Origin: an uncultured Mycoplasma sp.
Lineage (GTDB): Bacteria; Bacillota_I; Bacilli_A; RF39; UBA660
Length of the DNA stretch: 55,463 nucleotides
NCBI GenBank assembly: GCA_947642635.1
Contig: CANRTI010000007.1
Span: 1 to 55,463 of the forward strand
Reading direction: 5' to 3'
Both the position numbers and the translations under genes were made by a program. Of this stretch, positions 1 through 55,463 are shown in pieces. The notes below the pieces were generated by a model that did not search any database, had not been told where the DNA came from, and saw only the letters and a program-made list of their open reading frames with translations. The number at the start of each line of letters is the position of its first letter. Position 1 is the first letter of the stretch.

Positions 1-164
1 AGCCATTGATTAGACTCTCTTTTTTATTAAGTCCTTGACAAAGGGTTCATTTTAGAATTAAAAACTCTCAAATTTTTTCAAATGTTAAGTCTATTGCAGA
101 TGATGGTTTAATAGAATTAAAAACTGGTGAAGTAGCATCTTTAATTGAAGTTAAAGCAATAGAC

Positions 165-2402
165 TTGTCTTTAACTAGTAAGTCAGAAAAACAAAGTTTC
201 TTCTATGCTCTAAAAAGTCTTTACCAAATAAAAGGTCTTGTGCTAAAATGTTATAAATTAGATCAGAAGATTAATCTTAATAACAATAAAATTAATTTAG
301 AAGATTTAATCAATTATTTTGAAAGTAATGATAAAAAACATAAATTACTTGAAGAAAGTAAAAGACTAATTGAAGAACTAGAAGATAATCACTATACTAT
401 ATCTAGTGTTTATTATCTTGTAGTAATTGCTAAAGACTTAAATATATTAGAAAAACAACTTGATGAAATTGAAGATATTATTTCTAATATAACACCTAGA
501 ATCAATATGGAAGTTATTGATAATAGATTAGAAATATATAAGTTTTTGACTAATTTATATATGAATCAAAAATCACTTGATGATCTAATATGGAGTGATT
601 TACCATCTTTAATATCGCCCCTTAATTTACAAGAAAAAACTAATTCATTAAAACTCGATGATAAAGATATTCAAATGGTAACAATTAAAAATATTCCACC
701 ATTCGTAGATGAATTATTTTTTGAAGAAGTTTTTAATGTTCCAGATGTTATGGCTTGTATTGGTATTAAGGATGCTATTAGTCAAGAAGAGTTAATTCGT
801 TGGGTAAATTCACAATATCAATTTTTACTTAGTGATCGTAATACTACCAGAAAATTAAGTGATGCTACTGAACTTGATACTCAAAAAGAAAACTTTCAAC
901 AATTAATGTTAGAAATAAAAAATGGTGATGAAAAAATAAAAGAGGTATCTCTTACTCTTATTATTACTGGTACTAAAAAAGAAAGGGAAAATACTTTTAG
1001 AGAATTAAAAAGAATTGTAGATAGATACCAAATAAAACTTGATATTCCAAAATTAAGGCAAATGGAGTGTTGGCAAAACTTTGATATTACTACTACTTCT
1101 TTAAATGATTATTCTATCTTTTTACCTACTTTAACCTTAAGTGCAGGTTTTCCATTTACTAAAACGTATTTTAATGATAGTAAAGGTTACATGTTAGGTG
1201 TTGATTTACATACTTCACTACCTATATTTTTTGATCCATTTACTTTAAATAATCAAAGAACTTCCCATAACCTAGCCATAGTTTCATCTACTGGTGGTGG
1301 TAAAAGTTTTACTATGAAAAAAATGATTATAAATGAATTTGCTCGTGGTACTAAAATTTTTATATGGGATGCTGAAAATGAATATAAAAAATTAGTTGAA
1401 GCAAATGGTGGTGAATATATAGATCTCTACTCTAAAAAGGGTGGTATTATTAATCCTTTACAGATTAGATATATTCCTAGTGATGATGAAGATAAAGAAA
1501 CAAAGGAAACAGACTGTCCTTTAGCAAAACATTTAGGTTTTCTGGAGGCGTTCTTCAAGACTGCTTTTGAAAGTATAACAGAAAAAGAACTTGTCATGTT
1601 ACTAGCAGTAGTGGAGTCTTTATATAATACAAAAGGTATATTTAAAAATACTTCCATTAATACACTACAAAGTCTGAAACCTACTGACTACCCAATTTTT
1701 AGTGAATTATATGAGTATTTACCAGTTTATAAAAAAGAATTACAAAGTAATGAGAAAAAGAAATTAATCGATCAATTAGAAATACTTGTTTCAAGATTTT
1801 TAACTGGAACTGATTCCTTCCTATTCGATGGTCATACCAATATTGACTTATCAAATGATCTCATTGCTTTTAATTTGCAAGAATTATTATATAGTGGAAA
1901 TCAAAGACTGATTAATACCCAAGTTTTAAATCTACTAACATATTTGAATAATAGCATTGTTGCTAATAAAATTCAAAATGAAAAGTCTGATAAGAAAAAA
2001 CATATTAGTATTATAGTCGATGAGTTCCATTTATTTATAGATGAAAAAAATAATGAGGTATTAAAAAATTTTGGACAACTTGTTCGTAGAGTTCGTAAGT
2101 ATTCGACTAATTTAATTGTAAGTACCCAAAGTGTTAAAGACTTTGTAGGTAATGCCAGTGTTTTAAGACATGCTACTGCAATTTTTAATAATTGTCAGTA
2201 CACTATGATAGGTATGTTAAAAGAAGATGATCTACTTGCTTATCTAGAATTATTTAAAAATAACCCTTTAACTGATACCCAAAAAGCATTTTTACTATCT
2301 GCTAAACGAGGTGAATTTCTTTTAAATGTAGATAATAAAAATAGACTTAGAGTTTGGATTCGTGCGACTGAATTAGAAAGAACTATGATGGGTGAAAATT
2401 AA
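165..2402 (+). CDS. VirB4/TraE-family conjugation ATPase of ICE1 (5' end uncertain)
   Basis: This ATPase powers the type IV secretion channel at the membrane. A Walker A motif (SSTGGGKSF) lies near residue 375 and a Walker B motif (IIVDEFHLFID) near residue 615, as in VirB4/TraE proteins. The only conventional start in frame is the TTG at 165. However, the frame is open from position 39, and the residues encoded upstream (including DDGLIELKTGE) fit the conserved N-terminal beta-strands of the family. The true start is therefore upstream. No ATG, GTG or TTG is available between the stop at 36-38 and position 165, and removing one T from the run at 50-53 would join this frame to a neighbouring one. 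The stop overlaps the next start (TAATG), which implies translational coupling. Confidence 0.88.
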   Translation: MSLTSKSEKQSFFYALKSLYQIKGLVLKCYKLDQKINLNNNKINLEDLINYFESNDKKHKLLEESKRLIEELEDNHYTISSVYYLVVIAKDLNILEKQLDEIEDIISNITPRINMEVIDNRLEIYKFLTNLYMNQKSLDDLIWSDLPSLISPLNLQEKTNSLKLDDKDIQMVTIKNIPPFVDELFFEEVFNVPDVMACIGIKDAISQEELIRWVNSQYQFLLSDRNTTRKLSDATELDTQKENFQQLMLEIKNGDEKIKEVSLTLIITGTKKERENTFRELKRIVDRYQIKLDIPKLRQMECWQNFDITTTSLNDYSIFLPTLTLSAGFPFTKTYFNDSKGYMLGVDLHTSLPIFFDPFTLNNQRTSHNLAIVSSTGGGKSFTMKKMIINEFARGTKIFIWDAENEYKKLVEANGGEYIDLYSKKGGIINPLQIRYIPSDDEDKETKETDCPLAKHLGFLEAFFKTAFESITEKELVMLLAVVESLYNTKGIFKNTSINTLQSLKPTDYPIFSELYEYLPVYKKELQSNEKKKLIDQLEILVSRFLTGTDSFLFDGHTNIDLSNDLIAFNLQELLYSGNQRLINTQVLNLLTYLNNSIVANKIQNEKSDKKKHISIIVDEFHLFIDEKNNEVLKNFGQLVRRVRKYSTNLIVSTQSVKDFVGNASVLRHATAIFNNCQYTMIGMLKEDDLLAYLELFKNNPLTDTQKAFLLSAKRGEFLLNVDNKNRLRVWIRATELERTMMGEN

Positions 2403-3007
2403 TGAATAGTAAAAGTAAATTAAATCATTTGTCGAGTTCTATTTATGACTTTATATGTAATTATCGTGAATATAGTGATTGGTATTTTTATAATAATGAA
2501 ATACCAGACTTAGAAAGTCTAAAAAGTAAATTGGATGATGAAGATAAGGGTATAGATTTTATGAGTGATTTATCAGAAATGTTTCGTCATTTTGTTATGG
2601 AAAAAGATTTTACCAATACAGATGAAGAAGGATTTTTTGATACTCTATGTTCCATATTTAAAGAATATAATATTTATCTAAACTCTTATGAGAAAGATTA
2701 TAAAATTGATACATTAGCAAATGATTTAGTTAAATATGTAAAGGAATCAGATCCTTATGAATATAGAGATAACTATTCAAATGATGAAGATGCTTTTAAT
2801 TCCATACAAAAATGTTTATACACTGTTTCTGGAGTTGATGCTATTAAAGATCATCTAAATACTGATATAGAACATTATGCAACAGATAGTGATTTAACTA
2901 ATAATGACATCTTAGATTATTTGAAAAATGCTAGTGATTTATTAATCGGAGTAAACGAATATTCTAAAGAATTACAAAAGAAAAATAATAAGGAAATGGA
3001 TATGTAA
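2402..3007 (+). CDS. ICE1 hypothetical acidic protein
   Basis: I do not recognise this 201-aa protein. It is rich in Asp, Glu, Asn and Tyr, has no predicted membrane segment or signal peptide, and looks soluble and helical. Its start overlaps the virB4 stop, so it is probably made in step with VirB4. It precedes the M23 hydrolase gene by only three bases, which places it in the transfer operon. A cytoplasmic accessory role in the secretion channel is a guess from position only. Confidence 0.75.
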   Translation: MNSKSKLNHLSSSIYDFICNYREYSDWYFYNNEIPDLESLKSKLDDEDKGIDFMSDLSEMFRHFVMEKDFTNTDEEGFFDTLCSIFKEYNIYLNSYEKDYKIDTLANDLVKYVKESDPYEYRDNYSNDEDAFNSIQKCLYTVSGVDAIKDHLNTDIEHYATDSDLTNNDILDYLKNASDLLIGVNEYSKELQKKNNKEMDM

Positions 3008-3010
3008 ATT

Positions 3011-3943
3011 TTGAAAAAGAAAATACTATCTATTCTTTTAGGATATACTGGAGGATTAGTGGTAATTGCTATCATAGTTTTAATTCCAGTATTAATGATT
3101 ATGGATTTCTTTGGTGCTAATATTACAGATGGTTATATAGAAAATAATAGTCAGTATGCAGAACAATATACTAAAGTTGCTAATAAAAATATAAAAGCAA
3201 AAAATGGTTATGTTTCACTAGAAAGAATTTTATATTTTTATCTTGCAGATAATTCTTTAACCTTTGATGAAATATATACTGATAACTTAGATAAGGAATC
3301 AAAAAAATTACTTCCTATTAGTGATGTATGTACTATTCAAAAATATAAAGTTTTAGAAGTTTGTAAAAATGAAAATTTATCTTCTAGTGGGCAGATAAAT
3401 GTAGAACAGGCAAAACCTTTTGCACCACCAATAGAATTTTCTAATTCTACTATAACTAGTTTTTTTATGGAAGAAAGAGTTATTTATGGTGAGACAAATG
3501 TACATAAAGCATGGGATATTGCTAATTCTGAACAAACACCAGTTTATTCAACTTGTGATGGAAAAGTTGAAAGTATTTCTTTTCCGTATAGTGAAAATAA
3601 AATTGATACGAGTGATAAACAGGGTGGTAATAATATAAAAATTTCATGTGAAGTAAATGACTTAAAATATATCGTATTTTATGGTCATCTATTTCCAAAT
3701 AGTGCCAAAGTATCAGCTGGTGATACCGTGTCAAAAGGACAAATTATTGCTACTGTTGGTACTACTGGTTATTCAACTGGTAATCATTTACATTACCAAG
3801 TATCAAAGGATGATCAAGTTATAGATGGTATGAGTTTAGTAGACTTTAATTATGAATTAGAAAATTCAAAACCTATATATAATCCACCATCTCTATCAAA
3901 CGATAATAAATTTAATAATTTGACACCATCCTATAAGAATTAA
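3011..3943 (+). CDS. Membrane-anchored M23 metallopeptidase (VirB1-like wall hydrolase) of ICE1
   Basis: The protein has one N-terminal membrane segment (about residues 5-30) and then an extracellular domain. The C-terminal half is a LytM/M23 peptidase: the zinc-binding H-x-x-x-D is seen as HKAWD near residue 165, and the HLH motif near residue 259 lies within GYSTGNHLHYQV. Such enzymes open the peptidoglycan for the conjugation channel in Gram-positive elements. The start is TTG; an AAGGAAA sequence lies rather far upstream, so translation is probably coupled to the preceding gene. ICE2 has the equivalent gene in the same place, directly after virB4. Confidence 0.87.
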   Translation: MKKKILSILLGYTGGLVVIAIIVLIPVLMIMDFFGANITDGYIENNSQYAEQYTKVANKNIKAKNGYVSLERILYFYLADNSLTFDEIYTDNLDKESKKLLPISDVCTIQKYKVLEVCKNENLSSSGQINVEQAKPFAPPIEFSNSTITSFFMEERVIYGETNVHKAWDIANSEQTPVYSTCDGKVESISFPYSENKIDTSDKQGGNNIKISCEVNDLKYIVFYGHLFPNSAKVSAGDTVSKGQIIATVGTTGYSTGNHLHYQVSKDDQVIDGMSLVDFNYELENSKPIYNPPSLSNDNKFNNLTPSYKN

Positions 3944-3957
3944 TAAAAATAACAATT

Positions 3958-4173
3958 TAGGATGAAAAGCCAAATAAATAAAGCTCCTAAAAATAAATAA
4001 TAAAAAAGGTGTTAACCTTTATACCAACCTACAAAGTAGGATGAATTTTGCAAGTGCAAAATCAGTCTTACACAACACTAAACTCTTATAGAATAAGAAA
4101 AGTTTAGTATTGTTGTGTAAGTTTCTTATCCTGCTTTTTTATATACTACTATGTTTTAGAGCTTTTCATCCTA
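3958..4173. other. Candidate origin of transfer (oriT) of ICE1, nested hairpins
   Basis: This 250-base gene-free stretch lies between the M23 gene and the relaxosome genes. It is bounded by a perfect 13-bp inverted repeat (TAGGATGAAAAGC at 3958-3970 and its complement at 4161-4173). Inside are CCTAC-AAA-GTAGG, ATTTTGCA-AG-TGCAAAAT, and a long imperfect hairpin whose arms are ACACAACACTAAACT and the near-complement ending TTGTGTAAG (about 4067-4124). Stacked hairpins beside relaxase and RHH genes are typical of oriT. The nic site cannot be assigned by eye. Confidence 0.55.
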
Positions 4174-4191
4174 TCCAAATAAGGAGGACAA

Positions 4192-4356
4192 ATGAGAAGA
4201 TTTGATTTTTGGTTGCCTATTGATTTATTTAATAGGATTAAATTAATGGCTCAATTCTATGGAATACATATATCAAAAATGATGATTCAGCTTTTAGAAA
4301 TGGGCTATATAGATATGTTAAAAGGAGGTTATGATAATGAAGTTATCGATAAATAA
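4192..4356 (+). CDS. Small ribbon-helix-helix-like protein of ICE1 (54 aa)
   Basis: A strong ribosome-binding site (AAGGAGG at 4181-4187) precedes this ATG. The 54-aa product begins MRRFDFWLPIDLFNRIKLMA, a short beta-strand followed by two helices, as in CopG/Arc-type DNA-binding proteins. Its position next to the oriT candidate suggests a relaxosome or autoregulatory DNA-binding role. Its 3' end overlaps the next gene. It is too short for most gene callers. Confidence 0.65.
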   Translation: MRRFDFWLPIDLFNRIKLMAQFYGIHISKMMIQLLEMGYIDMLKGGYDNEVIDK

Positions 4357-4783
4357 ATTAATTGCAAATGATATAATAAATTATGGCATAGATCAAATAA
4401 TGGAAATGGAAGATGGTAATAGTGCCAATTATATTGTTTCACTTAATACATACTTAAATGATTTTGATGAATATACTAAAAAATATATTTTAGAGAATAT
4501 ATATAAAATAATTGAAGATATAAAGATGAGTGAGTGTGTACTTGACTTAGTTGTAGATAAAGATAAAAATAACATTGATCTTAATATGATTTTTTATTGG
4601 AAAAATTTACTCACAGAAGTAGATAAAAAAGTCGATGCTACTGCTAAGATTTTGGGTGTAGAAATGGATTTGAAAGATATTAAGAAAATGCCTGCTAATA
4701 TTTTAGATGATGATAAATTTAATGATGATTTAATAAACAGAATAAAATATTTTGACAACGAACATGAACAGGAGTTAAATTAA
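4337..4783 (+). CDS. ICE1 hypothetical protein
   Basis: I do not recognise this 148-aa acidic, helical protein. Two start codons are possible, 4331 and 4337. The AGGAGG at 4323-4328 has the normal 8-base spacing only to 4337, so I chose that start. The gene overlaps the upstream RHH gene by about 20 bases, and its stop touches the next start (TTAATGA arrangement). It belongs to the relaxosome gene group by position. Confidence 0.7.
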   Translation: MKLSINKLIANDIINYGIDQIMEMEDGNSANYIVSLNTYLNDFDEYTKKYILENIYKIIEDIKMSECVLDLVVDKDKNNIDLNMIFYWKNLLTEVDKKVDATAKILGVEMDLKDIKKMPANILDDDKFNDDLINRIKYFDNEHEQELN

Positions 4784-5184
4784 TGAAAGTTCGTTTATAT
4801 ACTGATAAAGAAATTAAAATATTAAAACAAAGTATTTTTGTTAGAAATGTAAAATATAAAAGAGAAATAGAGTATGATCCAATTTTTAAATTATGGACTA
4901 TCATGATGAGATATGATATGCCAGAACTATCTGCTAGAGAAATTTTTGCTCGTGGTGGTTTTGACATAAATATTCTTCATAAAAGATTACCTCAAAGAAG
5001 AATTAAGGACTGGGTAGATAATTATAAAAAATTTGGTATTAGATATTTCTTGCCAGAAAACAATTATTATCAAAGTATTACTTATGAAAAAGATAATACT
5101 ATTTATTATGATATTTTTAAAACGAAAATATTAGATTATGTTTTAAGAAGATTAAAGGAAATAGATTTTAATGACAATAGATAA
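4783..5184 (+). CDS. ICE1 hypothetical basic HTH-like protein
   Basis: The 133-aa product is basic and has a segment MPELSAREIFARGGFDINIL followed by RRIKDWVDNYKKFG. This resembles the helix-turn-helix core of small transposase-like or HTH-domain proteins common on Firmicute mobile elements. DNA binding is inferred, and the target is unknown. Start and stop overlap the neighbours on both sides, so the gene is co-translated with the relaxosome group. Confidence 0.7.
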   Translation: MKVRLYTDKEIKILKQSIFVRNVKYKREIEYDPIFKLWTIMMRYDMPELSAREIFARGGFDINILHKRLPQRRIKDWVDNYKKFGIRYFLPENNYYQSITYEKDNTIYYDIFKTKILDYVLRRLKEIDFNDNR

Positions 5185-5488
5185 GCATATTTATTTTACT
5201 AATGAAGAATATGCTCGTATCAAAGATTATGCTAGTAATAATAATTTATCTTTTTCTAAAGCAGTATGTAGTTTATGTGTCTATGCTTTAAATGGTAATG
5301 AAATTTTAGATAGAATTAATAAAATAGATAAAAGTATAGAATATATAATCAAAAAGCAACAAGTTCTACATTTACTTGAAGAACAAATATATTCTGATAT
5401 GGACTTTGAAAATGTCTCAGATCCTAAAAAAAGTAGACCTTTAAATGAATTTAATAAAAGGATTAGAAATAATTTTATAAATGACTAA
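5171..5488 (+). CDS. MobC-like relaxosome accessory protein of ICE1
   Basis: This 105-aa protein lies directly upstream of, and overlaps, the relaxase gene. It begins TIDKHIYFTNEEYARIKDYA, a ribbon-helix-helix pattern seen in MobC/MbeC-type proteins that bind oriT and help the relaxase nick. It overlaps the previous gene by 14 bases and the relaxase by 8, consistent with tight co-expression. The assignment rests on position plus the N-terminal pattern. Confidence 0.65.
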   Translation: MTIDKHIYFTNEEYARIKDYASNNNLSFSKAVCSLCVYALNGNEILDRINKIDKSIEYIIKKQQVLHLLEEQIYSDMDFENVSDPKKSRPLNEFNKRIRNNFIND

Positions 5489-6788
5489 AAGCCCTAAAGT
5501 GATTTTTAATTCTATCTTTACCTTTGCCCTTAATAACCCAGATAATAAGTATAGGAATCATAATAGATCTATTAAAAGAGTTAAAGATATGTACGACTAT
5601 TATACTAATGAAGAAAAACGAGCCATGTCTATGTATGATTATTATACTGGCAAACTTGCTAAAGAAAAAAATATGAATTTGGTTATTGAAAATGGAAAGT
5701 TTGCAAGTAAATTGGAAGTTGAAAGAAGAAAAAAGTTATCAGTAAAATATTTAGAAAATTCTAATTTGTGGCAAGGGGTACTATCATTTAATAATGATTA
5801 TATAAATGATAATATTGATATACATAAACTGGAGCAAGAACTTGCTACCAATATATTACCCAAATTCTTTAAAAAGTGTGGTTTTAAATATCCTAAAAAA
5901 ATGTTTTATCAATTATCACTTCATAGTGATACTGACAACTTACACTTTCATTTCTCGTTTATGGAAAAGCAACCTAATTATATTTATTCTAAAAATAAAG
6001 TTGGTTATAGAAGATTTGGCGAATTATCACAAGCTGAAATTGATTTCTTAAAAAATCAAGTTATCCATATTATTGAAAAAGAAAAAATTTATACCTCTTT
6101 ATTAAAAGAAACGAATAAAGATATAGAAGAATTAAAAAAATATTTTAACCCTAAAGAAAAGAATTATCTTCTAAGAAACAAAAAAGATTTACTTTTAGAA
6201 GAAAAAATATTAAGATTAGGTCAACTTCTTTATAATGAGAGAATAGGTAAAGATACTAAAGTTAAATATGGATCAATTAGGAATAAGGAAATAATTAATC
6301 TTACTAGAGAAATTAAAAGTTATATTTTTTCTAATTCAAATTCTGATTTTAAATTAGAATACACTAATTTTAAAGAATCGTTAGAAAATATTAATTCATA
6401 TTTCCATAAAATTAATGAAGATAATAATATTAAAAATATTAATATAGATACTTCATTAATTGATTCAAAAAATAAATATATAGATAATTATATTTATAAT
6501 GCTATTGTTAATTATGCAGATTATAACTATAGGAAAGAATCTAAAACTTTTAATAAAATTAAAGAAAATGACATTATACAAGAAATAATCTTAAAGTATT
6601 ATTTAAAAAACAAAAAGCAAAATAGAAAAGATATATTGAAGAATTACTTATCTAATTCTAACCCTAGACAAAGGTTTAAAAATAAATCAGCTATTGAAAA
6701 TGCTATCAAAGATATTAATGCTGAAATGGAAGAAGCTAAGAAAGAATTTAGCAAATTATTTCAAAAAGAAAATTATTATTCTAAATAG
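5481..6788 (+). CDS. MobL/MobP-type relaxase of ICE1
   Basis: The relaxase nicks oriT and stays bound to the transferred strand. The N-terminal 200 residues show the arrangement of MobL-type relaxases: an early YDYYT segment, LWQGVLSFNNDY, and the metal-binding motif HSDTDNLHFHF near residue 148. The C-terminal half is helical, Lys/Asn-rich and not recognisable. The length (435 aa) is normal for the group. The gene follows the MobC-like gene with an 8-base overlap. The relaxase of ICE2 has the same motif pattern but little other similarity. Confidence 0.85.
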   Translation: MTKSPKVIFNSIFTFALNNPDNKYRNHNRSIKRVKDMYDYYTNEEKRAMSMYDYYTGKLAKEKNMNLVIENGKFASKLEVERRKKLSVKYLENSNLWQGVLSFNNDYINDNIDIHKLEQELATNILPKFFKKCGFKYPKKMFYQLSLHSDTDNLHFHFSFMEKQPNYIYSKNKVGYRRFGELSQAEIDFLKNQVIHIIEKEKIYTSLLKETNKDIEELKKYFNPKEKNYLLRNKKDLLLEEKILRLGQLLYNERIGKDTKVKYGSIRNKEIINLTREIKSYIFSNSNSDFKLEYTNFKESLENINSYFHKINEDNNIKNINIDTSLIDSKNKYIDNYIYNAIVNYADYNYRKESKTFNKIKENDIIQEIILKYYLKNKKQNRKDILKNYLSNSNPRQRFKNKSAIENAIKDINAEMEEAKKEFSKLFQKENYYSK

Positions 6789-6804
6789 CTTTTAAAAAGG
6801 AGGA

Positions 6805-7068
6805 ATGTTTATAAATAAAATAGGAAATATATTAAAACAAGAAAGAATAAAGAGAAAATTATCTTTAAGAACACTATCAGAATTATCTGATATTTCTATT
6901 TCTACTTTAAGTAGACTAGAAAATAGTAAGATTAAAAATGTGAATGGTGTTTTTTTATATAGATTAAGTAAAATTTTAAAAGTTGATTATAAGTATTTAA
7001 CTAGACAAAGATGGGATATATCACCCACCTTTTTATATGAAAGGAAATGTAGCTATGGAGATAAATAA
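6805..7068 (+). CDS. XRE-family helix-turn-helix regulator of ICE1
   Basis: The 87-aa protein carries one XRE/Cro-type HTH at about residues 5-60 (ILKQERIKRKLSLRTLSELS, then STLSRLENSKI). AGGAGG lies only one base before the ATG, which is unusually tight. A start at a later near-cognate codon (ATA at 6811) cannot be excluded. The gene ends inside the methylase gene. It may control the methylase or the transfer genes. Confidence 0.8.
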   Translation: MFINKIGNILKQERIKRKLSLRTLSELSDISISTLSRLENSKIKNVNGVFLYRLSKILKVDYKYLTRQRWDISPTFLYERKCSYGDK

Positions 7069-7765
7069 AATATACAATGAAGATTGTCTTTTAGGATTAA
7101 AAAAGATACCAGATAATTCTATTGATTTAGTATTAATTGATCCACCTTATGATATATGTACTATTGGAAGTAAGAAAGGAACTAGTAAAATTGTTAAAGG
7201 TATTATGAAGTTAGAAAAAGAATTAATTAATAACAATTTAGTTAGCGGTTTTGATATTAAAATTCTAGATGAAATAGTAAGGGTTATGAAAGGTATTAAT
7301 ATTTATATTTGGTGTAATGCTAAACAAATACCTATGTATATTAAGTATTTTAATTTGCAACTTCAATGTAAGTTAGAAGTTGTTATCTGGGGTAAAACAA
7401 ATCCTATTCCACTTTATAATAATAAATATATGAATGATAAAGAATATTGTTTATATTTTAGAAAAAATGGCTATTGTAATCCACAAAACTATGAAGATGC
7501 TAAAAGTATATACATATCTCAAACAAATGTAAAAGATAAAAAATTATACGAACATCCAACTATTAAACCATTAGAACTTATTAGAAAACTTATTAGAAAT
7601 AGTTCTAAGGAAAATGATATAATTTTAGATTGTTTTTTAGGTAGTGGTACAACTGCAGTTGCTTGTGTTTTAGAAAATAGAAAATATATAGGGTTTGAAA
7701 TAAACAAAAAATACTTTGATATTGCTAATAAAAGAATATTAGAATCCATAAAGGATGGTAATTAA
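7055..7765 (+). CDS. Orphan DNA methyltransferase (beta-class N6-adenine/N4-cytosine type)
   Basis: The catalytic motif IV DPPYD lies near residue 29 and the SAM-binding motif I (DCFLGSGTTAVA) near residue 194. The order IV before I is that of beta-class amino-methyltransferases. I chose the ATG at 7055 because an AAGG lies at normal distance and the resulting MEINKIYNEDCL matches the usual N-terminus; the frame is also open from an ATG at 7037. No restriction endonuclease gene is adjacent, so it probably protects the element against host restriction or marks its DNA. It overlaps the XRE gene by 14 bases. Confidence 0.87.
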   Translation: MEINKIYNEDCLLGLKKIPDNSIDLVLIDPPYDICTIGSKKGTSKIVKGIMKLEKELINNNLVSGFDIKILDEIVRVMKGINIYIWCNAKQIPMYIKYFNLQLQCKLEVVIWGKTNPIPLYNNKYMNDKEYCLYFRKNGYCNPQNYEDAKSIYISQTNVKDKKLYEHPTIKPLELIRKLIRNSSKENDIILDCFLGSGTTAVACVLENRKYIGFEINKKYFDIANKRILESIKDGN

Positions 7766-7768
7766 TTA

Positions 7769-8623
7769 ATGGGATATCAAGAAAGTGTTATAAAAGTTAA
7801 AAAAACATATCAAAATGAATTAATAAAGCAAATTATAAATAGTGATCGTAATAAATATATTTTTTGTGATCCATATTTTATAGTAGAAGTTAAAAAAGAC
7901 ATAAATAGATATAATTTTGAAAAAGATGATAAATTAGTATATGTTTGTGGTGAAAGTGATGGGCAACGAAGTTTTGAAGACTTTATAAATAATTCCGATA
8001 ATCAGATTAAAATTGTTTCCACTATAGAAAATAAAATTTATCCAATAGAAGATTTAATGGATTTATCTTTATTTGGAGTTATTTATGAAATGGATGATGG
8101 GTATGGTGAAGATGAATATTTTAAAGTTACTGGAATAGATAAGTACATTGAAAATCAAAAAGAGAAAAATATAAATAAATATGATGAAGTAAAAAATAGA
8201 CATCAGAAAAGAGTTAATGATTTTCCACTAGGTTTTGCTTTTAGTAATGAGCAATTTAAAAATATGATGGAAAAATGGGGATTAACAGAAAAAGACACAG
8301 ATAAAATAGTTTCTATTGATGGTGGTGGTTTTCTAAGAAAGACAGATATTGAAAAATATAATAAAATGTGGACTGAAATTAGAAAAGAACATAAAGATTT
8401 AATAGAACAAGATAAAACAGGTAATGGTTATATTAAAGATATGTTTGTTAGTGAACTTGAAAATCACGAATATGGGTATACTCATGAATTAGATGATACT
8501 TTAGATGCTTTAGAATTAACTAGAGAACAAATTTCTAATAGTCCATCTTTAAGTCATGGATTAGAACTTGCTAGAAAAGAAATTTTAGATAAGGAAAAGG
8601 AACAAGATTATGACATTGAATAA
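7769..8623 (+). CDS. ICE1 hypothetical protein with conserved FAFSNEQF segment
   Basis: The function of this 284-aa protein is unknown. The middle part (about residues 150-215) contains FPLGFAFSNEQFKNMMEKWG and IDGGGFLRKTDIEKYNKMW. I associate this pattern with an uncharacterised family found on phages and conjugative elements of gut Firmicutes. The protein is acidic and soluble with no membrane segment. It starts four bases after the methylase stop and overlaps the next gene, so it is in the same operon. Confidence 0.75.
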   Translation: MGYQESVIKVKKTYQNELIKQIINSDRNKYIFCDPYFIVEVKKDINRYNFEKDDKLVYVCGESDGQRSFEDFINNSDNQIKIVSTIENKIYPIEDLMDLSLFGVIYEMDDGYGEDEYFKVTGIDKYIENQKEKNINKYDEVKNRHQKRVNDFPLGFAFSNEQFKNMMEKWGLTEKDTDKIVSIDGGGFLRKTDIEKYNKMWTEIRKEHKDLIEQDKTGNGYIKDMFVSELENHEYGYTHELDDTLDALELTREQISNSPSLSHGLELARKEILDKEKEQDYDIE

Positions 8624-8963
8624 AGCAGAATTATTAGAATTTAAAATTAGTAGTGATAATGAACTTCCATACACTAAAATTAATGATTTTATGGATTATG
8701 TTTATCAAAATGATTTATACGAATATACAGATGATATCTATGATGATAATGGTATTAGAGATATTATAAGACATGATATTGATAAATCTGGTTGGGAAAG
8801 AATTAAATATATGCTAGAAGATGTGGAATCTACTAATTGTGATTATTTAATAAAAGATGTTTATGGTAATTTTAAAAATATTACTAATATAGACATAAAT
8901 TCTATTATAAATAATATTGTCTATGACTTAGATAAAAAATTGGGTGATTCCTATGAAGTTTAA
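8610..8963 (+). CDS. ICE1 hypothetical acidic protein
   Basis: This 117-aa, Asp- and Tyr-rich protein is not recognised. It overlaps the upstream gene by 14 bases and the following 51-aa gene by 11 bases, so it sits in a continuous operon leading to virD4. Its acidity and small size would fit an anti-restriction or DNA-mimic role, but nothing specific supports that. Confidence 0.65.
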   Translation: MTLNKAELLEFKISSDNELPYTKINDFMDYVYQNDLYEYTDDIYDDNGIRDIIRHDIDKSGWERIKYMLEDVESTNCDYLIKDVYGNFKNITNIDINSIINNIVYDLDKKLGDSYEV

Positions 8964-9108
8964 AGAATTGATTCCAAAGTTTTTATGGTTTCATAAAAAA
9001 TTTTGTGGGCATAGATATGTTGTTATTGAAAATGAAAAAGTTATAAAGTATTTACTTATTTATTATAAGAAAATTTATGTATTAAATAAGAAGGACTATG
9101 TTTTATAA
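8953..9108 (+). CDS. ICE1 small basic protein (51 aa)
   Basis: This short open frame begins with ATG inside the end of the previous gene and runs to 9108. The product (starts MKFKELIPKFLWFHKKFCGH) is rich in Lys, Tyr and aromatic residues. No function is recognised. The overlap with the upstream gene and the lack of other coding capacity before virD4 support it being real. Confidence 0.5.
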   Translation: MKFKELIPKFLWFHKKFCGHRYVVIENEKVIKYLLIYYKKIYVLNKKDYVL

Positions 9109-9132
9109 CAATAATCTAGTGAGGGGCTTACA

Positions 9133-11136
9133 ATGAGTTTGCCCCTTATTATTTTACTGTTAGTTTTAATTGTTTTTATTATTTGTTTTATTTATATAGA
9201 GCCAATAATAGCAAAGCATAAAATTAAAAACAATAATGAGTATGGATCTGCAAGGTTTTCTACTGAATCAGAAATAAATAATAATTTTGTAAAAGAAAAA
9301 ATATCTAATATTCAAGATGTAGGTTTTCCAGTTTATTATGATAAAAATGTAAGTCATGTATGGTTTGATAAAGAAACACCCCATTATGTTTATCTGGGAT
9401 CAAGTGGCTCTGGTAAAAGTGTTACTTGTGTTATAAATATGGTGAGTTTTATTGCTAATGCAAAAAAGCCACGAAGTGTATTTGTTACTGATCCTAAGGG
9501 TGAAATATATAATACTACTTCTAAAATGTTACATAATAAAGGTTACAAAGTTTTAACAATAGATTTTAGACATCCAGAATTATCTAATCATATAAATATC
9601 TTAGAGCCGGTTATAAGTGAATATGAAGAATATATAAAATATGAAAATCTAGTTAATACTGCTAAAAATGAAAATGAAAAGTTAGAATATCAGAATAAAT
9701 CTATTTCTAGTTATGCTGAAACAAATAGATTAATTACTTCTTTAGCATCTATGATTACCTATGATAAGTCACAAGGTAAAGATCCATTCTGGAATAATAG
9801 TGCTAAAAACTTACTAGAGGGTTTAATTGGTTTCTTTTTAGAAGAATATAAAGATGGTAAAATAAATCGTGAGCAAATAACTATGACTTCCATTCGTAAG
9901 TTTCAAAATTCTACTATGGAAGAAAAAAATTCTAAAAAGTTTAAATTATATATTGAGCAAAAACCTTATGGAACTAAATCAAAAGATAGTTTGATTCCTA
10001 TTCTTTCATCTAGTGAAAATACTTACAAATCTATTACTAGTGTTTTTTCTGAAAAGATGGCTATATTCGATGATGTCAATGTTGCTAATGTTACTAGTAA
10101 GTCAGATTTTGATTTTGACATTTTAGGCAAAGAAAAGTCTGCTTTATTTGTAATAGTTCCAGATGAAGATAAAATTTATTATACTCTTGTTACCATTATA
10201 TTAGGACTTTTATATAAAGAATTAGTAAAACTTGCTAATGCTAATGATAGTAAGAAATGTCCTATTGAAATTGACTGGATTTGTGATGAATTTTCAAATT
10301 GTCCACCACTTGTAGAGCCAAGTATAGGATCAATAATATCGGTAGCTAGATCTCGTGGATTAAGATATCATTTATTTATTCAAAGTTTAAGTCAGTTAGA
10401 TAATGTTTATGGTAAAGAAGTAGCCCAGATTATACTTGATAACTCTGGACTTGCTTATCTTAAAACTAATACAATGGATACTGCTGAAGCAATTAGTAAG
10501 AGATTAGGTAAAAAGACAATAGAATCTAATTCTATAAGTCAGTCTATGAGTTTAACTAACTATAATGGTAATAAATCTACTTCTTTAATTGCTCGTGATC
10601 TTTTAACACCAGATGAAGTCAAAAATATTCATCACAAAACTATAATATTTCCAAACATAGGATATCCAATATATAGAGATACTATTATATATAAGAAACT
10701 ATCTTGTTACTCTAGTGGTGAACTTGAACGGAAAATAATACCACTTGTGGATTTAAGTAGTACATACTTTACTGTTGAAGATATTAAGACTAAATATGAT
10801 AGACTTTTTAGAAATAGAAATGATAGCTCTATATATAAGGAAGAATTATCAGAATTTAATAAAGTTGAGGAAGAAAAATTAAAGAATATAATTGAAATAG
10901 TACAAGATCAACTTAAAGATAAAATATCTTTATTTGAATTTAAAGAAAATAATAATAGAACTTATGCTAGTTTTGAATTATCTAAACCGCTAACTACAAA
11001 AGAATTAACTTTTATTAAAGGTAAAATAAATAAGGAAGTATTCCATTTGGAAATAAATAATTGTAATAGTACTAAATCTACTATTGAAATACACTTAAAA
11101 AATCCTTTAGAAAGGGATAACAAGGATAATGTCTAA
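9133..11136 (+). CDS. VirD4/TraG-type coupling protein of ICE1
   Basis: The type IV coupling protein brings the relaxase-DNA complex to the VirB4 channel. One or two N-terminal membrane segments (about residues 3-25) precede the ATPase domain. Walker A (GSSGSGKSV) is near residue 88 and the Walker B region (IDWICDEFSNCPPL) near residue 380. The C-terminal 120 residues after the ATPase core are an acidic extension. GAGGGG precedes the ATG. At 667 aa the size fits TraG-type proteins. Confidence 0.92.
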   Translation: MSLPLIILLLVLIVFIICFIYIEPIIAKHKIKNNNEYGSARFSTESEINNNFVKEKISNIQDVGFPVYYDKNVSHVWFDKETPHYVYLGSSGSGKSVTCVINMVSFIANAKKPRSVFVTDPKGEIYNTTSKMLHNKGYKVLTIDFRHPELSNHINILEPVISEYEEYIKYENLVNTAKNENEKLEYQNKSISSYAETNRLITSLASMITYDKSQGKDPFWNNSAKNLLEGLIGFFLEEYKDGKINREQITMTSIRKFQNSTMEEKNSKKFKLYIEQKPYGTKSKDSLIPILSSSENTYKSITSVFSEKMAIFDDVNVANVTSKSDFDFDILGKEKSALFVIVPDEDKIYYTLVTIILGLLYKELVKLANANDSKKCPIEIDWICDEFSNCPPLVEPSIGSIISVARSRGLRYHLFIQSLSQLDNVYGKEVAQIILDNSGLAYLKTNTMDTAEAISKRLGKKTIESNSISQSMSLTNYNGNKSTSLIARDLLTPDEVKNIHHKTIIFPNIGYPIYRDTIIYKKLSCYSSGELERKIIPLVDLSSTYFTVEDIKTKYDRLFRNRNDSSIYKEELSEFNKVEEEKLKNIIEIVQDQLKDKISLFEFKENNNRTYASFELSKPLTTKELTFIKGKINKEVFHLEINNCNSTKSTIEIHLKNPLERDNKDNV

Positions 11137-11200
11137 AATTAGATATTGTTCTTTTTTATATTAGTTTTTCATAAGATTTATGGAAAATGGAGGAAAATCT

Positions 11201-11413
11201 ATGTATGAAATAGAAGAATTTTATGCAGTAGATGGTGAAGATTTAAAGGATTTATTAAAAAGTTGTATATTCAATTATTATATAAAAAATAAAGATCAGA
11301 ATTCGGTTAAAGATGAGTTGCCAAAAAATAAAAAGCATCATATAATGGATTCGACTAACAAGGAAGAAATATTGTCAAAGAAAGGAGTAAAATATGTACA
11401 GACAGTACAATAA
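11201..11413 (+). CDS. Small protein upstream of the ICE1 recombinase
   Basis: Small genes in this position often encode recombination directionality factors or partners of the recombinase. I chose the ATG at 11201 because GGAGG (11189-11193) is 7 bases upstream; an ATG at 11180 has no ribosome-binding site. The 70-aa product starts MYEIEEFYAVDGEDLKDLL, is acidic at the N-terminus and Lys-rich at the C-terminus. It overlaps the recombinase start by 20 bases, so the two are translationally linked. A role as excision factor is an inference from position only. Confidence 0.6.
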   Translation: MYEIEEFYAVDGEDLKDLLKSCIFNYYIKNKDQNSVKDELPKNKKHHIMDSTNKEEILSKKGVKYVQTVQ

Positions 11414-12980
11414 TGACAATATTAATTACAAAATTGGTCTTTATATAAGATTATCTCGTGAAGACGGTGATGATTTAGAAAGTGAAAGTGTTACAAATCA
11501 ACGAAGTCTTTTAACTGGATTTCTCAAAGCAAATGGTTTAGTTGCAGTTGATGAATATGTTGATGATGGTTATTCTGGTGGAAATTTTAATAGGCCAGGA
11601 TTTCAAAGATTATTAAAAGATTTACAGGATAAAAGAATTAATATGGTTATGACAAAAGATTTATCAAGGCTTGGTCGTGATCATGTTATGACTGGTTATT
11701 ATGTAGAATCATTTTTTCCAGAAAATAATATAAGATATATAGCAGTAAATGATGATATAGACACTTTTTACGAAACTAGTGGTAGTGAAATGATGCCTTT
11801 TAAATTAAGTATGAACGATATGTATGCAAAAGATATTTCAAAGAAAGTACGATCTAATTTATTAGAAATGAAAAAACAAGGTAAATTTTGTGGAAGTGTT
11901 CCACCTTATGGTTATATGAGGCATCCAGATAATAAGCATCAATTAATTATAGATCCTAGAACTGCCCCAGTAGTAAAAAGAATATTTGATTTATATATCT
12001 CTGGTTATGGGAGTTGTGATATTGCAGAAATTTTAACTCGTGAAGAAATCCCAACACCTGTTATGTTAAAAAACAGCGAAAAAGCATTATTAAAATGTGA
12101 TCATCCATATATTTGGAAATGTTCATCAGTTAACAATATTTTAAAAAATAGATGTTATACCGGAGTTTTAATTCAACATACTTCGCAAAATATTAATTAT
12201 AAAATAAAAAAAAGAAGAAAAGTTCCAGAGGCTGACTGGTGTATTAAAGAAAATGCCCATGATCCTATTATTTCACAAGAAACTTTTGATATAGCACTAA
12301 GTATTAGGAATAGATTAAACAATTATAATCCAGATAGAAGAAATGTTGAATATGTTTTATCTGACTTAGTATATTGTAAAGACTGTGGTGCTAAAATGAG
12401 TATAAGTTATGACAAAAAGAGAGATCGCGTAACTATGAATTGTAACAGTTATAGAAAGTTTAGTAAATATAATATATGTTGTTCTCATTATATTAATTAT
12501 AATAAGTTAGAAAATACTATTTTTAACAAAATAAGTTTATTATCAAGCCAATATTTGGAAGATAAAGAAGAATTTGAGAGAATAATTAGAGAAAAGTATA
12601 TTGATCCAAGAACAGAATTGAACAATAAAATAGATACATTAGTTAAAGACATAGAAAAACTTAAATTAAAACAAGATTCATTGTATGATGATAAATTTAA
12701 TAATGTTATAAGTGCAGATACTTATCAAAGATTATTTAATCAAATAGAGAATGATATAAATATAGCCAATAAAAAGATTGATAAATATAAAACCGAGATT
12801 TTTTCTATTAAAGAAGATTCAGTATCATATGTAGAATATTTAACTATGATTGAAAATTTTTTAAATATGAAAAATCCTACAAAAGAAACAATGAATAAAT
12901 TAATAAAAAAAATATTTATTACTAAAGATAAAAAAGTGGAAATTCATTATAGAATTAAAAAAGGTGAAGTATTAGTTTAG
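11394..12980 (+). CDS. Large serine recombinase (TnpX-like integrase) of ICE1
   Basis: This enzyme integrates and excises the element. The resolvase domain has the catalytic serine at residue 21 (LYIRLSREDGDD) and the motif TKDLSRLGRDH near residue 90. It is followed by the recombinase domain (PYGYMRHPDN, then VKRIFDLYI), a zinc ribbon (YCKDCGAKM with later CNSYR and CCSH), and a C-terminal coiled coil. At 528 aa it is of normal length for TnpX/CcrB-like enzymes. It is the last gene of the element, about 50 bases from the junction with spoIVA, as expected for an attachment-site-proximal integrase. Confidence 0.93.
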   Translation: MYRQYNNDNINYKIGLYIRLSREDGDDLESESVTNQRSLLTGFLKANGLVAVDEYVDDGYSGGNFNRPGFQRLLKDLQDKRINMVMTKDLSRLGRDHVMTGYYVESFFPENNIRYIAVNDDIDTFYETSGSEMMPFKLSMNDMYAKDISKKVRSNLLEMKKQGKFCGSVPPYGYMRHPDNKHQLIIDPRTAPVVKRIFDLYISGYGSCDIAEILTREEIPTPVMLKNSEKALLKCDHPYIWKCSSVNNILKNRCYTGVLIQHTSQNINYKIKKRRKVPEADWCIKENAHDPIISQETFDIALSIRNRLNNYNPDRRNVEYVLSDLVYCKDCGAKMSISYDKKRDRVTMNCNSYRKFSKYNICCSHYINYNKLENTIFNKISLLSSQYLEDKEEFERIIREKYIDPRTELNNKIDTLVKDIEKLKLKQDSLYDDKFNNVISADTYQRLFNQIENDINIANKKIDKYKTEIFSIKEDSVSYVEYLTMIENFLNMKNPTKETMNKLIKKIFITKDKKVEIHYRIKKGEVLV

Positions 12981-13008
12981 TTGCTAAAATTAGCAACATA
13001 TATTTTTT
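12981..13008 (+). terminator. Hairpin terminator after ICE1 recombinase
   Basis: TTGCTAA-AA-TTAGCAA forms a perfect 7-bp stem directly after the recombinase stop. A run of six T follows a few bases later (13003-13008), so the terminator is probably modest in strength. It lies just inside the element end and would limit read-through into spoIVA. Confidence 0.5.
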
Positions 13009-13009
13009 A

Positions 13010-13045
13010 ACTATGGGGTATCACTTTTAAGGTTCACGGTGGTTC
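13010..13045. other. attR region of ICE1 in spoIVA
   Basis: The SpoIVA frame is open only from 13031 (a TAA at 13028-13030 lies in frame just before it). From about 13034 the encoded residues match SpoIVA. The crossover must therefore fall near 13028-13045, around GGTTCACGGTGG. The partner sequence at the left end is outside the window, so the exact core cannot be set. Confidence 0.6.
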
Positions 13046-14155
13046 CCCGATGCTGTTCCTTTTGTCGAAGCAGCTGAAATTGGAACTCAAAAAGTTATTA
13101 AAGATCATTCAACTATTGGTTTAGTTGTAACAAGCGATGGTTCTTTTGGTGAAATAAAGAGAGAAAATTATATTGAAGCTGAGGAAAAAATAGTTAGTGA
13201 ATTAAAAGAAATCGGAAAACCATTTATTATTATTTTAAATACTGTTCATCCAACAAATACGGAAACAGTAGAATTGTCAAGAAATTTAAGTGAAACATAT
13301 GATGTTCCAGTTATGCCTATTAATGTCGAAGCGATGAATGAAAAAGAAATAATGAATATTTTAAAAGAAGCGTTATATGAATTTCCAGTATTAGATATTT
13401 TAGTAAATATGCCAGAATGGGTTCATGTTTTACCAAATAATAATGAAATAAAAATGCATTATTTAGAAAAGATTAAAGAAAGTGTTATAAGTGTTAATAA
13501 AGTAAAAGATGTTGATTATATATTAAGTCATTTTGAAAGTAGTGAATATATTTCTAAATCATATATAAGTGAGCTTGATGCTGCTAGTGGAACTATTACA
13601 ATTAATTTAGAAAGTCCTAATGAACTTTATAATGCTACTTTAAAATCTCTTATGGGAGATAGTGCTACTACAAAAGCTGGTCTTTTAAAAATATTTGCTA
13701 CTTATAAAGAAAGTAAAGAAGAGACAGAACTTATTAAAAATGCTTTAAAACAAGCAAAAACCACAGGATATGGAATTGTATATCCAACCCTTAAAGATAT
13801 GAAATTAGAAACGCCAGAGATTGTTAAACAAGGTAGTAGATATGGAGTTAAATTAAAAGCTTTAGCATCTAGTATTCATTTACTTAAAGTAGATGTAGAG
13901 TCAACTTTTGAACCAATTATTGGAAGTGAAGTTCAAAGTAAAGAATTAATTAATTATTTAATGAAAGATTATGAAACTGATCCAAGTAGTATATGGAAAA
14001 GTGAGATTTTTGGTCGAAGTTTAGAAGTTATTGTACAAGAAGGAATTCAAGCAAAACTTAATATGATGCCTGATACGACAAGATTTAAATTATCTAATAC
14101 TGTGACAAAAATTGTTAACAAAGGAAGTAATAATTTAATAGCTATAGTACTTTAA
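13031..14155 (+). pseudogene. spoIVA: SpoIVA, 3' part (interrupted by ICE1)
   Basis: SpoIVA is the ATPase that polymerises at the forespore surface and forms the base of the spore coat. The frame encodes 374 residues that follow Bacillus subtilis SpoIVA from about residue 117 to the C-terminus, including EAAEIGTQKVIKDHST, EALYEFPVLDI, KQGSRYGVKLKALASSIH and the C-terminal GSNNLIAIVL. The N-terminal part with the Walker A site is missing at the ICE1 junction. Internal starts (TTG at 13274, for example) lack a ribosome-binding site. No stop or frameshift interrupts the remainder, so the gene would be whole if the element excised precisely. Downstream hup matches the Bacillus order. Confidence 0.93.
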
Positions 14156-14176
14156 AAGAGGAAATGCCTCTTTTTT
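14154..14176 (+). terminator. Terminator of spoIVA
   Basis: AAAAGAGG and CCTCTTTT form an 8-bp stem with a 5-base loop overlapping the stop codon, followed by more T residues. This is a typical intrinsic terminator. Confidence 0.8.
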
Positions 14177-14229
14177 GTTATTAAAAGCTAAAAATTTGTA
14201 ATTAAATAGTAAATTATTGCGGTTTTTAG

Positions 14230-14258
14230 TTGATTTTAAAGGATATTTTTGATAATCT
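14230..14258 (+). promoter_or_regulatory. Promoter of hup
   Basis: TTGATT, a 17-base spacer and TAATCT resemble a vegetative sigma-A promoter, 57 bases before the HU start codon. The leader contains a small GGAC/GTCC hairpin before the strong AGGAGGT site. Confidence 0.5.
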
Positions 14259-14314
14259 TATTATGTGAGGACAGTAAGGTCCCAATTAAGATAATGTTAT
14301 GAGGAGGTAAGAAC

Positions 14315-14587
14315 ATGTCTAAAACAGAATTAGTAGAATTTATTGCTGATGCTACTGGATTAACAAAAGCTGATGCTACTCGTGCCTTAGATGCTACTAT
14401 CGAAGGTATTTCTACAGGATTAAAAAAGGAAGGAAAAGTTACTTTAGTTGGTTTTGGTACTTTTAGTGCTAAAAAAAGAGCTGCTAGAGAAGGTATTAAT
14501 CCATTAACTAAAGAACCATTAAAAATTCCTGCTAAGACAGTTGCTTCATTTAAAGCTGGAAGCAAACTAAAAGATGCTTTAAACTAA
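14315..14587 (+). CDS. hup: HU-family DNA-binding protein
   Basis: HU compacts and bends DNA as a dimer. The 90-aa product has the usual length and features: MSKTELVEFIADATGLTKAD at the N-terminus, FGTFSAKKRAAREGINP for the DNA-binding arm, and the C-terminal VASFKAGSKLKDALN. AGGAGG precedes the ATG. In Bacillus the HU gene (hbs) also follows spoIVA, which supports the spoIVA assignment. It is host-encoded, lies between the two ICEs, and has its own promoter and terminator. Confidence 0.96.
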   Translation: MSKTELVEFIADATGLTKADATRALDATIEGISTGLKKEGKVTLVGFGTFSAKKRAAREGINPLTKEPLKIPAKTVASFKAGSKLKDALN

Positions 14588-14607
14588 TAAGTAAAATTTA
14601 GTAAATT

Positions 14608-14631
14608 AAGTTAGCTATTGCTAACTTTTTT
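14608..14631 (+). terminator. Terminator of hup
   Basis: AAGTTAGC-TATT-GCTAACTT is a perfect 8-bp stem with a 4-base loop, followed by T residues. It is a strong intrinsic terminator. Confidence 0.88.
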
Positions 14632-14675
14632 GTTTTTTAAAGATATTTTAGAGTATAATAAAAATGAGGGATTGT

Positions 14676-15719
14676 ATGAAGAAGAGAAAGCTTATTATCA
14701 TAATAATTAGTTTATTGTTTATTTTGGTACCATTTTTTATAAACGTTTATAGTTTTTATAAAATAATAGTTCTTTTAATTGGAATTATTGGTTTAGATAT
14801 TGGAATATCGTTGGGACTTAAAAAAAGAATATTTTTTCTTATTTATTTTCCACTAGTTTTGTTAGTTTTTATTTATAGTGTTGATTATATTAAAACTTAT
14901 ACCTTAAAAATAAGTCCAATATTTGTTTGGGAAAATAAAATTAATAAAGATGTATCAATTTATAATAGTCTTTTTTACCGAGTTTTTAAATGTGAAAATA
15001 ATTATGTTTTCGATAATGATTATCAAAAATCTTTTGCTTGTGATACGAAGTTATTAGCAGAAGTGGATATTAATAAAATATTAAATGAACCGGATGTTTC
15101 TTTTAAAGATTATAAAAATGATTTTATTAAGATTACAGGAAAAATTAGTAAAATTAGTGGTGCTAGTAGTATTGAAATGAAAGAATATACTGTTGGTGAG
15201 GGAACAAATAGTTTAAATGGTTATGTAAAATTTAATGAAACTAGTAAGTTAATTGTTAATTTAAAAGGAATTAATATTTCACAGTATAAAATTTATGATT
15301 ATATAACAGTTGTAGGGCGTTTAAATAGTTTTAATATAGTAGAACATGAATTAACATTGACAGATACAGTAATAGAAGAAAATAATTTATATGATAATTT
15401 TGATTTACAAGTTATTTTAAATAATAAATGTAGTGAAGAAATAGTGGAATATACTGATAATTTTTATACAAGATGTATTCAAAATGTTTTTGTTGATTAT
15501 AAAATTGATAAATATGAATTATCATATGCTTTAAAAGATAAAAAAATAATATTTGATGATTTGATTGAAAAAGCTATTAAAAAAGATTATGAAGGAAAAG
15601 TTTTATATGAATTAGAAAAATTTGATATTTTGGTATGTAGTATTGATAAGAATGTTTTATTAAGTAAAGATGAACAGTGGGATGTTACTGTTTGTGATAA
15701 AGAGATATTAGAAAACTGA
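14676..15719 (+). CDS. Host membrane protein with C-terminal extracellular/OB-like region
   Basis: The first 75 residues form two or three hydrophobic membrane segments. The remaining 270 residues are soluble. About residues 130-225 (KITGKISKISG, TVVGRLNSFNI) look like a beta-barrel related to OB-fold tRNA_anti-like domains, but this is weak. Several cysteines in the outer part may form disulfides. I chose the ATG at 14676 because GAGGGA lies just upstream; an ATG at 14664 overlaps that site. No specific function is recognised. It ends with TGA inside a terminator hairpin. Confidence 0.75.
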   Translation: MKKRKLIIIIISLLFILVPFFINVYSFYKIIVLLIGIIGLDIGISLGLKKRIFFLIYFPLVLLVFIYSVDYIKTYTLKISPIFVWENKINKDVSIYNSLFYRVFKCENNYVFDNDYQKSFACDTKLLAEVDINKILNEPDVSFKDYKNDFIKITGKISKISGASSIEMKEYTVGEGTNSLNGYVKFNETSKLIVNLKGINISQYKIYDYITVVGRLNSFNIVEHELTLTDTVIEENNLYDNFDLQVILNNKCSEEIVEYTDNFYTRCIQNVFVDYKIDKYELSYALKDKKIIFDDLIEKAIKKDYEGKVLYELEKFDILVCSIDKNVLLSKDEQWDVTVCDKEILEN

Positions 15720-15730
15720 TATCTTTTTTT
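15703..15730 (+). terminator. Terminator of the membrane protein gene
   Basis: AGATAT and ATATCT pair around the stop codon and are followed by a run of seven T. This is a short but plausible intrinsic terminator. Confidence 0.65.
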
Positions 15731-15776
15731 GTAACCAAAATTTCTTTTTTTCATAAATTATTAGAGGAGGAAGAAT

Positions 15777-15986
15777 ATGGATGCTTATCAAAAAGCGAAA
15801 GAAATAGTTGGTTGTTATCAAGCTACACATCGTCCATCTTGTTGTTGTTTCGTTCCAAATAATAGTGGAATTCCTGGTCCGACTGGTCCAACTGGTCCTG
15901 CACCAAGTTTTGCTATTGGTTCTGTGACGACAGGAGCTCCGGGAACGAATGCTGTAGTAACTTTAAGACCAATTAATTCTCGATAA
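15777..15986 (+). CDS. Short collagen-like spore-surface protein
   Basis: The 69-aa product has an N-terminal Cys-rich segment (residues 1-27, with CCCF), a short Gly-Pro-Thr collagen-like stretch (about residues 31-41), and a C-terminal tail APSFAIGSVTTGAPGTNAVV. Short GPT-repeat proteins are typical of exosporium or spore-coat filaments in Firmicutes. GAGGAGG precedes the ATG. The C-terminal tail is nearly the same as the tail of the collagen gene that ICE2 has split (44634-44750), which shows what that gene's intact end should look like. Confidence 0.8.
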   Translation: MDAYQKAKEIVGCYQATHRPSCCCFVPNNSGIPGPTGPTGPAPSFAIGSVTTGAPGTNAVVTLRPINSR

Positions 15987-16016
15987 TTATTCTTAGAGAA
16001 TGAAAGGAGAAATATA

Positions 16017-16208
16017 ATGAATCCATCAGGATACATTTTAGATTTTACAATACCTCAAGGTCCAACTGGCCCAACTGGTCCAGCAAGTACAGTTGAAGGA
16101 CCTACAGGTCCACAAGGAGATATAGGTCCAACAGGTCCTCAAGGCTTGCAAGGTATTCAGGGTGTAACAGGCCCTACTGCACGATTGGTTAATTCTTCTA
16201 ATAAATAA
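16017..16208 (+). pseudogene. Collagen-like spore-surface protein, 5' part (interrupted by ICE2)
   Basis: AAAGGAG precedes the ATG. The product begins [19 protein letters not shown], the same leader as the BclA-like gene at 44765, and continues with GPT/GPQ collagen repeats. After residue 53 the frame enters ICE2 DNA and ends with a short foreign tail ARLVNSSNK. Joining it at the shared core (16166-16174 with 44633-44641) to the downstream fragment gives one uninterrupted frame of about 89 residues. The truncated form may still be translated, as it keeps its start and a stop. Confidence 0.85.
16166..16199. other. attL of ICE2: core plus left terminal inverted repeat
   Basis: AACAGGCCC (16166-16174) is repeated at the right end. 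The 22 bases 16178-16199 match the reverse complement of 44612-44633 with 3 mismatches, both reading TGC(A/T)CGATTG(G/T)TT(A/T)ATTCTTCT. Together they define the left attachment site with the half-site of attP. Confidence 0.85.
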
Positions 16209-16278
16209 GATTGTAATTTTAAGCTTTTTTTCCTTATAAATACTGACAATAAGACATTTAGTCTTTTTTATTTTGTAA

Positions 16279-16305
16279 GAAAAAAGATCACTATTAAATG
16301 TGATC
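16279..16305 (-). terminator. Terminator of the lipoprotein gene (minus strand)
   Basis: GATCAC and GTGATC (16286-16291 and 16300-16305) form a stem, and on the minus strand six T follow. It lies 27 bases after the lipoprotein stop codon. Confidence 0.75.
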
Positions 16306-16331
16306 TGCTCGATAAATTGACTTGTAATCTG

Positions 16332-16841
16332 CTAATCAGAGTATTCAGGTTCAGCACAAACTTTCAAATCTACATTTATGCTTTTTAAAAGTTCGTCAAG
16401 GTACTTATTTACTTTTCCTTTTTCTACCGTATAGTAATATCCATAACCATTTTCAACATAATAATTTCCCAAGTATATTTCATACTCTGGCAAATTATCC
16501 ATTGAATGTGATTTATCTACTTCTACGCTTTCATCATCTAATATTTTCATAATATCATAATCATACTTACCTTTTAGTGATTTTGTATATTTCAACATTG
16601 AAGTACAAAGTTGTCCTGGTCTACACGATTCATAAGCAGTAAATAATTCATAATTTCCATCTTCATATAAGGTTAATTGTACAGGAATACAACTCTTATT
16701 TCCTGTTGTAATAGTAAATGTTTTTTCAGAGTTATTTGTTAGTGGTGTATCTCCACCTAACTTATTTTCTGACTCTCCACAACCTGTAATTCCTAAAACC
16801 ATAATCCCACACATTAGAATAGTTAATAATGTCTTTTTCAT
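16332..16841 (-). CDS. ICE2 lipoprotein of unknown function
   Basis: The 169-aa product starts MKKTLLTILMCGIMVLGITGC, a lipoprotein signal peptide with the lipobox Cys near residue 21. The mature part has several Cys (SCIP, SCRPGQLC, VCAE) and is Tyr-rich. I chose the ATG at 16841 because GGAGG is 7 bases upstream; longer reading upstream has no ribosome-binding site. It is the first gene at the left end and is transcribed toward the element border. It might be a surface-exclusion or accessory protein, but this is a guess. Confidence 0.78.
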   Translation of the reverse strand: MKKTLLTILMCGIMVLGITGCGESENKLGGDTPLTNNSEKTFTITTGNKSCIPVQLTLYEDGNYELFTAYESCRPGQLCTSMLKYTKSLKGKYDYDIMKILDDESVEVDKSHSMDNLPEYEIYLGNYYVENGYGYYYTVEKGKVNKYLDELLKSINVDLKVCAEPEYSD

Positions 16842-16894
16842 AATCATTCCTCCACTTAAACAAATTACTATTTGTCTGTTAGTTATATTATAGC

Positions 16895-16922
16895 AAAAAA
16901 ATATCATCTTTAATAGATGATA
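16895..16922 (-). terminator. Terminator of the tandem-HTH regulator (minus strand)
   Basis: TATCATCT-ATTAA-AGATGATA, read on the minus strand, is a perfect 8-bp stem followed by seven T. It lies 16 bases after the regulator stop and overlaps the promoter region of the lipoprotein gene (a TATAAT follows on the minus strand). Confidence 0.8.
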
Positions 16923-16937
16923 CCATTCATTTAATAT

Positions 16938-17390
16938 TTATTTTAGTTTTTTATTATCCGTTCTTCCTACTAAATAATCAAATGAAATATTGTAGTACAT
17001 AGCAATATAACAAAGTTTAGATGTTGTAGGTGCAAATTTTCCTCTTTCATAATCAGAGTAAGTTCTTTGCGAAAAACCGACTTTCTCACTTAATTCAGAT
17101 TGTGTTAAATTAGCTTCTTTTCTTATTTGTAATAAGCGTTGTGGTAAAATTTTAAAATCAATGTCTTTTTTAGGCGTTTTAATATTAAGATCACTTAACC
17201 CTAGTAAATAATCAATACTAACATTATGAAAATTAGCAAGTTTATTTACTTTTATAAGTGAAATATCATCAATACCACGTTCCCATTTAGAATATCTATC
17301 CTCTAAAACTTCTAAAACATCAGCAATATCTTTTTGTTTTAGTTCTTTGTCTTTCCTTAATTCCTCAAATCTTGTCTCATATTTACGCAT
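16938..17390 (-). CDS. Tandem XRE helix-turn-helix regulator of ICE2
   Basis: The 150-aa protein contains two XRE-type HTH domains in a row: residues about 1-65 (FEELRKDKELKQKDIADVLE, then YSKWERGIDDIS) and about 80-140 (LLQIRKEANLTQSELSEKVG, then YSDYERGKFAPT). I chose the ATG at 17390 because GGTGAG lies just upstream. Its upstream region overlaps a divergent consensus promoter at 17432-17460, so it probably represses that promoter and itself. Element repressors of ICEs often have this place and type. Two stacked HTH domains in one short chain are less usual. Confidence 0.88.
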   Translation of the reverse strand: MRKYETRFEELRKDKELKQKDIADVLEVLEDRYSKWERGIDDISLIKVNKLANFHNVSIDYLLGLSDLNIKTPKKDIDFKILPQRLLQIRKEANLTQSELSEKVGFSQRTYSDYERGKFAPTTSKLCYIAMYYNISFDYLVGRTDNKKLK

Positions 17391-17431
17391 AGTCTCACCA
17401 ACTATAATTTTAAATGTTTTACACTTAACTG

Positions 17432-17509
17432 TTGACAAATCGGTGTCTATCCACTAAAATTAATTATTGATAGAAGAGTAGTACAAAAGTTTTGATGTAC
17501 TACTTTTTT
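17432..17509 (+). ncRNA. Promoter and short terminated RNA A (candidate sRNA or leader)
   Basis: TTGACA (17432-17437), a 17-base spacer and TAAAAT (17455-17460) form a near-consensus promoter on the plus strand. A transcript starting near 17467 would meet AGTAGTAC/GTACTACT (17477-17504), an 8-bp perfect stem followed by T residues, and end near 17509. This gives an RNA of about 43 bases with no reading frame. It faces the minus-strand XRE gene beyond it. The stem words recur in three other ICE2 terminators. Confidence 0.5.
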
Positions 17510-17573
17510 ATGTTTTTAGCTTTAAATTTTAAAGGGAAAAGATGTGATAAAATATGATATAATTTTCTAGGAT

Positions 17574-17615
17574 ACAAAAAAAGAAGTTTTATTTTTCCGG
17601 TTTTACTTCTTTTTC
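17574..17615 (-). terminator. Terminator of the small XRE regulator (minus strand)
   Basis: AAGAAGT and ACTTCTT pair across the stop codon of the gene, and on the minus strand the stem is followed by a run of T (complement of the A run 17574-17580). Confidence 0.55.
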
Positions 17616-17816
17616 AGCAATTATTTTAATGTTGTGGGTTTTAGCAATAGCAAGTAAAGTCTCAACAGTTAAATGTGATTCGCCACTTTCAAGCATTCTG
17701 ATACTTCTTCCACTTCGTTGTATCGTTTTGCCAAATTTTTCTTGCGTTAAATCAGTCCACTCTCGCAAGATTTTACATATTTCTTCTGGCTTAAAGTCAT
17801 TTAATACAAACTTCAC
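17589..17816 (-). CDS. Small XRE-family regulator of ICE2
   Basis: The 75-aa product starts with GTG, preceded by AGGTGGGG. It has a single XRE HTH (KILREWTDLTQEKFGKTIQR, then SIRMLESGESHLTVETLLAI). A similar small protein of the same layout is encoded on the host side after rpoC (53358-53570). It is divergent from the 430-aa cargo gene, and a perfect 10-bp palindrome lies between them. It probably acts on that intergenic region. Confidence 0.82.
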   Translation of the reverse strand: MKFVLNDFKPEEICKILREWTDLTQEKFGKTIQRSGRSIRMLESGESHLTVETLLAIAKTHNIKIIAEKEVKPEK

Positions 17817-17880
17817 TTGATCCCCACCTTTCTTAAAATACGCTATATATTGTATCTCAAAAGCTTCATAAAATCGGTGT

Positions 17881-17903
17881 TTTAGGAAGAACCTCTTCCT
17901 AAA
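17881..17903. promoter_or_regulatory. Perfect 10-bp palindrome before the cargo gene (operator or attenuator)
   Basis: TTTAGGAAGA-ACC-TCTTCCTAAA is a perfect 10-bp inverted repeat with a 3-base loop, 17 bases before the ATG at 17921. It could be an operator for the divergent XRE protein or an RNA hairpin that controls the cargo gene; an A run rather than a T run follows, so it is not a plus-strand terminator. Confidence 0.5.
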
Positions 17904-17920
17904 AAAGAAAGGGTCAAATT

Positions 17921-19213
17921 ATGAAAAAAGAGATAAACAGTTTAAATTTAATTTATGGAGCAACTACTATTGATATTTTTTCCAAATATAAAGAATTTAA
18001 ACATTTAAAAAAAGATGAAGTAAAAGATATTAGTAAAAAAATAAACGATTATTTTATATGGCTTGAAAATCAAAAAAATATTAACGTTTTTAACGTTGTA
18101 AAAATAGGTATGTTTTTATTAGATAATTCCACTATCAGAAAATATATTTTAAATAACAATATAAATATTTTATATGATGAAACAATAAAACTATTAAATG
18201 AGATTGATTATGATGTTATAGAGCAAGAGCGTTTTTCTGAAAATAATATGTATATTGAATTTTCTTCTAAATATGAGAACGATGATACAGAAATTGACAT
18301 CATAAAATTTATGAAATATCAATTAGAAAATTCAAATTTATTTTTCAAAGATTTAATAATGCTACTTATAGATAATTATGATTTTCCGAAAAAGTTATTT
18401 AAAGTTACTCGTTCTAAAAATCGTCATATAGATTTTTTAAATAGACTAAATTATATTTATTACCATTTAGCAAATTACTTAAATTCATCTCGAGAAGACT
18501 TGTATTATTGTTCTTTGTTTCTATTAAAATATCCATACATTGATGATTTATTATATACACGATCACACTATCCTTACTTTGAAACAAAAAACTGTAACGA
18601 TGAAACATCTTCGTTAATATATACATCTATTATAAAAGGACTTCATTACATTAATTCATATTACTTTATAGAATTTTTTGATTTTAATTATCGAACTACT
18701 CAAAAACAAGCTGGAAGTTATAGATTAAGCGAAAGTAAAGAAGACTTCATAAGAAGTATGACTGTTACCTTAACAAAAGACGATAAAATATTTCTTTATA
18801 AAATTGCATATATGGAAGATGATTACAAACTTACAAAAGCCGAGTTAAAAGAATTAGAACACTTAATTGCATCTCTAAAAAAATTAGATAATGTTACTAT
18901 CACTTCACAAGAATTAACTCTTGAAAAGAAAGAGTTATTAAAAAATACTATCTCATATATAAATGAATATGCTGATAATAATAATATTAAATTACTAGAG
19001 TTTATTTATGACATGCAAATAAAAAACGATCCCTCATATTTAATTGCAGAGTTTTATATCCAACATAATAATTTTAAATATCGATTCATTATCAGAAAAT
19101 TAAATGATAAACTTACATGGACGCTTTATTTGAAACATAAGCGAACTTATAAGATAAATATGTATTTTAGCGATGATTTTAAACACATTTATCAAGCAAT
19201 GCTAGAAGATTAA
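17921..19213 (+). CDS. ICE2 cargo protein of unknown function (430 aa)
   Basis: I do not recognise this protein. It has no membrane segment and is rich in Tyr, Asn, Ile, Lys and Asp. Its N-terminal 60 residues look helical (IFSKYKEFKHLKKDEVKDIS), and the C-terminal 60 residues look like alternating beta-strands (YRFIIRKL, LTWTLYLKHKR). The gene stands alone with its own upstream palindrome, between the regulators and the conjugation operon. This is where elements often carry host-benefit or defence genes. No known defence or toxin motif is visible. Confidence 0.7.
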   Translation: MKKEINSLNLIYGATTIDIFSKYKEFKHLKKDEVKDISKKINDYFIWLENQKNINVFNVVKIGMFLLDNSTIRKYILNNNINILYDETIKLLNEIDYDVIEQERFSENNMYIEFSSKYENDDTEIDIIKFMKYQLENSNLFFKDLIMLLIDNYDFPKKLFKVTRSKNRHIDFLNRLNYIYYHLANYLNSSREDLYYCSLFLLKYPYIDDLLYTRSHYPYFETKNCNDETSSLIYTSIIKGLHYINSYYFIEFFDFNYRTTQKQAGSYRLSESKEDFIRSMTVTLTKDDKIFLYKIAYMEDDYKLTKAELKELEHLIASLKKLDNVTITSQELTLEKKELLKNTISYINEYADNNNIKLLEFIYDMQIKNDPSYLIAEFYIQHNNFKYRFIIRKLNDKLTWTLYLKHKRTYKINMYFSDDFKHIYQAMLED

Positions 19214-19341
19214 AATTATATACCTTTGTCAATTACATATTATTAGATAAAGTATCTATTTTATAATTCCTAGTGTTTACAAGTGTTTACAATGATTTCA
19301 TCAGACATTTTAGGCGTGCTATTTAAGACTTTTATTCCTAA

Positions 19342-19433
19342 TTGACTTAAAACAATGGCGTGATATAATATGGTAAAGTACGAAAAAAATGTATCCAGAG
19401 AGCACTACTTCGTTTTTACAAGTAGTGTTTTTT
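19342..19433 (+). ncRNA. Promoter and short terminated RNA B (candidate sRNA)
   Basis: TTGACT (19342-19347), 16 bases and TATAAT (19364-19369) form a promoter. The transcript from about 19376 would end at CACTACTT/AAGTAGTG (19403-19427) plus six T, about 58 bases in all. No coding frame is present. Nothing else is evident in 19214-19341 apart from A/T-rich sequence. The terminator stem shares the words ACTACTT/AAGTAGT with RNA A and the operon leader. Confidence 0.5.
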
Positions 19434-19476
19434 CGTGCTTTTTGTATGATTTTCCAAACTTTTTGACTTTGAACGC

Positions 19477-19505
19477 TTGATTTTTGGGAATTTTTGGTAT
19501 ATTAT
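19477..19505 (+). promoter_or_regulatory. Main promoter of the ICE2 conjugation operon
   Basis: TTGATT, a 17-base spacer and TATTAT give a good sigma-A type promoter, with transcription expected from about 19512. The first long gene begins 325 bases downstream after an attenuator-like hairpin. Confidence 0.6.
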
Positions 19506-19547
19506 AGACAGCAATTAAAAGAAGTTTTTGATGTATCATATTTTTAA

Positions 19548-19615
19548 GGAAGTAGTATTTATCCTTTTATATGAGGTTTCTATAACCTTATTAATGGTGT
19601 ACTACTTCCTTTTTT
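19548..19615 (+). terminator. Attenuator-like terminator in the leader of the conjugation operon
   Basis: GGAAGTAGTA (19548-19557) and TACTACTTCC (19600-19609) form a perfect 10-bp stem followed by six T. Within the loop AGGTT/AACCT can form a second hairpin. Because it lies between the promoter and all operon genes, it would stop transcription unless overcome. Confidence 0.65.
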
Positions 19616-19632
19616 CAGGGGGTATGTAATAT

Positions 19633-19794
19633 ATGGAAAAGCTAAATTTTAATGTTATATGTCAATCACTAAAAAATAGAGAAAATATAACTTTATCTTT
19701 CTTATTCCCAAATTTATGGTATCAAGTCAATAGCTTTGGTTATTATACAAGAGCGAAGTTACCTTTACTAGCAACATGTTGTAGTATGTGGTAA
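19633..19794 (+). CDS. Small leader-encoded protein (53 aa)
   Basis: The ATG has AGGGGGT 9 bases upstream. The product starts MEKLNFNVICQSLKNRENIT and ends LLATCCSMW. It lies between the attenuator hairpin and the sigma-like gene. No family is recognised, and it could be a regulatory leader peptide rather than a functional protein. Confidence 0.45.
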   Translation: MEKLNFNVICQSLKNRENITLSFLFPNLWYQVNSFGYYTRAKLPLLATCCSMW

Positions 19795-19836
19795 TTGTCG
19801 CTCTTTTTCTTTGGATACTGGATCGGGGGATAAAAA

Positions 19837-20292
19837 ATGAAAAACACTTTATTAGGAAAGGACGAGCTATCCTTATATGATTATGTTAAATTAAGAAACA
19901 TAATATTAGATATTTTCAAACTATTTAAGTATTTGAAAAGAACAGATGATAAAATATCTTTACCGAAGATCACCTGTGATTATCGTGTAAGGTATGAGCA
20001 ATTTGTTCCAGTAAAAACATCGGTCGTTGAAAATTGTGTTTTGCGTAATTTAATGTTAGAAACAAAACTTGAAAATCGTAGAAAACAATTACTATCAAAG
20101 ATTACTATTGCTTTAAGAAAGTTAAATGATTTAGAAATGCAAGTTTTCGATCTAACTTTCTATAAATGTAAAAGTGAAGATGAAATTACTGATACTATTT
20201 CTTATGGTAAGGACAAAACTCGTGAAATCAGAAAAAGTGCTTGTATTAAATTTTTATCTGCTCTTGGTCTTGATGATAGATGTTTTAAATAA
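19837..20292 (+). CDS. Sigma-factor-region-4-like regulator
   Basis: The 151-aa protein ends with a sigma-70 region 4-like helix-turn-helix: LRKLNDLEMQVFDLTFYKCK followed by SYGKDKTREIRKSACIKF. The N-terminal part is helical. Such short sigma-like or ArpU-like proteins open the transfer operons of several Gram-positive elements and phages. GGGGG lies before the ATG. As the first full gene after an attenuated leader, it may act as positive regulator of the element. Confidence 0.65.
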   Translation: MKNTLLGKDELSLYDYVKLRNIILDIFKLFKYLKRTDDKISLPKITCDYRVRYEQFVPVKTSVVENCVLRNLMLETKLENRRKQLLSKITIALRKLNDLEMQVFDLTFYKCKSEDEITDTISYGKDKTREIRKSACIKFLSALGLDDRCFK

Positions 20293-20308
20293 CATCATCA
20301 TCTTTTTT

Positions 20309-20358
20309 TATGTCATAAAGTTTGGGGGTGGTAAAAAGAAAAATATTTGCATGACATA
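20309..20358. repeat. 8-bp inverted repeat flanking a G5 motif
   Basis: TATGTCAT (20309-20316) and ATGACATA (20351-20358) are perfect complements separated by 34 bases. A GGGGGTGG motif like a ribosome-binding site lies between them. The structure would enclose that site and end just before the real ribosome-binding site of the next gene, so a role in translation control is possible. Confidence 0.35.
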
Positions 20359-20376
20359 TTTAGGGGGTTGGCTTTT

Positions 20377-20865
20377 ATAGATAATATAAAAGAAATCATA
20401 AAACTATTTGAAAAAAGTACAAGAGAAGAAATTGGAATATCCCTACTAGCTTATGAGGAATTTATTTGTAAAGGTAATAAGGTTACAAGTAAAGATTTAA
20501 AAAAGTTAGAAAAAGTTTTTAAATGTTATGACGAGCGTTGGAGCGACGACTATCCAAGTCTAACAAATAAAGTTTTGCAAGATAGCGACATGCTAATTTG
20601 TAATGCGAATGAATTTGAAAAAGACGGTCATAAATTTACCTTTGATTATTGCCGTAATGATTCTAGTACTTCGTTTGTTGTAGAAGTAAGAGAAAAGAAA
20701 ACCGGTATTATAGAAGATGAGTTACATTATGAAGTTAAGGATAGTTCTATCAATAGTTGTTATGGAAAAGATAGTTTTAATACTATGTATAATGCTTGTG
20801 AAAAAATTAAAAATCATATTCAAGAAAAGGATCTTAACGAAATATTAAGGTCTTATAAGATTTAA
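20377..20865 (+). CDS. ICE2 hypothetical protein, apparent ATA start
   Basis: The ribosome-binding site is TAGGGGG (20361-20367). The TTG at 20368 is in frame but directly abuts the G run, and the frame further upstream starts before the ribosome-binding site. The codon at proper distance (9 bases) is the ATA at 20377, giving a 162-aa product beginning with IDNIKEIIKLFEKSTREEIG. The protein is soluble and acidic. The C-terminal half (FEKDGHKFTFDYCRNDSST, FVVEVREKKTG) looks beta-rich. No family is recognised. It lies between the sigma-like gene and the pilin-like gene. Confidence 0.65.
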   Translation: MDNIKEIIKLFEKSTREEIGISLLAYEEFICKGNKVTSKDLKKLEKVFKCYDERWSDDYPSLTNKVLQDSDMLICNANEFEKDGHKFTFDYCRNDSSTSFVVEVREKKTGIIEDELHYEVKDSSINSCYGKDSFNTMYNACEKIKNHIQEKDLNEILRSYKI

Positions 20866-20880
20866 GGGGGTATAAAAAAA

Positions 20881-21120
20881 TTGGAAAGTGTTTTAAACGA
20901 TATTTTGCGTCTAATTGGCGACGCAACTAATTATTTAAAAATGTTCGTTGCTGGAGCGACGGGCTTTTTTGTTTTAAAAGATTGTGTAATGTATATGGTA
21001 GCTAGTGAAGATCATCAAAAAGCTGCCTCACTTCGTCGTATCAGAACAACTTTAATAGCTGGGGTAACAGTTTTCTTTGTCGTACAATTAGTTAATTGGG
21101 TACTTGCATATTTCAAATAG
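20881..21120 (+). CDS. VirB2/TrbC-like pilin or small channel protein
   Basis: The 79-aa product has two hydrophobic segments, about residues 20-40 (MFVAGATGFFVLKDCVMYMV) and 55-76 (TLIAGVTVFFVVQLVNWVLA), separated by a basic loop SLRRIR. This is the layout of VirB2-like subunits of Gram-positive conjugation systems. The start is TTG after TAAGGGGGT. The place at the head of the transfer operon agrees. Confidence 0.65.
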   Translation: MESVLNDILRLIGDATNYLKMFVAGATGFFVLKDCVMYMVASEDHQKAASLRRIRTTLIAGVTVFFVVQLVNWVLAYFK

Positions 21121-21126
21121 GATATT

Positions 21127-21396
21127 ATGGATCAATATAAATTAATTAAAGAAATTATAAAAACATGCAAATATTTTAAAGTTATTGATTATGAAATAAA
21201 CGATCCATTCGTTGAAAAAAAGATCATTGACGGTTTAGAAGATATTATTTTTGTAGAAAATCTACTTAATATCTTCTATTCTAAAATGAAGTCAAAAAGA
21301 TTTCAAAAAACTTTGAATCAGAATAGACTTAAAAAATTATTAATTGAACTTGAAAAAATAAGATTGAATTTAGAATTTAAGGGGGTTAACTATTGA
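21127..21396 (+). CDS. ICE2 hypothetical protein (89 aa)
   Basis: This small Lys/Ile-rich, helical protein begins MDQYKLIKEIIKTCKYFKVI and is not recognised. It has no strong ribosome-binding site and starts seven bases after the pilin-like gene, so it is probably translated by coupling. Its last bases overlap the SSB start. Confidence 0.6.
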   Translation: MDQYKLIKEIIKTCKYFKVIDYEINDPFVEKKIIDGLEDIIFVENLLNIFYSKMKSKRFQKTLNQNRLKKLLIELEKIRLNLEFKGVNY

Positions 21397-21716
21397 ATAA
21401 TGTATTACTTTTAACCGGAAGAATTGCTAATGATCCTACCATTAAAGAGTTAGATAATAATAAGAAAGTTTGTAATGTATTGATTGCCGTACAAAGAGAT
21501 TATAAAAATTCATCTGGCGAATATGAAACAGACTTTTTTTCTATCTCATTATGGAATGGATACGCTGAAAGTGCGATTAAATATATACATAAAGGCGACT
21601 TAATCAATATATTTGGTAGGTTACAAAATCAAGATAATAAGTTGTCTATTGTCATTGAAAAAATCAAGTTTTTAGCGTCAAAACCTAAAAATGACACAAA
21701 AATAGATGAAAAATAG
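21393..21716 (+). CDS. ssb: Single-stranded DNA-binding protein of ICE2
   Basis: The 107-aa product has the SSB OB-fold pattern: NNVLLLTGRIANDPTIKEL at the N-terminus, then TDFFSISLWNGYAESAIKYI and KGDLINIFGRLQ. The C-terminus is short and lacks the usual acidic DDDIPF-type tip, so it may not recruit host partners. It starts with TTG after AAGGGGGTT. Conjugative elements often carry SSB to protect the transferred strand during establishment. Confidence 0.9.
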   Translation: MNNVLLLTGRIANDPTIKELDNNKKVCNVLIAVQRDYKNSSGEYETDFFSISLWNGYAESAIKYIHKGDLINIFGRLQNQDNKLSIVIEKIKFLASKPKNDTKIDEK

Positions 21717-21747
21717 TTAAAAAATATAATTTTTTTCATTTTAGGCG

Positions 21748-21776
21748 CTGTATTTTTTTTGAAAGCGCGTTATTAT
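21748..21776 (+). promoter_or_regulatory. AGCGCG-type promoter 1 of ICE2
   Basis: CTGTAT, 17 bases and TATTAT. The spacer ends with AGCGCGT directly before the -10 box, and GCGCT (21745-21749) pairs with AGCGC (21764-21768). The same layout occurs at 41945 and 42479. Confidence 0.6.
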
Positions 21777-21801
21777 TCATATAAAGAAAGGACGTGCTTT
21801 T

Positions 21802-22479
21802 ATGAAAAAAGTTTTAAAAGTAGTTTTTGCTATTTTATTAGTTGGTTTTGTGAGTGTTTTTGTTAGAGGTTATCAATATCAATCATCAAAAGCTAAACAA
21901 CGAATAAATAATGAGAATTTATCAGAGAAAATAAAAACTGAAAATTCTATAATTAATGATGATGTCATTGTTGATTTACTTGATGAAGAGATAAAAGAAG
22001 ATGATCCTATCAATAATACTAATTCTATTAAGCAAATAGAAGAAAAAACAGAAACTAAAACAAATAATATTCCAGAACAAAAAAATACAACAAATAATTC
22101 AAATGTAGAAACAAAAAATAATAATTCTAATTCGACTAATCAAAGTCAAAGTACTATTAAAGAGGAAGTAAAGGAAACAAAAGGAGTAAAGCAAGAAAAC
22201 ACTATTACTTCTAATACCACTACTTCCAATACTCAAAAAAATTCTTATATTGGTGTACCTAACCCTAACGACTTCTATTATTCATTTCATCATGGTAAAA
22301 TTGATAAACAATATTCAGACTTGAATAGTTGTTATACGGATAGTGCTAGAGTTGGTTTTAAAGATACGGTTGATATTTTAAACATAACTTGTTTTGAAGT
22401 ATTAGACGGTCAAGGTACAGTTTTAGGAATCTATATGTATGTAAATTGTCAATCAGGAAATTGTGAGAGATATAAATAA
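21802..22479 (+). CDS. ICE2 membrane-anchored extracellular protein
   Basis: A hydrophobic N-terminal segment (KVLKVVFAILLVGFVSVFVRG) acts as signal or anchor. It is followed by about 110 residues of Asn/Thr/Ser/Glu/Lys-rich low complexity and a C-terminal domain of about 75 residues with Cys residues (NSCYTDSAR, NITCFEVL, NCQSGNCERYK). The middle is a typical surface stalk. I do not recognise the C-terminal domain. It has its own AGCGCG-type promoter and precedes the adhesin gene. Confidence 0.72.
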   Translation: MKKVLKVVFAILLVGFVSVFVRGYQYQSSKAKQRINNENLSEKIKTENSIINDDVIVDLLDEEIKEDDPINNTNSIKQIEEKTETKTNNIPEQKNTTNNSNVETKNNNSNSTNQSQSTIKEEVKETKGVKQENTITSNTTTSNTQKNSYIGVPNPNDFYYSFHHGKIDKQYSDLNSCYTDSARVGFKDTVDILNITCFEVLDGQGTVLGIYMYVNCQSGNCERYK

Positions 22480-22510
22480 TATTGAATAACTTATATAACT
22501 TTATTTGAAA

Positions 22511-22537
22511 CATTACTTTTTAAGTAGTGTTTTTTTA
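22511..22537 (+). terminator. Terminator before the adhesin gene
   Basis: CATTACTT-TTT-AAGTAGTG forms an 8-bp stem (one G-T pair) followed by eight T. Its 3' arm is identical to that of RNA B at 19420-19427. It separates the 21802 gene from the adhesin. Confidence 0.7.
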
Positions 22538-22569
22538 TTTTGAATATTTTAAGGGGGGTATGATATAAA

Positions 22570-25260
22570 GTGAAGAAAAAAGGAAAAAGTAAATATTTAA
22601 AACTATTTATTGGTGCTATCATAGCTTTAGTATGTGGTACTCAAAATGTCATGGCGGCCACGCTTAATATGGATTTTACGGGTTACTGGTATGAACGAAG
22701 TGATAACGGCAACAACTATTCATCATGGAAATTACAAAATTATTATGTTGACGGTAATGTTGCTTTCTGTATCGAGCCCGGTGTTCCAGAGGGTACGAAT
22801 CAATATAGAGAGGTATCTTGGGAACAATTAGGTTTATCTAATTCAGTTAAACAAAAAGTGTTACTTTATTCTTATTATGGTTATCAATATTCAGGTCATC
22901 AAACACAAGAGTATAGAGCTGCTACACAAGCTCTAATCTGGGAAAGTATTTTAGGTGGTAATACAAGAGTTACTTATAATACCGCTCGTTATGGTGCTGG
23001 TACACCTTATAACGTAGATTATGAAAGATCAGTTATTCAAGATCTAGCAAATCATCATTACGACAAGCCAAGTTTTAACGGTACAACAGTTACCACTCAA
23101 GTTGGTAAAAGTGTTACTTTAACTGATACTAATAATGTATTAAGTAAATACGAAGTATACGCCTCTAATGGTGCTGAAATTTCTATTAATGGAAATCAGT
23201 TGACAATTACACCTACAAAGATTGGTTCTGTAACTTTACAATTTGTTAAAAAACAAATTTATTCTCGTAGTTATTTAATCTATTATGCTGATGACTACCA
23301 AAATATGATTAGTGGCGGTAATATCGATCCTGTTTATTTTTCTGTTAACGTTCAAGGTTTAGGCGGTCAAGTTGAAATAAATAAAGTAGATTCGAGCACG
23401 CAAAAAAATATTCCGTCCGGAGACGCTTCTTTAGAGGGTGCCGTGTACGGAATTTATGATACATCTGATAATCTTATTCAAAAAATAACTACTGATAAAA
23501 ACGGATATGCAAAAAGTGATTATTTACCATACTTTGGCCGTTTCTACCTAAAAGAGATCTCTCCAAGTAAGGGATACCTACTTAATGAGGATAAAATCCC
23601 ATTTGATAGTAGTAAAGATGAATTATTAACTTATGTTAAAACACCAGAAGACGTTATTACTCGTGATTATGAAATTACAAAAGTATATGCTTCTGATAAA
23701 ACGCAAATCATGACACCAGAAGTTGGGATTGAATTTGGTGTATATAATAGAAACAATGTTTTAGTAAAAAAATTGACTACTGACAATGAGGGTAAAATTT
23801 ATTTCAAATTGCCATACGGCCGTTATACATTAAAACAATTATCCTCTACTAGCGGTCATGAATTCATCAAAGATTTTGAATTTGAAATTAAAGATTTAGG
23901 GCCAACAGTAAATAAAGTTTTCTCTAACGCTGAAATCACTTCAAGAATAAAAGTTGTTAAAGTCGATCAAGACGGAAACAATATCACAAAAGCTGGTATT
24001 AAATTCAAAATTAAAGACTTAACTACTGGCGAATATGTTTGTCAAACAATTTCTTATCCTACAACACAAAAAATTTGTGAATTTGAAACAGATGATAACG
24101 GTATTTTAATTACACCTTATCCTTTAGGAACTGGATCATATCAATTAGAAGAAGTCGATCAAATTTTAGAGGGTTATGTTTGGAATTCTACACCATTAAA
24201 ATTTACAATCGATGAAAAATCTGATATATTTAGTACTGATGAATTTGACGCAATTATAGAACTTCATTTTACTAATCAAGAAGTAAAAGGAAAAATTGAA
24301 ATCAATAAAGTTGGCGAAAAATTAGTTATTGAAGATGATACATATACTTATGAAGAAATATCTTTACCAGATGTTGTCTTTGGTTTATATGATGAATCAG
24401 GAAAATTAATTGCAACAGTTAAAACTGATCAAAACGGATATGCTAAATTTGAAAATCTAAAATTGGGAAAATATACATTAAAGGAGCTTTCAAGCTCTAA
24501 TAATAATATTACCGATGATACAGAATTTAGTATTGAATTAAAATATAAAGATCAATACACACCTATTATTACAAAGACTTTCTCATTAAAAAATTATCTT
24601 CCAAAAGCTACACTAGAATTTTCTAAAACAGATTTAACCAGTGGAAAAGAATTACCAAACGTTAAAGTTCAAATCTTTACTGAAGATGACAAATTAATTT
24701 TTGAGGGTGTTACCGATGAAAACGGAAAAATCACTATTACTGACTTATTTGTAGGAAAATTTTACATCGTAGAAACTGATTGTTTAGAGGGTTATAAAAT
24801 TAGTGATGAAAAAGTGTTTTTTGAGATTAAGGAAAATAAAGAAATTGTAAAAGCTAGTATGACTAATGAAAAATTTAAAGGCGATTTAGATTTTACAAAA
24901 GTTGATTTAAGTACAGGACAACCTCTACCTAACGTTTTAATAGAGGTTAGAAATGCTGAAACAGATGAGCTTGTATTTAGTGGTCGTACAGATGAAAACG
25001 GGAAAATTGTTATCAAAGGTCTTGAATATGGAAAATACTATATTTTAGAAAAAGAAACATCTGATCCTACTTACATCTTAAACGATGAAAAAATGTTTTT
25101 TGAGATCACAGAAGACGGACAAGTTATTAAAGCAACAATGACTAATGAAAAAATGCCTAAAACTTTTAATACTGATTTAATTAGTATGTTTATCGTTGGT
25201 GGTACTGCTTTATCTGGAATTAGTTTATTACTATATGCGAAAAAAAGAAAAAATAAATAA
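22570..25260 (+). CDS. Thioester-domain, SpaA-repeat surface adhesin with MPKTF sorting signal
   Basis: A signal peptide (residues 1-30, ending NVMA-A) precedes a thioester domain. Cys67 in FCIEPG and Gln120 in TQALIW fit the internal Cys-Gln thioester that binds host or partner surfaces covalently. Several SpaA/Cna-B beta-sandwich repeats follow (KVDSSTQKNIPSGDASLEGA, then KITTDKNGYA, repeated to the end), suggesting isopeptide-stabilised stalks. The C-terminus has MPKTF at 862-866, a membrane helix and KKRKNK. MPKTF departs from LPXTG, and the adjacent sortase is probably matched to it. GTG start after AAGGGGGG. Likely role: attachment to recipient cells or host surfaces. Confidence 0.9.
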   Translation: MKKKGKSKYLKLFIGAIIALVCGTQNVMAATLNMDFTGYWYERSDNGNNYSSWKLQNYYVDGNVAFCIEPGVPEGTNQYREVSWEQLGLSNSVKQKVLLYSYYGYQYSGHQTQEYRAATQALIWESILGGNTRVTYNTARYGAGTPYNVDYERSVIQDLANHHYDKPSFNGTTVTTQVGKSVTLTDTNNVLSKYEVYASNGAEISINGNQLTITPTKIGSVTLQFVKKQIYSRSYLIYYADDYQNMISGGNIDPVYFSVNVQGLGGQVEINKVDSSTQKNIPSGDASLEGAVYGIYDTSDNLIQKITTDKNGYAKSDYLPYFGRFYLKEISPSKGYLLNEDKIPFDSSKDELLTYVKTPEDVITRDYEITKVYASDKTQIMTPEVGIEFGVYNRNNVLVKKLTTDNEGKIYFKLPYGRYTLKQLSSTSGHEFIKDFEFEIKDLGPTVNKVFSNAEITSRIKVVKVDQDGNNITKAGIKFKIKDLTTGEYVCQTISYPTTQKICEFETDDNGILITPYPLGTGSYQLEEVDQILEGYVWNSTPLKFTIDEKSDIFSTDEFDAIIELHFTNQEVKGKIEINKVGEKLVIEDDTYTYEEISLPDVVFGLYDESGKLIATVKTDQNGYAKFENLKLGKYTLKELSSSNNNITDDTEFSIELKYKDQYTPIITKTFSLKNYLPKATLEFSKTDLTSGKELPNVKVQIFTEDDKLIFEGVTDENGKITITDLFVGKFYIVETDCLEGYKISDEKVFFEIKENKEIVKASMTNEKFKGDLDFTKVDLSTGQPLPNVLIEVRNAETDELVFSGRTDENGKIVIKGLEYGKYYILEKETSDPTYILNDEKMFFEITEDGQVIKATMTNEKMPKTFNTDLISMFIVGGTALSGISLLLYAKKRKNK

Positions 25261-25855
25261 ATTTATAAATGTAATTGGGTTGCTCCTTATTTTAGGATCA
25301 GCCCTTTTCTCATTTTATTTTATATATAATAAATACCATGATAAAAAAGAAACGGAAAAAATTATTGATAAATTATTTATTGAAGAGGAAGTTGTCCCTA
25401 CTCCAGAAGTAGAGGTAACAGAAACACCAAAGTTTGAAACACCTAAACAAGAAATTCATCTTACTAATAATTATCTAGGATATATTGAACTTTCTAATTA
25501 TGGAATTAAAAGATTAATTACTACTGGAACAGACAAAACAACACTCGACAAAAATTTGGTTGGTACACTTTCTACATCTGCTAATTTAGATGATGAAGTT
25601 GGTAATGTTATCATGGCTGGACACAGTACAAGTAATGTTTTTCAAAAGCTACATTATATGAGAATTGGCGATCAAATAAAAATTGTTACACATAAAAATA
25701 CATATTTTTATAAAATAACCGAAAAACATACTATCAATGATACTGATATGTCTTATTTCCATAAAGTAGAAGATAAAAAGATTTTAACATTAATTACATG
25801 TAAAAATAATGGTAATCAAAGACTTATCGTTATTGCGGAATTATTAAGGGGGTAA
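25235..25855 (+). CDS. Sortase dedicated to the ICE2 adhesin
   Basis: The 206-aa transpeptidase has an N-terminal membrane anchor (residues 8-31) and a sortase core with catalytic His130 (VIMAGHSTS), Cys189 (LTLITCKNN) and Arg196. Sequence and length resemble class D/B-type housekeeping sortases, but the class is not certain. The ATG at 25235 overlaps the adhesin end by 26 bases and has no clear ribosome-binding site, so it is translationally coupled to its substrate. It presumably cleaves the MPKTF motif. Confidence 0.9.
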   Translation: MRKKEKINKFINVIGLLLILGSALFSFYFIYNKYHDKKETEKIIDKLFIEEEVVPTPEVEVTETPKFETPKQEIHLTNNYLGYIELSNYGIKRLITTGTDKTTLDKNLVGTLSTSANLDDEVGNVIMAGHSTSNVFQKLHYMRIGDQIKIVTHKNTYFYKITEKHTINDTDMSYFHKVEDKKILTLITCKNNGNQRLIVIAELLRG

Positions 25856-25858
25856 TAT

Positions 25859-26092
25859 ATGAAAAGATATAATACAAGGTTTATTTTTTATACTACTAAA
25901 AGTTTAAAAAATAAAATGAAAAAAAGAGCTCGTGAGTTAGATATTCCAATGGCCGATTATATCAGAACACTTGTAAAACAAGATTTAATGATTGATACCA
26001 TAACGGATACTAGTACCAATCAAGAAGAAAACTTTAGATATTTAGATAATTATAATAAAAAGTTATCAGGTCAATTTAGAGGTTTAAGATGA
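25859..26092 (+). CDS. Ribbon-helix-helix-like protein (77 aa)
   Basis: The N-terminal half shows an RHH pattern: RYNTRFIFYTTKSLKNKMKK, then ARELDIPMADYIRTLVKQDL. It begins after TTAAGGGGGT and its stop overlaps the next ATG. It probably binds DNA, either as operon regulator or relaxosome helper. The rest is acidic and unrecognised. Confidence 0.65.
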   Translation: MKRYNTRFIFYTTKSLKNKMKKRARELDIPMADYIRTLVKQDLMIDTITDTSTNQEENFRYLDNYNKKLSGQFRGLR

Positions 26093-26700
26093 GTAAAATT
26101 TATGAGATAGATATTTCCTTATTCGATAAAATAAGAATGTATCCTACTTATGATAAATTCATTTTTACAAACAAAGGTAAAAGAAATGTGGTCGCTGTTG
26201 ATAATTCATCAGGCGACTTTTTTACCGAAGACTTTTCAAATAAGACAAAAGGTTTAATTTATTTAGTAAATGAAGAATTTATGCCTAACGATGTTGAAAA
26301 GGAATATAAAACAAATAAAAATAAATACAAACATTACAATAATATAGTTTCCAGTCAAAATGATTATATGCTCGATAAAGATTTATACGATCGTGATTTT
26401 TTAAGTTTTGATCCTAACAAAAAATATGAATTTAATATTGTTGTTGGCTATAAACAAAAGAAAATTAAAGCAAGCATAAAAGACGCTTTAGGTTTAGCAA
26501 GTAATTACGAAAGCGATCTTTTATATAATGATCGAATTATCTTCTCGCCTTTAGGTTTTGAATGGGAATATAACAATAGTTTAATACATAAATATTTAGG
26601 AATTTCCCCAGTAAATAAAAATGGTATAAAATTGCCATATAGTAGCTGGGGATCACCTAAAATTGAAGTATTAGAACAAGAAAAAAGTATAAAAATTTAA
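26089..26700 (+). CDS. ICE2 hypothetical protein (203 aa)
   Basis: I do not recognise this protein. It is Tyr/Lys/Asn-rich and soluble, with segments such as FDKIRMYPTYDKFIFTNKGK and IKLPYSSWGSPKIEVL. Its start overlaps the RHH gene by four bases. The downstream gene follows after TTTAAGGGGGTT. It lies in the transfer operon between the sortase and VirB6-like genes. Confidence 0.65.
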   Translation: MSKIYEIDISLFDKIRMYPTYDKFIFTNKGKRNVVAVDNSSGDFFTEDFSNKTKGLIYLVNEEFMPNDVEKEYKTNKNKYKHYNNIVSSQNDYMLDKDLYDRDFLSFDPNKKYEFNIVVGYKQKKIKASIKDALGLASNYESDLLYNDRIIFSPLGFEWEYNNSLIHKYLGISPVNKNGIKLPYSSWGSPKIEVLEQEKSIKI

Positions 26701-26712
26701 GGGGGTTATAAA

Positions 26713-27615
26713 TTGATAGAATTAGATAAAGAACTAATTAGACGTTGTGATAATCAAAGTATGTATAATAGAGGTAGTCATATTCAAGAAGACGCCGAAC
26801 GTGAATATCAGAGATTTGTAGAATCATACGGAATTAGAGAACTAAATAATAGACAATTAGATATTGTAAATAAAAGAAAAATACAGTTTAAAGACTTAAT
26901 TACAGATAGTTTTAACGAACTATTAGGGGTTAATGCTAATTTTGTACCAGTAAATGTAGCTGGGCCTGCAAAATATCCTGTTGAAAAGATGAATAAGGTA
27001 CAAGATAAAATAGATAATACACTTTTTTCTATCGAAGACAAGATAAAAAAATTCTATAAAAATACTAATGATATGTTAAAAAATGCTTATACAAAAGAAG
27101 AATTTATTAGTATGTATAAGAATGGATATAATGAGCCAATTAATAGTGATGATCCTATCGCAAAAGAAAAATTACAAGCAAAATTAGAATATTTAGAAAG
27201 AAATCATCAATCATATAAAGATTATAATAAAAAAGCTCGTGCAAATGGCGAACAACCTTTAGCACCTTACGTCTTACAAAATTCTAATCAAAATATTAAG
27301 AGTGTTAAAGATCGTTTGGCCTTACTTGAAAAAATGGATAATATAAAAGATGTTGGGTACTACTTTAATGAGGGCGAAGTTCGTTTTGATAAGGTAGATA
27401 ACCGAGTAAAGATATTTTTTGATACTAAACCGAATGAAGACATTAGAAACGAATTAAAAAGTCATGCTTTTAAATGGTCGCCTACTAATATGTGTTGGCA
27501 AAGAAAACTAACACCAGACGCTATTTATATGACTAAAAGAATGTTTAAAGATATTGGAAGTTTGGAAATTAAAAAAGTTTACGATTGTACCGAAGATAAA
27601 ACTATAACAATGTAG
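26713..27615 (+). CDS. ICE2 protein with C-terminal domain seen in mobile-element DNA-processing proteins
   Basis: The first 200 residues are helical and unrecognised. The last 75 residues (VGYYFNEGEVRFDKVDNRVK, then NELKSHAFKWSPTNMCWQRK) match a short C-terminal module that I know from phage and ICE proteins such as large methylase/helicase or DUF3560-type proteins, where it often ends with a WSP..WQR pattern. Its function is not established. TTG start after TTTAAGGGGGTT. It lies directly before the VirB6-like gene. Confidence 0.65.
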   Translation: MIELDKELIRRCDNQSMYNRGSHIQEDAEREYQRFVESYGIRELNNRQLDIVNKRKIQFKDLITDSFNELLGVNANFVPVNVAGPAKYPVEKMNKVQDKIDNTLFSIEDKIKKFYKNTNDMLKNAYTKEEFISMYKNGYNEPINSDDPIAKEKLQAKLEYLERNHQSYKDYNKKARANGEQPLAPYVLQNSNQNIKSVKDRLALLEKMDNIKDVGYYFNEGEVRFDKVDNRVKIFFDTKPNEDIRNELKSHAFKWSPTNMCWQRKLTPDAIYMTKRMFKDIGSLEIKKVYDCTEDKTITM

Positions 27616-27622
27616 GAGCTTT

Positions 27623-29068
27623 ATGTTTTTACAAGTACTAACGGTTACCCATGAATCAGCTGGCTGGATCAGCGACGCTATTCGTTGGGTATTTTGGTTA
27701 CTTGCAAAAGGTGTTTTAATATTACTTGACGGAATGTTTTTAATCATTAATGATATATGGAAATTCAAGTTTTTTGACAATGAGTATGTTAATAAAATAT
27801 ATTCAGTTGCAATCATCGTAGCTTGTACGTGGTTAATATTAAAAGTTATTCTGGAAATTATTATGCACTATTTTGTTAATCAAGATGACAATTCATCACC
27901 GACTAGAGTTATAAAAGGTATTATCTTTAGTATTGTAATGATGTTCTTAATACCACCACTTTTTAACTGGGGTTATAATGTTTCATCTAAAATGACACAA
28001 TACGTTATTTCTGCTTCATCAACTGCCTCTACAAGTCCTACTTCATTTGAGGCGAGTATGTCATCAATGATACTTACGGCCTTTGCTGATGATAGTAAAA
28101 TGGACGAGAAAGATAAGAAATATTTTATAGAAAACTGGTTTACCGCTGATTATAACGAAGTGATGAACGACGGCCTATTTGATAGCGGCGAATATAAATA
28201 TAGTTTTCATACGTTCTCTATTTTCTTAATAGGTCTGTTAGTTGTCGTCTTACTTTTATTTATAGGTATACAAGTCGCTAAGAGAGTAATAGAACTCGCT
28301 CTGTATAAGGCCATAGCACCTTTTGTTTGTACTTCCCTTATCTCAAATCGATCACACGCATTTGAGGTTTGGGTTAAAGGTGTTATGGGTACTTTTCTAG
28401 TAACGGCGGTACAATATCTTTGTATAGGAATTTTATTTAATGTCTTTGGATCAGTAGTTAAGGGTACGCAATATCCAATGTCCGTTATTTTAATTACAAT
28501 CGGATCACTTCTATTTATTATTTCATCACCGCAATTAGTAAGCGCTTTATTAAATGCAAATACTGGTACAATGTCTAATATGAGTGAATTACATTCTTTA
28601 GCTGCACTAGGTACAAGTATGATTGCGATGTCTAAATATGGAAGTACAACAGATAATTCATCATCTACTAGTCAAAACAACGATAATTCATCTTCTAATG
28701 GGGATACTTCCCCTAGTAGTACGAGTGGCGATCCAAACATCAATAATAGTTCTAATTCTTCTAACTTTGGATCTGCTAATTCTCAAAATTCAGAAGATAC
28801 AAGCTCATCTAGTAACGAAAATGTAAACTCTTCTTCCAACGAGGGTGGAAGTGGTTATACAACAGATGATATCTCTTCTTCTGATATAGGTAATTTTGAA
28901 AGTGATACTTTTAGCATGAATGAAAACACTTCACTAGCTGATAGAATAGATGTTTATAAGGATATGGTCGATAATAATAATTATTCATTCAATAAAGATA
29001 GTACTTTATATAAAACAAATATAAATGATTGGAGCGATAAAGATGTATTTAATACCAAAGAACATTAA
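27623..29068 (+). CDS. VirB6/TrbL-like inner-membrane channel protein
   Basis: Several hydrophobic segments cover residues about 10-45, 60-85, 90-125, 190-225, 240-275 and 285-315, as in VirB6/TrbL/TrsL polytopic channel proteins. After residue 330 a hydrophilic tail of about 150 residues is dominated by Ser and Asn (SSSTSQNNDNSSSNGDTSPS), which may be an extracellular or cytoplasmic brush. TAGGAG precedes the ATG. It is followed by the PrgI and VirB4 genes in the standard order. Confidence 0.8.
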   Translation: MFLQVLTVTHESAGWISDAIRWVFWLLAKGVLILLDGMFLIINDIWKFKFFDNEYVNKIYSVAIIVACTWLILKVILEIIMHYFVNQDDNSSPTRVIKGIIFSIVMMFLIPPLFNWGYNVSSKMTQYVISASSTASTSPTSFEASMSSMILTAFADDSKMDEKDKKYFIENWFTADYNEVMNDGLFDSGEYKYSFHTFSIFLIGLLVVVLLLFIGIQVAKRVIELALYKAIAPFVCTSLISNRSHAFEVWVKGVMGTFLVTAVQYLCIGILFNVFGSVVKGTQYPMSVILITIGSLLFIISSPQLVSALLNANTGTMSNMSELHSLAALGTSMIAMSKYGSTTDNSSSTSQNNDNSSSNGDTSPSSTSGDPNINNSSNSSNFGSANSQNSEDTSSSSNENVNSSSNEGGSGYTTDDISSSDIGNFESDTFSMNENTSLADRIDVYKDMVDNNNYSFNKDSTLYKTNINDWSDKDVFNTKEH

Positions 29069-29321
29069 GGTAAAACGTGAAATTTTTAAAGGTTATGGAA
29101 TAAAAGAAGTATTATTACTAGGGTTATCCGTTTTTATAGGGTTTATCCTAGCTAAATTATTCGGTAAAGGTCTAGTAAAAGTTTTCTTCTTTTGTTTCTT
29201 TCCAATTCTAACATTCTTAATTACCTTACCAATGCCTAGCGGTAACGGTAATATTTTGGGTATTTTAATTAAAATGATAAGGTTTAGATTAAGTCAAAAG
29301 AAATTCAAGAAATATGCTTGA
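29043..29321 (+). CDS. PrgI/VirB3-like small membrane protein
   Basis: The 92-aa product begins MYLIPKNIKVKREIFKGYGI, the typical N-terminus of PrgI-family conjugation proteins. Two hydrophobic segments follow (VLLLGLSVFIGFILA and VFFFCFFPILTFLITLPM) and a basic tail. I chose the ATG at 29043, which has GGAG upstream and gives the family-like N-terminus; it overlaps the VirB6-like gene by 26 bases. The stop codon (TGA) lies inside the -35 box of the next promoter. Confidence 0.8.
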   Translation: MYLIPKNIKVKREIFKGYGIKEVLLLGLSVFIGFILAKLFGKGLVKVFFFCFFPILTFLITLPMPSGNGNILGILIKMIRFRLSQKKFKKYA

Positions 29322-29443
29322 CAAATTGCGACATATTTTTTATAATTATATTGTTGAATGGCACAGGAAGTATAAGTTGCATCCGTTCAATGATGTAATG
29401 TAGTATATAAACAATCTTAATCTGCATAGAGATTGTTTTTTTT
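29318..29443 (+). ncRNA. Consensus promoter and terminated RNA D inside the transfer operon
   Basis: TTGACA (29318-29323), exactly 17 bases, TATAAT (29341-29346): a perfect consensus promoter. A transcript from about 29353 would end at AACAATCT/AGATTGTT (29410-29437) plus eight T, giving about 90 bases. Inside, TTGAA and TTCAA around 29353-29390 can form another hairpin. It has no coding frame and could be a small RNA or an attenuator for the downstream genes. Confidence 0.6.
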
Positions 29444-29497
29444 ATGATTGGTTTTCTTTTACCAGTCTTTTTTATTTTATTAGTAAGGGGGTTAAAA

Positions 29498-30328
29498 ATG
29501 AATAATAAAGTTGATGATGTCCTTTTCTTTTTATTAAAAGCAAAAGAAAATATTGTTAACAATTCTAATATTAATATAAATGATAATACTTATAAAAATG
29601 TTATTACTGGTTTAGATAACATAATTACTGATTATACAATCAATAATAAAATGAGTAATAAAGAAATATTAGATTGTGCTCTTTCTTTATATGAACGAAA
29701 ACCTAAAAAAAATTTTTTCACAAAATTAAATAACATTCGTCCTAAAAAAATCATTGAAAATATTAAAAATAAAATTAATGAAAATCATAAAAAAAAAGAG
29801 TTTAAAGAACAATACGAAAAAGAGCTTGTAGATCTAGTCAAAGAAAGATTAAAAACAATGATTGACGAAGATCGAAAAAATAAAGATAAAACAAAAGATG
29901 ATATAGAAAAAGACTTAAAACCTGATAAGGAAAAAGTTTTTGTAAATAATGGGATCATAGATATTTCTAATAATGAAGTTCCAGAGAAAGATTTAAAGTC
30001 TATCCCTATCTATAATAAAGACATAGTCGAAATTATAGATACATCAAAAGTTGGAAATTTTATTTTTAAAGATGATGATAATTATTGTGTTTATCGTCAT
30101 ATTGATAATGAAAATAAAAACAAAAATATCAGTAATTCTAATATAGTAAAATTTAATAATATGGGCCAAGCTGTTATTTATGCTATCGATGATAAATTAT
30201 CCGAAAAAGAAGTCAAAACAAATTTTGAAAAATATAAAAATAATTATGGGAATTTAGCAAGTTACATAGATGATAAACGAGGTCTTACTAATGTAAAAAC
30301 AAATATTGTAAATAATATAAAAATTTAA
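29498..30328 (+). CDS. ICE2 hypothetical coiled-coil protein
   Basis: I chose the ATG at 29498 because GTAAGGGGGTT precedes it. The 276-aa product has an N-terminal helical domain of about 65 residues (VDDVLFFLLKAKENIVNN, then KMSNKEILDCALSL), a long Lys/Glu-rich coiled region and a C-terminal domain of about 130 residues (GNFIFKDDDNYCVYRHIDNE). The N-terminal domain is repeated in the next gene. Function is unknown. Confidence 0.68.
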   Translation: MNNKVDDVLFFLLKAKENIVNNSNININDNTYKNVITGLDNIITDYTINNKMSNKEILDCALSLYERKPKKNFFTKLNNIRPKKIIENIKNKINENHKKKEFKEQYEKELVDLVKERLKTMIDEDRKNKDKTKDDIEKDLKPDKEKVFVNNGIIDISNNEVPEKDLKSIPIYNKDIVEIIDTSKVGNFIFKDDDNYCVYRHIDNENKNKNISNSNIVKFNNMGQAVIYAIDDKLSEKEVKTNFEKYKNNYGNLASYIDDKRGLTNVKTNIVNNIKI

Positions 30329-30344
30329 GGGGGTTATAAAATAT

Positions 30345-30608
30345 ATGAATAAAACTGATGAAGTGTACGTTACACTTTTAAAAGCGAAAGAAAAAATCGC
30401 ATTATATAACAAAGAAAAAGTTAAAAATCAAAATTGGAATAATTTTTATAATGGTATAGTTGAGAAAGTCGATGACATCATTGTAGATTATGCGATCACT
30501 ACTAAAATGTCAGAAGAAGAAATATTGAATTGTTTATTTGAAGTTGGAGCGGATCATAAAGACAGTATTTTTCATGAAACTTATTGTAATATAAAAATGA
30601 ATATCTAA
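30345..30608 (+). CDS. Paralogue of the N-terminal domain of the preceding gene
   Basis: The 87-aa protein aligns with residues 1-70 of the upstream product: DEVYVTLLKAKEKIALYN and YAITTKMSEEEILNC correspond to DDVLFFLLKAKENIVNN and YTINNKMSNKEILDC. It starts with ATG after TTAAGGGGGTT. The pair suggests local duplication and perhaps hetero-oligomers. It precedes virB4 by 19 bases. Confidence 0.68.
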   Translation: MNKTDEVYVTLLKAKEKIALYNKEKVKNQNWNNFYNGIVEKVDDIIVDYAITTKMSEEEILNCLFEVGADHKDSIFHETYCNIKMNI

Positions 30609-30627
30609 AAAATATGGGGTTTTGGAT

Positions 30628-32958
30628 ATGAAAAAGAATAAAGTTGAAAAGTCTGTATTAAATTTACTTCCTTTTAAGGAAGTATGGAACGATCTTTTAT
30701 ATCTTGATAATGATAAGGTTGTAGGCCTTATTCGTATCAATAGTATTAATTTACAGTTATATTCCAATGAAGAACAAACGTCTAAAATATTCCAATTAAG
30801 AAAAGTATTATTAAGTTTAGAATATCCTTTTAAAATTATAGCTCTTGATAAGCCCGTTAGTTTAACGGATCATATCGAGAATTTACATTATCTATCTCAA
30901 AGTACAGATGATGAAGTAAAAAAGAAATTACTTGATGAGGATATTCATTTTGCTAATACCATTATGAATAAAAATATCGTCAATAATCGTGAATTTTATT
31001 TACTTATTGATGAAGACAAAGACAATGCTAAATTGTTAAAGTCTAAAATAAATGATATTACTTCTCAATTAAGTAATATCGGTCTAGCTTCAGAACAAGC
31101 TAAAACTGATGAGATTAAGGAAGTCCTATTTACTTACCTTAACCCTCAAGAATCACTAGAAATTTTTAAACAAGATTCTAGTATAAAATCAATTAAAGAA
31201 AAGATCGCACCTATCGCTATTAAATTCAATGAAAAAGATATGTTACTAGGCGATGTGTTCGCTACAAGTATGATTGTTGATACTTTCCCCTCTTACACTA
31301 GGGGAAGTTGGTTAGGTATGTTATCTAACATAAAAAATACTCGTATGATTATTTCTGTTAAGCCAATGGATAATGTAGAAGTCTCTAAAACATTAAAAAA
31401 AGGTATGTCAGAAACAAGAAGTAAATATATCAATACTAATGATAGAAACGATCAAATCATGCTTAAAAATCAATTACAAGATTACGAGCAATTAACAAAT
31501 AAAATGGATCGCGAGAATGAAAAAATGCTACTGATGTCGGTAGTATTTTTTTCTTATGCGGATACAAAAGAAGAACTTTCAAAAAGAATTAAAGAGATAA
31601 AGTCTGCGATGTCTTCTCTTAATCTTCGTGGATCACAATTAATATTCGAGCAAGAACAGGGTTTTAAAACTGCTCTTCCTACTTTGGATATGCCAATACA
31701 AGAAAATTTTGGCCTTCCAATGCCAGCGACAACGGTAGCAGCAAGTTTTCCTTTTGTCTTTGAATCGATACAAGATGACGGAAATTCAATTATACTAGGC
31801 GATGATATAAATGGCGGTCTTACCATGTTTGACTTATGGAAAAGAACTAATAAGAGAACTAATTCTAATGTTTGTATTATCGGTAAAAGTGGATCTGGTA
31901 AGTCCACCCTTATTAAAAAATTAATTCGTGGTAACTGGGCCAGAAAAACTAAAATTGTATGTATCGATCCAGAACGTGAACTAAAAGATATGTGTTTGTC
32001 CGTTGGGGGTACTTGGATAGACGCTGGTAGTGGATCAGGGTTTATAATTAACCCTCTTGAGATAAAAAATTCTACCAATGATGAAGATAATAATGTCGCC
32101 GTCATTAAACATTTACAAACATTTAGAACATTCATTAAATATTATTTTAAAGATTTAACAGAACTTGAACTTACTAAAATTGAGGAAATACTTTTAAGAA
32201 CTTATAAAAATAAAGGTATTACTTTAGATACTGATGTAAGTAAGTTATCTTCTAATGACTATCCAATTATCACAGACTTTCATAATGAGATTGTTAAAGA
32301 ATTAGAAAAAGCTAAAAGTGATAAACGTGTCAATGATGACAATGTTAAGTCTTTAGAAAAGATCGAGGCCATAGTAAGACGTATGACTACTGGTGTTGAT
32401 AGTAAGTTATGGAATGCTCCGAGTAATGTAGATTTAAGTTCTGATTTTATCGTTTTTGATATTCATAGTTTGCTTGAAAGCGATGACACAATTTTAAGAA
32501 CACAGTTCTTTAATATCCTATCTTTATGTTGGCATATTATCAGTCAAGATCGCGACGAACAAATTATGTTGATTATAGATGAAGCTCATCTCTTAATCGA
32601 TCCTAACAATAAAGACGGCCTAGAATTTCTAAAAAGAACAAGTAAACGAATTAGAAAGTATGCGGGAAGTATGGTTGTATGTACTCAAAATATGATTGAT
32701 TTTACTTCCCCAGAAGTTGTTAGATACGGTCAAGTTATTGTTGATAATTCTGATTATCAATTTGTTTTAGCACAAGGTAGCGAAGAAATTATCTCACTTC
32801 AAAAAGTATTAAGGTTAAGTGAAAATGAACGTCGTTACTTACAAACGGCTGGTAAAGGTCAAAGTTTACTTGTTATCTCTCATGATAAACGTGTTCCTAT
32901 TTTTATACATCTTCGTCAAGAAGAAAAAGAATTATTTGGTAAAGGCGGTGGCCGATAA
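30628..32958 (+). CDS. VirB4-family conjugation ATPase of ICE2
   Basis: The 776-aa ATPase has Walker A (GKSGSGKSTL) near residue 418 and Walker B (MLIIDEAHLLID) near residue 647, with the RRMTTG and CTQNMIDF segments of the TraE/VirB4 group. It has two possible starts, TTG 30622 and ATG 30628; ATG with GGGG about 10 bases upstream is preferred. The N-terminus (KSVLNLLPFKEVWNDLLYLD) is the docking region that seems to be disrupted in ICE1. It is followed by the M23 gene. Confidence 0.93.
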   Translation: MKKNKVEKSVLNLLPFKEVWNDLLYLDNDKVVGLIRINSINLQLYSNEEQTSKIFQLRKVLLSLEYPFKIIALDKPVSLTDHIENLHYLSQSTDDEVKKKLLDEDIHFANTIMNKNIVNNREFYLLIDEDKDNAKLLKSKINDITSQLSNIGLASEQAKTDEIKEVLFTYLNPQESLEIFKQDSSIKSIKEKIAPIAIKFNEKDMLLGDVFATSMIVDTFPSYTRGSWLGMLSNIKNTRMIISVKPMDNVEVSKTLKKGMSETRSKYINTNDRNDQIMLKNQLQDYEQLTNKMDRENEKMLLMSVVFFSYADTKEELSKRIKEIKSAMSSLNLRGSQLIFEQEQGFKTALPTLDMPIQENFGLPMPATTVAASFPFVFESIQDDGNSIILGDDINGGLTMFDLWKRTNKRTNSNVCIIGKSGSGKSTLIKKLIRGNWARKTKIVCIDPERELKDMCLSVGGTWIDAGSGSGFIINPLEIKNSTNDEDNNVAVIKHLQTFRTFIKYYFKDLTELELTKIEEILLRTYKNKGITLDTDVSKLSSNDYPIITDFHNEIVKELEKAKSDKRVNDDNVKSLEKIEAIVRRMTTGVDSKLWNAPSNVDLSSDFIVFDIHSLLESDDTILRTQFFNILSLCWHIISQDRDEQIMLIIDEAHLLIDPNNKDGLEFLKRTSKRIRKYAGSMVVCTQNMIDFTSPEVVRYGQVIVDNSDYQFVLAQGSEEIISLQKVLRLSENERRYLQTAGKGQSLLVISHDKRVPIFIHLRQEEKELFGKGGGR

Positions 32959-32981
32959 TAGAAGATATAGTCGGTAAAATA

Positions 32982-33647
32982 ATGAGAGGTAAAATGCTTA
33001 TAGCACTTCTTCCCGTCGCTGGCGTTATCTTTATAGTTTTAATTATACTTGCTATCATCGCTGCATTATTTGGAAATGAGGAAACATTTTATAGGTCATA
33101 TTTTGTTCTTCCATTCGATACTAATACTTATACGATTACATCGCCTTATGGGGAAAGAACAGATCCTATTAATAATACTACTGCTTTTCATAGTGGTATA
33201 GATGTTGTACCCACTTCCTCAAATATTGTGGCCGTAGCTGACGGAACAGTAGTTATAAGTGAAGTTCAAGAATCAGGGGGCGAAACGGTCGCCATAGAAC
33301 ATAAAGTCGGTGGAGTTATGTACCGAACTTTCTATCATCATTTAAAAGAAAATTCAAGAACGGTAAAGGTTGGCGATACAGTTAAACAAGGTCAACAAGT
33401 CGGAATTATGGGCTCGACTGGCCGAAGTACTGGCGATCATTTACACTTTTCTCTTCAAAAATATAATGTTAAAAATCAGAAATTTGAGTACACCGATCCA
33501 AGTATTATTATAAATAATAAGGTTACTTCAAAAGAATATTCATTATTTGATTATACGGATAATAAATTTAGTTTTCCAAACAATAATGACTATATGAAAG
33601 ATAAATTACCTACACCAGATTATAAAAAACCTACTATAACACCATAA
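32982..33647 (+). CDS. Membrane-anchored M23 metallopeptidase (VirB1-like) of ICE2
   Basis: A membrane helix (LIALLPVAGVIFIVLIILAI) is followed directly by a LytM/M23 domain: SPYGERTDP, HSGID near residue 70, and GRSTGDHLHFSL near residue 152 hold the zinc ligands. At 221 aa it lacks the extra N-terminal domain of the ICE1 version. The ATG at 32982 has no clear ribosome-binding site. The frame is open up to ATA codons near 32958, so a near-cognate start or coupling to virB4 is possible. It is the last gene before the oriT region. Confidence 0.88.
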   Translation: MRGKMLIALLPVAGVIFIVLIILAIIAALFGNEETFYRSYFVLPFDTNTYTITSPYGERTDPINNTTAFHSGIDVVPTSSNIVAVADGTVVISEVQESGGETVAIEHKVGGVMYRTFYHHLKENSRTVKVGDTVKQGQQVGIMGSTGRSTGDHLHFSLQKYNVKNQKFEYTDPSIIINNKVTSKEYSLFDYTDNKFSFPNNNDYMKDKLPTPDYKKPTITP

Positions 33648-33659
33648 TTATATGATTAA

Positions 33660-33691
33660 AATTATGGCCTAACTTTAGGCCGTAATTTTTT
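33660..33691 (+). terminator. Terminator of the ICE2 transfer operon
   Basis: A 12-bp stem (AATTATGGCCTA with TAGGCCGTAATT, one G-T pair, 4-base loop) is followed by a run of T. It is the strongest terminator in the element and ends the virB operon. Confidence 0.85.
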
Positions 33692-33740
33692 CATATATTC
33701 ATATATAATTTGACGAGAATTTTAAAAAAATTAAAAAAAT

Positions 33741-33902
33741 AAGTGTTTACGATTGTTACACACCCCTTATAAATAAAGGGCTGTTGTGTAAACGATTGTA
33801 TAACAAATTCTTCAAATGTAAACACTTGTGTTTCATCAAATGCCTTATGAAATAAGGGAAAACTAGCCACTGGCTAGTTGTTTGTAAACAGGATTTATCC
33901 TG
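33741..33902. other. Candidate origin of transfer (oriT) of ICE2, multiple hairpins
   Basis: AAGTGTTTAC (33741-33750) and GTAAACACTT (33818-33827) are perfect inverted repeats. Between them lie a near-direct repeat (TTTACGATTGT / TAAACGATTGT), the pair TTACACA / TGTGTAA, and CCCTT/AAGGG. Further hairpins follow: CCTTAT-GAA-ATAAGG, the 9-bp palindrome AACTAGCCA-C-TGGCTAGTT (33861-33879), and CAGGAT-TT-ATCCTG (33889-33902). The TTACACA/TGTGTAA element and TATCCTGC also occur in the ICE1 candidate. The place before the RHH and relaxase genes fits oriT. Confidence 0.6.
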
Positions 33903-33946
33903 CTTTAAAAAGGTTGTAAATATTTAGAAGTTTTTAAGTATTTTAT

Positions 33947-33982
33947 GGCCGAGAGTTAGGCCGAAGTTATGGCCGAAAGAAA
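33947..33982 (+). repeat. Three 12-bp iterons starting GGCCGA
   Basis: GGCCGAGAGTTA, GGCCGAAGTTAT and GGCCGAAAGAAA start at 33947, 33959 and 33971, an exact 12-base period. They lie between the hairpins and the first RHH-type operon gene. Related GGCC words occur in the terminator at 33660. They are likely binding sites for the RHH proteins encoded just downstream. Confidence 0.55.
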
Positions 33983-33992
33983 GGAAATTTTT

Positions 33993-34124
33993 ATGAAATT
34001 ATTTTTAATTATTTTAGGTATTAACCTAGCATTATTTACTATCTTATTTTTATATTGTGCTTGTGTTCTAGCTGGTCGATCTGATCGTGATATAGAACGT
34101 ATGAATCAAGAAAACAAAAATTAA
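33993..34124 (+). CDS. Small membrane protein, DUF3789-like (43 aa)
   Basis: AAAGGAAA precedes the ATG. The product starts MKLFLIILGINLALFTILFL, one membrane segment, and continues CACVLAGRSDRDIERMN. The pattern of a short membrane helix then C-x-x-x-AGR-x-D resembles the DUF3789 family of tiny proteins common on Gram-positive conjugative elements near relaxase genes. Function is unknown. Confidence 0.65.
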   Translation: MKLFLIILGINLALFTILFLYCACVLAGRSDRDIERMNQENKN

Positions 34125-34147
34125 AAGTTTTAAAGGGGGTTGTTAAA

Positions 34148-34327
34148 ATGAATGATAAAAAAACGGTTTATTTAAAATTACAAGTTGATACCAAAACAGA
34201 AAAAGCATTTAAAAAAATTATAGAGATAAGAGGTCTTACAATTCAAAGTGTTTTAGAAAGTATGGTTAAAGATTATATTTTTGAAAACCTAGATTGTATC
34301 ATGGTAACTAATGGATCAGGAAAATAA
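34148..34327 (+). CDS. Ribbon-helix-helix protein of the ICE2 relaxosome (59 aa)
   Basis: The ATG follows AAAGGGGGTT. The 59-aa product begins MNDKKTVYLKLQVDTKTEKA and continues with a second helix (LTIQSVLESMVKDYIF), the RHH fold of CopG/Arc proteins. The end overlaps the next gene by 17 bases. Together with the iterons just upstream, this suggests an oriT-binding or autoregulatory factor. Confidence 0.65.
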   Translation: MNDKKTVYLKLQVDTKTEKAFKKIIEIRGLTIQSVLESMVKDYIFENLDCIMVTNGSGK

Positions 34328-34745
34328 GAATGCGAATATCATCGCTTTTAGATTAGATCCTCACAAGAAAAAGTTACTACAAGATCAGGCCGAACAAAAC
34401 AATATGAAAGTAAGCGAATATTGTAAAAATGTTTTATTAGATTTTATGGAACAATCAATGTTGTTAGATAGTCAAAAGAAATTAAGAGAACTTATTATTG
34501 AAACGGTTAAGGACGCGAACGAAAAACAATTTTATAAAATTCTTACCATGATTAATAAAAATAATATAGGTATTGAAACGATTATTTTACAAAATGATAT
34601 GACATATAAATATTTTGATATTCCTCAAACTAGGGCCGAACTTAATACACATCTTGTTAGCCACCCTATAACAGAGGTTGCAAGAGAAACGGTCATAAAA
34701 AATATTCGTGAACTACGAAATAAAAAGGACGATGTAGATGAGTAG
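34311..34745 (+). CDS. MobC-like relaxosome accessory protein of ICE2
   Basis: The 144-aa protein has an N-terminal RHH-type segment (NIIAFRLDPHKKKLLQDQAE, then MKVSEYCKNVLLDFME) followed by helices. It overlaps the relaxase gene by 8 bases, as its counterpart does in ICE1. It probably helps the relaxase bind oriT. The assignment rests on pattern and place. Confidence 0.7.
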   Translation: MDQENKNANIIAFRLDPHKKKLLQDQAEQNNMKVSEYCKNVLLDFMEQSMLLDSQKKLRELIIETVKDANEKQFYKILTMINKNNIGIETIILQNDMTYKYFDIPQTRAELNTHLVSHPITEVARETVIKNIRELRNKKDDVDE

Positions 34746-36165
34746 TAACATCGTTACTCGAGTTCGTTATAAGAAAGATGTAAATTTTCAAAGGTTAGTT
34801 GGTGGTTGGTGTAAGTATGTTTCAAAAGACGGAGCTGATACCACTTCCCTAAAAGATTTCTCTTCCATTGATGAACTATATCAGAAAGAATTTAATATTT
34901 TTGATGATACAAAAGAAACAAAAGAATTTCATATTTGGGGTAAAGACGGTAATGTTACTAAAAGAGAGATTTTAAAAGATTTACCGAATGACAAGTCAGG
35001 CCGTATGTGGACGCTTGTTGTTTCCTTTCCCCCAGATTTTGCTTTAAAAAATGGCCTTAAAACAAAAGAAGATTATTACTTGATGACAAAGTCTGTTATT
35101 CCTAGGTTTATGTTAGACAATGATTTTGATTTAACTAATACGAGATGGTATGCAAGTCTTCACAGGGATACTGACAACCCACATTTGCATATAACATTCT
35201 TTGAAATGGAAGAACGAAGAAAAAAAGATACTCTGGATAAAACATCGCTCAAGTATTTAAAAAGTAATATAGCTTCTTATTTAGTTGATAATACTTCTTT
35301 TTATAAGGAACAAGATTATTTATTTTTAGGTTTAGATAATAAAATTAGAAAAAGTAATTTTACTAAAACCGAAGATAATTTATTCTTTAGTAATAAATTT
35401 AGAAAATCATTAAATAAAGATTTACTAGAATTATATAAGAAGTTACCAGAACGTGGCCGTCTTCAATATAATTCAAAACATTTAGATTATTGTAGAAAAG
35501 ATATTGATAAAATAATTGAAAAAATTTTGTACCATGATACAATCAAGTATGAGTTTGAAAGATATTATCACTCTTTAGAATCAATAGAACGCGAACAAAA
35601 AAAGATGTATGGGGAAAAAGCAAATAATAAGTACATTGAAAATAAAATGAAAAGATTGTATTCTCGTATCGGTAATGATATTTTATATAATTTTAAGGTT
35701 TATAATTCTACTGATTTTTTAGATCGTCAAAAAGAGTTTTTAAAAATTAATATAATGAATATGGAATTTAAAAGTAAAAGTCCAAAAAAGAAATCTACAA
35801 TTTTAAAACATGCAAAAGAAATTTACCAATTAGGAAAACTTGCTGATTTATCTGAATCAGATATTAAAAAGTTATTAAGTAAATGGATCAAGAAATCTAA
35901 TATTGATTATGATGTTGATATTTTATATAGTGCGGTTAATAGTTCTCGTGATACGATGAACGCTACTGATTTTTATAAAGCACTTTCTCATTTAGGGTAT
36001 ACCAAAGAAAGATATAATAATTTTAAGTCAAAGTCATTTTATAAGAATATAAAATTTAAACAATTTATGAAAAAAGCAAATCATTTTTTACTTATTGAAA
36101 ACAGAAAAGAAGAAAGATATTTACAAGAAATTTTAGAAAAAGAATTACAAGGAAAAGATATTTAA
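34738..36165 (+). CDS. Relaxase of ICE2 (MobL/MobP-type)
   Basis: The metal-binding motif HRDTDNPHLHITFFE lies near residue 141, preceded by WTLVVSFPPDFA and RFMLDNDFDLTNTRWYASLH as in MobL/MobP relaxases. An N-terminal catalytic Tyr region (GGWCKYVSKDGADT) is plausible. The 475-aa length is normal. The C-terminal half is helical and Lys-rich. It starts inside the MobC-like gene and ends just before the coupling protein gene. Confidence 0.85.
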   Translation: MSSNIVTRVRYKKDVNFQRLVGGWCKYVSKDGADTTSLKDFSSIDELYQKEFNIFDDTKETKEFHIWGKDGNVTKREILKDLPNDKSGRMWTLVVSFPPDFALKNGLKTKEDYYLMTKSVIPRFMLDNDFDLTNTRWYASLHRDTDNPHLHITFFEMEERRKKDTLDKTSLKYLKSNIASYLVDNTSFYKEQDYLFLGLDNKIRKSNFTKTEDNLFFSNKFRKSLNKDLLELYKKLPERGRLQYNSKHLDYCRKDIDKIIEKILYHDTIKYEFERYYHSLESIEREQKKMYGEKANNKYIENKMKRLYSRIGNDILYNFKVYNSTDFLDRQKEFLKINIMNMEFKSKSPKKKSTILKHAKEIYQLGKLADLSESDIKKLLSKWIKKSNIDYDVDILYSAVNSSRDTMNATDFYKALSHLGYTKERYNNFKSKSFYKNIKFKQFMKKANHFLLIENRKEERYLQEILEKELQGKDI

Positions 36166-36172
36166 GGGGGTT

Positions 36173-38038
36173 ATGAAAATAAAGAAATATTTTAATTACA
36201 TATTAGTAGTTATTATTTCTTTATTGCTTCTTATCTTCATCATTCCAAACTTTATATACTTTATTCAAAATAAATTTGAAATACATTTTATTTTTAATTT
36301 TATAGAGTTATTAAAAATGATAATAGATGATAAGAATTTAATTGTTGGCATTCTGATTATGGAATGTCTTTTTATTTTGTTTTTACTTTATTATAAATAT
36401 AATTTTAAAATTAAAAATACCGCTAATGATAGTGGCATTCCAAAAAGAATAAAAAGTAATGAGTTTGGTAGTAGCGACTTCGCTAGTTTAAAAGAGATAA
36501 AAGAAAACTTTTCTACTTGGCACTTTGGTAAAAATACCAATGCTGGTGGAATGGTTGTTGCAATAGAAAATAATAAATACTATGTTGATACTTCATCAAA
36601 TCATACTTTAGTCGTGGGAAGTACAGGATCAGGAAAAACGGTCGGGGTTATTTTCCCTCTCATCTATAATTTAGCTGATAATGGCGAAAGTATGATTATA
36701 AATGATGTCAAAGGCGAAATATACAAGACTACTTATGACTATTTAAAGAAAAAAGATTATGACATTCAAATTATTAATTTACGTGATACTGCGAATAGTA
36801 GTTTTTGGAATCCGTTAGAAATTGCATATCAATATTACAAAGAAAATAATTTTGAAAAGGAAATCGAAACAGTAAACGATTTATCAAGCGCTATTTGTGA
36901 AGATGTAACAAGTCGTGATAAATACTGGCAAGAATCGTCTTCATCTGTTTTAAGCGCTTTATGTTTAGCTTTAATTGAGGACGCTAAAAAACAAAGTCAA
37001 ATACACTTTCATTCTATTTATAATTTATTGGTCGAACATGGATCTAAAAAGTACGGCGATCAGAATTCTTTAGATAAGTATTTTAATGATCGTCCTTTTG
37101 GTAATACGGCTAAAAACCTATATGCAAGTGGTAATTTTGCTCGTGGGGAAACTAGAGCGACTATTTTTTCTATCCTAGCGTCAAAATTAAGAGTGTTTGG
37201 GGATACTGGGGTTAGCTATATTACAAGTAAGTCTTCATTCAATATAAGAGATATTGGAAAGAAAAAAACAGCTATATTTTTAATTGTTCCAGATGAAAAA
37301 CTTTCTCGTCATTTTATAGGTGGTTTATTTGTGAATCAAGTTTATCAAACACTTGTTGAAGAGGCCCAGAAAAATGTTAGTGGATCTCTTCCTATTAGAG
37401 TAAATTTTATCCTAGATGAATTCTGTAATACAATTAAAATTGGGGAACTATCAAAAAAACTTACAGTAGCTCGTTCCCGTAAAATTCGTTTTTATATGGT
37501 TGTTCAAGATTACAATATGCTTAATGAAACATATAAAGAAACTGCTGGTACAATCAAAGCAAATGCTGGAAATACCGTTTACCTACTTACGAATGATTAT
37601 AGTACAGCTCGCGAGATTTCAAATCGCATGGGAAAATATACGACTTGCACTACCAGAACATCAACATCTAATCGTTACGGAAAAGCTGATTTTAATATTT
37701 CTTCTGATACTTCTTTAACTGGTCGTGATTTAAGAACGCCAGATGAACTTATGAATATTAAAGTTGGCGAGGCAATTATATTAAGAACTCGTATGTCGCC
37801 TATTAAAACTAATTTCAAACAATTAAGTGATTATCCTATTAAATATAAAGTTGTTGAGAAAATAGTATTTAAACAAGATGAATTTCATAAATTAGAATTA
37901 TTTGATTTAGATACTTTTAGGATCGAACAAGAATTATTTAGTAATTCTAATAATGAAGTTACCAAAACAACACCTACCAAAAAAGCAAACCCTACTAAAA
38001 GGAAAAAGAAAGATGTCGTATCCAAAACAGACGATTAA
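36173..38038 (+). CDS. VirD4/TraG-type coupling protein of ICE2
   Basis: Two N-terminal membrane segments (residues about 5-28 and 55-75) precede the ATPase domain. Walker A (GSTGSGKTV) lies near residue 149 and the Walker B region (NFILDEFCNT) near residue 413; RGETRATIFSILASKLRVF is also typical. The ATG lies only two bases after AAGGGGGTT, an unusually short distance, so a slightly later start is possible. Its last 26 bases overlap the methylase gene. Confidence 0.92.
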   Translation: MKIKKYFNYILVVIISLLLLIFIIPNFIYFIQNKFEIHFIFNFIELLKMIIDDKNLIVGILIMECLFILFLLYYKYNFKIKNTANDSGIPKRIKSNEFGSSDFASLKEIKENFSTWHFGKNTNAGGMVVAIENNKYYVDTSSNHTLVVGSTGSGKTVGVIFPLIYNLADNGESMIINDVKGEIYKTTYDYLKKKDYDIQIINLRDTANSSFWNPLEIAYQYYKENNFEKEIETVNDLSSAICEDVTSRDKYWQESSSSVLSALCLALIEDAKKQSQIHFHSIYNLLVEHGSKKYGDQNSLDKYFNDRPFGNTAKNLYASGNFARGETRATIFSILASKLRVFGDTGVSYITSKSSFNIRDIGKKKTAIFLIVPDEKLSRHFIGGLFVNQVYQTLVEEAQKNVSGSLPIRVNFILDEFCNTIKIGELSKKLTVARSRKIRFYMVVQDYNMLNETYKETAGTIKANAGNTVYLLTNDYSTAREISNRMGKYTTCTTRTSTSNRYGKADFNISSDTSLTGRDLRTPDELMNIKVGEAIILRTRMSPIKTNFKQLSDYPIKYKVVEKIVFKQDEFHKLELFDLDTFRIEQELFSNSNNEVTKTTPTKKANPTKRKKKDVVSKTDD

Positions 38039-39149
38039 TCTTTTTAATTTTAATTATCCATATTTTAAATTAGATAATAAGACTGTTAAGGTAGGTACTT
38101 TCTTTTCTGGTATTGGTAGTCCAGAAATGGCTTTTAAGCGATTAAAAGAAAATGGGATCATTGAAAATTATAATCCTGTCTTCTTTTGTGAAATAGACAA
38201 GTTCGCAATTAAAAGTTATTGTGCGATTCATGGTAAAAGTCCTAGTGATAATTTAGGTAGTATCACAGAAGTTGACGGCTCTAAAATTCCGTATGCTGAT
38301 ATATGGATCGGTGGCTTTCCCTGTCAAGATATATCAATCGCTGGTGTAAGACGTGGTTTTGATTTTAATAGTAACACCCGCTCTTCTCTAGGGTGGAAGA
38401 TGATACAATTTTTAAGAGAAGTAAAAGAACAACCGAAAGTAGTTATCTTTGAGAATGTGGCTGCAATCACCCAAAGCAAAATGAGAAGAACTTTAGATTT
38501 ATTCAAAAAAGATTTAGAGGATCTAGGTTATTCCTTATATGATAATGTTTTATGTGCTTTAGATTATAATACACCTCAAAATAGAGAGAGGTATTTTTTA
38601 ATTGCTATTAAAGGAAAATATTTATATCATTTTCCAGAAAGAAAAAGATTGAAATTAAGATTAAAAGATTTATTAGAAAAAGAGATCGATCCAGACTTAA
38701 TATTATCTGAAAAAGTTCCTTTTGATTTAGAAAGTTTTGTTAAAAATAAAAGTTATGACAAAAATAGTAAACTGTGTTGTCGTAATTTAAAAAATAAAAA
38801 GAAAAAATATATTATTGATTTATATAGGTTTATAGAGGGTAAAAATTACTGCGGACGTGATACTTCCTCGAGGTATAATCAAACGGCTAGATTGTGGTCG
38901 ATGAATGGATATTGTCCTACTTTAACCGCCAATTCTACCGAAGACACTAGCAAGATGATTATTTATCGTGATAATTGTTTCTTTGTAAAAAAAATAAGTC
39001 CTCTTGAAAGTTGGCGACTTATGGGGTTTAGAGATGAAGATTTTTACAAAGCAAAAAATACAGGTATTTCCAATAGACAACTTTTTAAACAAGCTGGTAA
39101 TAGTATTGCTACAAATGTTATATATCATATATTAAAAAATTTATTTTAG
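38013..39149 (+). CDS. Orphan cytosine-C5 DNA methyltransferase
   Basis: All main C5-methylase motifs are present: motif I GTFFSGIGSPE (near residue 28), motif IV with catalytic Cys in GGFPCQDISIAG (near 103), motif VI ENVAAI (near 148), motif VIII QNRERYFLIA (near 189) and motif X GNSIATNVI at the C-terminus. The 378-aa length is usual. I chose the ATG at 38013, since a start at 37953 would lie deep in virD4. No endonuclease gene is adjacent, so the role is likely protection of the element on transfer. Confidence 0.93.
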   Translation: MSYPKQTINLFNFNYPYFKLDNKTVKVGTFFSGIGSPEMAFKRLKENGIIENYNPVFFCEIDKFAIKSYCAIHGKSPSDNLGSITEVDGSKIPYADIWIGGFPCQDISIAGVRRGFDFNSNTRSSLGWKMIQFLREVKEQPKVVIFENVAAITQSKMRRTLDLFKKDLEDLGYSLYDNVLCALDYNTPQNRERYFLIAIKGKYLYHFPERKRLKLRLKDLLEKEIDPDLILSEKVPFDLESFVKNKSYDKNSKLCCRNLKNKKKKYIIDLYRFIEGKNYCGRDTSSRYNQTARLWSMNGYCPTLTANSTEDTSKMIIYRDNCFFVKKISPLESWRLMGFRDEDFYKAKNTGISNRQLFKQAGNSIATNVIYHILKNLF

Positions 39150-39245
39150 AATTTACTTGTATGATATATATAATCACTTAAAAATATGTTATAATTACTT
39201 ATAGAAGCAAAACAACAAATAGTAACTCGAAAGTGAGATGTGATT

Positions 39246-39818
39246 ATGAAAAAAAAGATTTTAATAATTTCATTGATAATATTGATTCCATTATTTAGTT
39301 TTATAATATATCAACTTATTAAGTCTTTAAATTATAAGAGTTCGTTATCTAGTTTAAACAAATATATATTTGTTTCTAATGAAATAACCATAAAAAGTTT
39401 AGAATATGATAATAAAAATTATGTTATTTCAAGATATTATGATGATTCAAGTTCTTGGAGTCATCTTAATATATTATTAAAAAATAATGATACCTATTAT
39501 GTTTTAGAGAATATAAAAAAATGTGATACAGTTGATGACGGATCTAATTTATATGTAAAAGATAATACAATTTATATTCATTGCATTGGTAAGGAAGGAA
39601 TTATAGATAAATATTTAATAAATGATTTTAGTGTTGAAAAAGAAACCATAAATTTTAATTTCAAAAATACACCTAACATTAGTCAATTACATATTGGTAT
39701 AGATAAAGTTGATGATGAAAACATCTACTTATCATCTCCATTTAAAGTAGATAATACAGTTAAGGATAACCCTAATGTAAAATGCTCATTTAAAGATAAA
39801 AATTGTATATATTATTAA
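39246..39818 (+). CDS. ICE2 membrane-anchored protein of unknown function
   Basis: The 190-aa product has one N-terminal membrane helix (KKILIISLIILIPLFSFIIYQ) and an outer domain made of short beta-like strands (YVISRYYDDSSSWSHLNILL, YYVLENIKKC), with Cys residues near the end. The frame is open from a GTG at 39240, but AGTGAG fits the ATG at 39246. Nothing is recognised. It pairs with the next small membrane gene. Confidence 0.68.
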   Translation: MKKKILIISLIILIPLFSFIIYQLIKSLNYKSSLSSLNKYIFVSNEITIKSLEYDNKNYVISRYYDDSSSWSHLNILLKNNDTYYVLENIKKCDTVDDGSNLYVKDNTIYIHCIGKEGIIDKYLINDFSVEKETINFNFKNTPNISQLHIGIDKVDDENIYLSSPFKVDNTVKDNPNVKCSFKDKNCIYY

Positions 39819-39828
39819 GGAACTTATT

Positions 39829-40212
39829 ATGAAAAAAAGGATATTAAAGATATTTTTAATAATGCTAGTAATACTAACTTTTATGTTATTATTACTTATA
39901 ATTTTGGGTATATTATTATTTTTAGGAAAAGTTCAAGATTATACCTATTTGAATATAAATAATTCCAACAAAGAAAAAATTATAAATTTGCTACAAGAAC
40001 AAGAAGAAAATATGTTTTACTTGAAAGATATAGATCTAAATGTTTGTTATAAAAATATAAAGAGAATAGAAGTAATTTATAGATTCCCAGATGGAGAAGA
40101 TTATACAATTTATTGCAAAGAAGATAAAGTTAGTTTTTCTTTAGATAATGCTAACTATAATCTTCCTGACTATCTTAGAAAAAATGGACATTTAGGTTTT
40201 AGATTTAAATAG
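39829..40212 (+). CDS. ICE2 small membrane protein of unknown function
   Basis: The 127-aa product has one strong N-terminal membrane segment (FLIMLVILTFMLLLLIILGILLF) and an outer part with two Cys (NVCYKNIKR, IYCKEDK). It starts ten bases after the preceding membrane gene and is followed by a strong terminator. The two genes may encode a surface pair, for example for entry exclusion, but this is only a guess. Confidence 0.65.
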   Translation: MKKRILKIFLIMLVILTFMLLLLIILGILLFLGKVQDYTYLNINNSNKEKIINLLQEQEENMFYLKDIDLNVCYKNIKRIEVIYRFPDGEDYTIYCKEDKVSFSLDNANYNLPDYLRKNGHLGFRFK

Positions 40213-40232
40213 TAAATAATAATTTTCCGTTT

Positions 40233-40263
40233 AGATTATCAAATTTGATAATCTTTTCTTTTT
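40233..40263 (+). terminator. Terminator after the membrane protein pair
   Basis: GATTATCAAA-TTTGATAATC is a perfect 20-base palindrome followed by T-rich sequence (TTTTCTTTTT). It is a plausible terminator on the plus strand. Confidence 0.7.
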
Positions 40264-40345
40264 GTATATATTTCTACATTCATTTATGTTATAATGGGCT
40301 TGGTAGTAATTGTATGAAACAATTAAAAATAACTTGCTTGTTTTG

Positions 40346-40374
40346 TTGACTTCACCCTAGTTTTAATGTATGAT
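40346..40374 (+). promoter_or_regulatory. Promoter of the right-end cluster
   Basis: TTGACT, 17 bases, TATGAT: a good sigma-A type promoter, 50 bases before the ATG at 40424. The AGCGCG motif is absent, so this promoter differs from the other three. Confidence 0.6.
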
Positions 40375-40423
40375 AAGAAAACATACCTCGCAAGAGTTCT
40401 ATCTTTTAAGGAGCTGTATTATT

Positions 40424-40933
40424 ATGAAGTCAAACTTTAATGAACTGAAAGATTTAGTAACGGAAATGAATGATTTAAACGATCAAATTAGTTTTATCAA
40501 GTTTAATAATGATGAGGGTGTTAAATTTGATAGTGTCGAAGAAATGAAAGACTTTTTTTTAAAAGTAGAAAATGGCAATCTTGATTATTTATTCGATGAT
40601 GTAAATGTAAACAACCAATCACAACAAAAAGAATTTGTAGAAAGTTTTAATCATACTAAAAATGATATTTTCTTTTTCATTTACACTTATGAAAGAAATG
40701 ATAAATATATTACATATCTTTCTATGAAAAATTTAAACGACGATCATATTATAAACAACTTATGTGGTAAAGAAAATAAAGATAAAGAATCGGCTCATAA
40801 CTGGTTTGAAGAACTTAAAAAGAATATATTAAATACAAGTATCGACGAATTAATAGAAACGTTAATTATTGGTGCTAAAAATACAGTTAATAATTTAAAA
40901 ATTGAAATGCAAAATTTGGCTAGCACAAGCTAG
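40424..40933 (+). CDS. ICE2 hypothetical protein (169 aa)
   Basis: I chose the ATG at 40424, with AAGGAG about 10 bases upstream; the frame is open earlier but the -10 box at 40369-40374 lies there. The acidic product begins MKSNFNELKDLVTEMNDLND and is helical at both ends with a beta-like middle (DIFFFIYTYERNDKYITYLS). No family is recognised. It has its own promoter and terminator. Confidence 0.65.
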   Translation: MKSNFNELKDLVTEMNDLNDQISFIKFNNDEGVKFDSVEEMKDFFLKVENGNLDYLFDDVNVNNQSQQKEFVESFNHTKNDIFFFIYTYERNDKYITYLSMKNLNDDHIINNLCGKENKDKESAHNWFEELKKNILNTSIDELIETLIIGAKNTVNNLKIEMQNLASTS

Positions 40934-40942
40934 TCTTTTTTT
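40918..40942 (+). terminator. Terminator overlapping the end of the 40424 gene
   Basis: GGCTAGC-ACAA-GCTAGTC forms a 7-bp stem (one G-T pair) followed by seven T. It starts within the last codons of the gene. Confidence 0.75.
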
Positions 40943-40965
40943 GTGTTATTTAAGGGGGTTAAATT

Positions 40966-41313
40966 ATAGAAATTAAAAAAGTTTTAAATGAAATAAGTAA
41001 TTATTCTAAACAAAATGATTTTGATAGGATCAATTCACTTACAATAGATTTAGAAAAAAGCATTTTGGATAGTTACAATAGCGATCATGACTTTATTAGA
41101 TTAATAGATGTCATTTCAACTTACAGTAACTATTCTTTTTTTAATAGTTTATTAATTGATTATCAATATCCTTTCTTTTTAGATTTAGGAACAAAAAACA
41201 AATATTCAAAACAAGGTATAAACATTATGGATAATGCAACAGTAATCAGTATATTATCACCTCATAATGATATATATGTAACGATTTGTGATAATGATAA
41301 AAAAAAAAGTTAA
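40966..41313 (+). CDS. ICE2 hypothetical protein with apparent ATA start
   Basis: TTAAGGGGGTT (40951-40960) is the standard ICE2 ribosome-binding site. The frame that follows has no ATG, GTG or TTG until 41065. The codon at proper distance is ATA at 40966 (ATT at 40963 is alternative). From there the frame runs without a stop for 115 residues (IEIKKVLNEISNYSKQNDFD and on). The product is acidic and unrecognised. It lacks its own promoter and sits after a terminator, so it needs read-through or an unseen promoter. Confidence 0.6.
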   Translation: MEIKKVLNEISNYSKQNDFDRINSLTIDLEKSILDSYNSDHDFIRLIDVISTYSNYSFFNSLLIDYQYPFFLDLGTKNKYSKQGINIMDNATVISILSPHNDIYVTICDNDKKKS

Positions 41314-41941
41314 AAAATTAGATGAACTATCACCAGAAGAATTAAAAAAGTATAATGATTCAAAGGACACATCAATTATTCTACATCATAAGGACTTTAA
41401 AGGTTTAAATGTAATTGAACTATATGATTGTAAAGATACTGATATGAGGAAAGAAGATTATATGAAATTAGATCTACCACCTCTTTTTTGTTATAGTTAT
41501 AATGATATTTATACACCTTTTGTCAAAGCTATATATGCTGACGGTTATAAAATAAGTTATTGTGATAATTTAGATACAAAGTTTACTTATGATAAGGAAA
41601 CTAAAACTATTAATATTAAAAATGGTCTTAATTGTCAAATGAAAATGATGTGTCTTCTTGATGTTTACTCTTCTGATCTAACATCTAGTGAATTTGAAAA
41701 AAAACTGTTTAATTATGTGATACATAAACATATAGGTTTTGATGATGATTTTACCGAAAATAATTCACTTTTAGAATGGTATAAAAATACTGATATAAAA
41801 GATGTCGAAAAAAGTCTAAAATTGTTATCTTCAAAAGGTAGAAAGTTTATAAATAATTTTAATCGTTTTTTTGATATGGAAAAAGAAAAATTTATCTATG
41901 AAGAAGTTAGTTTATATGACGACATATCTTTTTCAATTTAA
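41294..41941 (+). CDS. ICE2 hypothetical protein (215 aa)
   Basis: The product starts MIKKKVKKLDELSPEELKKY and is unrecognised. It may be a soluble enzyme or effector; residues such as FCYSYNDIYTPFVKAIYADG and LNCQMKMMCLLDVYSS show no known motif. The frame is also open from a GTG at 41288. It overlaps the previous gene by 20 bases, suggesting a two-gene unit. The stop codon borders the AGTGCG-type promoter of the next gene. Confidence 0.62.
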   Translation: MIKKKVKKLDELSPEELKKYNDSKDTSIILHHKDFKGLNVIELYDCKDTDMRKEDYMKLDLPPLFCYSYNDIYTPFVKAIYADGYKISYCDNLDTKFTYDKETKTINIKNGLNCQMKMMCLLDVYSSDLTSSEFEKKLFNYVIHKHIGFDDDFTENNSLLEWYKNTDIKDVEKSLKLLSSKGRKFINNFNRFFDMEKEKFIYEEVSLYDDISFSI

Positions 41942-41944
41942 GCG

Positions 41945-41973
41945 CTGACATCTTTTTTATAGTGCGTTATAAT
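41945..41973 (+). promoter_or_regulatory. AGYGCG-type promoter 2 of ICE2
   Basis: CTGACA, 17 bases, TATAAT. The spacer ends in AGTGCGT just before the -10 box, and GCGCT lies across the -35 box. The layout matches the promoters at 21748 and 42479. Confidence 0.68.
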
Positions 41974-41991
41974 TTGTTTGTGAGGTGTTTT

Positions 41992-42225
41992 ATGAACTAT
42001 AAAGAATTAATAAATGAAAAGATATTAAAGGCCTATACAGAGCTTTTACGTGATATTATTTATATCTATAATGATAATAAAATAGATATGACAAAGAAAA
42101 ATCTTTTATCCGAACTTCCGGGAATAAGAGAATTAAAGAAATCAGAAGTTGATATTATTTTAAGTAATGCTATTGAATTAACAAAAGAAAAATATAATAT
42201 TGATACTTCAAAAAATATAAAGTAA
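41992..42225 (+). CDS. ICE2 small protein (77 aa) under AGYGCG-type promoter 2
   Basis: GTGAGGTG precedes the ATG at 41992. The helical product begins MNYKELINEKILKAYTELLR and includes LLSELPGIRELKKSEVDIIL. It has no recognised family. It has its own promoter and terminator, so it is a single-gene unit in the same putative regulon as the recombinase. A role as regulator or directionality factor is conceivable from its size, place and regulation. Confidence 0.65.
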   Translation: MNYKELINEKILKAYTELLRDIIYIYNDNKIDMTKKNLLSELPGIRELKKSEVDIILSNAIELTKEKYNIDTSKNIK

Positions 42226-42246
42226 TTTTATATTGATTATAATTAT

Positions 42247-42274
42247 GATTAGGTATATGACCTAGTCTTTTTTT
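42247..42274 (+). terminator. Terminator after the 41992 gene
   Basis: GATTAGGT-ATATG-ACCTAGTC forms an 8-bp stem (one G-T pair) followed by seven T. Confidence 0.78.
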
Positions 42275-42323
42275 TATGTGGGCGAATATTATATAACAAA
42301 CACTATTTAAGGGGGTTTTAAAA

Positions 42324-42482
42324 ATTAGTAAAGGAAAGAATAAAAAGGAAACAAAATTTATATATAGTGAAGAATTTATAACTACTACCTCTAATCCTAC
42401 TGAAAAAGATTTAAAAACTATTTTCAATAAGAAGTATTTTAAATATATAAAAAGACTTGAAAATAGAACTTTAGGGGGCTGA
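42324..42482 (+). CDS. Small protein upstream of the ICE2 recombinase, apparent ATT start
   Basis: TTTAAGGGGGTTTT precedes an open frame of 52 codons whose only codon at proper distance is ATT at 42324; no ATG, GTG or TTG is available upstream in frame. The product begins with I(M)SKGKNKKETKFIYSEEFIT and ends NKKYFKYIKRLENRTLGG. Its C-terminal part resembles tiny proteins commonly found directly before integrase genes of Firmicute elements. Its 3' end carries the -35 box of the recombinase promoter. Confidence 0.58.
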   Translation: MSKGKNKKETKFIYSEEFITTTSNPTEKDLKTIFNKKYFKYIKRLENRTLGG

Positions 42483-42507
42483 ATTTTTAATGATAGCGCG
42501 TTATAAT
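42479..42507 (+). promoter_or_regulatory. AGYGCG-type promoter 3: recombinase promoter of ICE2
   Basis: CTGAAT, 17 bases, TATAAT. The spacer ends in AGCGCGT, as at 21748 and 41945. Transcription from about 42514 would serve the recombinase ATG at 42554 (AAGGAG 10 bases upstream). Confidence 0.65.
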
Positions 42508-42553
42508 TTTTATGAGCTTGAAATTACGATTAAAAATAAGGAGTTGTATTTTT

Positions 42554-44602
42554 ATGAGTAATATTAAAAAAGCTATTTTAAGGGTGGTGTTATATTTAAG
42601 ATTGTCCGATGAGGACAGAAACAAGTTGACAAAGGAACAACTATCAGAAAGTATCAAGAATCAAGAAACGATGTTAAGAGAATATGCGGAAGAAATGGGC
42701 TGGGAAGTTATCGGTGTTTATAATGATGAAGACTGGTCTGGATCAGACGCTACTCGTCCAGATTTTAATAAGATGATTGAAGAATGTAAAAACGGTAATG
42801 TTGATATTGTTTTAGTTAAAACGCAAGCAAGATTTGCTCGTGATATGGAATTAGTAGAAAAATACGTACATAACTTATTCCATGAATGGAATGTTAGATT
42901 TGTTACATATATTGAAAAGATTGATAATACTAGACATGAAACAAAAAAGACAAGTCAATTAACTGCTATGACAGATCAATGGTATTTAGAGGATACATCA
43001 TTAAATATTCGTGAAACTTTTAGATCTAAAAGAAAGAATGGCGAATTAACGGCTAGCTTTGCTAGTTATGGTGTAATGAAAGATCCTGAAAATAAAAATC
43101 ATTTACTTATCGATCCTATCGCTTGTGAAGTTGTTAAAAGAATTTTTGATGAATATATGTCCGGTAATGGTTTAGAAAAAATCGCCGAAAATTTAAACAA
43201 AGACAAGATATTAAGTCCTTATGAATATAAACTTTTAAATGGTAGTAAATTAAAAATACCTTTAATAAAAGAATATTTAGACTTTGGTTATATTGAAAAA
43301 GCTGGTACATATATGCTTAATATTAGTTTTACTAATAATGAAGATCACATATTAAAAGATTTAGTTAGTTTTAATTATATTACTACTGATATGAAAACTC
43401 TTAATAATAAATGTGATATTACTTTAAAGAAATATACAAATACCAAAACTAAAATATATTATAGTGAAGATGAAAATTTAGATATTAACAATTTTAATAT
43501 AAGTGATTGTGTTTTATTAAATGAAAACGATATTTTACCAAAAACTGCAAAAGTACTTATCTCTTATACAGAAGAACTGGATCGTACACATATTATTGAT
43601 TATCAATTTGAAATTACATTAAAAGAAAATCGAGCTCATGAAGAATATTTTATAAACATAATTAAAAATAATGCTAATGGAATATCACAATCAGAGTTTA
43701 CACATAATTTAAGAAAAAAATTCAAATGGTCTAGTCAAACGGTTAAAAAGATACTTACTGATGAGGTTTATATTGGTAATTTAGTTCAATTTAAAACAAC
43801 AACGGTAAGTTATAAAAATCATACAGTTATTAAAAATGATGATGAAGATAGGATCAGGAAAGACAATACTCATGAATCGATCATTGATAAAAATGTCTTT
43901 TATACAGTTCAAGAAAGAATGCAAGAAAAATCAAGAAGTAGTCAAGGTGGCGAAGTTCACGCATTTAGTAATAAAGTATATTGTATGAATTGTAATAGAT
44001 TATTCTTCAAGTGCGGCAAGAAAAACGAAAATGGATACGGATATTTATGTTGTAAGGATAAAAAAGATAAATGGGCTAATTGCGATAATAAAAAATATCT
44101 TTCTGAAGAGGAATTACACAATTTTGTTTTAAAAAAGATAAATAATTTGTTGACAAGGTTTTATGATGAGGATAGTCTTAAAGAAATGCACGACGAAGTA
44201 ATAGAACAAGATTTATTTAAAGACAAATTAAATTCATTAGAACAAGAATTAAAAAGTATTAATAAGGAATTACAAGGTAAAAGTACATACTTCCAAAAAC
44301 TATATGAAGATCGTACAAATGGGATACTTCCGGAAAAAGAATTTTTAATATTACTTAATAAGTATAAAGATGATAATTCTAAATTGGAAGAACGATCTAG
44401 TATTATAAAAAAAGAGATAGCTTCCACTACCGCTAAAAAAGAAAGTTTAAAAAGTAAGAAGAATATCTTTAAAAAGTACAAACATATAGATAAACTTGAT
44501 ATTGAAATTGTTGGCGACTTTATAGATAAAGTACTAATTGGTCGCTACGATGATGAAACAGAATCAAGAGAAATTAAGGTATTATGGAACTTTACCATTT
44601 AA
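42554..44602 (+). CDS. Large serine recombinase (integrase) of ICE2 with an unusual internal insertion
   Basis: The resolvase domain has catalytic Ser18 (VLYLRLSDEDR) and the motifs VKTQARFARDME and RETFRSKRKNGE. The recombinase domain begins near residue 175 (YGVMKDPENKNHLLIDP). About 160 residues separate NKDKILSPYEYK (near 214) from KWSSQTVKKILTDEVYIGN (near 390), where related enzymes have a short linker; the insert has beta-like segments. A zinc ribbon (CMNCN, later CC and NC) and a coiled coil with a C-terminal IKVLWNF end follow. At 682 aa it is long for the family. It is the last gene, ten bases from the right inverted repeat. Confidence 0.92.
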   Translation: MSNIKKAILRVVLYLRLSDEDRNKLTKEQLSESIKNQETMLREYAEEMGWEVIGVYNDEDWSGSDATRPDFNKMIEECKNGNVDIVLVKTQARFARDMELVEKYVHNLFHEWNVRFVTYIEKIDNTRHETKKTSQLTAMTDQWYLEDTSLNIRETFRSKRKNGELTASFASYGVMKDPENKNHLLIDPIACEVVKRIFDEYMSGNGLEKIAENLNKDKILSPYEYKLLNGSKLKIPLIKEYLDFGYIEKAGTYMLNISFTNNEDHILKDLVSFNYITTDMKTLNNKCDITLKKYTNTKTKIYYSEDENLDINNFNISDCVLLNENDILPKTAKVLISYTEELDRTHIIDYQFEITLKENRAHEEYFINIIKNNANGISQSEFTHNLRKKFKWSSQTVKKILTDEVYIGNLVQFKTTTVSYKNHTVIKNDDEDRIRKDNTHESIIDKNVFYTVQERMQEKSRSSQGGEVHAFSNKVYCMNCNRLFFKCGKKNENGYGYLCCKDKKDKWANCDNKKYLSEEELHNFVLKKINNLLTRFYDEDSLKEMHDEVIEQDLFKDKLNSLEQELKSINKELQGKSTYFQKLYEDRTNGILPEKEFLILLNKYKDDNSKLEERSSIIKKEIASTTAKKESLKSKKNIFKKYKHIDKLDIEIVGDFIDKVLIGRYDDETESREIKVLWNFTI

Positions 44603-44611
44603 AAATAATAA

Positions 44612-44641
44612 AGAAGAATAAAACAATCGAGCAACAGGCCC
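44612..44641. other. attR of ICE2: right terminal inverted repeat plus core
   Basis: Bases 44612-44633 are the right copy of the 22-bp terminal repeat (3 mismatches to 16178-16199 in reverse complement). AACAGGCCC (44633-44641) repeats the core at 16166-16174. Beyond it the collagen-like frame resumes. Confidence 0.85.
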
Positions 44642-44750
44642 AACTGGTGATACTGGAGAAACTGGTCCTGCGCCAACACTTGCCATTGGTACAGTTACTA
44701 CGGGGGCACCAGGAACACAAGCTTCAGTAACAATAAATCCAGTAGTTTAG
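44634..44750 (+). pseudogene. Collagen-like spore-surface protein, 3' part (interrupted by ICE2)
   Basis: The frame has no start or ribosome-binding site. It encodes TGPTGDTGETGPAPTLAIGT, then VTTGAPGTQASVTINPVV and a stop. The tail is nearly the same as that of the intact paralogue at 15777-15986 (APSFAIGSVTTGAPGT). Fusing it to the fragment at 16017 at the shared core restores an 89-residue protein in frame with unbroken Gly-X-Y periodicity. Confidence 0.88.
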
Positions 44751-44764
44751 TTAGGGGGTACTAA

Positions 44765-45247
44765 ATGAATCCTTCAGGTTATACGATAGACTTTGTAATA
44801 CCAGCTGGTCCAACAGGTCCTGCAAATGGCCTTAATGCTTTTGGAGGAAAATATAGTAATACAGCTCAAACAATAAATTTAGGAATAGGTACACAAACGC
44901 AAATTGCTTTACCTAATACATTACCTAGTTTAAATACAACATATACTCCAGCAAATAGTATTACTGTTTCTCAAGCAGGAACTTACGAAATAAATTATTT
45001 TAGTAATGTTTCAGTTGCTCTTGGAACAACATTAACGCAGGCTGTTAGAGTAAACGGAACAAATATACCTAGTACAGTGATTTCAAGAGCATTATCGGTG
45101 GGTACTAGTTCTATATATAGTGGCAGTACAATTGTTACTTTAGCTGCTGGTAGTGTAATTGATATGGCTTTATCAGCGTTATTAGCAGTTGGAGTTACAT
45201 TGGGATCAGGAGTTAATGCAACTTTATCGGTGAAGAAAATAGACTGA
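44765..45247 (+). CDS. BclA-like spore-surface protein with short collagen segment
   Basis: The 160-aa protein has the leader MNPSGYTIDFVIPAGPTGPA, nearly the same as that of the split gene at 16017, a very short GPT stretch and a C-terminal domain of about 130 residues rich in Thr, Ser, Val and Ala (NSITVSQAGTYEINYFSNVS, TVISRALSVGTSSIYSGSTI). This is the C1q/TNF-like domain pattern of exosporium proteins such as BclA. TTAGGGGG precedes the ATG. It lies 15 bases after the split gene and is likely co-transcribed with it in the uninterrupted locus. Confidence 0.85.
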   Translation: MNPSGYTIDFVIPAGPTGPANGLNAFGGKYSNTAQTINLGIGTQTQIALPNTLPSLNTTYTPANSITVSQAGTYEINYFSNVSVALGTTLTQAVRVNGTNIPSTVISRALSVGTSSIYSGSTIVTLAAGSVIDMALSALLAVGVTLGSGVNATLSVKKID

Positions 45248-45256
45248 TAGAATTTT

Positions 45257-45288
45257 AAAAAACTATTCAAAAAAAGGAATAGTTTTTT
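45257..45288 (+). terminator. Terminator of the collagen-like operon
   Basis: AAAAAACTATTC and GAATAGTTTTTT form a perfect 12-bp stem with an 8-base loop and terminal T run. Strong terminator. Confidence 0.88.
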
Positions 45289-45315
45289 ATTATATATTTT
45301 TGTTTAAAAAATTGC

Positions 45316-45344
45316 TTGTGTGATTTTTTTTATTATGTTATACT
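45316..45344 (+). promoter_or_regulatory. Promoter of the methyltransferase-rpoB-rpoC operon
   Basis: TTGTGT, 17 bases, TATACT lie 30 bases before the TTG start of the methyltransferase gene. This fits a sigma-A promoter serving the gene and possibly rpoBC. Confidence 0.55.
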
Positions 45345-45373
45345 AATTTTATACAAAGAAACGGGGAAAAGGA

Positions 45374-45964
45374 TTGGAACACTATTTTACCAATAATCAA
45401 AATTTAAAAAGTGCGATAAGAGACATAAAATTTTCTTTTAATGAATATAATTTTATGTTTAAGAGTGATAATGGCGTTTTTTCTAAAAATAAAATTGATT
45501 ATGCTAGTTTGTTTTTAGTTAAAACCTTTTTTGCAAATAATCAAAAAAATTGGGATAAAATTTTAGATATTGGTTGTGGATATGGTTTTATTGGTATTAC
45601 CCTAAGTAAATTGTTAAATAAGCATGTTGAAATGTTTGATGTTAATAAAAGAGCAGTTCATTTATGTAAAATGAATATTGAATTGAATAAGGTAGATGCA
45701 AATGTAGATGTAAGTAATGTTTACGAAAATGTATCAGGTAAGTTTGATTTAATTATTACTAATCCACCGATTAGAGCTGGAAAAGCAGTTTTACTAGAAT
45801 TTTTAAAGGGTGGCTTAGCAAGATTAAATATAGATGGGGAACTTTGGTTTGTTATTTCCAAAGATCAAGGAGCAAAAAGCGTAAAAAAAGAATTGGAAAA
45901 GATAGGGACGTGCCAGAAAATTGCACAAAGTAAAGGTTTTTGGGTAATAATGGCTAAAAATTAG
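45374..45964 (+). CDS. RsmC/YbxB-type class I methyltransferase (16S rRNA guanine-N2)
   Basis: The 196-aa protein has the SAM-binding motif ILDIGCGYGFIG near residue 63 and the substrate motif NPPIRAGK near residue 129, both typical of RsmC/RlmG-like rRNA guanine-N2 methyltransferases. In Firmicutes the single-domain form (YbxB) lies just before rpoB, as here. TTG start with GGGGAAAAGG upstream. The rplL gene that usually precedes it is absent; the collagen-like locus takes its place. Confidence 0.88.
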   Translation: MEHYFTNNQNLKSAIRDIKFSFNEYNFMFKSDNGVFSKNKIDYASLFLVKTFFANNQKNWDKILDIGCGYGFIGITLSKLLNKHVEMFDVNKRAVHLCKMNIELNKVDANVDVSNVYENVSGKFDLIITNPPIRAGKAVLLEFLKGGLARLNIDGELWFVISKDQGAKSVKKELEKIGTCQKIAQSKGFWVIMAKN

Positions 45965-46053
45965 TTGACTTTGTATTTATTTGTTGTTAAAATTTTAAAT
46001 TGGTGACGTATTTATATTTTTCAAATTAGAAATCTATGTATAGGGGTGATATC

Positions 46054-49000
46054 ATGGCTTATAAGACCTTAAAATTTGGTGATTATCGTGAAAGAAGAAG
46101 CTTTGCGAAATCAAAAAATACGCTAGAATTGGCTGATTTGTTAGAAATTCAAAAGAAGAGTTATCAAGATTTTCTTGAAGTTGGTATCAAGGAAGTTTTT
46201 GATGATTTATTTCCAGTGGAATCATTTACTGGTAATATTTCTTTAGAATTTGGAGATTATTCATTTGATACTCCAAGATATTCAATCAAAGAAGCAAAAG
46301 AAAGAATGGTAAATTATGCTGCACCATTAAAAGTGGAAGCAAGAGTTTTCATTCATGAAACAGGAGAAGTTAAGGAACAAGAAATATTCTTAGGCGATAT
46401 GCCTTTGATGACTGATGCGGGAACATTTATTATCAATGGGGCTGAAAGAGTAATTGTTTCACAACTTGTTCGAAGTCCGTCTATTTATTTTAAGAAAGAA
46501 ATTGATAAAAATGGACGTCATATTATTTCTGGGGAAATAATTCCTAATAAGGGAACTTGGTTAGAATTTGAAACTGATGCTAAAAATATTGTTTATGTAA
46601 GAATTGATCGTACTCGTAAAGTTCCAATCACGACATTCTTAAGAGCAATTGGGTTATCTAGTGATGAGGATATCATTAGTGTTTTTGGTGAGAATGAATA
46701 TTTAGAAAATACTATTCAAAAAGATAGTACAAAAAATACTGATGAAGCATTAATTGAAATTTATGAAAAATTAAGACCAGGGGAACCAGCAACATTAGAT
46801 AGTGCTAAAAATCAATTAGTAACACGTTTTTTTGATCGTTTCCGTTATGATTTAGCAAAAGTTGGACGTTATAAATTTAATAAAAAATTAAATGTTTGTG
46901 AAAGACTTTTAGGATGTACTTTAGCTGAAAATATTAAAGTTGATGGAAAAGTTGTATTAGAAAAAGGTAGTTTAATTGATAAGAAAAATCTTGGAATATT
47001 AAAAGAAGTATTTGGTAATGGTTATAATATGAAAGAAACTATTATCAATATGGAATTAGATGATTACAATAAAATCCAAGAAGTTTTAGTGTATGATAAA
47101 ATAGATAGTAAAAAGACTGTTAAAATTATCGGTATTGATACAAGTGTTGATGAAAAAAGATTAACTATTCCAGATATTTATGCCTCAGTTTCATATTATT
47201 TAAATTTACATAGTGAAATTGGTAATACTGATGAAATTGATAATTTAGGAAATCGAAGAGTTCGTCAAGTTGGGGAATTAATTCAAAATCAATTTAGAAC
47301 TGGTGTATCAAGAATGGAAAGAGTTATCAGAGAAAGAATGACAACTCAAGAAGTTGAGAATATTACACCAAAGACTTTAATAAATATTCGACCAGTGACT
47401 GCTTCTTTAAAAGAGTTTTTTGGTTCATCGCAATTATCTAAATTTATGGATCAAATTAATCCGATTGCAGAACTTACTGATAAAAGACGTTTATCAAGCT
47501 TAGGGCCAGGTGGTTTATCAAGAGAACGTGCAGGAATGGATGTTCGAGATGTTAACTCTTCCCATTATGGAAGAATTTGTCCAATTGAATCACCAGAAGG
47601 TCAAAATATTGGGTTAATTACTAGTTTAGCAGGATATGCCAAAATTAATGAATATGGTTTTATTATGACTCCATATCGAAAAGTTGAAGAAGGCATAGTA
47701 ACTGATGAAATCGTTTATATGACTGCTGATGAAGAACAAGATTTATATATAAGTCAAGCAACAGTAGCATTAGATGCTAATAATAAAATTGCAGGAGATG
47801 AAATTTTAGTTCGTCATAATGGCGATAATGTAATGGTTAAACGTGATTTAGTTGATTATGTTGATGTAGCACCTAGTCAAGTAGTTTCCATTACAACTAG
47901 TTGTATTCCATTTTTGGAATTCGATGATGCAAATAGAACATTAATGGGTTCAAACATGCAACGGCAAGCAGTTCCTCTTTTAACAAGTGAGGCACCAATT
48001 GTTGGAACTGGTGTTGAATGGATTGCAGCAAGAGATTCTGGTTCAACTGTTGTTTGTAAAGCTGATGGTGTAGTAGAATATGCTGATGGTTTAAAAATTA
48101 TTGTTAAAGTTGCTAATGGACAAGATACTTATTATTTAGCTAACTTTGAACGTTCTAATGCTTCAAGTTCTATTAATCATCATCCACTTGTTAAAAAAGG
48201 TGACAAAGTTCATCGGGGACAAGTTATTGCTGATGGACCTTCAACAGAAAATGGAGAACTAGCATTAGGTAAAAATATGACTGTAGCTTTCATGACTTAT
48301 AATGGTTATAACTATGAAGATGCGGTTATCTTAAATGAAAGATTAGTTAAAGATGATGTTTATACATCACTTCATATTGATCACTATGATATTGATTGTC
48401 GTGATACTAAATTAGGGCCTGAAGAAATTACAAGAGATATTCCAAATGTGGGAGAAGATGCTCGTAAGAATTTAGATGCTGATGGAATTATTAAAATTGG
48501 TACAGAAGTTAAAGAAGGCGATATTTTAGTTGGAAAAGTTACCCCAAAAGGTGTTCAAGAATTAACAAGTGAAGAAAAGCTATTACATGCTATTTTTGGT
48601 GAAAAAACGAGAGAAGTTCGCGATACTTCTTTAAGAGTTGAACATGGTGCTGGTGGTGTAGTTCATGATGTTAAAGTTTATACTAAAGAAAATTCTGATG
48701 AACTTCCAGCAGGAGTTTCTAAAGTAATTCGGGTATATATAATTCAAAAACGAAAAATTCAAGTTGGCGATAAAATGTCAGGAAGACATGGTAACAAAGG
48801 TGTAATTTCTTTAGTCTTACCTGAAGAAGATATGCCATATTTACCAGATGGTAGACCAGTAGATGTTATGCTTAATCCATTAGGAGTTCCTTCGCGGATG
48901 AATATTGGACAAATATTAGAATTACATTTAGGAATGGCTGGTAAAAAATTAGGAGTTCATTATGCAACACCGGTATTTGATAGTGCTTCTTGGGAAGATA

Positions 49001-49659
49001 TTCAAGAAGAAATGGCTGAAGCAGGAATGGATTCTGATGGTAAAACTGTTTTATATAATGGTCGAACTGGTGAACCATTTGATCAAAAAATATCAGTTGG
49101 TGTGATGTATATGGTTAAACTTCATCACATGGTTGATGATAAATTACATGCTAGAGCAACTGGACCATATTCTTTAGTTACACAACAACCATTAGGTGGT
49201 AAAGCACAATTTGGTGGTCAAAGATTTGGAGAAATGGAAGTTTGGGCATTATATGCATATGGTGCTGCTCATGTTCTACAAGAAATTTTAACAGTTAAAG
49301 CGGATGATATTGTAGGACGGGTTAAAGTTTATGAAGCTTTAGTTAAAGGTAAACTTGTTAATCAAGCAGGAGTTCCAGAATCATTTAGAGTTTTAGTAAA
49401 AGAATTCCAAGCGTTAGGTCTTGATATTCAAGTTGTTGGTAATAATAATGATATTATGGAATTTAAAGATATTGAAGAAGATGAAGAAGCTGATGAACCT
49501 TTTAGAATTGAAGAAGTTGAGCTTCCGGTAACAGAAATTGATTCGAATGAAGAACCATTTCAAGAAGTTTCAGAAGATATTTTAGAAGAAGATGAAGAGG
49601 ATTCTTTAGATGATTTAGAATATCCTGGGAATATAGATGAAGATATCGAGGTGGAATAA
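46054..49659 (+). CDS. rpoB: RNA polymerase beta subunit
   Basis: The beta subunit forms half of the RNA polymerase active-site cleft. The 1201-aa product shows the conserved rifampicin-region sequence [20 protein letters not shown], the [10 protein letters not shown] segment, RHGNKGVIS and the C-terminal [20 protein letters not shown]. An acidic tail of about 60 residues ends the protein. I chose the ATG at 46054 ([17 protein letters not shown]), with GGGGTGAT upstream, rather than the ATG at 46036, which lies before that site. Its stop overlaps the rpoC start (TAATG). Confidence 0.98.
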
Positions 49660-52600
49660 TGATAGATGTTAGTAAATTTAAAGGAATAAAAGTTAGTATT
49701 GCATCACCTGAAAAGATACGTAGTTGGTCTTATGGCGAAGTAAAAAAACCTGAAACTATTAATTATCGAACATTAAAACCAGAAAGAGATGGCTTGTTCT
49801 GTGAAAAAATATTTGGTCCAACAAAGGATTTTGAATGTTCATGTGGAAAATATAAAAGATTAAGATATAAAAATGTTGTTTGTGATCGTTGTGGCGTAGA
49901 AGTTACAAGATCTAAAGTAAGACGGGAGAGAATGGGGCATATTGAACTTGCAGCCCCTTGCTCACACATTTGGTTCTTTAAAGGTGTTCCTTCAAAAATG
50001 GGCTTAGTATTAGATATGAGTCCAAGAGATTTAGAAGAAGTATTATATTTTGTAAGTTATGTAGTTATCGATCCAGGTAATGTTCCTTTAGAAGAAAAAC
50101 AAACATTATCGGATAAAGAATATCGAGCTTATTATGAAAAATATGGAAATACTTTTAAAGTTGGAATGGGTGCTGAAGCCATTCAAGAATTATTAAGAAG
50201 AGTTGATTTAGATAAAGAAGTAGAAGATGTTCGAAAAGAATTAGAAAATGCTACTGCTCAAAAAAGAATTCGTCTTGTTAAAAGACTTGATACTTTAGTT
50301 TCCTTCCAAGAATCAGGTAATAAACCAGAATGGATGGTTTTAAATGTATTACCAGTTATTCCACCAGAATTAAGACCAATGATTCAACTTGATGGTGGAA
50401 GATTTGCAACAAGTGATTTGAATGATTTATACAGAAGAATTATTAACCGTAATAATCGTTTAAAGAAATTATTGGAGTTAGGTGCTCCGACTATCATTGT
50501 TCAAAACGAAAAAAGAATGTTACAAGAAGCTGTTGATAGTTTATTTGATAACGGAAGAAGAGGAAGAAGTATTACTGCTGCTTCTAATCGTCCACTTAAA
50601 TCTTTATCAAGTATGTTAAAAGGTAAACAAGGACGTTTCCGTCAAAATTTATTAGGTAAACGGGTAGATTATTCAGGTCGTTCAGTTATTGTTGTCGGAC
50701 CGAATTTAAAAATGTATCAATGTGGTATTCCTAAAGAAATGGCAATTGAATTATTTAAACCACATGTTATTCATGGTTTAGTTGATCGTGGGTTAGCTCA
50801 TAATATTAAAGGAGCTAAGAAATTAATTGAATCTCGTGATGAATGTGTATGGGATGTAGTTGAGGATGCAATTACAGAATATCCTGTAATGCTTAACAGA
50901 GCTCCAACATTACATAGATTAGGTATTCAAGCGTTCGAACCAAAACTTGTTGGTGGTAAAGCAATTCGTTTACATCCACTTGTATGTACAGCATTTAATG
51001 CTGACTTCGATGGGGATCAAATGGCAGTTCATGTACCACTTTCAGAAGAAGCAAAAGCCGAAGCTAGAATATTGATGTTAGGTGCTAATAATATTTTAAA
51101 TCCTAAAGATGGAAAACCAATTGTTACTCCTTCTCAAGATATGGTTTTGGGTAATTGTTATTTAACTATGGAAGTTGCTGGTGGCAATAATGAAGGAAAA
51201 GCTTATAAAGATTGTAATGAAGCATTAATGGCTTATGAAAGAAGAGAAATTGATTTACATACAAGAGTAGCTATTCCTGTAAAAAGTTTTAAACATAAGT
51301 TATTTATTGAAGAACAATTAGGAAAATATTTAGTTACAACTGTTGGTAAAATTAAATTTAATGAAATATTACCTGATACTTTTCCTTATCTAAATGAGGG
51401 AACTAAAGAAAATATTGAAGGGATAACTCCAAGTAAATATTTCTTAGAAATGGGAACTAATTTAGAAGAAGCAATTAAAAATATGCCAGTTGTTGAACCT
51501 TTTGTTCAAAAAACTTTAGGACAAATAATTGCCCAAGTATTTAAAAGATATAAAACAACTGAAACTTCTGTAATGCTTGATAAATTAAAAGATCAAGGAT
51601 TTATGTATTCAACAGTTGCTGGTATAACTGTTTCAGCAGCCGATGTTGTAAGAAGTGATGCTAAAGATGAAATAATTAATGAAGCTAAAAAACGAGTAGA
51701 TAAAATTAATAAACAATATCAAAAAGGTTTGATTACAGAAAGTGAAAGATATAATAGTGTTATTCAAATTTGGACAGAAGCTACTGATCAAGTTAAAGAT
51801 GCACTAGCAGCTATTTCAAAAGATAATTTTACAAATCCAATCTTTATGATGATGAACAGTGGTGCTCGTGGTAAGATTTCAAACTTTACACAACTTGCAG
51901 GTATGCGTGGTTTGATGGCAAAACCAGATGGTACAACTGTAGAAATTCCAATTACTTCTTGTTTTATGGAAGGTTTATCAGTATCAGAATTCTTCTTATC
52001 TACACATGGTTCTCGAAAAGGATCTGCAGATACTGCATTACGGACTGCCGATTCTGGTTATTTAACAAGAAGACTTGTTGATGTAGCACAAGATATTATT
52101 GTTAAAGAACATGATTGTGGTTCAATCCAAGGTGTTATAGTTTATGATTTAATTAATGATAAAGATGGATCAGTAATTGAGTCATTACAAGAAAGAATTT
52201 TGGGAAGATATGCTTCTAAGAAAATTATTAATCCAGAAACTAAAGAAACTATTTTAGAAGCTGGAGAAATGATTAATGAAAATATTGTTAGTAAAATAGC
52301 AAAATGTGGTATTAAAAGAGTTGAAATTAGAAGTGTATTAACTTGTAAGACTGTTAATGGCGTTTGTCAAAAATGTTATGGTCGTAATTTAGCAACAGGT
52401 AATTTAGTTGAGACTGGAGAAGCAGTGGGAATTATGGCTGCTCAATCAATTGGTGAACCAGGTACTCAGCTTACTATGCGTACATTCCATACTGGTGGAG
52501 TTGCTGGTGGCGATGATATTACACAAGGTTTACCAAGAGTTGAAGAATTATTTGAAGCTAGAACACCAAAATTTAAAGCAACAATTGCAGAAATTACTGG

Positions 52601-53345
52601 TAAAGTTATAAGTATTGAAGAACAAAATGGTAAACATGCAATTGTAATTGAAAATGCTTCAGGTGTAAAAGAACATATTACTAACTATAATATGAAAGTA
52701 CGTGTATTTGTAGGCGATGAAGTTAAAGCTGGCGAAAAATTAACTGAAGGTGTTGTTTCACCAAAAGAATTATTAGCAGTTACTGATCCTCTTACCGCAC
52801 AAGAATATATCTTAAAAGAAATTCAAAATGTTTATAAATTACAAGGTGTTGATATTAATGATAAACATATTGAAATAATAGTTAAGAGAATGATTAATAA
52901 AGTTAGAATTATTGATAAAGGTGATACTGAGTTTGTTGAAGGATTAACTGTAAGTTTGAGAGAATTTACAGATGGTAATAAACCAGTTATCTTAAATGGT
53001 GGAGTACCCGCTAAAGGAAATCCAATCATGTTAGGAATAACTAAATCATCTTTGGAAACTGATTCGTTCTTATCTGCTGCATCATTCCAAGAAACAACAA
53101 GAGTTTTAACTGATGCTGCAATGCGTGGTAAAGTTGATAATTTAGTTGGTTTAAAAGAAAATGTTATTATAGGTAAATTGATACCAGCTGGTACTGGGGC
53201 TAAACAATATAGTGATATTGATTTACAACTAGAAAAAGAATTGTTAGATGATGATGCAAGTGAAGTTTTAGAAGAAAAATTCTTAGAAAAAACTTCAGAA
53301 GATGTTGAAATCGTTTTTGATAATGAAGAAAATGAAAATAACTAG
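49659..53345 (+). CDS. rpoC: RNA polymerase beta-prime subunit
   Basis: The beta-prime subunit carries the catalytic Mg-binding motif [12 protein letters not shown] near residue 446. The N-terminal zinc finger ([20 protein letters not shown], residues about 59-78), the second zinc site ([13 protein letters not shown]) and the trigger-loop region ([20 protein letters not shown]) are all present. The 1228-aa length is usual for Firmicutes. It is co-translated with rpoB and followed directly by a terminator. Confidence 0.98.
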
Positions 53346-53367
53346 AGAAATGTCTAGTTATTTTTTT
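53340..53367 (+). terminator. Terminator of rpoC (possibly bidirectional)
   Basis: AACTAGA-GAAATG-TCTAGTT is a perfect 7-bp stem overlapping the rpoC stop, followed by a run of seven T. The convergent minus-strand regulator ends in the same place. Confidence 0.82.
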
Positions 53368-53570
53368 ATTATTTTTATTTCAAAATCTAATTTATTAGCT
53401 AGTTCGATTAAATCTTTAAAATAGTAATTAGTTCGACCATATTCATTAGATTGTTGCCAGTCTTTGGATTTGTTTATGGTTTTAGCAAATTGGTCTTGTG
53501 TAAGATTAGTTGCTTCGCGCATAAATCGTAAAACTTCATTAGGGTTGTAATCATTTGCTTTGAATTCCAT
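53358..53570 (-). CDS. Small XRE-like regulator
   Basis: The 70-aa product starts MEFKANDYNPNEVLRFMREA and continues TNLTQDQFAKTINKSKDWQQ, an XRE-type HTH. It resembles the ICE2 regulator at 17589-17816 in length and layout (both begin M-x-F-x-x-x-D-x-x-P-x-E). TAGGAGT precedes the ATG on the minus strand, with TATAAT further upstream. It is divergent from the surface-protein gene, and repeated ACGTATT words lie in the shared intergenic region. Confidence 0.8.
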   Translation of the reverse strand: MEFKANDYNPNEVLRFMREATNLTQDQFAKTINKSKDWQQSNEYGRTNYYFKDLIELANKLDFEIKIIKK

Positions 53571-53626
53571 ATTTTAAACTCCTACTTTGTATATTATAAG
53601 TTATTTTAATAAATATATTCTAAAAG

Positions 53627-53692
53627 ACGTATTGACAATCATACTTATAATTTGATATATTTAGAATATAATACGTATTGTAAATACGTATT
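53627..53692 (+). promoter_or_regulatory. Promoter and repeated ACGTATT operator of the surface-protein gene
   Basis: TTGACA (53632-53637), 18 bases and TATATT (53656-53661) form a promoter. ACGTATT occurs at 53627, 53673 and 53686; the last two are 13 bases apart and each forms an AATACGTATT-like palindrome. One copy overlaps the -35 box and two lie just after the start of transcription, a usual repressor arrangement. The divergent small XRE protein is the natural candidate. Confidence 0.5.
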
Positions 53693-53717
53693 AAGTGTTG
53701 AAGAAAAGAGTATGGTT

Positions 53718-55211
53718 ATGAAGAGTAAAAAGATAAAATATTTATTGATAGTGTTTTTAACATTATTGGAAATGTCTTCTTTATTTTTAGCATGGAAATC
53801 ATTATCGCATAAAATAACAATAATAGATGATGTTAAGTTTAAAGAGGAAAATAAGAAAGAAAAGAAAGCAGTAGCTATTATGTTAAATGAAGGCAATGGT
53901 AGTTATAAAGAAAGTGAGAGTACTACATTTCCCAAAGTAGGATACATATATAATACCGAAAAATCAGGATGTATTGATACCACAGGAAAAGAAGTGGTAA
54001 ATGCAATTAACTATGAAAGTGGTAAAGTAAGTTTAAGACTAAATCAAAAGTTATATTGTTATTTATATTTTGATAAGAAGGAAAAACCAATAATTGATAA
54101 ATTTTATATAAATGATGAAACAAGTAATAAAGTAACTAAAGTACCAGAAGTAACATTACATTTAAAATGGAGTGATCAATATATAAAAGAATACTGTATA
54201 AGCGAAACCCAAGACATTGATAGTTGCTCGTGGCAAAGTACTAATGGAGGAACAGAAATTACTTCAAATTATACTTTTACAAGTGAAGGAAAGAAAACGA
54301 TATATGCATATATTAAAGATATAGCAGAGGGGGTATCAGAAGTTAAAAGTGATAGTATAGAGTATAAAGCTCAAATAAATGGTGGAGATATAGTAACAAA
54401 TTTACCAGAAGAAACCGCAGATGGTGGAGGTGCATTAACTGAAGTAATTAAAGATGAGTTAAAGATGAAATACTACGGAAAAAATCCACCAAATTATATC
54501 TGTTTTGGAACAACGAGTAAAACGGAATGTACTAGTACATCGGGACAAGATAAATATATGTATCGAATAATTGGTGTAGATAGAAAAAATCGATTTAAAG
54601 TAATTAAAAAAGAGGCGTTAAATAAAGCATATAGTTGGAATAATGTATACAATCAAGACATCAAATGACCACAAAGTGATTTGTTTAAAGGATTAAATGG
54701 AAGTTATTTCTTAACAGATAGAACATATTTGCCTTCAGGATGGAGTAGTAAAATAGAAACTATGGATTGGAAATATGGAGATATATATAATTTATCAGAT
54801 TGGTATGTAGAAATAAATATAAGTGCAGCAGAAATGGTACAAAAAGAACAAGGATGGACAACAATAGTAAGTGCTAAAATAGGATTAATGTATCTAGCAG
54901 ATTATTATTATGGAGTAACAAAAACAGGATTAAATTGTCAACAAAATGGATTTACATGTCGAGTTGATAATTGGATGCATTTTTTAAATAACGATTCAAA
55001 TGCTCCAAACAAATCATATGAATGGTCTATGTCGCGTTATGGTAAAAATAGTGAAAATAACTATGCTAATTTTGCTGTGCACTCTGGTGGGATAATTACT
55101 TGGCTTCTTATTTCTGTTAATAGTTCTGTTAGACCAGTCTTTTATTTAATACCATCAATTGAAATTTCTGGTAGTGGTACCATTACCGATCCATATATTA
55201 TTGTCAACTGA
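53718..55211 (+). pseudogene. Surface protein with VRP-type C-terminal domain, broken by an in-frame TGA
   Basis: A signal-anchor helix (YLLIVFLTLLEMSSLFLAW) precedes an Ig-like region (VTLHLKWSDQYIKEYCISET and on) and a C-terminal domain. At 54666-54668 a TGA stop interrupts the frame, but the same frame continues without a shift from 54669 to 55211 (PQSDLFKGLNGSYFLTDRTY and on to SSVRPVFYLIPSIEISGSGT). The second half has no promoter or ribosome-binding site. TGG would restore a Trp at this place. The C-terminal part resembles the C-type-lectin/FGE-like folds that end in VRPV and serve as binding heads in gut bacteria. Start could be 53712 or 53718. Confidence 0.75.
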
Positions 55212-55255
55212 TAGAATGCATATTTCATTTCACTTAAATTTATCTTATAATTATA

Positions 55256-55414
55256 CTAGGTAGTCTTGATAAAGAATATACGCGTTACGGTTATTACTCG
55301 AGCAATGGCAATTACAATGCGTGGAATGTGAATTCGAACGGCAATGTCAACTGGAATAATTTGAATAATACGAATTCGGTTCGCCCAGCCTCTTATAACT
55401 TGAAAGATACTTAG
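55256..55414 (+). repeat. Candidate diversity-generating retroelement template/variable repeat
   Basis: The stretch is richer in G+C than the flanks. In the frame from 55256 it reads LGSLDKEYTRYGYYSSNGNY and later WNVNSNGNVN, WNNLNNTNSVRPA, then a stop. Asn codons (AAT/AAC) fill most positions that are diversified in retroelement-driven lectin heads, and the block ends in VRPA like variable repeats of that type. It has no start codon or ribosome-binding site, as expected of a template repeat or a truncated gene end. The reverse transcriptase would lie beyond the window. Confidence 0.5.
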
Positions 55415-55463
55415 TTCCGGACACTTTTGAATAAAGGTAGGGAATAAAACGGATTTTGAAGTA

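Follow-up and report, generated by a model that had tools for sequence, protein, structure and literature searches.

A conjugative element within the sporulation gene spoIVA, with predicted skin-like excision

Results

Conjugation genes lie between the two halves of spoIVA

The window, which is the whole stretch of DNA analysed (55,463 nucleotides), is the entire contig C7 of a genome (G000) that comprises 45 contigs and 1.31 Mb and is 94.5% complete. The features that concern us lie on C7 and on a second contig of the same genome, C19 (window coordinates unless C19 is named).

1..13039, + strand: right-hand ~13 kb of the element, from Pfam annotation and a sister contig with which both C19 and C7 are syntenic
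C19:10762-23799: left-hand ~13 kb of the element, separated from C7 by a short stretch missing from the assembly, in or near VirB4
165..2402, + strand: VirB4-type ATPase of the conjugation system (P-loop_TraG, 5.9e-19)
3011..3943, + strand: M23 peptidase, likely the cell-wall hydrolase of the transfer apparatus (Peptidase_M23, 6.2e-20)
5481..6788, + strand: MobL-type relaxase (MobL, 3.5e-08, above its cut-off)
7037..7765, + strand: DNA methyltransferase (N6_N4_Mtase, 8.7e-34)
9133..11136, + strand: type IV coupling protein (T4SS-DNA_transf, 9.7e-60)
11148..11178, + strand: sigma-E-type promoter candidate, GTTC (11148-11151), 18 bases, CATAAGATT (11170-11178)
11201..11413, + strand: 70-aa ORF, candidate directionality factor or regulator, overlapping the recombinase start
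11394..12980, + strand: large serine recombinase, 528 aa (Resolvase, Recombinase and Zn_ribbon_recom domains)
13017..13042, + strand: attR, GGTATCACTTTTAAGGTTCACGG plus the TGG core (13040-13042), from att comparison across elements and the sister breakpoint
13040..14155, + strand: 3' part of spoIVA from codon 122 onward, without its own start codon (TIGR02836; SpoIVA ATPase, middle and C domains)
14315..14587, + strand: gene for an HU-type DNA-binding protein, which normally lies downstream and follows spoIVA in the sister genome G212 too

The SpoIVA frame at 13034-14155 matched TIGR02836 positions 120-492 (458-459 bits in the profile search), began 54 bases after the end of the recombinase gene, and lacked the first ~121 residues, Walker A among them. 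The initial annotation had placed the recombinase about 50 bases before a start-less SpoIVA frame missing about 117 N-terminal residues including Walker A. It had also proposed that precise excision could repair the gene, which would call for a 5' part with a matching core to the left and no second intact copy; the sequence bore out both expectations. We found the 5' part on a different contig, at C19:10396-10761; the sole other spoIVA match in the genome is this one (C19:10396-10791, TIGR02836 positions 1-130, E 6e-50), and the profile search of the 94.5%-complete genome found no second spoIVA.

Both halves contain the triplet TGG (C19:10759-10761 and window 13040-13042), and joining them there gave an open SpoIVA frame of ~490 residues that reads ...NPRMVKTPW|FPDAVPFVEAAEIG... 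across the junction, so that the insertion codon is codon 122 (TGG, Trp). In G212, a genome of the same genus, spoIVA is intact and uninterrupted on one contig with the breakpoint at TGG: C19:10365-10761 and window 13040-15570 align to one contiguous stretch and overlap by exactly 3 bases (TGG). This empty site fixes the crossover core as TGG and makes C19 and C7 chromosomal neighbours, which rules out a chimera. The idea of repair by precise excision thus stands as a prediction from the open joined frame and the empty sister site. An alternative, that faulty assembly or the merging of two organisms into a chimera produced the split, has in its favor that the genome is a 45-contig draft with the halves on separate contigs that share no sequence at the element side; we give it almost no weight, because the frame is restored perfectly on joining, both contigs are syntenic with one sister contig, and the junctions recur across numerous independent assemblies, in several of which a single contig spans both halves.

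The C19 sequence from the junction to the contig end (13.0 kb) and C7:1-13042 together amount to ~26 kb plus the gap. Since the C19 end and the C7 start have no direct overlap, we argue contiguity from G212. The gap should be small, because a short ORF placed like PrgI lies just before the end of C19 and the start of C7 falls within VirB4, and the order of these two genes is the same in a second conjugative element of the window. The element encodes Cro/C1-type regulators, a sigma-region-4 protein, a SpaA-type adhesin, a sortase, SSB, a T4SS pilin, VirB4, the M23 peptidase, the MobL relaxase, the DNA methyltransferase, the coupling protein, the 70-aa ORF and the recombinase. Relaxase, coupling protein, VirB4-type ATPase and integrase all lie between the att sites, which is the gene set of an integrative conjugative element, as the initial annotation had suspected of the intervening DNA; a Pfam scan of the 19 element ORFs detected no phage structural or packaging genes, with conjugation genes there instead. 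On C19, attL reads TGG|GAAGTTATCCCAAAAGTGATACC, and the outer arms of attL and attR are inverted. As in a skin-like element, the insert lies inside a sporulation-specific gene (TIGR02836 in both halves), its precise removal restores the frame through a short core that is empty in a sister genome, and it encodes a site-specific recombinase with matching attL and attR.

Beside attL, C19 also encodes a 328-aa protein (L007 7069-8055) with a four-cysteine motif at its end and no Pfam or PHROGs match; it was also present in G052, G046, G171, G181 and G159, although the small element of G159 has a shortened form.

A second conjugative element lies in the same window

From ~15.6 to ~45.3 kb the window had no match in the G212 contig, and most of this region is a second conjugative element (~16.17-44.63 kb; 16167-44646) with VirB4, a coupling protein, a SpaA adhesin, a sortase, a C5 methylase and a separate serine recombinase (42512-44602). 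The gene it apparently splits is collagen-like, with a BclA C-terminal-domain gene as its neighbour: ACAGGCCC(T/A)ACTG is present at both ends, and the collagen-like parts, with an ATG at 16017, are in frame across this repeat. BclA-type proteins are spore-surface proteins, so each of the two elements in G000 may lie in a spore gene of its own.

The recombinase belongs to a spoIVA-specific clade

The catalytic serine of the recombinase is intact (in YIRLSRED). In a survey of full-length recombinases in family genomes with the window recombinase as reference, all 10 others of at least 68% identity directly precede the 3' half of spoIVA, and those next in similarity reach at most 44%; a 72% copy in G008 runs off the contig end. 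Among GTDB species genomes we found 30 loci with a recombinase at 58-79% identity, and SpoIVA was encoded directly downstream in 26/26 of those with continuing contigs, versus 0/50 loci with more distant recombinases. We conclude that this recombinase clade is spoIVA-specific. Between genera the recombinase diverges far less than spoIVA does, and its DNA is identical in G052 and G089, which belong to two genera.

Homologues of the ~70-aa ORF lie 5' of every clade recombinase for which the upstream region was read. The 70-aa protein had no match in Pfam or PHROGs, and its AlphaFold model was poor (pLDDT 62, one helix at residues 15-35). The closest solved chain to the recombinase is the TnpX N-terminal domain. 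TnpX excises without a helper and is not known to be tied to sporulation; the small protein could therefore be a regulator instead of a directionality factor.

A candidate sigma-E-type promoter precedes the small ORF

Intact spoIVA upstream regions in the family carry a two-box motif, approximately TGCATAT, 12 or 13 bases, CATATAGTT, as expected given that spoIVA is a sigma-E gene in B. subtilis. The initial annotation had suggested a sigma-E-like promoter before the recombinase, and we located a candidate sigma-E-type –10 box 5' of the recombinase operon. The box CATANNWTT stands at the right distance 5' of the small ORF in 22/22 elements, compared to 10/556 control ORFs with a ribosome-binding site and 23/46 spoIVA upstream regions, although these instances are related by descent and the counts overstate their independence. 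Four more diverged loci (L146, L165, L168 and L169) retain the small ORF and a CATA-type box. The –35 box of the candidate is weak and the full two-box score only moderate; GTTC at 17-18 bases also precedes some spoIVA genes. The coupling-protein gene ends just upstream, and we infer from this layout that read-through could serve transfer while the internal promoter could serve sporulation.

Insertion in spoIVA recurs in the family, at two sites

We surveyed 243 family genomes, of which 212 had spoIVA and 31 did not, and re-read those with two matches or a partial match. The same TGG codon is broken in ~17 of the 212 spoIVA-bearing genomes, a count that includes G171 (5' half only) and G141 (both forms). 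In four more (G081, G173, G185 and G192) spoIVA is broken at residue ~405 (SIH|M, shared CATA), where the inserted elements encode a large serine recombinase of another lineage, again preceded by a small ORF (for example L085, G173:C24, 7234-14927); the G081 recombinase has an in-frame stop. The two sites together account for split genes in ~10% of the spoIVA-bearing genomes sampled in the family. The two spoIVA matches of G100 proved to come from a single gene covered by two overlapping contigs and do not mark an insertion, and G009, with two overlapping, non-identical stretches, was left out of the count. G181 has an intact spoIVA on one contig and, on another (L133, G181:C129, ~1050-1180), a 5' fragment of residues ~96-122 joined to an attL-like end, which may be a remnant, a second copy or another strain.

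Reduced elements retain the recombinase module

Four reduced elements, each with both spoIVA junctions on one contig, measured 3.6 kb (G238/L143), 3.5 kb (L142), 3.3 kb (L155) and 5.2 kb (G159), and between the junctions of these four we detected no homologues of the conjugation genes of the window element. All of them retain attL and attR and, between these, the small ORF and the recombinase. Those of G159 and G238 also carry an AAA_14/DUF4143 ATPase, and that of G159 a 67-residue remnant of the 328-aa gene. The recombinase of the reduced elements is under purifying selection (for example, G159-G238 dN 0.035, dS 0.24). As a separate observation, the sigK match of G159 ends at residue 131, at the contig end (L252, G159:C45), for which either a break in the contig or a split of sigK could account.

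Split spoIVA genes are maintained in genomes with mother-cell sigma factors

All 18 joined spoIVA genes tested were open (489-497 codons). Comparison of split with same-genus intact spoIVA gave dN 0.02-0.12 and dS 0.74-1.34, indicating purifying selection, and split lineages were not accelerated (129 versus 112 unique changes, p ~0.3 by normal approximation). Factors of SigK/SigE type were present in 20/20 split genomes, compared to 5/20 genomes in which spoIVA was not found (one-sided hypergeometric p ~4e-7).

These data bear on the proposal that the insertion marks loss of sporulation, with spoIVA serving as a landing site that the host no longer uses. Related lineages have repeatedly lost the ability to sporulate (PMC10868615), 31 of the 243 family genomes lack spoIVA, and a whole-genome search of G000 gave no match for SASP (PF00269) or for SpoIIID (TIGR02844), the latter found in 12/20 split genomes. 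Lacking recognizable SASP and SpoIIID, G000 is not certain to sporulate, or sporulation in its lineage may differ from that of Bacillus; RF39, probably the order to which this uncultured member of the class Bacilli belongs, is predicted to form spores with altered regulation (PMC10868615), and in C. sporogenes spore formation is said to require SpoIVA (PMC11076785). We nevertheless consider loss of sporulation very improbable as an explanation, because the split genes are open and under strong purifying selection, SigE- and SigK-type factors are kept in all 20 split genomes, and G000 itself encodes SigE-, SigK- and SigG-type factors. An asporogenous host, the other outcome that the initial annotation had allowed, is thus the less likely branch, since the mother-cell sigma factors are kept.

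Possible traces of excision and the alternative of an ordinary conjugative element

No assembled attP was present in 386 family genomes. Eleven viral-contig matches to the attP pattern were unrelated sequences, and the viral contigs included no assembled circle. In G002 and G191, TGG is the exact end point of both spoIVA contigs. For G141, one contig runs uninterrupted across the site and another starts exactly at TGG, overlapping it by 141 bases; 141 is a common assembler k-mer length. A graph branch at TGG is suggestive of a mixture of interrupted and joined copies, and a mixture of strains would look alike.

Because elements are present or absent within genera and recombinases are identical in two genera, their spread must be recent, and intact halves alone could reflect young insertions. 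The element could accordingly be an ordinary site-specific conjugative element for which spoIVA is merely the attachment site, excising for transfer only and not in development, with a host that makes no complete spores while it is integrated and with intact halves that mark recent, reversible insertions. The full conjugation system fits this account, as do the differences between same-genus genomes, the identical recombinase DNA in two genera and the lack of an assembled excised form. We regard it as unlikely, because reduced elements without detectable conjugation genes keep the recombinase, small ORF and att sites, a sigma-E-type box precedes the operon, sigma-E and sigma-K are kept in split genomes, and decay was seen in 0/18 joined genes. 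We favor instead, with a probability of about 0.75, the reading that the spoIVA element is a skin-like but conjugative element that is tolerated through its removal during sporulation.

Discussion

We propose that, after transfer, the serine recombinase would join attP to attB inside spoIVA, a reaction whose site and products can be read from the DNA. In growing cells spoIVA would not be needed and the element would stay integrated. Following asymmetric division, sigma-E in the mother cell would transcribe the ~70-aa ORF and the recombinase from the CATA-type promoter motif, in step with spoIVA. The recombinase, probably directed by the ~70-aa protein, would then recombine attL with attR, releasing a circle and restoring at TGG the frame that we find open when the halves are joined. 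By analogy with the skin model, the mother cell would die while the forespore chromosome would retain the element, which would be inherited through the spore. In some lineages the conjugation genes appear to have been lost while the attachment sites, promoter, small ORF and recombinase persist. Of this scheme, the sequences establish the site and its core, the symmetry of the att sites, the restored frame, the clade specificity of the recombinase, the purifying selection and the promoter-like motif; we infer the helper role of the small protein, excision in the mother cell, retention in the spore line and sigma-E transcription.

The spoIVA element probably works like the skin elements in sigK of B. 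subtilis and C. difficile, in which a mother-cell sporulation gene is split, a large serine recombinase lies near one end, precise excision restores the frame (as predicted for spoIVA) and a small partner protein is involved. In C. difficile skin-Cd these are the recombinase CD1231 and the 72-aa directionality factor CD1234, under sigma-E (PMC5025042). Unlike skin, the target is spoIVA and not sigK, the insert is conjugative or a reduced derivative and not prophage-like, the small ORF and recombinase share one operon, and excision is a prediction. Like SP-beta in spsM (SprA/SprB; PMC4191935, PMC6957869), a still-mobile element would double as a developmental insert, and the att-recombinase-small protein module is separable from its cargo; however, SP-beta is a phage whereas the spoIVA insert is conjugative, and spsM is a polysaccharide gene whereas SpoIVA is a coat-assembly ATPase. 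The elements gin in gerE of B. cereus (GirC/GirX; PMC5595907), vfbin in spoVFB and yin in yabG (PMC10747680) likewise lie in sporulation genes that serine recombinases repair, and gin shows that non-phage elements can repair such genes (PMC5595907). Each of these three is reported from one or a few strains and none is conjugative, whereas spoIVA insertion spans many genera and two sites of one gene. The conjugative transposons of the Tn4451 TnpX type share conjugative or mobilizable cargo and a related recombinase N-terminal domain, on which the relatedness is based.

The genes for which interruption and repair have been reported, or which are candidates for it, are sigK, spsM, spoVFB, spoVR, gerE, kamA and yabG (PMC5025042, PMC4191935, PMC6957869, PMC5595907, PMC10747680). 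In the literature searched we found no description of an interrupted spoIVA or of a natural conjugative insert repaired in sporulation; a mention of spoIVA in a C. tetani paper concerned a CRISPR spacer, not an interruption. With this finding, spoIVA would join the few genes believed to be cut and then mended as cells sporulate.

In the species studied, spoIVA is needed for spore assembly. We think it likely, if slightly less so than skin-like removal itself, that spoIVA is a recurrent developmental attachment site in this family of uncultured gut Bacilli: a codon-specific recombinase and small-protein module, carried on conjugative elements and switched on by sigma-E in the mother cell, would repair the gene while the spore line keeps the element; the element would have been stripped to a cassette of ~3 kb in several species, and an unrelated recombinase lineage would act likewise at the second site. 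What is known of sporulation in this lineage comes only from genomes. Not single strains but many species share the arrangement, with intermediates from a full mobile element to a minimal excision cassette, and these intermediates and this recurrence would make the transition from parasite to developmental switch directly open to study.
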